The notes: generated by a model from the sequence alone, not told the origin. Positions 1-40,867 are shown, numbered from the stretch's first letter. The stretch: 40,867 bases of DNA from Rhodocyclaceae bacterium (GCA_019750575.1 JAIEOJ010000172.1:1-40867); one strand, 5' to 3'. A program made the numbers and translations.

Positions 1-32
1 CGCTGGGCGCAGTGCGGGCAGGTGATTTGCAT
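1..32 (-). CDS. 5' end of a truncated CDS starting MQITCPHCAQ (CxxC protein, possibly thioredoxin-2-like or zinc ribbon)
   Basis: ATG on the minus strand at 30-32 followed by an open frame with a CPHC motif; runs off the window edge. Confidence 0.35.
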   Translation of the reverse strand, partial: MQITCPHCAQ

Positions 33-94
33 GACGGGCTCGATGACGTGATGCTGCGCAGATGGGGATGTTTTGCCAGCCTGCAAGAGGCGGA

Positions 95-889
95 TCAGGC
101 CAGTGCGCGGAAGGCGAGCCCGCCGGCCACGGCCAGGCAGACCACGCCGAAGGCGGTTTTCAGTCCCTGTGCCGCGTAGCGTGCGGCCAGCATGGTGCCG
201 AGCAGCATGCCGAGCACGGTGCCGCCGGCGAAGGGCAGGCCGATGGCGTGATTGAAGTGGCCGTTGACCACGCTGCCGGCAAAGCCGGCGAGCGAGATCA
301 GCGCAATCACTGCCAGCGAGGTGGCAACCACGGATTGCATGGCGAGATTGCTGTAGCGCTGCAGCGCCGGCACGATGACGAAACCGCCGCCAACCCCGAG
401 CAGGCCCGACAACACGCCGGCAATCACGCCCATGCCCGACAGGCTGAGGGCGCAGCGGCTGTTCCAGATGAAGCGGCCATTGCTGGCGCTGCGCATGCAG
501 GGCAGGTCGGCCGGGGCCGCACTTGCTGCCGGCGTGCGGCGGCCTTCGCGCAGGCTTTTCAGCCCCACGCCGAGCAGCACCAGCGCGAACACCAGACTGA
601 GCAGGCGCGTGTCCGTGCGCTGCGCGAGCCAGCTGCCGAAAGGCGCGCAGAGTGCGCCAGTCACGGCCATCAGTGCCGCCGCCTTGTAGCGCACGTGACC
701 ACTACTGAGTCGGCCGAGGGCGCCGGTCGCCGCCCCGATGCCGACGGCGAGCAGGCCGATGGGGCCGGCTGCGGCAACCGTCAGGTGCAGGCCGAAGACC
801 AGCGCCGGCACCGCCAGAATACCGCCGCCGGCGCCGGTGAGTCCCATCACCAGGCCGACCATGGCGCCCAGCACCAGGCTCAGGATCAT
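95..889 (-). CDS. TauE/SafE family sulfite/sulfonate exporter-like membrane protein
   Basis: Multi-TM protein with two repeated GLTGAGGGILAVPALV / GLLGVGGGFVIVPAL motifs typical of TauE/SafE; start placed at the internal Met MILSLVLG. Confidence 0.85.
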   Translation of the reverse strand: MILSLVLGAMVGLVMGLTGAGGGILAVPALVFGLHLTVAAAGPIGLLAVGIGAATGALGRLSSGHVRYKAAALMAVTGALCAPFGSWLAQRTDTRLLSLVFALVLLGVGLKSLREGRRTPAASAAPADLPCMRSASNGRFIWNSRCALSLSGMGVIAGVLSGLLGVGGGFVIVPALQRYSNLAMQSVVATSLAVIALISLAGFAGSVVNGHFNHAIGLPFAGGTVLGMLLGTMLAARYAAQGLKTAFGVVCLAVAGGLAFRALA

Positions 890-897
890 GGCTGCGT

Positions 898-1089
898 CTA
901 TTTCTTCAGCGGACAGCTGCTGAAGCCGAACAGCGGATAGAGCGGGCAGAAGCCGAGCGCGCCGGTGGCCAGCGGCACGAGGCCGATCCAGCCCCATGGG
1001 CCGACCGTGCCGGTGACGGCGAGTGCGACCAGTACCAGACCGATGGTGATGCGCAGGATGCGGTCGATGCCGCCGACGTTTGCTTTCAT
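898..1089 (-). CDS. DUF2892 (YgaP-like) small inner membrane protein
   Basis: 63 aa MKANVGGIDRILRITIGLVLVALAVTG...GFCPLYPLFGFSSC, typical of DUF2892. Confidence 0.85.
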   Translation of the reverse strand: MKANVGGIDRILRITIGLVLVALAVTGTVGPWGWIGLVPLATGALGFCPLYPLFGFSSCPLKK

Positions 1090-1118
1090 GGTGTTCTCCT
1101 TGAGTGGTGCTGCGGTGA

Positions 1119-1994
1119 TCAGACGGCGTTGAGCGGAATCTTCAGATAGCGGATGCCGTTGTCCTCGGGCGGCGGCAACTGGCCGGCGCGCATGTTGACC
1201 TGCACCGAGGGCAGGAGCAACACCGGCATCTCTAGCGTGGCATCGCGTGCGGTGCGCATGGCCACGAACTCTTCTTCGCTGATGCCGTCGCGTACATGCA
1301 CGTTCATCTGGCGCTGTTCGGCCACGCTGGTGACAAAGCGCGTGGCGCGACCGCCGGGCTGATAGTCGTGGCAGAGATAGATGCTGGTATGCGGCGGCAG
1401 GCTCAGCACCTTGTTGATGGAGCGGAACAGGGTGCGTGCATCGCCGCCGGGAAAGTCGCAGCGCGCGGTGCCGTAGTCCGGCATGAACAGGGTGTCGCCA
1501 ACGAAGGCCGCCACATCCTCGCCGTCGCGCAGCACATAGGTGAGACAGGCGGGCGTGTGGCCGGGCGTGTGCATGACCTCGGCTTCCAGCGTGCCGATGC
1601 GAAAGGTTTCGCCATCCCTGAACAGGTGGTCGAACTGGCTGCCGTCATGGGCAAAATCGCTGCCGGCATTGAAGAGCTTGCCGAACACATTCTGCACGCG
1701 GCGGATGTGCTCGCCGATGGCGATCCTGCCGCCCAGCTTCTGCTTGAGATAGGGCGCCGCCGACAGGTGATCGGCGTGGGCGTGGGTTTCGAGTATCCAC
1801 TCGACGCTTGCGCCGAGTTCGCCGACACGCGCGATCAACTGGTCGGCACTGGTGGTCGAGGTGCGACCGGCCTTGGGGTCATAGTCGAGCACGCTGTCGA
1901 TCAGCGCGCAGTGCCGGCTCTCGCTGTCCATGACGATGTAGCTGACGGTGGCGGTGGTCGGGTCGAAAAAACCTTCGACCTGCAGTTTGCTCAT
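1119..1994 (-). CDS. MBL-fold hydrolase, persulfide dioxygenase-like (Blh/ETHE1-type)
   Basis: [11 protein letters not shown] metal motif, [31 protein letters not shown]; context of TauE and DUF2892. ORF track extends upstream, but [12 protein letters not shown] is the natural start. Confidence 0.85.
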
Positions 1995-2027
1995 GGTGCG
2001 GTCCTTCGCAAGGGTGATACCTGCCTG

Positions 2028-2045
2028 TATCAAGACTTGTGCCAG
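2028..2045 (-). promoter_or_regulatory. Candidate sigma54 (-24/-12) promoter for the Blh-like gene
   Basis: Minus strand CTGGCACAAGTCTTGATA versus consensus TGGCACG-N4-TTGC[A/T]; about 35-50 nt upstream of the start codon; the -12 C is replaced by A. Confidence 0.5.
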
Positions 2046-2114
2046 CTTGTGCGGGCCAGGGCGCGCGGAAAAAATCCATGCAATCCAGTGGCTTGTGTTT
2101 TGTGCCGCGCTGCC

Positions 2115-2174
2115 TTGGCAGGTTGCTGCCAGGTGACAGGCCCAACTTGGCAGTGGCATACTGCCAATTGGCAG
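2115..2174. promoter_or_regulatory. Cluster of TTGGCAG/CTGCCAA palindromic half-sites (candidate enhancer/UAS for the adjacent sigma54 activator)
   Basis: TTGGCAG at 2115, CTGCCAG at 2126, TTGGCAG at 2147, CTGCCAA at 2161 and TTGGCAG at 2168; CTGCCAATTGGCAG (2161-2174) is a perfect palindrome. Confidence 0.65.
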
Positions 2175-2204
2175 TGTTTGTTGCCCAACCCTCAGGGAGT
2201 TCAT

Positions 2205-3536
2205 ATGGCCCAGTCCACCCCCGCCGTTCTCAGTGCCTTCGAGATCCAGGCCCTGATTTCCTATCTGGATCAGGAGCCTGCACCGATGATGGTGATGAAC
2301 ACCGCGTATGAAATCCTTGCCGCCAACACCGCCTATCAACGCCAGTTCGGCACGGTCGGGCGCAGCTATGTCGGCCACAAGTGCTATGCCGTGTCGCATG
2401 GCTACACGGTGCCCTGCGATCAGGCCGGCGAGCACTGTCCCTTGCAGCGCGCGCTCGCCAGCAAGGGGCCGGACCGCGTCCTGCACGTCCACCATACGCC
2501 GCGCGGCCCGGAGCATGTCGATATCGAGCTGCGCCCCATCATCGACGCCGAACACCGCGTGGTCGGCTTTGTCGAGCGCCTGCTGACGATCCGCCATGCC
2601 TCGGCCCAGCCCAGCCGCGAGGGCCTGGTCGGGCAGGCGCCGGCCTTTAACCGGGCGCTGGCCGAGTTGCAGCGCGTGGCGCCGTCCAGCCTGCCGGTGC
2701 TGCTGCTGGGCGAGTCTGGCACCGGCAAGGAGTTGTTTGCGCGCGCCGTGCACGAGGCCAGTCCGCGCGCACGCGGCCCCTTCGTCGTCGTCGATTGTTC
2801 CGGCCTCACTGAAACCCTGTTCGAGAGCGAACTGTTCGGCTACGAGAAGGGCGCCTTCACCGGGGCGGTCGCACGCAAGGCGGGTCTGGTCGAAACCGCC
2901 AAGGGCGGCACGCTCTTCCTCGACGAGATCGGCGATGTGCCGCTGGCCATGCAGGTCAAGCTGCTGCGCCTGATCGAGTCCGGCACCTACCGCCGCGTTG
3001 GCAGCGTGGAAACGCAGAATGCGGATTTCCGTCTGGTCGCGGCGACGCACAAGCCCTTGCAGAAGATGGTGGATGAAGGCAGTTTCCGTCAGGACCTCTA
3101 CTACCGCATCAGCGCCTTTCCCATCCATCTGCCGGCGCTGCGCGAGCGCAGCGAGGACATTCCGCTGCTGGTCGAATCGCTGCTGCGGCGTGCCGGCGGC
3201 AGCCAGGAATTGCATGCCGCGCGGGAAACGCTGGCCTTGCTCGGCCGCCATCGCTGGCCCGGTAATATCCGCGAGTTGCGTAATGTGCTGGAACGGGCGC
3301 GGCTGTTCGCCGACGACGGCGTGATCCGCCCGGAACACCTGCCGCCGGGCTTCGCCCTGGTGTCGGTCTCAGGCGCGCATGCTGCCGTGACGGGCAGCAT
3401 GCGGCCGCACGGCGACGAGGCCGCCTTCATTGCCTACGTGCAGCAGTTCAGCGGCACGCGCAGGGAACTGGCGCAGGCGCTGGGGCTCAGCGAGCGTACG
3501 CTCTACCGGCGTCTCAAGGCCGCGGGTCTGGCCTGA
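2205..3536 (+). CDS. fisR: sigma54-dependent Fis-family transcriptional activator, FisR-like (sulfane-sulfur sensor)
   Basis: PAS-like N-terminus with C60/C71/C78, AAA+ GESGTGKE and GAFTGA motifs, C-terminal Fis HTH; divergent from the persulfide dioxygenase-like gene. Confidence 0.85.
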
Positions 3537-3554
3537 GACTGCGGCGGCTGCGGG

Positions 3555-3821
3555 CTAGAGGCTGGGCTTGCCGGCGAGCTGGCCGAGATCCTGCCAGGCC
3601 TTGTTGCAGCGGGCGTCGCCCCGGGTGCAGCCATCGACGAACACATCACCGACCACGCCGACGATATCGAGATCCTCAGGCGCGATCTTCTCGACCGCGA
3701 AAGTGACTTTGGCCTGGACCGGCTCGGCCGGCGCATGGTCGCGCGCATGCAGTACTGCGCCGTAGGCCAGGGTGGCAAGGAAAAAGCTTGAAACGCCGAA
3801 ACGTACAAACGTCCTGTTCAC
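3555..3821 (-). CDS. Small exported hypothetical protein (88 aa)
   Basis: ORF with an N-terminal signal-like hydrophobic segment MNRTFVRFGVSSFFLATLAYGAVLHA. Confidence 0.5.
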   Translation of the reverse strand: MNRTFVRFGVSSFFLATLAYGAVLHARDHAPAEPVQAKVTFAVEKIAPEDLDIVGVVGDVFVDGCTRGDARCNKAWQDLGQLAGKPSL

Positions 3822-3950
3822 GATGTTCTCCCCTATAAGTGCTGCTGCATTTCCAGACTAATGGGGCTGTGTTACCGCTTCAAGACAAATGTTTTTCCAT
3901 GCCAATACGCTGTTCTTATTTGCGCGCGAAAGTACCCCTTATTCACCCAT

Positions 3951-3981
3951 GGCATATGCATATGTGGTCAGCACGAATAAG
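3951..3981 (+). promoter_or_regulatory. Candidate activator-binding motif upstream of the first sbp gene
   Basis: GGCATATGCATATGT-N9-GAATAAG; includes palindrome CATATGCATATG and sits inside inverted repeat CTTATTC(3938)/GAATAAG(3975); shared with 28735-28765. Confidence 0.5.
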
Positions 3982-4061
3982 TATCTGAAAAATCAGTCGT
4001 TCTGCTTATAAAGTCCGCTCTCTACACTCCGCTCACCTTATTCAAGAACGGAGTGCTTCAA

Positions 4062-5078
4062 ATGGTTCGCAAACTTGCTTTCTCCCTGCTCGCCGCAGGT
4101 ACTTTCGGCATTGCCGGCACTGCGACGGCGGCTGACTACACCCTGCTCAACGTTTCCTACGATCCGACGCGCGAGCTCTACCAGGACGTCAACACCCGCT
4201 TCATCAAGCAGTGGGAAGCCAAGAACCCGGGCGACAAGCTGACCATCCGCCAGTCGCACGGCGGCTCGGGCAAGCAGGCGCGTTCGGTCATCGACGGCCT
4301 CGAAGCCGATGTCGTGACGCTGGCGCTGGGCTACGACATCGACGCCATTGCCGAGCGCGGCCTGCTCAGCAAGGACTACCAGAAGAAGCTGCCGAACAAT
4401 GCCTCGCCCTATGTCTCGACCATCGTCTTCCTGGTGCGCAAGGGCAATCCGAAGAACATCAAGGACTGGAACGATCTGATCAAGCCGGGCGTTGCGGTCA
4501 TCACCCCCAACCCCAAGACCTCGGGCGGTGCGCGCTGGAACTACCTGGCGGCCTGGGGCTATGTGCTGAAGAACGGCGGCAATGAGGCGCAGGCCAAGGA
4601 GTTCATCGGCAAGCTGTTCAAGAACGTGCCTATCCTGGATACCGGCGCGCGTGGTTCCACCACCACCTTCGTCGAGCGCGGTCAGGGCGATGTGCTGCTG
4701 GCCTGGGAAAACGAGGCCTACCTGGCGGTCAAGGAACTCGGTCCGGAGAAGTTCGAGATCGTGACGCCGTCCATCTCCATCCTCGCCGAACCGCCCGTCG
4801 CCGTGGTGGACAAGGTGGTCGACAAGCGCGGCACGCGCAAGATCGCCCAGGCCTACCTGGAATACCTGTACACCCCGGAAGGCCAGGAGCTCGCGTTCAA
4901 GCACTACTACCGTCCGGCCCTGACCGAGAAGGACCCCTTCCTGGCCACGCGCAACAAGAACACCTTCACCAAGGTCAAGCTGTTCAGCATCGATGAAGTC
5001 TTCGGTGGCTGGAGCAAAGTCCAGAAGGCCCACTTTGGTGACGGCGGCATATTCGACCAGATCTACGAAAAGAAGTAA
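4062..5078 (+). CDS. sbp: Sulfate ABC transporter substrate-binding protein (Sbp), copy 1
   Basis: Signal peptide plus [38 protein letters not shown], characteristic of Sbp. Confidence 0.93.
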
Positions 5079-5093
5079 GTTACTGCTAACTTC

Positions 5094-5133
5094 AAAAAGG
5101 CCGGCCGGGGCGGCGCTCCAGTCGGCCTTTTTT
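5094..5133 (+). terminator. Intrinsic terminator after sbp copy 1
   Basis: AAAAAGGCCG...CGGCCTTTTTT hairpin with T-run. Confidence 0.75.
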
Positions 5134-5232
5134 AATTTTTCTTCTAAGCAAATATCAATTAAGTCTTTTTTCTTTATAAGAAGACTCCGTATACTCCGGC
5201 TTTCCTTATACAGAAACCGAAAGGACCGCTTC

Positions 5233-6237
5233 GTGAAATTCTCGCCCCTCAAGACCCTGCTGGCGCTTTCCATCGCTGCCGCAACGGCCCTGCCGGCCCA
5301 TGCCGACACCACCATCCTCAATGTGTCCTACGATGTCGCGCGCGAACTGTACAAGGACTACAACCCCGTCTTCGCCAAGCACTGGAAGGCCAAGACCGGC
5401 GAGACCATCAATGTGAACCAGTCGCACGGCGGTTCCAGCAAGCAGGCCCTGTCCGTGGCCGCCGGCCTGGAAGCCGATGTGGTGACCATGAACCAGGCCA
5501 CCGACGTGGATCTGCTGGCTGAAAAGGGCCTGGTCGCCAAGGACTGGACCAAGAAGTTCCCGAACGGCGCCGCGCCTTTCACCACGGTGCAGGTCTTCCT
5601 CGTGCGCAAGGGCAACCCCAAGAACATCAAGGACTGGGATGACCTGGTCAAGCCGGGCGTGCAGGTCGTGATCCCGAACCCCAAGCTGACCGGCAACGGC
5701 CGCTACAGCTACCTGGCCGGCTGGGGCGCCGTCATCAAGAAGGGCGGTACCGAAGCGCAAGCCAAGGAATACGTGGGCAAGCTGTTCAAGAACGTGCCCG
5801 TGCTCGACAGCGGCGGTCGTGCTGCCAGCGTGACCTTCACCCAGCGCAATATCGGCGACGTGCTCGTCACCTTCGAGAACGAAGTCAAGTTGCTAACGCT
5901 GGAGCACGGCTCGGACAAGTTCGACGTGGTCTATCCGAGCATCACCATCCTCGCCGAGCCGCCCATCGCCGTGGTCGAGAAGGTTGTGGACAAGCGCGGT
6001 ACGCGCAAGGTTGCCACCGAATACCTGAACTACCTGTATTCGGAAGAGGGCCAGTCCATCGGTGCCAAGAACTACTTCCGCGTGCGTAACGAGACCATCG
6101 CCAAGCGCTACGCCATCATGTATCCGAAGATCCCGACCTTCACCCTGAACGAAGTGTTCGGCGACTGGCAGAAGGCCCAGAAGACCCACTTCTCCGACGG
6201 CGGCATCTTCGATCAGATCTACACCACTGGCAAGTAA
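5233..6237 (+). CDS. sbp: Sulfate ABC transporter substrate-binding protein (Sbp), copy 2
   Basis: GTG start MKFSPLKTLLALSIAAATALPAHA; same Sbp motifs as the upstream paralogue; the ORF-track extension upstream is spurious. Confidence 0.92.
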   Translation: MKFSPLKTLLALSIAAATALPAHADTTILNVSYDVARELYKDYNPVFAKHWKAKTGETINVNQSHGGSSKQALSVAAGLEADVVTMNQATDVDLLAEKGLVAKDWTKKFPNGAAPFTTVQVFLVRKGNPKNIKDWDDLVKPGVQVVIPNPKLTGNGRYSYLAGWGAVIKKGGTEAQAKEYVGKLFKNVPVLDSGGRAASVTFTQRNIGDVLVTFENEVKLLTLEHGSDKFDVVYPSITILAEPPIAVVEKVVDKRGTRKVATEYLNYLYSEEGQSIGAKNYFRVRNETIAKRYAIMYPKIPTFTLNEVFGDWQKAQKTHFSDGGIFDQIYTTGK

Positions 6238-6254
6238 GTCTATTTAAGCACCCC

Positions 6255-6376
6255 CCTTCGACAAGCTCAGGGCGAACGGAACTGGTTTCCGAACGGCCTC
6301 CGAATAAGAAACCGTTCGGGCTGAGCTTGTCGAAGCCGCACCAGCCTCTTGTCTTCGACAGGCTCGGTTTGAACGG
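6255..6376. repeat. REP/BIME-like intergenic palindromic repeat
   Basis: CCTTCGACAAGCTCAGGGCGAACGG (6255-6279), its inverted copy CCGTTCGGGCTGAGCTTGTCGAAG (6312-6335), and a third divergent copy CTTCGACAGGCTCGGTTTGAACGG (6353-6376). Confidence 0.8.
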
Positions 6377-6391
6377 ACATCTGAACACACA

Positions 6392-7228
6392 ATGAGCACC
6401 ACCACCTTCCGCAAGCACAATGTGCTGCCGGGCTTCAACATCTCGCTGGGATACACCTTGCTGTATCTCTGCCTGATCGTGCTGATCCCGCTGTCGGCTG
6501 CCTTCTTCAAGACCTATGAGATGGGCTGGCAAGGCTTCTGGGCGACCGTCACTGCACCGCGCGTGATTGCGTCGTACAAGCTGTCCTTCGGTACCTCGCT
6601 GCTGGCCGCCACGATCAATGCCTTTTCCGGCCTGCTCATCGCCTGGGTGCTGGTGCGCTACGATTTCTGGGGCCGTCGCTTCATTGATGCGCTCGTCGAT
6701 CTGCCCTTCGCCCTGCCCACTGCCGTGGCCGGCATTGCACTGACCGCCATCTACGCCGGCAACGGCTGGATCGGCCAGTTCTTCGAACCCTACGGCATCA
6801 AGATCGCTTTCACGCCGCTGGGCATTCTGGTGGCGCTGACCTTCATCGGCCTGCCCTTCGTCGTGCGCACCGTGCAGCCCGTGCTCGAGGATCTCGAGAC
6901 CGAGCTTGAAGAGGCCGCTGCCAGCCTCGGCGCCGATCGCCTGCAGACTTTCCTGCGCGTGATCCTGCCCGCCATCGGCCCGGCCCTGATTACCGGTTTC
7001 GCGCTGGCCTTTGCGCGCGCCGTGGGCGAATACGGCTCGGTCATCTTCATCGCCGGCAACGTGCCCATGGTGTCCGAAATCACGCCGCTGCTCATCATCA
7101 CCAAGCTCGAACAGTATGACTACGCTGGTGCCACCGCCATCGCCGTGTCCATGCTGGTCGTTTCCTTCGTCCTGCTGCTCATCATCAACCTGCTGCAGGG
7201 CTGGACCAAGAAGCGCAGGGAGGCATGA
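6392..7228 (+). CDS. cysT: Sulfate ABC transporter permease CysT (CysU)
   Basis: Binding-protein-dependent permease with [27 protein letters not shown]; gene order sbp-cysT-cysW-cysA. Confidence 0.93.
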
Positions 7229-8151
7229 TGGCCGGGTCTACAACAATGGCAACGACTTCCACACTTTCGCTGCATCAGGCGCCGGGCGCCAAGGGCGGTT
7301 CCTCCGCCACCACCGAACCGGCATTCGTGTGCTGGCTGCTGATCGGCAGCGCGCTGGCTTTCCTCACGCTGTTCCTGTTCGTGCCGCTGGTCGCCGTCTT
7401 CGTCGAGGCGCTGCGCAAGGGCTTCGGCCCCTTCTTCGCCGCGCTGGTCGAGCCGGATGCCGTCTCCGCCATCAAGCTGACCCTGATCACCGCGGCCATC
7501 GCGGTGCCGCTGAATCTCGTCTTCGGCGTCTCGGCGGCCTGGGCCATCGCCAAGTTCCAGTTCCGCGGCAAGCAGTTCCTGATCACGCTGATCGATCTGC
7601 CCTTCTCGGTGTCCCCGGTCATCGCCGGCCTCATCTATGTGCTGATCTTCGGCGCCAATGGCTGGTTCGGCACGTATCTGCAGGATAACGACATCAAGAT
7701 CATCTTTGCCGTGCCCGGCATCGTGCTCGCCACCATCTTCGTCACTTTCCCCTTCGTCGCGCGCGAACTGATTCCGCTGATGGAAGCACAAGGCAGCGAA
7801 GAGGAAGAAGCCGCCCGCGTGCTTGGTGCCAACGGCTTCCAGATCTTCTGGAAGGTGACCTTGCCCAACATCAAGTGGGGCCTGATCTACGGCGTGATCC
7901 TGTGTAATGCCCGCGCCATGGGCGAGTTCGGCGCCGTCTCGGTGGTGTCCGGCCACATCCGCGGCCTCACCAACACGCTGCCGCTGCATGTCGAGATCCT
8001 CTACAACGAATACAACTTCTCCGCCGCCTTCGCCACGGCCTCGCTGCTTGCATTGCTGGCACTCGTGACGCTGGGCCTGAAGAGCATCGTCGAATGGCGC
8101 AGCGCCAAGCTGATCGACGCCGACGCACCCACGGAAAACATTCAGAAATAA
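7225..8151 (+). CDS. cysW: Sulfate ABC transporter permease CysW
   Basis: [28 protein letters not shown] permease loop; ATGA overlap with cysT. Confidence 0.93.
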
Positions 8152-8187
8152 GTTGCGGGCCCACGGCCCCGAACAGGAAGAGTCATC

Positions 8188-9300
8188 ATGAGCATCTCGG
8201 TACACAACATCGGCAAACGTTTCGGCGCCTTCACTGCGCTGGACAACATTTCTCTCGACTTCCCGCAGGGCGAACTCGTCGCGCTGCTCGGTCCTTCGGG
8301 TTGCGGCAAGACCACGCTGCTGCGCGTGATCGCCGGCCTGGAGCGTCCAGACGAGGGCAAGGTGCTGTTCGATGGCGAAGACGCTTCGCGTCGCGATGTG
8401 CGCCAGCGCCAGGTCGGTTTCGTGTTTCAGCACTATGCGTTGTTCCGCCACATGACCGTGTTCGAGAACGTCGCCTTCGGCCTGCGCGTCAAGAAGCGTC
8501 ACGAACGCCCGAGTAATGCTGAGATCGAGCGCAAGGTGCATGAGCTGCTCAACCTCGTTCAACTCGACTGGCTGGCCGATCGCTATCCCTCGCAACTGTC
8601 GGGTGGTCAGCGTCAGCGCATCGCGCTTGCACGCGCGCTCGCGGTCGAACCCAAGGTGCTGCTGCTCGACGAGCCCTTCGGCGCGCTCGACGCCAAGGTG
8701 CGCAAGGAACTACGCCGCTGGCTGCGTCGCCTGCACGACGAGCTGCACATCACTTCCATCTTCGTCACCCACGACCAGGAGGAGGCACTTGAAGTTGCCG
8801 ACCGCGTCGTGGTCATGAACAAGGGTCATATCGAACAGATCGGCACGCCCAACGAGGTCTACAGCAAGCCGGCCACGCAGTTCGTGTACGGCTTCCTCGG
8901 CTCCGCCAACATCTTCCATGGCCGCATCCAGGAAGACGGCCTCGCCATCGGCGACCATACCCTGCCGCTGGATGCGCACACACTGGAATCCGAGGTGGAT
9001 GGCGATGCCGTGGCCTATGCGCGCCCGCATGATCTGGAAATCATCCGCCACGATCCCGCCAATCCGGACCAGGAGGAAGGCGGCATCCCCAGCAAGGTGC
9101 AGCGCATTCTCGCCATCGGCACGCTGATCCGTGTCGAGCTCGAGAATCCTGCCAATCCGCTGGTGCCCATCGAAGCCGAACTCACGCGCGGCCAGTTCGA
9201 TGAGCTCAAGCTGGAGGAAGGTGAAAGCGTCATCGTGCGCACGAAGAACGTGCGCATCTTTCCCAAGATCGACTATCTGGCCAACCGGGTGTCCGTATGA
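8188..9300 (+). CDS. cysA: Sulfate/thiosulfate import ATP-binding protein CysA
   Basis: Walker [10 protein letters not shown], signature [15 protein letters not shown], CysA-type C-terminal domain. Confidence 0.94.
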
Positions 9301-10220
9301 ACTTCCAGCAGCTGCGCATCATCCGCGAGGCGGTGCGACAGGACTTCAATCTGACCGAGGTTGCCAATGCCCTGTTCACCTCGCAGCCGGGCGTCAGCAA
9401 GCACATCAGGGATCTTGAAGAAGAGATCGGCGTCGAGCTCTTCATCCGCAAGGGCAAGCGTCTGCTCGGCCTCACTCCACCGGGCAAGGAGCTGGTGCCG
9501 GTGGTCGAACGCATCCTGCGCGACACGCAGAACCTCAAGACCATCGCCGACCAGTTCGCCAGCAACGAACACGGCAACCTGACCATTGCCACCACGCACA
9601 CGCAGGCGCGCTATGCCCTGCCCGAGGTGATCAAGCAGTTCAAGCAACGTTACCCCAAGGTGCACCTCACCCTGCACCAGGGCGGGCCGACCGAGATTGC
9701 GGAAATGCTGGTACAGGGTATCGCCGACGTCGGCATTGCCACCGAAGTGCTGCACGTCTCGCCGGCGCTGGCCGCCTTCCCCTCCTACTCCTGGCACCAT
9801 GCCGTCATCGTCCCGCACGACCACCCGCTGAATGCGGTCCAGGATCTGACGCTGGAGGCGATCGCTGCCTATCCCATCATCACCTACAACGAGGGTTACA
9901 CCGGCCGTGCGCAGATCGACCGTGCCTTCGCCCAGGCCGACCTGCACCCCGACTTCGTCCTTTCCGCCATCGACGCCGATGTGATCAAGACCTATGTCGA
10001 AGTCGGGCTGGGTATCGGCGTCATCGCCTCCATGGCCTTCAACCCGGCCAAGGACACGGGCCTCAAGCTGTTGAACGCCGACCACCTGTTCGAAAAGAAC
10101 ACCACCTACATCGCCGTGCACCGCGGCACCTTCCTGCGCGAATACGCACATCAGTTTGCGCTGATGCTGGCGCCGGAGATCGACGAGAGCGCGCTCCGCG
10201 CAGCGGCTGAATCAGTCTGA
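9297..10220 (+). CDS. cysB: LysR-family regulator CysB/Cbl type
   Basis: [41 protein letters not shown] is a CysB-type HTH; 4-nt overlap with cysA. Confidence 0.92.
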
Positions 10221-10296
10221 ACCTGAAACCGGCAAATCGCGGCATAAGAACTTTTTCCGCAGGCAGGACTCTTACCCGTACTAAAATCATAACTAA

Positions 10297-10345
10297 CGCA
10301 GGGACGACCCTGCGTGTTTGATCATCATCGGGGACGGCCCTGCGG
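10297..10345 (+). ncRNA. Guanidine-II (mini-ykkC) riboswitch
   Basis: Two short hairpins with ACGR loops, cgcagggACGAccctgcg (10297-10314) and gggACGGccc (10331-10340), directly upstream of a SugE/Gdx gene, the second abutting the RBS. Confidence 0.85.
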
Positions 10346-10354
10346 AGATCTATC

Positions 10355-10672
10355 ATGCAGTGGTTCATTCTTGTCCTCGCCGGCCTGCTGGAAATTGTGT
10401 GGGCGGTCGGCCTCAAATACACCGAAGGTTTCACCCGGCTCACGCCGACCGTCATTACCGTTAGCGCCATGGTCGGCAGCGTCGTGTTGCTGGGACTGGC
10501 GATGCGCACCCTGCCGCTCGGCACCGCGTATGCCATCTGGGTCGGTATCGGCGCGGCTGGTACGGTGATCGCCGGCATCTTCCTGTTCGACGAGCCGACC
10601 ACCTGGCTGCGTCTCGGCAGCGTTGCGCTGATCGGTCTCGGCGTGGTCGGTCTCAAGCTCGCGACGCACTAG
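10355..10672 (+). CDS. gdx: SMR-family guanidinium exporter (SugE/Gdx)
   Basis: 105 aa, four [31 protein letters not shown]...[15 protein letters not shown]; downstream of the guanidine-II riboswitch. Confidence 0.9.
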
Positions 10673-10792
10673 GCGTCACTGCATCCGTGCTGTGGCCCGT
10701 CCGCATAAGCAAATAGGATTTGCTTCGTTCCCACCGCAACATGCCACCGCTAATCTTGAGACGTACTCACACAAGTTCGTTTCAGGACCACA

Positions 10793-11644
10793 ATGGAACT
10801 CGGCAAGTTACTGGCCTATTTCGACGAATGGCGCGGCCGTCAGTCCGTGCTCGACCACGCGCTGCAGTTCGACGATCACGGTGCGATCGGTTGTTACGAT
10901 GGCCTGCGCCTGCACAGCGTGTTCCAGCCCATCCTGCACGCGAACGATCTGCGCCCCTTTGCCTACGAGGCCTTGCTGCGCGTGCGCAGTCTGAGCGGTG
11001 AATTGCTCGGCCCGCAGGACGTGTTTCGCCGCACCGAGGTATCGGAGGAAATCATCTATCTCGATCGCCTTTGCCGCGTTATCCATTCGATCAATTTCTT
11101 CAGCCAGCAGCCCAGTCCCGATCTGAGCCTTTTCCTCAATGTGGACGGCCGTCATTTGCTGAATGTCGCCAACGGTGGTCATGGACGCACCTTCCAGGCC
11201 CTGCTTGATTACTGCGGCGTGCGTCCGCAACAGGTGGTGCTGGAAATCGTCGAATCGCTGGTGGCCAATTCCCGGCACTTGATCGAGGCGCTGGCCAGCT
11301 ATCAGAAGCTGGGTTACCGGATTGCCATCGATGACTTCGGCAGTCGCGAATCCAATTTTGACCGGCTCTGGAACCTATCGCCCGACATCGTCAAGCTGGA
11401 CCGCAACCTGGTTGCGCAATCGGTGGTGAATCCGCGCGCGCGGTGCGTACTGCCCAAGCTGGTGGAGATCATTCACGAGCTCGGTGCCACGGTGGTCTGC
11501 GAAGGTATCGAGGACGAGGAACAGCATGACATTGCCGTCGATACCGGCACTGACCTCCTGCAGGGTTACTACTATGCGCGCCCGGCCGGCCTGATCGAAC
11601 CCGATCTCCGCGTGCGGACGCCGCAGTTGCAGGCGGCGGCATGA
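10793..11644 (+). CDS. EAL-domain protein (putative c-di-GMP phosphodiesterase)
   Basis: YEALLRV, LNVDGRHL, LEIVESL, AIDDFGS, VKLDRNLV, VVCEGIED retained. Confidence 0.85.
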   Translation: MELGKLLAYFDEWRGRQSVLDHALQFDDHGAIGCYDGLRLHSVFQPILHANDLRPFAYEALLRVRSLSGELLGPQDVFRRTEVSEEIIYLDRLCRVIHSINFFSQQPSPDLSLFLNVDGRHLLNVANGGHGRTFQALLDYCGVRPQQVVLEIVESLVANSRHLIEALASYQKLGYRIAIDDFGSRESNFDRLWNLSPDIVKLDRNLVAQSVVNPRARCVLPKLVEIIHELGATVVCEGIEDEEQHDIAVDTGTDLLQGYYYARPAGLIEPDLRVRTPQLQAAA

Positions 11645-11645
11645 A

Positions 11646-11667
11646 AAAGCCCGCCTGAGCGGGCTTT
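11646..11667. terminator. Bidirectional intrinsic terminator between convergent EAL genes
   Basis: AAAGCCCGC-CTGA-GCGGGCTTT between convergent stop codons. Confidence 0.8.
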
Positions 11668-11681
11668 GCGGATGGGCGTAC

Positions 11682-12500
11682 TCAGTTCGGGTGCGCCGCG
11701 TCGGTGCGTGTGCGCTTGCGGGCGTGATGCGGTGCTGCCGTGCCTTCTGCCCGCTGGATCAGTTCGACGCCGGCCTCGATGGCGCGCTGGGCCTGGCGCG
11801 TGTTCTCGACATCGATGAGGCTGCGGATGCCGTAGTCGGCAAGGCGCAGGGCCAGCAGATTGAGTTGCTCGGGTTTCCTGAGCAAGCCATGGTCGAGGCG
11901 CACGACATCGGGATGCAGTCCCAGCAGCCAGTGGTTGCTGGCCCAGTCTGCGCCGTGCGAACTCAGCGCGATGCGGTAGCCGCGCTTGCGGTAGGCGTTG
12001 AGCGCATCATGCAGCGCATGATCGGCTTCGTCGACAACATGGATCTCCAGCGTGATGTTCTGCGGCTCCAGTCCGCAGGCGCGCAGCGCATTCTCGAACA
12101 CGATGCCGTGACCGCCCGGCACGATCTCGATGTGGCGCAGATTGATCTTTACATAAAGATGCTGCTGGTCCGGGTGCAGCAGGTAGTTGAGTGCGTGCAG
12201 GGTGCGCACGAGCCGGTCCAGATGCACGAACTCGGCATTACTGCCGGGGATGGCAAAGATCGCGTCCGGGTGCAGCGGCATGTCATTGAGTTCGCCGGTG
12301 GCCTTGAGCACGGCGGCATGGCCGTGCAAGGAACCGGAGCCGGCCACATGAATGGGCGCATAGCTGGAGTCCAGCCTGATGCGCGCGTAATGCGCCACGG
12401 CACCGGTGGGCGTGGCCTGGAAGGGATCGTCGAGGCGCGTGAAGGGGCGCTGGTCGCGGTCGCGGGTATTGAGATAACGGACGAGATCGGTCAATGGCAT
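11682..12500 (-). CDS. Degenerate EAL-domain protein
   Basis: EAL fold motifs recognisable (VKINLRHI, ITLEIH, YRIALSSHGAD, VVRLDHGLL) but catalytic residues lost; start MPLTDLVRYL with GGAAAGGA RBS. Confidence 0.7.
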   Translation of the reverse strand: MPLTDLVRYLNTRDRDQRPFTRLDDPFQATPTGAVAHYARIRLDSSYAPIHVAGSGSLHGHAAVLKATGELNDMPLHPDAIFAIPGSNAEFVHLDRLVRTLHALNYLLHPDQQHLYVKINLRHIEIVPGGHGIVFENALRACGLEPQNITLEIHVVDEADHALHDALNAYRKRGYRIALSSHGADWASNHWLLGLHPDVVRLDHGLLRKPEQLNLLALRLADYGIRSLIDVENTRQAQRAIEAGVELIQRAEGTAAPHHARKRTRTDAAHPN

Positions 12501-12947
12501 GTGCGCTTCCTTTCCGCCGTGCTGGGCGGAGGGCATGTTGTTCGTGTGTCTCGAAGATAGCTTCATGAGTCCTCCGAACCAACGATTATTAATGGACATG
12601 CTTATGCGCGAACCGTCATCCAAGCATATACGCTGTGCGCGGATATGGAAGTGAATTTTCCTTATGTTTCAATGCAGTGGCTTGCGCTTACATTCAGCAT
12701 GGAAAAACTGCAAGCGGCGTGCGCGGTGCCGTAAACCGGCAGTTGCGGCGTGTGGGCCGGGGCAGGCAGGCATCAATCCCGCGGCTCCCGGTTTTCTATT
12801 TGCGAAAGATGTTTTTGCCGCGCACGGCGTCGCGCAGTCAGGCAGCAGATGCTCCCGACACCTGACGGCTTTTCGGACCGCGGCGGCAAATGGGGGATAA
12901 TTGCGGCTTTGCAGGGCACGCCGGGTGCCTGCCACCGTAGAAAAATC

Positions 12948-13769
12948 ATGCGCTTTATCGAAAAACTCAAGGCTGCCTGGCAGCAGAACAACTCCCTGGT
13001 TTGTGTCGGCCTCGATCCCGATCTGGCCCGCTTCCCCACGCCCCTGGCAAAGAAGGCCTCATCCATCTTCGCCTTCAACAAGGCCATCATCGACGCCACC
13101 CATGATCTGGTCTGCGCCTACAAGCCGCAGATCGCCTACTTCGCTTCCGAGTCCGCCGAGGACCAGCTGCAGCAGACGCTGGATTACCTCAAGGCCAACT
13201 ACCCGCACATCCCGGTCATCCTCGATTCCAAGCGCGGCGATATCGGCAGCACTGCCGAACGCTATGCGGCGGAAGCCTTTGTGCGCTATGGCGCCGATGC
13301 GGTGACTATCAATCCCTACATGGGCCACGACTCGGCCGAGCCCTTCCTGCGCCATGCCGACAAGGGCGTGATCCTTCTGTGTCGCACCTCGAACAGCGGC
13401 GCCGGTGATCTGCAGGACATGGTGGTCGATGGCACGCCCCTGTTCGAGCATGTGGCGCGCATGATTGCCGAGCAGTGGAACGGCAACCGCAATTGCATGC
13501 TGGTGGTCGGCGCCACCTGGCCCGAGCAGATGCGCCGCATCCGCAGCATCGTTGGTGACATGCCCTTGCTGGTGCCGGGCGTCGGTGCCCAGGGCGGTGA
13601 TGTGGAAGCGCTGCTCAAGGCCGGTCAGACGGCCGACGGCACGGGTCTCGTCATCAGCTCGTCGCGGGCGATCCTGTACGCGAGCAGCGGTGCTGACTTC
13701 GCCGAAGCTGCGCGCGCCGAGACGCTGAAGCTGCGCGAGCAGATCAATTACTATCGCCACAAGACCTGA
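12948..13769 (+). CDS. pyrF: Orotidine 5'-phosphate decarboxylase
   Basis: [16 protein letters not shown] active-site motif, PGVGAQGGD. Confidence 0.95.
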
Positions 13770-13798
13770 GCAATGCCGACAGCCTGTCGGCATTGCTT
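13769..13798 (+). terminator. Strong hairpin after pyrF (terminator-like, weak T-run)
   Basis: AGCAATGCCGACA-GCC-TGTCGGCATTGCTT nearly perfect stem. Confidence 0.55.
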
Positions 13799-13853
13799 AC
13801 ATCGGGCTGCTGCGGTTATTATTTATTCATTGAAAATCAGTGGCTTGATGTGT

Positions 13854-13869
13854 CGGCACGGTTCGTGCT
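13854..13869 (+). promoter_or_regulatory. Candidate sigma54 promoter of the PEP-CTERM gene
   Basis: CGGCACGGTTCGTGCT: GG-N10-GC spacing, one mismatch in each of the -24 and -12 boxes; 41 nt upstream of ATG. Confidence 0.55.
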
Positions 13870-13910
13870 GTTCTTCGGATATCCCTAACTGGCATCTGCT
13901 GGAGAATCCG

Positions 13911-14534
13911 ATGAGACTGCCCCGACTTTTTGCTGCAATCAGCCTGCTGGCTGCGTTTTCACTGCCCGCCCAGGCAAGCGTTGTCTGGACCGACTGGAGC
14001 TCGGTGAGCAGCGGCGTGCTGACGCAAGGCGCGAATGTCAGCAATGTGAGCCTGAGCGGCAATGTGCACAGTTACGACGATGGCTCACCTTACTATTATC
14101 AGTACCCGGCCAGCTTCGGCAATCTCGCACCGTCTGATCTGATCCGAGTGGCGGGCGTAGGCGCCTTCACCCTGAACTTCGATGCGCCGGTCACTGACCT
14201 CTATCTCGCTCTTGTCAGCGTCGGCCAGCCCGGTCTGCCCGTGACCTATTCGTTTGACAGCAGCTTCTCCGTATTTTCCAGCGGGCCGGGTGCCTGGGGC
14301 AATGGCACCTACAGCATCTCCGATAATGACTTCACCGGCCGCGAGTTCAATGGCGTGCTGTTTTTCTCCGGTACCTTTTCCAGCCTCAGCTTCAACATCA
14401 GCCCTGCCGAATACTGGCACGGTTTCAATATCGGCGTGGCCGAAGTGGCCCAGGTGCCGGAGCCCGGCAGCCTCGCCCTGGTCGCGCTGAGCCTCGGTCT
14501 GCTCGGCGCCGCTGCGCGTCGTCGCATGCGCTGA
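13911..14534 (+). CDS. PEP-CTERM sorting-signal exported protein
   Basis: Signal peptide; C-terminal VPEPGSLALVALSLGLLGAAARRRMR. Confidence 0.88.
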   Translation: MRLPRLFAAISLLAAFSLPAQASVVWTDWSSVSSGVLTQGANVSNVSLSGNVHSYDDGSPYYYQYPASFGNLAPSDLIRVAGVGAFTLNFDAPVTDLYLALVSVGQPGLPVTYSFDSSFSVFSSGPGAWGNGTYSISDNDFTGREFNGVLFFSGTFSSLSFNISPAEYWHGFNIGVAEVAQVPEPGSLALVALSLGLLGAAARRRMR

Positions 14535-14551
14535 AAAACTCGCTCAGCGAC

Positions 14552-14577
14552 AGGCCGGCTTGGTGCCGGCCTTTTTT
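14552..14577 (+). terminator. Intrinsic terminator after the PEP-CTERM gene
   Basis: AGGCCGGC-TTGGT-GCCGGCCTTTTTT. Confidence 0.8.
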
Positions 14578-15547
14578 ATTGCCTGCCGATCTGGGCGAGC
14601 GCAATGCGCACCGATTTGCGCACGTCCGGATCGGCGTCATCAATGGCGCCCTCCAGCAGTGGCAGTGCCGCCGTGTCGCCGATCTCGCCCAGTGCCAGCG
14701 CCACTTCCTTGCGCAGATTGCTGATCGGATGGTGGAAGAGCCCGCTTAGTTCAGCGAGCACCTTGCGCGCGCGCAAGCGCCCCAGGGCGCGTACCGATTG
14801 CAGCTTGACCTGCCAGTACTCGTCGCCCAGCGACTGCGTGAGCGCTGCTTCCGCTTCTGGCAGCTTGAGCTTGCCCAGGGTAATGGCGGCTTCTTCGCGC
14901 ACCTGCCATTCTTGATCGTTGAGTGCCGCATAGAGCGAGGGCAGCACCTTGGCATCGGCTGCCAGACCGAGTGCGCCGGTAGCGGCGCGACGCACTTCGA
15001 CGACCGGATCGCCGGTCGCCAGGCGGGCGAGGTCGGTCAGCGCATCACTTTGCTTGAGCCAGCCGATCACGGTGACCGCTTCGCGGCGCACATGGGCGTC
15101 GGCATCGTCGAGCGCCTTGACCGCCGTCGCATAGGCCTGCGGATAGCGCAGCTCACGCAGGCCGCGCAGGACGGCGGCGCGCACGAAGGCGGACGGGTGA
15201 GGGGCGCGTTCGACCAGCAGCGGGGCGAGTGAAACGTCCTTGAGTTCAGACAGACTTTGCGCGGCTGCCTCGGCAACTTGCGTGGCCGCGTCGGTGAGAC
15301 CGTCGAGCAGGGCGGTCACGACCTCGGGGGTTTCCCAGGCAGCCAGCACGCGCGCGGCTTCCAGGCGCACGCTTGCATCCGGATCGCGCAGGAGGCTGTC
15401 GATCAGGAAGGGCAGGGCGGCCTCATCTTCCAGATCGGCCAGGTCGAGTACGGCGATGCGCCGCACGGCGGCGTCGCTTTCCTGCAGACGCAGCAGGAAG
15501 GGCGTGAGCTCGGGGATTTCGAAAATATCGGGGATGGCTGGACTCAT
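14576..15547 (-). CDS. HEAT-repeat (PBS-lyase-like) protein
   Basis: Tandem ~31-aa helical repeats such as DPDASVRLEAARVLAAWETPE and DDADAHVRREAVTVIGWLKQSD; last gene of the minus-strand operon. Confidence 0.85.
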   Translation of the reverse strand: MSPAIPDIFEIPELTPFLLRLQESDAAVRRIAVLDLADLEDEAALPFLIDSLLRDPDASVRLEAARVLAAWETPEVVTALLDGLTDAATQVAEAAAQSLSELKDVSLAPLLVERAPHPSAFVRAAVLRGLRELRYPQAYATAVKALDDADAHVRREAVTVIGWLKQSDALTDLARLATGDPVVEVRRAATGALGLAADAKVLPSLYAALNDQEWQVREEAAITLGKLKLPEAEAALTQSLGDEYWQVKLQSVRALGRLRARKVLAELSGLFHHPISNLRKEVALALGEIGDTAALPLLEGAIDDADPDVRKSVRIALAQIGRQ

Positions 15548-15551
15548 ATTC

Positions 15552-16442
15552 TTATTGGCTCAGGTGGATCTGGGTTTCGGTGATCAGACTGGGGCCCAGC
15601 GGCGACAGGCGCTCCAGTGGATCGGGTTGCTTGAACTGGGCATGCTCGCCGTGCAGCAGATGCAGGCATTGGCGCTTGATGGCAACGAATTCGGGTGCGG
15701 TCAGCAGTTCGCGATGGCGCGGCCGCGGAAAGTCGATGGGGATGTCGGCCAGCAGGCGACCTGGACGATGAGTCATGACGATGACGCGGTCGGCAAGGAA
15801 CAGCGCCTCGTCGATGTCGTGGGTGACGAAGACCACGGTGGTGCGGATCTTCTCCCATACGTCGAGCAGCAGCTCCTGCATCATGTTGCGGGTCAGCGCA
15901 TCGAGCGCGCCGAAGGGCTCATCCATCAGCAGCACGCGCGGATGGTTGATCAGCACGCGCGCGATCTCCACGCGCTGCTGCATGCCACCGGAGAGCTGCG
16001 CCGGGTAGCGGTTTTCAAAACCTCCGAGGCCGACCAGCTTGACCAGTTCCAGTGCGCGCCTGCGCCGCTCGGCCTTGCCCACGCCCTTCATCTTGAGGCC
16101 GAAGGCGACGTTGTCGATGATCTTCTTCCACGGAAACAGCGTGTGATGCTGGAACACCAGCCCGCGATCCGGGTGCGGTCCCTTGATCGGCTCGCCGTCC
16201 AGCGTCACGCTGCCCTGGGTGGCGCGGATGTGGCCGGCGATGGCACCGAGCAGGGTCGATTTGCCGCAACCCGAAGGACCGAGCAGGCAGACGAACTGGC
16301 CGGACGGGATATCGAGATTCAGTTTCTGCACCGCCTCGAAGCGGTCCGCGCCCTGGCCGAGTGCAATGCTGACTGCATCGACCGCGATGGCGCCGACGCC
16401 GGCTTCCCGGGCCAGCGCGGATGATTGATTCACTGCATTCAT
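15552..16442 (-). CDS. ABC transporter ATP-binding protein (nitrate/sulfonate/taurine type), importer 2
   Basis: [46 protein letters not shown]. Confidence 0.9.
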   Translation of the reverse strand: MNAVNQSSALAREAGVGAIAVDAVSIALGQGADRFEAVQKLNLDIPSGQFVCLLGPSGCGKSTLLGAIAGHIRATQGSVTLDGEPIKGPHPDRGLVFQHHTLFPWKKIIDNVAFGLKMKGVGKAERRRRALELVKLVGLGGFENRYPAQLSGGMQQRVEIARVLINHPRVLLMDEPFGALDALTRNMMQELLLDVWEKIRTTVVFVTHDIDEALFLADRVIVMTHRPGRLLADIPIDFPRPRHRELLTAPEFVAIKRQCLHLLHGEHAQFKQPDPLERLSPLGPSLITETQIHLSQ

Positions 16443-16451
16443 CTCATCTCC

Positions 16452-17336
16452 TCAATGCTGCTTTTCCTGGGCGGCGAGCCAGGGCGTGAGCGCCTTACCG
16501 ACGTGCTTGATGGCGACGCTGGAAAGCATGCCGAAGGCGCCGATAAAGCCCATGCCGACGAGGATGTCCGCATAGTTCTGCAGGCTGTACGATTCCCAGG
16601 TGAAGTAGCCGATGCCGAATTCGCCCGAAATCATCTCGGCGGTGACGAGGCAGAACCAGGCCGTGCCCATGCCGATGGCCAGCCCCGTGGTGATGCTGGG
16701 CGTGGCGCTGGGCAGGATGACTTCAATAAAGATCGAGACCGGCTTGGCGCCGAGGCTGCGCGCAGTAGCGATAAGGCGCGGATCGACGCTTTCGACACCA
16801 TGAATGGTGTTGAGCAGCACCGGGAACAGCGCACCCATGAACGTGATGAAGATCATGGACAGCTCGGAAGACGGGAACGCCAGGATGGCGACCGGTATCC
16901 AGGCCACGCCGGGAATCGGACGCAGCACTTCCAGCGGCGGCATCAGGATGTCGGCGACCCAGCGCGAGCGGCCGACGATCAGGCCGAGGGCGATGCCCAG
17001 TGCGGCGGCACCGACAAAACCCGAGAAGACACGCAGCAGGCTGTTGCTGATGTGAGCGACCAGCTTGGGCGATTCGAGCAGGCCGAAAAATGCCGGCACC
17101 ACATCGCTGGGCGCCGGGATGTTCTCGAATGTGATCAGGCCGAGGCTGATGTGGCGCGACGACAGCCATTGCCACAGCACGATGAAGGCGGCCACTGACA
17201 GCAGTTGCAGGGCAAGGTGCGCGCCCTTGCGCGGCGTGAAGCGGCGTGGCGACTGCGGTTCCGGCGCCGCTGCGTGGTGCGGCGAGCTCGCCCCGGTATC
17301 GATTTCGCTCCGGCTGACGATAACTTGATTGCTCAT
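16452..17336 (-). CDS. ABC transporter permease (sulfonate/taurine type), importer 2
   Basis: SsuC/TauC-like ARSLGAKPVSIFIEVILPSATPSITTGLAIGMGTAW; start MSNQVIVSRSEIDTG. Confidence 0.88.
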   Translation of the reverse strand: MSNQVIVSRSEIDTGASSPHHAAAPEPQSPRRFTPRKGAHLALQLLSVAAFIVLWQWLSSRHISLGLITFENIPAPSDVVPAFFGLLESPKLVAHISNSLLRVFSGFVGAAALGIALGLIVGRSRWVADILMPPLEVLRPIPGVAWIPVAILAFPSSELSMIFITFMGALFPVLLNTIHGVESVDPRLIATARSLGAKPVSIFIEVILPSATPSITTGLAIGMGTAWFCLVTAEMISGEFGIGYFTWESYSLQNYADILVGMGFIGAFGMLSSVAIKHVGKALTPWLAAQEKQH

Positions 17337-17386
17337 GAAGACTCCTTGGCGCTGGCCCGCAGGGGCGGGCCAGCTTGAGCGTTGTT

Positions 17387-18841
17387 TCAGTGGGCGGCCG
17401 CGACCTTGGCGGCCGGCTTGCCCGGGCTTGCGCCGGTCAGCGCCGCATACTCGACGACATTGCCGCCCTTGGCCCTGGCCCACGCATCGGCGGAGCGCTT
17501 GTCGAGGAAGGCAGCGATCTGGCCCCGCCCGGACTTCACATAGAAAGCCTGGTGGGCGAAGAGCTTGAGCCCCGTGTTGCGGTCATGCACATAGCCGACG
17601 CGGATCTTCCTGCCTGCCTTCTCCAGCGCGGCCTGGTCGGCAAAAGCCGATTCGGGCGTGGCATAGGCGCGCACCTTGGCTTCGCCGGAAACCCAGAGCT
17701 GAGCGGCGAGCTTGGGTTCCGCGATGGCGGTGCCGGTGCGGGCGTCCTTGCCGGTCAGCGGCGACTTTGCGTAATCCTTGAGCGCCTTGTCGTAGTCGAG
17801 GCCCGATTGCTTGAAGGCTTCGCGAATGTAGCGATCGTCGATGAAGGTGTCCGGGTCGAGGAAGGTGTCGTTGCGCTTCAGCAGAACCAGGGTTTTGATC
17901 GCGGTGGCAAGCGCCTGGCGATACTCCGGCTTCCAGGTCAGGTCGCGCGTCTGCAGGCCGAGCGGGCCGTGGAACAGATAGTTCACCTCGGCGTCGATGC
18001 CGGCCACCTTGGCGATCAGCTCGCTGTACTTTTCCGGATCTTCATTGAAGAGACGGTTGGCTTCGATCGTTGCGCGCAGGTAGGCGACGATGATTTCCGG
18101 ATACTTCTGCGCGTACTCGACGTTGGCCAGGGTGCCGTGATAGGTCGGCGCATTGGCCTGGGCACCGTCGTAGATCTTGCGCGCGAAGCCGCGATACGGG
18201 AACAATTCGGCGAAGGGTACGAAGTCGGCATGGGCATCGATCTTGCCGGCCTTGAGCGCGGAGCCGGCGACCTCGGGCGACTGCGTGGTCAGCTTGAGAT
18301 CCTTGTCCGGGTCGATATTGTGATCCTTGAGCACGCGCAGCAGCATGCCGTGGGCGGTCGAGGCGAAGGGCACGGACACGTTCTTGCCGCGCAGGTCTTC
18401 GATGCTCTGGATCTTGGAGTCGTTCGGCACCACGATGCCGTTGCCGCTGCCTTGCGTGCTGCCTGACAGCACGGTGATGAAGGCCGTCTTCTTGCCTGCC
18501 TTCAGGTGGGCCACGCCATTGTTGGCGCCGGGGAAATCGGCCATGCTGCCGATGTCCAGCTTTCCGGCGACCATCTCGTTGGTCAGCGGCGCGCCGGAAG
18601 TGAAGTCCTTCCAGACAATGTCGTAGCTCACGTCCTTGTACTTGCCGTCGCGCGGCAGGTACTTGTCGAGCAGCTTCAGCTCGCGCACGAGGATGCCCCC
18701 GGCGGCGCAATTGATGGTGGTGTCCTGGGTGCCGATGGCGACGCGTATGGTTTCTGCCCAGGCGGTGTTGCCGGTCAGCGTGGCGAAGGCGAGCAGCAGG
18801 CCGCCAGCCAATAATGAGAATCCGCGTTTCTGGTGTTTCAT
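17387..18841 (-). CDS. ABC transporter substrate-binding protein (nitrate/sulfonate type) with a NosL-like C-terminal extension
   Basis: Signal peptide plus TauA/SsuA-like body; C-terminal ~110 aa includes VGYVHDRNTGLKLFAHQAFYVKSG...AAFLDKRSADAWARAKGGNVVEYAAL, resembling NosL. Confidence 0.78.
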   Translation of the reverse strand: MKHQKRGFSLLAGGLLLAFATLTGNTAWAETIRVAIGTQDTTINCAAGGILVRELKLLDKYLPRDGKYKDVSYDIVWKDFTSGAPLTNEMVAGKLDIGSMADFPGANNGVAHLKAGKKTAFITVLSGSTQGSGNGIVVPNDSKIQSIEDLRGKNVSVPFASTAHGMLLRVLKDHNIDPDKDLKLTTQSPEVAGSALKAGKIDAHADFVPFAELFPYRGFARKIYDGAQANAPTYHGTLANVEYAQKYPEIIVAYLRATIEANRLFNEDPEKYSELIAKVAGIDAEVNYLFHGPLGLQTRDLTWKPEYRQALATAIKTLVLLKRNDTFLDPDTFIDDRYIREAFKQSGLDYDKALKDYAKSPLTGKDARTGTAIAEPKLAAQLWVSGEAKVRAYATPESAFADQAALEKAGRKIRVGYVHDRNTGLKLFAHQAFYVKSGRGQIAAFLDKRSADAWARAKGGNVVEYAALTGASPGKPAAKVAAAH

Positions 18842-18866
18842 GTTCGCTCCTTGGTGATTGTTTGAG

Positions 18867-19112
18867 TCAGCGCAGCAGATAGGGGATGTCGACCTTGACT
18901 GCCCCGGTCGGGCAGTCGTGGGCGCAGGGCAGGCAGTACCAGCACTCGTCGAACTGCATGTAGGCCTTGCCCGTGGTCTTGTCGATGGCGAGCAGGTCGA
19001 GCGGGCAGACATCGACGCAGACCGTGCAGCCCTTGTCGCCGATGCATTTGTCGTGATCGATGGTCACGGGGGCGCTGCTGCGCAGCGCGATTTCATGGGG
19101 GACGAAGGACAT
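18867..19112 (-). CDS. 4Fe-4S ferredoxin, AprB-like
   Basis: Two cluster motifs CIGDKGCTVCVDVCP and CWYCLPCAHDCP. Confidence 0.82.
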   Translation of the reverse strand: MSFVPHEIALRSSAPVTIDHDKCIGDKGCTVCVDVCPLDLLAIDKTTGKAYMQFDECWYCLPCAHDCPTGAVKVDIPYLLR

Positions 19113-19115
19113 GGC

Positions 19116-20048
19116 TTAACCCTTGTATGGCTCGACTCGGGCCTTGATCAGGCCGGTGTCGTAGGCGGCGTCAAACCAGTCCTTGAGCCATTGCTGATGG
19201 GTCGCGCCGAACTCGATCCGGGCATCCCCGGCTTTCTTCACACCCTTGAACAGGGGGTTCTCGGCGGTGATTTCGCGCACGATGCGCGGGTCGAGGCGCA
19301 GGCGTTCGCCAAACCAGGCGGCGGCTTGCTCGTCGTTGTTGGCAATGTAGGCGACGGCATCGCGCAGCGTGCCTTCCAGCCTGGCACGAGCGCCCGGATG
19401 CTTGGCCAGATAGTCATTGCGGGCGACGACCAGGAAGTGGTGCGGCCAGGTCTGCAGATTGCGCGCGCCCTGCTCGACCAGCTTCAGCACCTGCGGCTGG
19501 CGGATCACGGCGGCGTCGGCCAGGTTCTGGCTCAGCACCAGCTGCAGGTCGTTCGGCTGCAGATTGATCAGGGTGTAATCGGTGGCCGGATTGAGGCCCA
19601 GCTTCCTGATCGAGCGCAGCAGGTCGAGATGCGAGTCGCTGCCGAAGGACAGTGCGATGCGCTTGCCCTTGAGGTCGGCGAGTGAGGCGGCCGGGCTGTC
19701 CTTGTTCACCAGCAGCGAATAACTGGAGTGGCCGAGATTGGCGATCACCGTCACCGTGCCCGGCTGCTTGAGCAGATAGGTGGTCAGCGGCTGGTAGCTC
19801 GACACCACCACATCGACATTGCCCGAGGCCAGCGCCTCGAACATGGGCGGGCCGTTCTGGAAGAAGGTGTACTCGGCGGCGAGGCCGTTCTTCTTGGCGA
19901 GGCCGGCCTTGTCGGCGACGACGGGAATCTGGCCGTTGAGTGCGGCGGGATAGGCGAAGCGCACCGGCACTTCCTGCGCGGAGACGCTGGAGACAAGGCC
20001 GGTTAAGGCGAGTAGTGCGGCGACAAGCTTGGCGGATGTGAGTTTCAT
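19116..20048 (-). CDS. ABC transporter substrate-binding protein (sulfonate/taurine type), importer 1
   Basis: Signal peptide MKLTSAKLVAALLALTGLVSSVSA; SsuA-like periplasmic binding domain. Confidence 0.87.
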   Translation of the reverse strand: MKLTSAKLVAALLALTGLVSSVSAQEVPVRFAYPAALNGQIPVVADKAGLAKKNGLAAEYTFFQNGPPMFEALASGNVDVVVSSYQPLTTYLLKQPGTVTVIANLGHSSYSLLVNKDSPAASLADLKGKRIALSFGSDSHLDLLRSIRKLGLNPATDYTLINLQPNDLQLVLSQNLADAAVIRQPQVLKLVEQGARNLQTWPHHFLVVARNDYLAKHPGARARLEGTLRDAVAYIANNDEQAAAWFGERLRLDPRIVREITAENPLFKGVKKAGDARIEFGATHQQWLKDWFDAAYDTGLIKARVEPYKG

Positions 20049-20057
20049 GGTTTTTCC

Positions 20058-20825
20058 TTAGCGTTGGGGTTTCTGCCAGGGCAGGACGAAGCGTTCGGCA
20101 TAGCTGAGCGAGGCGGTCATGAGTGCGCCCAGCACGCCGATGGTGAACATGCCGACCAGCACATGGCTGGTTTCCAGATTGATGCGGCTGGCCTGGATCA
20201 GATAGCCGAGGCCCGATTGCGCGGCGATCAGTTCGGCCGTGACCACGGCCATCCAAGACTGGCCGAGGCCGATGCGCAGGCCGGTCCAGATCGAGGGCAG
20301 GGCCGAGGGCAGATAGACCGAGCGCAGCAGGCGCCAGCGTCCGGCGCCGAGAAAGCGCGCTGCATGGACATGGCGTTGTTCGACCGCAATACCGCCGGCG
20401 AAGGCATTGAGGAAGATCGGAAAGAAGGCGGCCAGCGCGGTGATGAAATAGCTGGGCTTGTCGCCGATGCCGAACCACAGGATCGCAAGCGGAATCCAGG
20501 CAATCGGCGGAATCGGGCGCAGCAACGAGACGATGGGCAGCAGCAGGCGGCGCAGCGGCAGCAGGAAGGCCATCAGCAGCGCTAGCGGTACCGCCAGCGC
20601 CGCGGCGATGAAGAAGCCGACGAAGACGCGCTTTAGACTGGCGCCAATGTCGCCGACCAGGGTGCCGGCGGCGAACAGCTCGGCAATGCTGTGCGCGACC
20701 GCGAACGGCGACGGTAGCAGCACCGCATTGCCCATCCAGGCCGCGGCCAGCCACCAGACCGACAGCAGCAGCGTCAGGCTGACGGCGACCCAGCCGGTGG
20801 CAAGGACGAGACGGCGCAGCTTCAT
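20058..20825 (-). CDS. ABC transporter permease (sulfonate/taurine type), importer 1
   Basis: SsuC-like permease loop AARFLGAGRWRLLRSVYLPSALPSIWTGLRIGLGQSWMAVV. Confidence 0.88.
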   Translation of the reverse strand: MKLRRLVLATGWVAVSLTLLLSVWWLAAAWMGNAVLLPSPFAVAHSIAELFAAGTLVGDIGASLKRVFVGFFIAAALAVPLALLMAFLLPLRRLLLPIVSLLRPIPPIAWIPLAILWFGIGDKPSYFITALAAFFPIFLNAFAGGIAVEQRHVHAARFLGAGRWRLLRSVYLPSALPSIWTGLRIGLGQSWMAVVTAELIAAQSGLGYLIQASRINLETSHVLVGMFTIGVLGALMTASLSYAERFVLPWQKPQR

Positions 20826-21706
20826 TGGTTGAACACCTTGAGGCTTTCCTCGCGGATCAGGCCGAGGAGTTGCTGACGCAGGCCGATGAAGGCCTGGTCC
20901 TGCAGGCGCCGGCCAGGTACATCGAGCTGGGCATTGACGTCGATCACGGCCTTGAGCGTGCCCGGATTGACGCTCATCACCACGATGCGGTCGGCCAGCA
21001 GCAGGGCCTCGTCAATATCATGCGTGACGAAGATCACCGTCGGTTGCAGCCCGACGCGCAGGCGCAGCACTTCCTCCTGCATGATGCTGCGCGTTTGTGC
21101 ATCGAGTGCGCCGAAAGGCTCGTCCATAAGCAGCACGCCGGGCTGGGTGGCCAGCGCACGCGCAATCGCCACGCGCTGCTGCATGCCGCCGGACAGCGTG
21201 GCCGGCCACGCGTCGGCAAAATCATCGAGCCCGACCAGCTTGAGGAAGCGCCGTGCAATCTCTTCGGGCGCCACGAAGCCGAGTGCACGCGGCCCGAAGG
21301 CCACGTTGTCCAACACTGTCATCCAGGCAAACAGCGAATGCTGCTGGAACACCACATTGCACGCCGGCGTCGGCTCGCGCACGAGCTGGCCGTCGATGCT
21401 GGCCGAACCCGACGACGGTTGCAGCATGCCGCCGATCACATTCAGCAAGGTGGTCTTGCCGCAGCCCGAGGGGCCGACCAGGGCGACGAACTCGCCCGGC
21501 GCCACGTCGAGACTGACGTCGCGCACGGCATATTCATGCCGGCCGCGGGCAAAGGTCACGCTGACCTTGCGCAGGCTGATGGCGCCGCGTGGGCCCTTGC
21601 CGACGGCCTGCAGGCCGGCCTCGTCGCGCGCCTGCTGGGGCAAGCCGACCGGCTGCAGCGATGCCGGCGGGGCGATGGCGGAAGTGCTGTGGCCGAGGAT
21701 GAGCAT
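20822..21706 (-). CDS. ABC transporter ATP-binding protein (sulfonate/taurine type), importer 1
   Basis: [31 protein letters not shown]; overlaps neighbouring genes. Confidence 0.9.
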   Translation of the reverse strand: MLILGHSTSAIAPPASLQPVGLPQQARDEAGLQAVGKGPRGAISLRKVSVTFARGRHEYAVRDVSLDVAPGEFVALVGPSGCGKTTLLNVIGGMLQPSSGSASIDGQLVREPTPACNVVFQQHSLFAWMTVLDNVAFGPRALGFVAPEEIARRFLKLVGLDDFADAWPATLSGGMQQRVAIARALATQPGVLLMDEPFGALDAQTRSIMQEEVLRLRVGLQPTVIFVTHDIDEALLLADRIVVMSVNPGTLKAVIDVNAQLDVPGRRLQDQAFIGLRQQLLGLIREESLKVFNQ

Positions 21707-22860
21707 CAGAGCACCACGCGATCCGAGACGTAGCGACGCTTGATGCCCAGGTATTCCTTCCAGCGGCGCGGCGCGCGCTGGCCGGTCACCAGTTCCTCGT
21801 CGGCATGGCCGAGCGGGAAGTGGCGCGGCGCCGTGTCCTTACTCCAGAGCCCGGCGCGACGACGCTCCTCGCGCTGATCTACGAGCCAGTCGTTGTAGCT
21901 CTCGTAGACGATGTGGCCGTCCTCGGCATCGATGGTGGCGGCGCGGGTGCGGCCGTCGAGTTCGCGGTAGCGCTCGACTTCGGCATCCGACAGGGCCAGA
22001 GGTTCGACATCATTCTTGTAGCCGGCGTTTTCCAGCTCGCGCCCGGCGACCCAGGCGAAAATGCGCTGGTCGCGCAGGCTCAGCAGGTTCTTGTAGATGC
22101 CGATGTACTGCGTCGAGGCCGGTCCGCCCAGGGGCGCATGGTCGCGCTGCTGGCCGCGCTTCTGCGCGATTTCGCCCTCATGGAACTTGAGCATGCCGGG
22201 GTCGTATTCCTCGCCGAGGAAATCGGTGACGCCGCGCAACACGCCTTCCGGGTCATGCACCAGGGCTTCATAGGAAACGTCGAGCCACTGATCCTTGGGC
22301 AGCTTCTCGCGCCATTCCTCGACGGCATTCTGCGAACGCTTCCAGACATAGGCGGCCGCATGGATATTGGTCGGGCCGAACGAGGATTCCAGATAGTCGG
22401 CGCTGGCGTCGCGGCCGTCGCGGGTGATGAAGATGAATTGGGCGTTGGGGAAGTCCTCAAGGATTTCCTTGACGAAGAACAGGTTGTAGGGCGTCTTCTC
22501 GCCCCAGCGCGGCTTGCCCACATGTTCGGCGTACTTGCCCAGCAGTGCGGCGAACAGCCCTTCGAAGGTTTGAGTTTCGGCGCGGGCGATGATTTCATCG
22601 ACGATGGTCGCCGGATTGACGGGCAAGCCCCAGAACGGCGTCTTCAGGCCGAACACCATTTCGCTGGCCAGGGTGCGGAAGTTCTTCGCATCGCCGAGGT
22701 CGCCGTAGGTATGCAGATAGGGGCGGAAGCGCGGGTAGTACCAGACCACCTCGGGCACGGCCAGGCGCTTGTGGAAGCCGAGCATGGCCATCAGCAGCGT
22801 GGTGCCGGAGCGCTCGGCGCCGAGCACGAAGATGGGGCATTCTTTCAGATTCAGACTCAT
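21706..22860 (-). CDS. Sulfotransferase-family protein (PAPS-type)
   Basis: 5'-phosphosulfate loop-like LGAERSGTTLLMAML and 3'-phosphate motif-like FITRDGRDASADYLESS. Confidence 0.85.
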   Translation of the reverse strand: MSLNLKECPIFVLGAERSGTTLLMAMLGFHKRLAVPEVVWYYPRFRPYLHTYGDLGDAKNFRTLASEMVFGLKTPFWGLPVNPATIVDEIIARAETQTFEGLFAALLGKYAEHVGKPRWGEKTPYNLFFVKEILEDFPNAQFIFITRDGRDASADYLESSFGPTNIHAAAYVWKRSQNAVEEWREKLPKDQWLDVSYEALVHDPEGVLRGVTDFLGEEYDPGMLKFHEGEIAQKRGQQRDHAPLGGPASTQYIGIYKNLLSLRDQRIFAWVAGRELENAGYKNDVEPLALSDAEVERYRELDGRTRAATIDAEDGHIVYESYNDWLVDQREERRRAGLWSKDTAPRHFPLGHADEELVTGQRAPRRWKEYLGIKRRYVSDRVVL

Positions 22861-22875
22861 GGGTTCTCCTTGTGG

Positions 22876-24642
22876 TCAGGCTGCGGCCGCGTGGTCGCGG
22901 GCAGCGGTGGTGTCGTTGTTCTTGTGGATGCGCAGGCGGTTGTAGGCCTGGCCTTCCTCGGTATCGATGGCGATCGAGTAGGGTTCGATCTCCTGCTTGC
23001 GGTGTGCAATCACGCCCTTGTCGTTCTTGTAGAGCTCGGTATGCACAAACCATTCGGCGTCGTTGCGCTGCGGGTGATCGACGCGGTAGTGATACAGACC
23101 CCAGCGGCTTTCGGTGCGGTAAAGCGAGGCGCGCGCGGCCATTTCGGCGCAGTCGTGGATGAAGCCGACTTCGGCGGCGCGCATCAGCTCGTGCGGATTG
23201 CGCGCATGCAGCTGCTCGATGTCCTCGGCAATTTCGGCGAAGCGGTTGAGCGCGATCTCGTAGCGCTTGGTGACCTTGGGCGGTTGCAGGTAGTCGTTCA
23301 CAAAGCGGCGCAGCTTGTACTCGACCTGGGCCGGCGGCAGGCCGCTGTCGCGCAATAGCGGCGCGAAGATGCGCGCCCGTTCCTGCTCCACCTGCGCCGC
23401 ATCGGCGGCCGGCAGTTCGCGCGCGCTGGCGTAGGCGGCGGCATTGCTGCCGGCGAACCAGCCGTAAGTGAAGGCGCCCAGCATGTAGTTGTGCGGCACC
23501 GCCGCCAGGTCGCCGGCGGCGTAGAGGCCGGGCACGCTGGTTTCGGCCTTGCTGTTCACATACACGCCGGAGGCGCTGTGACCGGAACAGAAGCCGATTT
23601 CGGAGATGTGCATCTCGATCATCTGCTCGCGGTAGTCGGTGCCGCGTCGCGCATGGAACTGGCCGCGGCTTGGCCGCTCGTTGCTGTGCAGGATGGTCTC
23701 GATGTTCTGGATGGTTTCTTCGGCGAGGTGATTCAGCTTTAGGAAGACCGGCCCGTTGCCGCTCTGCAGCTCCTGGTAGAACTCCCACATCATCTGCCCG
23801 CTCCAGTAGTCGCACTCGATGAAGCGCTCGCCCTTGTTGTTGGCGGTAAAGCCGCCGAGCGGGCCGGTGACGTAGGCGCAGGCCGGACCGTTATAGTCCT
23901 TGATCAGCGGATTGATCTGGTAGCACTCGAGATTGCGCAGTGCGGCGCCGGCGTGATACGCCATCGAGTAGCCGTCGCCGGCATTGGTCGGGTTTTCGTA
24001 GGTGCCCATCAGATAGCCCGAGGCGGGCAGGCCGAGGCGGCCGGCGGCACCGGTGGACAGGATCACCGCCTTGGCACGGATCACATAGAAGTCGGCGGTG
24101 CGGCAGTCGAAGCCGAGCACGCCGGCGATGGCGCCGTTCTCGTCAGTCAGCAGGCGCGTGGCGACGACGCGGTTGGTGATGGCGACGCGGGCGCGCTTGA
24201 GCTGGCGGTAGAGCACCTTCTTGACGTTGTGGCCTTCAGGCATGGGCAGCACATAGGTGCCCATGTGATGGACCTTCTTCATGGCGTAGTCGCCGGTCAG
24301 GTCCTTTTCGAACTTGACGCCCCAGCGATCGAGTTCCTCGATGGTGCTGTAGCTGTGTTGGGCATAGGCGTACACCGTCGACTGATCGACGATGCCGTCA
24401 TTGGCGATGGTGATTTCCTTGGTGTACTGCTCGGGCGTGGCGAAGCCCGGCACGACGGCGTTGTTGAGACCATCCATGCCCATGGAAATGGCGCCGCTGC
24501 GCTTGACGTTGGCCTTCTCCAGCAACAGCACTTTCAATTGCGGGTTTGCTTCTTTTGCCTTGACGGCGGCCATCGGCCCGGCGGTGCCGCCGCCGACGAC
24601 CACGATGTCGTATTCGAGGGTATGGGTTTGTGGCGTAGTCAT
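22876..24642 (-). CDS. FAD-dependent oxidoreductase, adenylylsulfate reductase alpha (AprA)-like / fumarate reductase superfamily
   Basis: GGGTAGPMAAVKA FAD motif, EKANVKRSGAISMGMDGLNN, SGHSASGVYVN, PGLYAAGDLA, C-terminal ESRWGLYHYRVDHPQRNDAEW typical of the AprA branch. Confidence 0.85.
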   Translation of the reverse strand: MTTPQTHTLEYDIVVVGGGTAGPMAAVKAKEANPQLKVLLLEKANVKRSGAISMGMDGLNNAVVPGFATPEQYTKEITIANDGIVDQSTVYAYAQHSYSTIEELDRWGVKFEKDLTGDYAMKKVHHMGTYVLPMPEGHNVKKVLYRQLKRARVAITNRVVATRLLTDENGAIAGVLGFDCRTADFYVIRAKAVILSTGAAGRLGLPASGYLMGTYENPTNAGDGYSMAYHAGAALRNLECYQINPLIKDYNGPACAYVTGPLGGFTANNKGERFIECDYWSGQMMWEFYQELQSGNGPVFLKLNHLAEETIQNIETILHSNERPSRGQFHARRGTDYREQMIEMHISEIGFCSGHSASGVYVNSKAETSVPGLYAAGDLAAVPHNYMLGAFTYGWFAGSNAAAYASARELPAADAAQVEQERARIFAPLLRDSGLPPAQVEYKLRRFVNDYLQPPKVTKRYEIALNRFAEIAEDIEQLHARNPHELMRAAEVGFIHDCAEMAARASLYRTESRWGLYHYRVDHPQRNDAEWFVHTELYKNDKGVIAHRKQEIEPYSIAIDTEEGQAYNRLRIHKNNDTTAARDHAAAA

Positions 24643-24651
24643 GCGGCTCCT

Positions 24652-25419
24652 TTATCCTTGGTGCTGGCGGTCGATACGGAAGCGGTACTGGAAGGCATCG
24701 CCGCGGTAATAGAGATGTTCGTAGTCGAGAGGACGGCCATTGCGGTCGTGGGTCAGGCGTTCGATGCGCAGCACCGGCGCGCCGTCTTCGATGCGCAGTG
24801 CTTCGACCAGTTCGTCATCGGCGAGGATGGATTCGATGCTCAGATCGGCGTGGCCGAGGGCGATGCCGCAGTCGTTCTCGATGATCAGGAAGATGTCGCG
24901 GGTGACCAGGTCAGCGCTTTCCAGCGCGCGGCCGATGTCTTCCGTCACCCAGGTGATTTCCAGCGACAGCGGCTGGCGGTTGAGGTAACGCACGCGGTGG
25001 ATCTCGGCCACCGTGTCGCCGACATTCACGCCGAGCTTTCTTGCCACCTTGTCTTCCGCAGGAATGAAACGCAGGCGGCGCAGATCGTTGACGATCTCGT
25101 AACCCATGGCGCTCATGGCTTCGGCAAAGCCCTGCAGGTGGGTGACGTTCTGGAAGGCTTTGGGCTTGGCGACGAAACTGCCCTTGCCGTGAATGCGGAA
25201 GATCAGGCCTTCCTTCTGCAGGTCGCCGAGTGCCTGGCGTACGGTGATGCGGCTGACGCCGAAGATGGCGCCGAGTTCGGCCTCCGATGGCATGCGGCTG
25301 TCCGGCGCATAGCTGCCGTCGAGAATGCGCGCGCGCAGCTGTTCGCGGATCTGGCGATGCAAGGGCGCTTCGTCGGTTGGCAGCAGCGCCGACAGGGCGG
25401 GGAATTCAGTCAGAGGCAT
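24652..25419 (-). CDS. GntR-family (HutC/UTRA) transcriptional regulator
   Basis: N-terminal wHTH RMPSEAELGAIFGVSRITVRQALGDLQKEGLIFRIHGKGSFV plus UTRA domain. Confidence 0.9.
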   Translation of the reverse strand: MPLTEFPALSALLPTDEAPLHRQIREQLRARILDGSYAPDSRMPSEAELGAIFGVSRITVRQALGDLQKEGLIFRIHGKGSFVAKPKAFQNVTHLQGFAEAMSAMGYEIVNDLRRLRFIPAEDKVARKLGVNVGDTVAEIHRVRYLNRQPLSLEITWVTEDIGRALESADLVTRDIFLIIENDCGIALGHADLSIESILADDELVEALRIEDGAPVLRIERLTHDRNGRPLDYEHLYYRGDAFQYRFRIDRQHQG

Positions 25420-25431
25420 GTCTTGTTCAAC

Positions 25432-25443
25432 TTGTTATGACAA
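25432..25443. promoter_or_regulatory. Candidate GntR operator
   Basis: TTGTTATGACAA dyad, flanked on the minus strand by ACAAGTTG direct repeats, starting 13 nt upstream of the gntR start codon. Confidence 0.5.
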
Positions 25444-25637
25444 CTTGTGAAGCAAGACTAGAGAAGCCTTCCCGGGCTGTGAACGATTTCTATCTGCTAA
25501 GGATTTTCAGGCGCCATGCATTTGCAAAGTGTGTTTCTGCATAAGCCAGGTTCTGTCATATCGACATAGAAAATTCATCGTTCTTTTTGCCTTTCTTCGC
25601 GCGTAGATTTTCATCATCAACACGCGGAGAAATTTTC

Positions 25638-26267
25638 ATGAACCCGTCCAGCTCGCATCTCGACATTCCATCGCTCATCATCCCCGGCCTGCATGGCAGC
25701 GGGGCTGCGCATTGGCAAAGCTGGTGGCAAGCGTCGGTACCGAACGCGCAGCGCGTGGAACAGGATGAGTGGAGTACGCCGGATATCGACGCCTGGAGCG
25801 ATTGCCTGCTCCAGGTCCTGGCGCAGCAAAGCCAACCGGTATGGCTGGTGGCGCACAGTTTCGGCTGCCTGGCCGCCGTGCATGCGATCGCGAAAATCGG
25901 TGCGGGAAACAAAATCAATGTTGCCGGCGCATTCCTGGTCGCTGCAGCGGACCCGGATCGGTTTGGCCTCGGCGAGAGACTCTTCCTGCGCAAGCTGCCA
26001 GTGCCGACAGCCCTGGTGGTGAGCTGCAATGATCCGTGGTTGCCAGAGAACAAGGCCTTGTGGCTGGGCGAACGCTGGGGCGCAGAAATATTTCCCATCG
26101 GCCCTGCCGGACATGTGAATACTGCCGCCGGCTTTGGACCATGGATAGAGGGGCTGGTGCTGTTCCGCGATTTTGTGCGCAGCAAGGGCGGCGCGGTTGT
26201 GCAAGAACGTCGCAGCGCACAACCGCCCTTGTTGCGCCAGGCCTGGCCTGTGATCGAATTCGCGTGA
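25638..26267 (+). CDS. RBBP9/YdeN-family serine hydrolase
   Basis: PSLIIPGLHGSGAAHWQSWW and nucleophile elbow VAHSFGCLA. Confidence 0.85.
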   Translation: MNPSSSHLDIPSLIIPGLHGSGAAHWQSWWQASVPNAQRVEQDEWSTPDIDAWSDCLLQVLAQQSQPVWLVAHSFGCLAAVHAIAKIGAGNKINVAGAFLVAAADPDRFGLGERLFLRKLPVPTALVVSCNDPWLPENKALWLGERWGAEIFPIGPAGHVNTAAGFGPWIEGLVLFRDFVRSKGGAVVQERRSAQPPLLRQAWPVIEFA

Positions 26268-26270
26268 GTT

Positions 26271-27434
26271 TCAACTGCGGCGTAGATACGCCTGCAGTTT
26301 GAAGCCCAGCGACAGTGCAATGAACACGCTGAGGGCAAATACCCAGCCGGACACTGCGCCGGCGCTTATGCCCGAGAGCAGCGTACCGATGGTGCAACCC
26401 AGGCCGATCATGCTGCCCCAGCCGAGTAATACCCCGCCGAAGAGACCACATGCGACATCGCGCAAGGTCGGCAGGCGCGGCGTAAACTGACCGGCCGCCA
26501 GGGCGGACGCAAAGCTGCCGGCGATCAGCGCCAGCACCAACGCACCGTTCGGCGTTAACAGCGCATCCTGAATGAGCGTCGCGCAGCCGCCCAGCGTATC
26601 GAGGCCGTCGAGCCGCGACGGCACCCAACCTTGTGCTTCACCGGCGCGGCGCGCGAGGCTGCCCAACGCCGAGGTCACGCCCAGCGGCTTGGTGCGTATG
26701 ATGATGAGCACGGCAAACAGGCCAACCGCAATGCCGCCGATCCAATAGGACCAGCGCCCCTCGAACAACCGGGCAATACCTTCGCGCAGCGTGGCGACCG
26801 GTGGTCGTAGCGCTTGTGGCGGCAGCGGCTTGCGCCACAGTAGCGCAGCCAGCACTGCCAATACGCCGAGCTGCAGCAGCAGCGCGCCGGCATAGCCGAG
26901 CTTCTGCGGTAGCCACAGGATGGGCGCTTCCGCAATCGTTGCGCTGTAAAAATGATTCCAGGTATTGAAGCCGAGCCCGAAACCGACGATTGCGCCGATC
27001 AATGCGAAGGGCGACACTGGCGCGCCCTCACCCAAGCGATACAGATGCGCGCTGATGCAGGAGCCGGAGATGACCATGCCGGCGCCGAAAGCAATACCGG
27101 CCAGTGCCAGTGCCCAACTCACCGGGCCGATATGCAGATCGGGTGGCAAACGCTCGGGCACAGGCAGCCAACTGCCGACCACCACCTGATAACCGATGCT
27201 GCCGACGGCCAGCGCCAGCAGGATGGCGAGCAGGCCGCGCGCATCGCCCTTGTCATGCCAGTCACGCGCGTGGCACAGGAAGCAGAAGCGTGTGCGCTGC
27301 AATACCACGCCGAGTGCGAGACCGAGCAAGGCCGAGAAGCTCAGCACGCGTCCGCCGGGAAAGCCAGAAAGTGAGAGCGCCCAGGCGATTCCGCCGGCGA
27401 GGATGAGAAGGGCGAGCCAGAATGTCTTGCGCAT
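26271..27434 (-). CDS. tsuA: YeeE/YedE-family transporter (thiosulfate importer TsuA-like)
   Basis: Multi-TM with conserved Cys motifs RFCFLCHARD, GSCISAHLYR, GLGCTIGTLLSG. Confidence 0.82.
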   Translation of the reverse strand: MRKTFWLALLILAGGIAWALSLSGFPGGRVLSFSALLGLALGVVLQRTRFCFLCHARDWHDKGDARGLLAILLALAVGSIGYQVVVGSWLPVPERLPPDLHIGPVSWALALAGIAFGAGMVISGSCISAHLYRLGEGAPVSPFALIGAIVGFGLGFNTWNHFYSATIAEAPILWLPQKLGYAGALLLQLGVLAVLAALLWRKPLPPQALRPPVATLREGIARLFEGRWSYWIGGIAVGLFAVLIIIRTKPLGVTSALGSLARRAGEAQGWVPSRLDGLDTLGGCATLIQDALLTPNGALVLALIAGSFASALAAGQFTPRLPTLRDVACGLFGGVLLGWGSMIGLGCTIGTLLSGISAGAVSGWVFALSVFIALSLGFKLQAYLRRS

Positions 27435-27444
27435 ATCGAATCCG

Positions 27445-27480
27445 AAAAAAAGGGAGACGGCCTGATGGGGCACGTCTCCC
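27445..27480 (-). terminator. Intrinsic terminator/attenuator upstream of tsuA
   Basis: Minus strand GGGAGACG-N13-CGTCTCCC followed by TTTTTTT, ending 10 nt before the tsuA ATG. Confidence 0.7.
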
Positions 27481-27653
27481 TGAACCTCTGGAGGAGAGGC
27501 CATGACACTAGAGGAGCTTGCAAGGCTGGCGTGGCAGACGCCAGGGAAAACCATGCAGCTGCCGCCAAATCCCGTTTGATGAAATGACCGTTCCGGATCA
27601 AATCGCAAAGCGATTTGGCGGGTTTCGAGCAAACGCGTTCGCGTTTGCGGTGC

Positions 27654-28592
27654 TTACTTCGCCGCCCAGATCGTGCCGGCCGGATTGCTGATCGGCGCAC
27701 CGACGGAGTTGCCGTATTCGATCCACGAACCGTCGTAGTTCCTGACCTTGTAGCCGAGGATCTTGGTCAGTGCGAACCAGGTGTGACTGGAACGCTCGCC
27801 GATGCGGCAGTAGGTGATGATGGGTTTGTCGCCATTCACGCCGACGCTCGAGTAGAGCTGCTTCAGATCGGCGGCCGACTTGAAGGTGCCGTCTTCATTC
27901 ACGGCCTTGCTCCAGGTCACATTCACTGCACCAGGAATGTGGCCGGCGCGTACCGCCAGTTCAGGCACGCCGGCCGGGGCGAAGATCTTGCCCTGGTATT
28001 CATCGGCAGAGCGGATGTCGATCAGCTGGGTGCCGGCCTTGTCCTTGCTGTTTGCCACCTGCAGTACATCCCCGAGGCGGGCGCGCAGCGCTTCGTTGGC
28101 CTTGTCGACCTTGAACTTGCTGGCAACGATTTCCGGCACGCGGTTGTCCTGCTGACGGTTCTCGGCTTCCCACTTCTTGCGGCCGCCGTCGAGCAGCTTC
28201 ACGTCCTTGACGCCGTAGATGTCGAAGACCCATGCGGCCCAGGCGGCAAACCAGTTGTTGTTGTCGCCGTAGAGGATCACAGTGGTGTCCTTGGTCACGC
28301 CGGCCTTGGACAGCAGGATTTCGAACTGCTCCTTGCTGACGATGTCGCGCTTGACCGTGTCGTTCAGGTCGGCGTGCCAGGAGAAATTGACTGCGCCCGG
28401 AATGTGGCTGCGTTCATACAGGCCCGGATTGACGCTGACCTCGATGATGCGGACGTTCTTGTTGTCCAGGTTCTGCGCCAGCCATTCGGTGCTGACCAGT
28501 GGACCCTTGGGAATTTCGGTGGCAGCGTTGGCGGCGCCGGCAAAGGCGGAAAAGCTGATGGCAGTTGCGCCCAGCAAATGACGGATATTCAT
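27654..28592 (-). CDS. Periplasmic thiosulfate sulfurtransferase (two-domain rhodanese)
   Basis: Signal peptide, two rhodanese domains, active-site loop CRIGERSS. Confidence 0.92.
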   Translation of the reverse strand: MNIRHLLGATAISFSAFAGAANAATEIPKGPLVSTEWLAQNLDNKNVRIIEVSVNPGLYERSHIPGAVNFSWHADLNDTVKRDIVSKEQFEILLSKAGVTKDTTVILYGDNNNWFAAWAAWVFDIYGVKDVKLLDGGRKKWEAENRQQDNRVPEIVASKFKVDKANEALRARLGDVLQVANSKDKAGTQLIDIRSADEYQGKIFAPAGVPELAVRAGHIPGAVNVTWSKAVNEDGTFKSAADLKQLYSSVGVNGDKPIITYCRIGERSSHTWFALTKILGYKVRNYDGSWIEYGNSVGAPISNPAGTIWAAK

Positions 28593-28734
28593 GGAGTCTC
28601 TCCTCTAAGCGTGAAAAATCCTTGAGCCGGGACGGAACCGTGTTCCTTGCGTGTATCGGAAATATTCCCGGCATCAAGCTGGAGAGAAGCTTAGGTGGGC
28701 GTTTATGCAAAACAAACGAATCAATTCGCATGCG

Positions 28735-28765
28735 CTTATTCAAGACGCATACATATGCTTATGCC
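28735..28765 (-). promoter_or_regulatory. Candidate activator-binding motif upstream of the rhodanese gene
   Basis: GGCATAAGCATATGT-N9-GAATAAG, same architecture and spacing as upstream of sbp copy 1. Confidence 0.5.
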
Positions 28766-29403
28766 TTCACTCTCCGGCACAGCATTAGCACCAGCAGCAG
28801 CGCCGCGAGCTGCGCGATGATGAAACCCGGCGCATCGGCAGGACGTATGCCGGCGAAGGTGTCGCTGAGAGAACGGGCAATCGTGACCGCCGGATTGGCG
28901 AAAAAGGTCGAGGCGGTGAACCAGTAGCCGGCGGTGACGAGCAGGGCGACGACCAGCGCAATCTTCTCGCGTGCATGCTTCAGCGCCAGATGAATGGCGG
29001 CGAGTAGCAATGCCGTGGCGATGAATTCGGACGTCCATTGCGGCAGGCCGCCGCGTACCTTGTCCGAGGTCTGCAGTACCGGCAGGGCATAGATGAAGTG
29101 GGTCAGCCACACGCCGATGATGCCGCCGCTGATCTGTGCGGCGATATAGGCCGCGCATCCCTGCGTATCGAGCTCGCCGCGTGCGCGGAAGTAGAGGCTG
29201 ACGGCGGGATTGAAGTGCGCGCCGGAGATCGGCCCCAGCAAGGTGATCAGCACGTAGAGACCGGCGCCGGTGGCGATGCTGTTGGCCAGCAGCGCCACGG
29301 CGGCATTGCCGGCGGACAGGGTTTCGCCGTAGATGCCGGAACCGACCACCACCATCAGCAGCAGTGCGGTGCCGGCAAATTCGGCCAGCAGCTTGTGCTT
29401 CAC
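28759..29403 (-). CDS. aqpS: MIP/aquaporin family channel (AqpS-like, arsenic context)
   Basis: GTG start overlapping the arsC stop; two NPA motifs HFNPAVSLYF and FFANPAVTIAR. Confidence 0.85.
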   Translation of the reverse strand: MKHKLLAEFAGTALLLMVVVGSGIYGETLSAGNAAVALLANSIATGAGLYVLITLLGPISGAHFNPAVSLYFRARGELDTQGCAAYIAAQISGGIIGVWLTHFIYALPVLQTSDKVRGGLPQWTSEFIATALLLAAIHLALKHAREKIALVVALLVTAGYWFTASTFFANPAVTIARSLSDTFAGIRPADAPGFIIAQLAALLLVLMLCRRVKA

Positions 29404-29924
29404 AGCCCCTGCTCGCGCAGTGCGCCGATCTGGTTCAGCTCCTGCTTGATGGCCTGTGCCTGCAGCTTGGCGTCGGGCAGATTCACGAGCAGGGAAATGC
29501 GGCGGTTCATCAGCGTGAAGGCATGGGCGAAGGCAGCCAGCTTTTCCGCATCCGTACCCTCGACCGCGGCCGGGTCCTCGATGCCCCAGTGGCCGCTGGT
29601 CGGCTTGCCCGGCCAGACCGGGCAGACCTCGCCGGCGGCGTTGTCGCAGACGGTGATGATGAAATCGAAGTGCGGCGCATCGGGCCCGGCGAACTCGTCC
29701 CAGCTTTTGCTGCGCAGGCCTTCGGTGGGCAGGCCCTGCTGCTGCAGATACTTGATCGCATACGGATTGACCTGGCCATTCGGGTGGCTGCCGGCACTGT
29801 AGGCCTTGAAGCGGATATGTCCATCTGAACTGCGGCCGACATGGTTGAGGATGGTTTCGGCCAGCACACTGCGTGCCGAATTGCCGGTACACAGGAACAG
29901 CACGTTGTAGGTCTTCTCGCTCAT
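29400..29924 (-). CDS. arsC: Arsenate reductase ArsC (LMW-PTP fold, thioredoxin-coupled type)
   Basis: NVLFLCTGNSARSVLAE P-loop; DFIITVCDNAAGEVCPVWPG. Confidence 0.93.
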   Translation of the reverse strand: MSEKTYNVLFLCTGNSARSVLAETILNHVGRSSDGHIRFKAYSAGSHPNGQVNPYAIKYLQQQGLPTEGLRSKSWDEFAGPDAPHFDFIITVCDNAAGEVCPVWPGKPTSGHWGIEDPAAVEGTDAEKLAAFAHAFTLMNRRISLLVNLPDAKLQAQAIKQELNQIGALREQGL

Positions 29925-29949
29925 GGTTTTCTCCCTGAAAGATGAATGC

Positions 29950-30465
29950 TCAGCAGCAGGATGTGCTGCCGTTGTTGCTGGCCGTGCCGCAGCTGGCGGC
30001 GGCCTTGGGCTTGATGGAAATCTTTACCGGCACCGCCACCGGGGCAGAGGGTGCGCAGCAGGCGCTGCCTTCTGCAACGGCATCGGCCGCCTCGTTGAAG
30101 GTCGGAATGCTGTCCAGCGTGTGATAGCTCTCCCAGGCGATGCCTTGCGGATCGACGGTCCAGTGCTTGTCGGAGCGCGCATAGCAGCAGGCCGTGCCTG
30201 CCTGGCTTTCGATGGGCAGGTCGGCGGCGGCGAGGCGCTGCTGCATCTCGTGCAGTTCCTCGGCTTCATCCACCTGGAAGCCCAGATGGTCGAGCCCGGT
30301 TTCCGCGGTGCGCGTGGAGATGGCGAAGTTGAGGCGCGGATCGTCCAGCATCCACTTGGCGTAATCATCCTTGACCACCGTCGGTTCGGCAGCGAAGAGG
30401 GCGGAATAGAAGCGAATGTTCTGCGCGAGGTCGGCGACGCGCAGGTGGATATGCATGCGTTTCAT
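29950..30465 (-). CDS. arsI: ArsI/CadI-type VOC-family protein, putative C-As lyase
   Basis: MKRMHIHLRVADL, H60, E112, vicinal Cys GTACCYARSDKHWTVDPQG, Cys-rich C-terminus. Confidence 0.85.
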   Translation of the reverse strand: MKRMHIHLRVADLAQNIRFYSALFAAEPTVVKDDYAKWMLDDPRLNFAISTRTAETGLDHLGFQVDEAEELHEMQQRLAAADLPIESQAGTACCYARSDKHWTVDPQGIAWESYHTLDSIPTFNEAADAVAEGSACCAPSAPVAVPVKISIKPKAAASCGTASNNGSTSCC

Positions 30466-30794
30466 GCCGGTTCTCCTTGGGGACAGCAGGTATCGGTCGT
30501 GGCGCAGGGTTCGCCGGCGCAGCAGTTGGCGGTGAGGAAGCCCAGCAGCTCGTTCATGCGCGCGTAGTCGGCGCGGTAATAGATGAAGCGGCCCTCAGGG
30601 CGGCTGACGGCGAGGCCGGTGCGCGTGAGGTGGGCGAGATGGAAGGACAGCGTGGCCGGCGCCAGCGCGAGGCGTGCACTGATCACGCCCGCATTGAGTC
30701 CTTCGCTGCCGGCCTGTACCAGGAGGCGGTAGATGGCGAGGCGGGTGTCGTGACCGAGGGCGGCGAGGCTGTCGGCGGCGGTATTGAGTTCCAT
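30462..30794 (-). CDS. arsR: ArsR-family metalloregulator
   Basis: ArsR wHTH plus C-terminal NCCAGEPCATTDTCC; overlaps arsI. Confidence 0.9.
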   Translation of the reverse strand: MELNTAADSLAALGHDTRLAIYRLLVQAGSEGLNAGVISARLALAPATLSFHLAHLTRTGLAVSRPEGRFIYYRADYARMNELLGFLTANCCAGEPCATTDTCCPQGEPA

Positions 30795-30814
30795 GGCGTC
30801 CTTTGATTCGATAA

Positions 30815-30830
30815 TTCCAGAATAATGGAA
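30815..30830. promoter_or_regulatory. Candidate ArsR operator
   Basis: TTCCA-GAATAA-TGGAA inverted repeat 21-36 nt upstream of arsR. Confidence 0.5.
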
Positions 30831-30892
30831 ATATATGACAATTTCGTGACGGGGGCAAAGATCGTCGCCTAAGTCGCTGTTAGCATGCCGTC

Positions 30893-32068
30893 ATGAAGAC
30901 AGAGACAACTCCACGGGGTCCCGGTCGCTACGATTGGGACAGGGTGATTGAACGGCGCGGCAGCGACTCGATGAAGTGGGGCCGCTACGGTGCCGATGTG
31001 CTGCCGCTGTGGGTGGCCGACATGGACTTCGCCGCGCCGCCGGCAGTGATTGAGGCCCTGCAGGCGCGACTCGATCATGGCGTGTTCGGTTACGGTCTGG
31101 AGACGGATGCGCTGCATGCGGCGGCCGTCAATTATGTGCAGCGCCGCTACGGCTGGCAGATCGCGGCCGACTGGCTGGTGTGGCTGCCGGGGCTGGTCAG
31201 CGGCCTCAACATCGTGTGCAAGGCGGTGGCGGGAAGTGTCTTCACCGCCACGCCCATCTATCCGCCCTTCATGAGCGCGCCGGCCAACGAGGGCCGTGCA
31301 CTGACGACCTTGTCCCTGCTCGATAGCGAGGAGGGATGGCGCTGGGATTTTGCGGCAACGGACCGGGCGCTGGCGCAGAGCGGCAGCAGGCTGTGGCTGC
31401 TTTGTCACCCGCACAATCCGGTCGGCCGCGCCTGGTCCGACCAAGAGCTGACGCAGATCGCGGCGCTGGCAAGGAAACATGATGTTGTCGTCTGCTCGGA
31501 CGAAATTCATTGCGACCTGATCCTCAAGCCGGGTCATCAACACCAGCCTTTCGCCATGCAGGGTGCGGATGCGGCGCAGCGCAGCATCACCCTGATGGCG
31601 CCGTCCAAGACCTACAACATTCCCGGCCTGGGCGCTGCATGGGCGGTGATTCCGGATGCGCAATTGCGTGCACGTTTCCGGCATGCCATGCAGGGCATCG
31701 TGCCGCATCTCAATGTGATGGGCATGACGGCCACCGTGGCTGCGCTGAATGAATGCGAAGACTGGCGGGCGGAGTTGCTGGACTACCTGCGCGGCAATGC
31801 GCGCCTGGTCGAGGACTGGGCTGCCCACCACGGCTTGCGCATGCATGCGGTGGAGGCGACCTATCTGGCCTGGATGGATGCGGGCGAACTCGGTCGCGCG
31901 CTCGGTATCGGGGATATTCAGCAGCACTTCCTGCAGCACGGGGTCGCGCTTTCGCCCGGCCGCGACTTCGCGTCGCAATACGCACACTGGGTGCGCCTCA
32001 ATTTCGGCTGTTCGCGCCGGCTGCTTTGTCAGGCACTCGACAGGATGAGCCGCGCCTTGCAGGAGTGA
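30893..32068 (+). CDS. PatB/MalY-type PLP-dependent aminotransferase (putative C-S lyase)
   Basis: PLWVADMDF, FGYG, CHPHNPVGR, SDEIHCDL, APSKTYNIPGLGAAW. Confidence 0.9.
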   Translation: MKTETTPRGPGRYDWDRVIERRGSDSMKWGRYGADVLPLWVADMDFAAPPAVIEALQARLDHGVFGYGLETDALHAAAVNYVQRRYGWQIAADWLVWLPGLVSGLNIVCKAVAGSVFTATPIYPPFMSAPANEGRALTTLSLLDSEEGWRWDFAATDRALAQSGSRLWLLCHPHNPVGRAWSDQELTQIAALARKHDVVVCSDEIHCDLILKPGHQHQPFAMQGADAAQRSITLMAPSKTYNIPGLGAAWAVIPDAQLRARFRHAMQGIVPHLNVMGMTATVAALNECEDWRAELLDYLRGNARLVEDWAAHHGLRMHAVEATYLAWMDAGELGRALGIGDIQQHFLQHGVALSPGRDFASQYAHWVRLNFGCSRRLLCQALDRMSRALQE

Positions 32069-32168
32069 CAGCATTTACTTTGTGCAGAAACCACCTAGCA
32101 TGGAATTTGAAGGAATTGAAAGTCTGATTCCCGGCTGAAAACCAGCGCCTGCAGCCGTGGGTGCGTGC

Positions 32169-34148
32169 ATGAGGTCCGCCATGCTGTCGCTCCTCTGGAT
32201 CATCATTCCGCTGTGCGTACTCGTCCTCATCGGCGTGGTGGTCTATCTCGTTTATGCAGGTGATATTACCCTCACGCATGCGCGCCATGAGGCCAGCCAG
32301 AAAGCCACACTGAACGCGGCGGTCGGCCTGATCGGCAAGACCCTGCAGTCCATCAGCCACGACCTGCTTTACCTGGCCCGCGAGGGGCGCCTGGCCGAAG
32401 CGATCGCGACCCGTGATGCGGCTGCCATGACGGCGCTTGAGCAGGACTGGATCGCCTTCTCGCGCAGCAAGAGCATCTACGACAAGATCCGCTGGCTGGA
32501 CGCCGATGGTCAGGAGCGTGTGCGCATCAACTACAGTGCTGCCGGACCGCAGGCGGTGCCGGCCGAGCGCCTGCAAAACCGCAGTCTGCGCTATTTCTTC
32601 CGCGACACCATGAGCCTCGGGCCCATGGAGATCTATGTCTCGCCCTTCGACCTGAATGTCGAAGGCGAGGCGATCGAAGTGCCGCACAAGCCGACCATCC
32701 GCCTGGGCACGCCCCTGTTCGATGCCGATGGCCGCAGCCAGGGCGTGCTCCTGCTCAACTATCTCGGCGAAGACCTGCTTGGCCGCATCATCCATACCCT
32801 GCCCGAGATCGGCCGGCACTTCTTCCTGCTCAACAGCGAGGGCTACTGGCTCTACCATCCGGACGAGGTGGAGCGCTGGGGCTTCATGTTCAACCGTGGC
32901 GACCTCAGCCTTGCCGCGCGCAAGCCGGAAGTGTGGGCGCGCATCATGGCCGAGCGCAGTGGTCAGTTCCTGACCGAGGACGGTTTGTGGACCTTTGACA
33001 CCGTCTACCCCCTGCTCGAAGGGCAGAAGACCAGTTCGGGCAGCGGCCGATTGTTCTCGCCCAGCCAGGGCATGCAGACGGCACAACCGTATTTCTGGAA
33101 GGCGGTGACGTTGCTGCCGCTGGACGAATATCACACCGTCAACCTGCAGCGCGTGGCGCTTGCGCACCGCATCGGGCAGCGCCTGTTCCTGCTGCGCCGG
33201 GCCTGGAGCGATGCCGGCAATGCCCTGTTCGGACGCGGCCAGCGTGTCCTGCGCGAACGTCTCGCGGCCCAGGTGGTCGAGCATACGCCCCAGGGTGTCA
33301 TGGTGACCGATGCAGCCTTGTGCGTGCAGATGGTGAATGTCGCCTTCACGCGTATCACCGGCTACAGTGCCAGCGAAAGCGTCGGTCGCCCGCCTGCCTT
33401 CCTGCAGTCGGATGAACAGTCGACCGAGTTCTACCAGGCCCTGTGGTCGCAGGTGATCAAGGACCAGTCATGGGAAGGGGAGGTCTGGTGCCGGCGCAGG
33501 AACGGCGAACTGATTGCCGAATGGCTGAGCATCAATGCGCTGCGTGACGAACGTGGTGTTGTCACGCACTATATCTGCCTGTTCACCGACATCACCCGCC
33601 TCAAGGAGTCGGCGCAGCGCATGGAGTACTTTGCCCACCACGACATGCTGACCGGCCTGGCCAACAGCCGCCTGCTGCATGCCCGTCTGGAGCACAGCAT
33701 ACAGCTGGCGCAGCGCGTCAAGCGCCAGTTTGCCGTGCTCTTCATCGACCTCGACAACTTCAAGGCGGTGAACGACCGGTTCGGCCATGCGCGTGGCGAC
33801 GAACTGCTGCGCGAAGCGGCGCAGCGCATCGCGCAGAGCCTGCGCGCCGGAGACACGCTGGCGCGCCTGGGCGGCGACGAGTTCGTTGTCCTGCTGGAGG
33901 ATGTCGGCAGTGCGGCCGAGGCGCAGCGCGTCATCGACGGCGTGCAGCAGCAGTTCCCGTGCACCGTGGCGAGTGATGACTGCAGTGTTGATGTCGGCGC
34001 CAGCATCGGGATCAGCTTCTATCCGCAGGATGGCACCACGGCCGCCACCTTGCTCGGCAAGGCCGATCACGCAATGTACGCGACCAAGCACCATCATCGC
34101 GAAAACAGGGACGCAGCCAGCCAGGCGGCGGCGCGAGGCGCCGGCTGA
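32169..34148 (+). CDS. Sensor diguanylate cyclase (N-terminal TM, Cache-like sensor, PAS, GGDEF)
   Basis: TM near N-terminus, PAS VVEHTPQGVMVTDAALCVQMVN, RAGDTLARLGGDEFVVLL (I-site plus GGDEF). Confidence 0.88.
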   Translation: MRSAMLSLLWIIIPLCVLVLIGVVVYLVYAGDITLTHARHEASQKATLNAAVGLIGKTLQSISHDLLYLAREGRLAEAIATRDAAAMTALEQDWIAFSRSKSIYDKIRWLDADGQERVRINYSAAGPQAVPAERLQNRSLRYFFRDTMSLGPMEIYVSPFDLNVEGEAIEVPHKPTIRLGTPLFDADGRSQGVLLLNYLGEDLLGRIIHTLPEIGRHFFLLNSEGYWLYHPDEVERWGFMFNRGDLSLAARKPEVWARIMAERSGQFLTEDGLWTFDTVYPLLEGQKTSSGSGRLFSPSQGMQTAQPYFWKAVTLLPLDEYHTVNLQRVALAHRIGQRLFLLRRAWSDAGNALFGRGQRVLRERLAAQVVEHTPQGVMVTDAALCVQMVNVAFTRITGYSASESVGRPPAFLQSDEQSTEFYQALWSQVIKDQSWEGEVWCRRRNGELIAEWLSINALRDERGVVTHYICLFTDITRLKESAQRMEYFAHHDMLTGLANSRLLHARLEHSIQLAQRVKRQFAVLFIDLDNFKAVNDRFGHARGDELLREAAQRIAQSLRAGDTLARLGGDEFVVLLEDVGSAAEAQRVIDGVQQQFPCTVASDDCSVDVGASIGISFYPQDGTTAATLLGKADHAMYATKHHHRENRDAASQAAARGAG

Positions 34149-34158
34149 ACGTGCGGTG

Positions 34159-34743
34159 CTAGAAGTGGCAGACCCCGGTTTCGGTGACGCGGCAGTTCAC
34201 CGGAAGGTCATGGGCTTGCGGATACACGCTGGCCACGACCCCCAGACCGAAGCCCACGCCAATCACAAAGGGACGCGGCTGCATCACGGCGAGCGTGCGG
34301 TCAAAGTAACCGGCACCGTAGCCGAGGCGGTAGCCGCAGGCATCGATGGCATTGAAGGGGAGCAGGATCAGGTCGGGCACGACCTCGGCGCCCTCGCTTG
34401 GCGTCTGGATGCCGTGACGATCTGCGTGCATCGTCGTCTCCGGCGTCCATGCGCGAAAGAACATCGGCCCCGGCGTGTCAGCCACGACCGGCAGGCAGGC
34501 GCTCCAGCCCGCGTCGAGCAGGCGGGTCACGAGTGGGCGGGCATCGAATTCGGCGCGATAAGGCCAGCAGAAAGCCAGCCTGCCCGGCCTGTGTATCTGC
34601 AGTTCGGCAGCCAGATGCTGCTCGATGCGTGCCGACAGCAGCGCATGCTCGGCGGTGCCCAGATTCTCGCGCGCCTGCAGGCAATGGCGGCGCAGGCCAT
34701 TGCGCGTGGCGATGGGATCAGGATCCTGAAGGGCGATATGCAT
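34159..34743 (-). CDS. 5-formyltetrahydrofolate cyclo-ligase
   Basis: PFNAIDACGYRLGYGAGYFDRTLA; FAFCWPYRAEFD-type N-terminus. Confidence 0.9.
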   Translation of the reverse strand: MHIALQDPDPIATRNGLRRHCLQARENLGTAEHALLSARIEQHLAAELQIHRPGRLAFCWPYRAEFDARPLVTRLLDAGWSACLPVVADTPGPMFFRAWTPETTMHADRHGIQTPSEGAEVVPDLILLPFNAIDACGYRLGYGAGYFDRTLAVMQPRPFVIGVGFGLGVVASVYPQAHDLPVNCRVTETGVCHF

Positions 34744-34798
34744 GTCTGGCGAACGCACAAAAAGGGCCAGACTATACGAAATCGCGATAGTGCGGGAC

Positions 34799-36775
34799 TC
34801 AGGCCGCAGTGCGCTCGCGCATGAAGTCCTCAAGCTGCGCGGCCGGCATGGGCCGGGCGTAAAGGAAGCCCTGCGCTTCGTCGCAGCCGTGATGCTTGAG
34901 CATGGCCACCTGTTCCGGCGTTTCCACGCCTTCCGCGATCACGCGCAGGTGCATGAGCTTGGCCATCTGCACGATGATGCCGACGATGGCCGCATCGCGT
35001 TCGCGCACAAGCGCGCCGCGCACGAAGGCCTGGTCGATCTTGAGCTTGTTGACGGCGAAGCGGGTCAGGTAGGCGAGCGAGGAATAGCCGGTGCCGAAAT
35101 CGTCGATGGAAAGCTGTACGCCCAGTTCGCGCAATTCGGCGAGTACGTCCAGCATGCGCTCGGCACCGTCCATGATCACGCTTTCGGTGACTTCGAGCTC
35201 CAGCCAGCGGGCTTCCAGGCCAGCGGCGGCGAGGGCCGCCGCTGCGGTGTCGCGCAGACCGGCGCTGCGGAACTGCAGGGCGGAAATATTCACGGCAACC
35301 ACCACGGGCGGCAGGCCTGCCTGCTGCCAGGCGCGACATTGGCGACAGGCCTCATGCAGCGCCCAGGCACCCATGGCCACGATCAGTCCGTTGGCCTCGG
35401 CCAGCGGGATGAACTGGGCGGGTGAGACCAGGCCGCGCTGCGGATGGCGCCAGCGCATCAGCGCCTCGACGCCGATCAGCCGCCCGCTGTTGAGGCAGAC
35501 CTGCGGCTGGTAATGCAGTTCGAGCTGATTGTGCTCGAGTGCCAGATGCAGGTCGGCGACGAGCGCCACGCGCTCTGCCACGGAAGCATTCATTTCGGGC
35601 TGGTAGAAGCTCATCTGGCCGGGCCCGCGCGCCTTGGCGTCGTGCAGCGCCAGGCCTGCCGTTTGCAGCAGTGCGATCGGCGTTTCCGCATCGACCGGGA
35701 AGAGACTGATCCCCAGGGTGGCGCCGATGCGGATTTCGCCGGCACTCACGGTCAGCGGACGGGCCAGCTCATCGAGCATGCGCTGCCCGATGATGCCGGC
35801 CTGTGCCCCGTCGACGAGCCGGGGCAGGATAATGGCGAACTCGCCGGCACCGAGGTCGGCGATGTTTTCGCCGTTGCCGAGCACGCCGCGCAGCCGTTCC
35901 GCGCAGCCGCGAAGCACCTCGTCGCCGACCGTGTAGCCGTAGCTGTCGTTGATGTCCTTGAGGCTGCGGATGTCCAGATTGATCACGCCGACACGCTGGC
36001 CGTACTGGCGGGCTTCCACCATCGCCACGCGCACCAGTTCATCGACCATGGCGCGGTTGGGCAGGCCGGTCAGGCTCTCGTAGTTGGCGAGACGGTGTAT
36101 GCGTTCGGCATGCTGGCGCTGCAGGGTGATGTCGCTGGCAATCCCGATCAGGCGGTAGGGCTGGCCGCTGCTGTCGCGCAGAAGATGGGTGCGATCACGG
36201 ATCCAGCGCACCTCCTGGTCGGGGCGGATGATGCGGTACTCGAATTCCGCCCAGCCCTGGCTTTCGAGCAGGACACGCTTGCCGGCGGGGATGGCGCGGT
36301 CTTCCGGATGAATGCAGTTGAACCAGTAATCCGCGTCTTGCATGAAGGCCTCCGGCGTCACGCCATAGACATGCGCGATGGCCGGGCTGAGGAAGAGGTA
36401 GGGGCCGCCGTTGACTTCACGCATCCACGCCACATCGTCAAGCACCTCCAGCAACTGGCTCTGGGCCGAGCGGTTGGCGGTGAGTTCCGTGGCGAGGAGC
36501 TGCTGCTTGAGCATTTCATTGCGCAACCTCGCCATGGCGGAGCGCACGAGCAGGAAGAGCATGCCGGCCGTAACGCCCACAAAAAACCAGCCCTTCCAGG
36601 TCTGCATGACCATGTAGCGGTCATGGTCTTCGACCAGTACATCCACGACCCGGTCGGACAGGACGATCCACAAGGCCGCGACGACCAGGTAGATGAGGGT
36701 GATTCTGAGTGCGGGCAGTAAAGACCTGCTGGGCATGAGAGGCATTTCGGAATGCGGCGTTTTCAGTATAAACAT
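34799..36775 (-). CDS. Membrane PAS-GGDEF(degenerate)-EAL c-di-GMP protein
   Basis: Two TM segments, PAS, DLGAGEFAIIL, intact EAL motifs GVEALMRWRHP, IDDFGTGYSSL, VIAEGVET. Confidence 0.9.
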   Translation of the reverse strand: MFILKTPHSEMPLMPSRSLLPALRITLIYLVVAALWIVLSDRVVDVLVEDHDRYMVMQTWKGWFFVGVTAGMLFLLVRSAMARLRNEMLKQQLLATELTANRSAQSQLLEVLDDVAWMREVNGGPYLFLSPAIAHVYGVTPEAFMQDADYWFNCIHPEDRAIPAGKRVLLESQGWAEFEYRIIRPDQEVRWIRDRTHLLRDSSGQPYRLIGIASDITLQRQHAERIHRLANYESLTGLPNRAMVDELVRVAMVEARQYGQRVGVINLDIRSLKDINDSYGYTVGDEVLRGCAERLRGVLGNGENIADLGAGEFAIILPRLVDGAQAGIIGQRMLDELARPLTVSAGEIRIGATLGISLFPVDAETPIALLQTAGLALHDAKARGPGQMSFYQPEMNASVAERVALVADLHLALEHNQLELHYQPQVCLNSGRLIGVEALMRWRHPQRGLVSPAQFIPLAEANGLIVAMGAWALHEACRQCRAWQQAGLPPVVVAVNISALQFRSAGLRDTAAAALAAAGLEARWLELEVTESVIMDGAERMLDVLAELRELGVQLSIDDFGTGYSSLAYLTRFAVNKLKIDQAFVRGALVRERDAAIVGIIVQMAKLMHLRVIAEGVETPEQVAMLKHHGCDEAQGFLYARPMPAAQLEDFMRERTAA

Positions 36776-36894
36776 CTGCCGGGCGAGGCATGCAAGATAT
36801 CGACGGCGTGTTGTTGACAGGCGACACGCCGACGCCCGTTTTCGGGCTTCTTTTTCCCGCCGGTCACGGCACTGCGCTGTGCTAACCTGACGCC

Positions 36895-38853
36895 ATGAAA
36901 TTCCGTATCAAAAGCCGCACGTTTCTCGGTCAAGCCCTGCTTGCGCTGCTCCCTCTCGCGGCGGTCGCCGCCCCCGGCGACGATGCCTTCCTGCAGGCGC
37001 GCGACGCCTTCGCCACCGGCAATCGCGCCAAGCTCGCGCGTGCCATCGACAATCTGCAGGGCCACGAGTTGCGCATCTGGGCCGAGTACTACCAGCTGCG
37101 CCAGCAACTGGACGAAAACCCTGCCCCCATCCCCGATTTCCTCGCCCTGAATGCCGGCAGCCTGCCGGCCGAGCGCCTGCGCAGCGACTGGATCAAGGCC
37201 CTGGGCAAGCGCGGCCAGTGGGACCTGGTGGCGCGCGAATTCCCCTTCTTGCAGCAGCCGGATCTGGAGGCGCAGTGCTACGGCCTGCAGGCACGCCTGC
37301 AGCGCGAGGAAACCGCTGCACTGGACGATGCCCGCCCGCTCTGGTTCGGCAGCGCCGAGCTGCCTGAGCCCTGCCGCCCGGTGACCGATGCCCTGGTGGC
37401 GGCAAAGAAGCTGAATGTGGATGACATCTGGGAGCGTGTGCGCCGTCTGCTCGAGGCCAAAAAGCCGCAGCAGGCACTGCAGGCCGCGCGCTACCTGCCG
37501 GATGCGCAGATGCCCGATCCGCGTGCCATCGACGCCGCCGGCGACAGCGGTATCCGCTTCCTGTCGCGCCTGCCGGCCAAATACCTGAGCGAGGCAAAGA
37601 GCAACCGCGGCCAGCGCGAGACCCTGCTGTATGCGATCGCGCGCGTTGCCGCCAATGACCCGGAAGCGGCCGCGGCGCAACTGGAGCAGATCGAAAGCAT
37701 CCTGCCCGAGGCCGAGCGTGCCTACGGCTGGGGCCAGATTGCGCTGCCGGCGGCGCGAAAGCACATGCCCATCGCCCTCGCCTGGTTTGCGCGTGCCGAG
37801 ACTTCAAACCTGTCCGAGGAGCAGTTGGGCTGGTGGGTGCGCACCGCCCTGCGTGCTGGTAACTGGCCGATGGTCAGGCGCGCCATCCAGCGCATGCCGG
37901 CGGCGCTGGCGACACAGCCGGACTGGGTGTACTGGCTGGGCCGCGCCCTCGCAGCCCAGGGCAAGTCCGCCGAGGCGCATGCGCTCTACCAGCGCATCGC
38001 CGGCCAGCCGAACTTCTACGGCAGTCTTGCCGCCGAGGAGCTGGGGCAGTCCATCGTCGCACCGCCGCGCGCCGCCCCCCTCAATGCGCAGGAGCTCGGC
38101 GAGGCGATGGCCAATGCCAGCCTGCGCCGTTCGCTGGCGCTGTTCCGCGTCGATGCCCGTCTCGATGCGGTGCGCGAATGGAACTGGAGCCTGCGCGGCA
38201 TGAACGACCGCCAGCTGCTGGCCGCCGCCGAACTGGCCCGCCGCAACGATGTCTGGGATCGCGCCATCAACACCGCTGACCGTACCGTGGCCCAGCACGA
38301 TTTCTCGCTGCGCTATCTGGCACCCTATCGCGACAAGGTCGAGCCCAAGGCGCGCGAACTCGCACTGGATGCCGGCTGGGTGTATGGCCTGATGCGCCAG
38401 GAAAGCCGCTTCATCATCCAGGCGCGTTCCAGCGTCGGCGCACAGGGCCTGATGCAGGTGATGCCGGCCACGGCCGCCTGGGTGGCCAAGAAGATCGGCC
38501 TCGCCGACTATCACCCGAAGCGGGCGATGGACATGGACACCAACATCACCCTCGGCACCAACTACATGCGCATGGTGCTCGACGGTCTCGATGATCATCC
38601 GGTACTCGCTTCGGCCGCTTACAACGCCGGCCCCGGCCGCGCCAAGAAATGGCGCGCCGAGGTGCCGCTGGAAGGCGCAATCTATGCCGAGTGCATTCCT
38701 TTCAGCGAGACGCGCGACTACGTCAAGAAGGTGATGAACAACACCGTCTACTACAATGCCCTGTTCGAGGACAGGCCGCAGTCGCTGAAGAGCCGTCTCG
38801 GCGTGATACGACCGCGCGGCAACGGCGATGCCGCTGCCGACGCCCTGCCCTGA
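36895..38853 (+). CDS. Soluble lytic murein transglycosylase (Slt70-like)
   Basis: Signal peptide, TPR-like superhelix, SLT domain RQESRFIIQARSSVGAQGLMQVMPATA. Confidence 0.92.
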   Translation: MKFRIKSRTFLGQALLALLPLAAVAAPGDDAFLQARDAFATGNRAKLARAIDNLQGHELRIWAEYYQLRQQLDENPAPIPDFLALNAGSLPAERLRSDWIKALGKRGQWDLVAREFPFLQQPDLEAQCYGLQARLQREETAALDDARPLWFGSAELPEPCRPVTDALVAAKKLNVDDIWERVRRLLEAKKPQQALQAARYLPDAQMPDPRAIDAAGDSGIRFLSRLPAKYLSEAKSNRGQRETLLYAIARVAANDPEAAAAQLEQIESILPEAERAYGWGQIALPAARKHMPIALAWFARAETSNLSEEQLGWWVRTALRAGNWPMVRRAIQRMPAALATQPDWVYWLGRALAAQGKSAEAHALYQRIAGQPNFYGSLAAEELGQSIVAPPRAAPLNAQELGEAMANASLRRSLALFRVDARLDAVREWNWSLRGMNDRQLLAAAELARRNDVWDRAINTADRTVAQHDFSLRYLAPYRDKVEPKARELALDAGWVYGLMRQESRFIIQARSSVGAQGLMQVMPATAAWVAKKIGLADYHPKRAMDMDTNITLGTNYMRMVLDGLDDHPVLASAAYNAGPGRAKKWRAEVPLEGAIYAECIPFSETRDYVKKVMNNTVYYNALFEDRPQSLKSRLGVIRPRGNGDAAADALP

Positions 38854-38862
38854 GGAGTTCAC

Positions 38863-38949
38863 ATGAACGTGTTGATGATCGGTGGTACCGGTTTTAGCTG
38901 CGGCATCACCTGCTGCGCAGATGAGCCTTCACTGAAACCGGAGGTGTGA
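38863..38949 (+). CDS. 28-aa micro-ORF MNVLMIGGTGFSCGITCCADEPSLKPEV, N-terminal echo of the downstream epimerase
   Basis: SD-like GAGGAG, ATG, in-frame stop 2 nt before the next ATG; shares GATCGGTGGTACCGGTTTTA-type sequence with 38969 onward. Confidence 0.4.
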   Translation: MNVLMIGGTGFSCGITCCADEPSLKPEV

Positions 38950-38951
38950 CC

Positions 38952-39872
38952 ATGAGTCATATTTTAATCATCGGTGGTACCGGTTTTATCGGCAGTGCGA
39001 TTGCGCGCCGTCTGGCGGCGCAGGGCCATCTCCTGTGTCTGCCCACGCGCCGGCGTGAGCGCGCCAAGCATCTGACCACCTTGCCGACCGCCAGCGTGGT
39101 CGAGGCCGATGTCCATGATCCGGCGGTGCTCGCCCGCCTCATGCGCGGACAGGATGCGGTGATCAGCCTGGTCGGCATCCTGCGCGGCAACTTCATGCGT
39201 GCCCATGCCGAGCTGCCGGCGAAGATTGCAGCGGCCGCCAAGGCCGCCGGTGTGCGCCGCATCGTGCACATCTCCGCGCTCGGTGCAGCGGCCGACGCGG
39301 CCTCCGCCTACCAGCGCTCCAAGGCCGCCGGCGAGGCGGCGCTGCGCGACAGCGGCCTCGATGTGACCATCCTGCGTCCCTCGGTCGTGTTCGGCGCCGG
39401 CGACAGCTTCATGACCCTGTTTGCCGGCCTGCAGGCGCTCTTTCCGGTGCTGCCGCTGGCCTGCCCGCAGGCACGCATGCAGCCGGTCTGGGTCGAGGAT
39501 GTGGCGCGGGTCGCGACACTCTGCCTGCAGCGCGCGGAGAGCGTGGGCCAGACCTACGAACTGGGCGGCCCCGCTGTCTACACCCTGCGCGAACTGGTCG
39601 AATATGCCGGCGCCGTGTCCGGTCATCGCGCCCTGGCCATCGGCCTGCCGGACCCGCTGGCCTGGCTGCAGGCCTTCAGCATGGAAATCATTGGCGGCCC
39701 GATGACGCGCGACAACCTGCTGTCCCTGCGCACGCCGAATGTCTGTGCCTCTGCGCCGGCGCTGCCGTTTGCACTCGAGGCCACCGCGCTCGAGGCGATC
39801 GCGCCCGCCTATCTGGGCCGGGCGCAGCGTACCGTGAAGAATGATCGTCGCCGCGAGAGCGCGCGACGCTAG
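38952..39872 (+). CDS. NDUFA9-like NAD(P)-dependent epimerase/SDR (complex I NDUFA9 subunit family)
   Basis: MSHILIIGGTGFIGSAIARRLAAQGH, LRPSVVFGAGDSFMTLFAGL, PVWVEDVARV. Confidence 0.87.
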   Translation: MSHILIIGGTGFIGSAIARRLAAQGHLLCLPTRRRERAKHLTTLPTASVVEADVHDPAVLARLMRGQDAVISLVGILRGNFMRAHAELPAKIAAAAKAAGVRRIVHISALGAAADAASAYQRSKAAGEAALRDSGLDVTILRPSVVFGAGDSFMTLFAGLQALFPVLPLACPQARMQPVWVEDVARVATLCLQRAESVGQTYELGGPAVYTLRELVEYAGAVSGHRALAIGLPDPLAWLQAFSMEIIGGPMTRDNLLSLRTPNVCASAPALPFALEATALEAIAPAYLGRAQRTVKNDRRRESARR

Positions 39873-39893
39873 CCAACACAACAGAACACACAC

Positions 39894-40867
39894 ATGAAAA
39901 TCTATTCAGTCGGCGGTGCCGTGCGCGATGAATTGCTCGGCCTGCCCGTCAAGGATCGCGACTGGGTCGTGGTCGGCGCCACGCCCGGCGACATGGTGCG
40001 CCACGGTTATCGTCCGGTGGGGCGTGACTTCCCGGTTTTCCTGCATCCGGAAACCAACGAGGAATACGCGCTGGCGCGTACCGAGCGCAAGACCGCGCCC
40101 GGTTATGGCGGCTTCGTCTTCCATACCGATCCCGGCGTCACGCTGGAGGAAGACCTGCGCCGTCGCGATCTGACCATCAATGCCATGGCGCGCGGCGAGG
40201 GCGGCGAACTGGTCGATCTCCACAACGGCCAGGCCGATCTGGCCGCGAAGGTGCTGCGCCATGTCTCGCCGGCCTTTGCCGAGGATCCGGTGCGCATCCT
40301 GCGCGTGGCGCGCTTTGCGGCGCGCTTTGCCGATTTCACGGTGGCGCCCGAGACCATGGCTTTGATGCGCCAGATGGTGGACAACGGCGAGGTCGATGCC
40401 CTGGTGTCCGAGCGCGTCTGGCAGGAGCTGGTCAAGGGCCTGCTTGAACAGACCCCTTCGCGCATGCTCTCGGTGCTGCATGAATGCGGCGCGCTGGCGC
40501 GCATCCTGCCCGAGGTCGATGGCCTCTACGGCGTGCCGCAACACGCCGATTACCATCCTGAAGTCGATACCGGCATCCACATGGAAATGGTGCTGGACAT
40601 GGCGGCCCGCCTCGATGCATCGCTGCCGGTGCGCTTTGCTGCGCTCACGCATGACATCGGCAAGAGCGTGACCCCGACCGAACTCCTGCCCAGCCACCAC
40701 GGCCATGGCGCGGCCAGTGCGCGCCTGCTGGAGCCGCTCTGCGCGCGCCTGCGCGTACCGAGCGAATGCCGCGATCTGGCCCTGCTGGTTGCGCGCTATC
40801 ACGGCGAGATTCATCGTGTCGCCGCACTGCCTCCCGAGACTATCGTCACCATCATCGAGCACGCCGA
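39894..40867 (+). CDS. cca: CCA tRNA nucleotidyltransferase (truncated at window end)
   Basis: [47 protein letters not shown] domain; no stop before the end of the window. Confidence 0.93.

Follow-up and report, generated by a model that had tools for sequence, protein, structure and literature searches.

The window analysed here, a 40,867-nt stretch of DNA from a Rhodocyclaceae bacterium with a draft genome of 2.64 Mb at 95% completeness, carries 11 genes between positions 14576 and 25419, all on the minus strand, and gene calls and profile matches confirmed the order given by the initial annotation: gntR, an AprA-like flavoprotein, a sulfotransferase, an ABC ATPase (ATPase1), a permease (permease1), a substrate-binding protein (SBP1), an AprB-like ferredoxin, a second binding protein (SBP2), permease (permease2) and ATPase (ATPase2), and a HEAT-repeat protein. 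The intergenic distances across this run extend from a 4-nt overlap to a gap of 25 nt, and a single transcript is therefore plausible. The placement of the operon among sulfur genes was likewise borne out, as TauE/SafE, CysP/T/W/A, LysR, YeeE and rhodanese genes were found around it.

The regulator gene gntR (24652–25419, minus strand) encodes a GntR/UTRA protein (PF07702, 125 bits; PF00392, 77 bits). The palindrome CTTGTTATGACAAC, located at 25431–25444 and thus 12–25 nt upstream of the gntR start, agrees with the consensus CTTGTYATRACAAG at 13 of 14 positions. Of 93 loci, 76 match this consensus at the gntR start with 12 or more of the 14 nucleotides, whereas only about 2.9% of stretches drawn at random from these loci do so. 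We regard the conserved palindrome as a putative GntR operator, and control of the module by GntR as the best explanation. A divergent serine hydrolase gene (25587–26267, plus strand) is also kept in approximately 10 loci.

Seven of the genes constitute a conserved core. These are gntR; the gene for the AprA-like FAD flavoprotein, which is the core enzyme (22876–24642, minus strand); that for the 81-AA AprB-like dicluster [4Fe-4S] ferredoxin (18867–19112, minus strand; PF12838); the importer genes SBP2, permease2 and ATPase2; and the gene for the HEAT-repeat protein (14576–15547, minus strand; PF13646). We compared 99 loci, comprising 80 close flavoprotein homologues from named genomes, 15 from genomes of the same family and 4 from plasmids. 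Flavoprotein and ferredoxin co-occur in all 99, the HEAT gene is present in 96, with the remaining three being contigs that end nearby, and 72 hold the complete seven-gene set, while genes outside the core differ from genus to genus. Within the Rhodocyclaceae-family sample the flavoprotein is carried by 17 of 151 genomes; beyond it, the module occurs in Pseudomonas, Paraburkholderia, rhizobia, cyanobacteria and actinobacteria, and the core set is also kept in distant annotated loci of Methylobacterium, Acidithiobacillus, Acinetobacter, Methylocystis and Sinorhizobium as well as in those of the cyanobacteria Leptolyngbya, Pseudanabaena and Nostoc. The core is not a product of chance, because it recurs across phyla. 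In actinobacteria flavoprotein and HEAT repeats form a single fusion protein, as in the 893-AA protein of Tsukamurella (PRK13800, 1568 bits), and the window's HEAT protein aligns with the fused HEAT part of this profile (positions 614–896). A conserved neighbourhood of the kind anticipated by the initial annotation thus exists for the core. The open-access literature, to which our search was confined, yielded no description of such a cluster, and the cross-phylum flavoprotein/ferredoxin/HEAT module has apparently not been described so far.

The remaining four genes have a different history. The window is colinear with a genome of the same genus, G097, from 26182 down to 22918 and again from 19112 down to 14585 at 83–84% nucleotide identity (blastn), whereas the DNA in between (19113–22917) has no counterpart there. 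The alignment stops within the final codons of the flavoprotein gene, and the intervening segment consequently holds these last codons together with four minus-strand genes, for the sulfotransferase (21706–22860; PF13469, 126 bits), the NtrCD/TauB-like ATPase1 (20822–21706; PF00005), the TauC/SsuC-like permease1 (20058–20825; PF00528) and SBP1 of the SsuA family (19116–20048; TIGR01728, 110 bits against a cut-off of 163.5). None of the four was present at the 99 loci. Sulfotransferase and first importer are a private, lineage-specific insertion between flavoprotein and ferredoxin, and as they are absent from all other loci they cannot belong to the core chemistry; a role of the sulfotransferase as core partner was rejected on its absence from all other core loci and from the colinear G097. 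The run of 11 is thus conserved in its seven-gene core and not as a whole, and of the five unusual partners expected to be co-conserved, the AprA-like, AprB-like and HEAT proteins are, and a NosL-like tail of the binding protein is seen in part of the SBP2 orthologues, while the sulfotransferase is absent elsewhere. One other full-length sulfotransferase orthologue was found in the family sample, in G078 (56%), where it does not lie beside any core of the seven-gene type, and the order and phylum samples of 399 genomes each contained none. The idea that the cassette is mobile or came from outside was set aside, since its GC content is not distinct and its ends share only a 7-nt chance match; relatives of SBP1 in plasmids are less than 30% identical. 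The cassette probably widens the substrate range.

The flavoprotein is matched best by the generic profile PRK08275 (NF006131), whose cut-off it passes with 1098 bits, and it remains below those of NF005331 (293 against 557 bits) and aprA (179 against 641.75 bits). Similarly, the ferredoxin reaches 43.5 bits with the aprB profile, which is below the curated cut-off and covers only positions 2–64 of 132. Judged by these sequence matches, the resemblance to AprA and AprB is one of homology, even below curated cut-offs. Among solved structures, the PAPS reductase alpha subunit of Methanothermococcus thermolithotrophicus (MtPAPSR; 8a8o, the best PDB match) scores higher (202 bits) than A. fulgidus AprA (159 bits) and SdhA (86 bits); the predicted AlphaFold model of the flavoprotein itself is poor (pLDDT 58). 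When 22 sequences were placed in a maximum-likelihood tree, the family of the window protein formed a separate monophyletic clade on the AprA side, sister to the AprA-like PAPS reductases, and was separated with a bootstrap of 100 from FrdA, SdhA, NadB and the probable AsfA. The description of the protein as AprA-like is accordingly upheld, and it groups neither with the usual fumarate reductases nor with aspartate oxidase.

The active site, on the other hand, is altered. Arg265 and Trp234, two residues with which A. fulgidus AprA binds APS, are replaced by Leu and Tyr, and Tyr95 by Glu, in 92 of 92 family members. In these same 92, Gln145, another APS-binding residue (PMC10322725), is replaced by His. 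Among the AprA positions that the family retains are Asn74 and the histidine of the GGH/SGH motif. In MtPAPSR numbering, Asn57 and His346 are retained, Arg237 is Leu, and Lys120/Arg121/Ser122, which are PAPS-specific and bind the 3'-phosphate (PMC10322725), are Val/His/His (or Arg). As the APS- and PAPS-binding residues are replaced across the family, APS/PAPS redox chemistry is unlikely and was rejected on these grounds; the residues make a sulfonucleotide an unlikely substrate, although flavin chemistry on a sulfur–oxygen group is possible. The suggestion that sulfuryl transfer is followed by AprAB-like redox chemistry is not supported, given these replacements and the absence of the sulfotransferase elsewhere. 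In its explicit form, the sulfotransferase would work in reverse, with a sulfate ester as donor of the sulfuryl group and PAP as its acceptor, and the PAPS (or APS) so formed would be reduced to sulfite by the AprAB-like pair. Such a route would suit a flavoprotein whose closest characterized relative is a PAPS reductase, and neither G000 nor G078, both of which have a full-length sulfotransferase, has a convincing APS kinase, so that no ordinary source of PAPS for sulfation in the forward direction came to light in them. Against it stand the replaced Arg265, Trp234 and Gln145, the replaced Lys120/Arg121/Ser122 and the absence of the sulfotransferase from every other core locus, and we consider it very improbable.

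The core importer consists of SBP2 (17387–18841, minus strand), permease2 (16452 to at most 17483, minus strand, with the real start probably inside this interval and close to the SBP2 stop; PF00528) and the TauB-like ATPase2 (15552–16442, minus strand; PF00005, 263 bits for the TauB-like match). SBP2 scores 121 bits with TIGR01728 (SsuA_fam; cut-off 163.5), and the top seven PDB matches of its predicted fold (pLDDT 78) are all TauA and SsuA. The NosL-like tail attributed to this protein is weak in the window protein (E 0.022), but 11 of the 16 orthologues examined show it, with E values down to 4e-4. It should be noted that binding proteins of the NMT1 type have further ligands, among them nitrate, bicarbonate and thiamine precursors, which leads to the view that some other anion or small organic acid is imported and reduced by the flavoprotein, in fumarate-reductase-like fashion or otherwise, with the sulfur neighbours being coincidental. 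The NCBI name of the flavoprotein, fumarate reductase, and the variation between genera in genes outside the core speak for this view. Sulfonate-type binders, however, top both profile and fold matches, sulfur transport and metabolism genes recur near the core in several phyla, and the flavoprotein groups with sulfonucleotide reductases and not with fumarate reductases, and a system unrelated to sulfur therefore appears quite unlikely to us.

These recurrent neighbours include sulfite/sulfate exporter genes, which adjoin the core in cyanobacteria, Rhodocyclaceae and Aquabacterium (TauE/SafE in 6 loci, YeiH in 8), YeeE, and metX with O-acetylhomoserine sulfhydrylase. FdxA (10 loci) and ferredoxin-NADP reductase (3 loci) point to electron supply, and Mrp/NBP35 (3 loci) and DUF971 (76 of 105) suggest Fe-S maturation or assembly. 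The host genome has CysI, CysD, CysN and an APS-type CysH, and no convincing APS kinase was found in it; approximately half of the family's genomes show a strong APS kinase match, G000, G097, G040 and G078 being among those without. In keeping with the initial annotation, there is no SsuD/TauD-type oxygenase in the operon, and a search extended to the 95% complete genome found neither TauD nor an SsuD-like enzyme, the single LLM protein being of the MsnO8/YhbW type. This bears on a further possibility, namely that flavoprotein and ferredoxin serve only as electron donors for an oxygenase encoded elsewhere, which would break the C–S bond, as proposed for AsfA and AsfB of pseudomonads. LLM monooxygenases or oxidoreductases lie near the core in approximately 10 loci, the architecture equals that of asfRABC with its reductase, ferredoxin, binding protein, ABC transporter and regulator (PMC4267179), and the probable AsfA/AsfB pair of C. 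metallidurans adjoins a divergent ssuABC-like importer. Against these stand the absence of an oxygenase conserved in the cluster, the lack of TauD and SsuD in the host genome, and the distance of the probable AsfA, and we regard such a helper role as unlikely.

Our preferred reading is that of a GntR-controlled operon that imports a sulfonate-type anion and releases sulfite from it by ferredoxin-driven flavin chemistry, assisted by the HEAT partner and extended by the added cassette, and we hold it with middling confidence. SBP2, permease2 and ATPase2, being of the SsuABC/TauABC type, would import an oxidized organosulfur compound in anionic form, a sulfonate being the likeliest; electrons would pass from the dicluster ferredoxin to the flavoprotein, whose reduced FAD would cleave the substrate to yield sulfite; the HEAT protein may serve the flavoprotein specifically, as a scaffold or in its assembly; and CysI would assimilate the sulfite. 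In this lineage, the inserted second SsuABC-type importer and sulfotransferase would probably broaden the range of substrates. The reading draws on the conserved core, the TauA/SsuA-type importer (by profile and predicted fold), the exporter neighbours, the neighbouring genes for electron supply and Fe-S maturation, the flavoprotein–HEAT fusion, the putative operator, and CysI with the APS-type CysH, and the candidate status of the operon in organosulfur acquisition finds support in its sulfonate/taurine-type importer, the conserved core and the placement of the flavoprotein. Weighing against it, NMT1 binders take varied ligands, most loci have no TauE or YeiH gene next to the core and genes of these kinds are widespread, and the LLM monooxygenases in approximately 10 loci leave room for an oxygenase partner.

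More speculatively, flavoprotein, ferredoxin and HEAT protein could together form an oxygen-independent, ferredoxin-driven desulfonase. Its reduced FAD would attack the sulfur of the sulfonate much as AprA does that of APS, liberating sulfite from the C–S bond, and in this lineage, whose cells would have no APS kinase, the inserted sulfotransferase may run in reverse and so provide sulfuryl groups. We consider this improbable; if it held, the family would be a third clade of the sulfonucleotide-reductase family, acting on organic substrates.

Soil sulfur is mostly organic, and the aerobic routes known for sulfonate sulfur depend on oxygenases. The conserved flavoprotein/ferredoxin/HEAT module would represent a missing piece of sulfur cycling, and it is hidden by the public annotation of its enzyme as fumarate reductase.

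Among known systems, SsuABC and TauABC share the importer type with the operon and rely on the SsuD or TauD oxygenases, which the operon and, as far as found, the host genome lack. AprBA has homologous flavoprotein and ferredoxin domains, whereas the core proteins fall below the aprA and aprB cut-offs and lack Arg265 and the AprA C-terminal domain PF12139, for which the flavoprotein scan gave no match and Succ_DH_flav_C appeared instead; the ferredoxin also lacks the C-terminal tail of AprB. MtPAPSR and the Ilyobacter type, which form the sister clade, likewise combine an FAD alpha subunit with a small dicluster ferredoxin, and differ in the substrate residues described above and, for Ilyobacter, in having cysC, cysD and cysN beside the reductase, genes that the window core does not have. 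PRK08275, passed by the window flavoprotein, and PRK13800, passed by the HEAT-fused actinobacterial form, are NCBIfam entries that bear the name fumarate reductase/succinate dehydrogenase flavoprotein subunit. The name is no more than a catalogue label, and the tree does not put the family with FrdA or SdhA. The closest parallel in layout is the Asf system for arylsulfonate use, known as the asfRABC cluster of Pseudomonas putida S-313 (PMC4267179; PMC2864759), in which asfR is of the LysR type and AsfA/AsfB have the published role of helper to an oxygenase (PMC4267179). Both systems combine an FAD flavoprotein and a dicluster ferredoxin with an SsuA-type binding protein, an ABC importer, a regulator of their own and a sulfur context. 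On the C. metallidurans megaplasmid, whose record carries no annotation, a flavoprotein–ferredoxin pair beside the ssuABC-like importer is probably Rmet_4334/5, the AsfA/AsfB of this species; this megaplasmid has no orthologue of our flavoprotein, and a scan of its 690–883 kb region found nothing. The probable AsfA of C. metallidurans, with which the comparison was made, is only 25% identical to the flavoprotein and is placed by the tree with FrdA and NadB. No HEAT gene was seen near it, and the core has a gene for a GntR regulator instead of a LysR-type one. Identity of the flavoprotein with AsfA was rejected on the missing megaplasmid orthologue, the low identity and the split in the tree; with the layout the same and the sequences so far apart, the core resembles Asf in its arrangement and belongs to a different family.

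The operon is flanked by further genes of sulfur metabolism. At its left, a second sulfur locus near the operon (4993-10220, plus strand) encodes all components of the CysP/T/W/A sulfate importer and, after them, a LysR regulator, and at the very edge of the window lies a gene for a TauE/SafE sulfite exporter (98-997, minus strand; PF01925, 147 bits), which adjoins a sigma-54 activator (1296-3536, plus strand). Upstream of gntR, a YeeE/TsuA-type transporter and a two-domain rhodanese are encoded at 26271-28592 on the minus strand; the former scores below the cut-off for thiosulfate transporters and the latter below that for 3-mercaptopyruvate sulfurtransferase.

Between pyrF and the HEAT-repeat gene sits a plus-strand gene for a protein with a PEP-CTERM motif (13773-14534). 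Since pyrF and the HEAT-repeat gene nearly adjoin in G097, the colinear genome of the same genus, this gene looks like another lineage-specific insertion, the second in the window. APS kinase is the usual source of PAPS, the sulfotransferase's donor; no convincing match to this kinase was found in the source genome or in the family member G078, the two genomes, both drafts, in which a full-length copy of this sulfotransferase was found.

No DUF971 gene was found at the window locus. Such a gene is present at 76 of the 105 loci, in most of these 76 directly after the HEAT-repeat or ABC genes (loci L001-L080). The core is also carried by plasmid pTcM1 of Acidithiobacillus caldus (L090), where the genes immediately downstream code for FdxA and for a FAD-dependent oxidoreductase of very large size (10574-14035).
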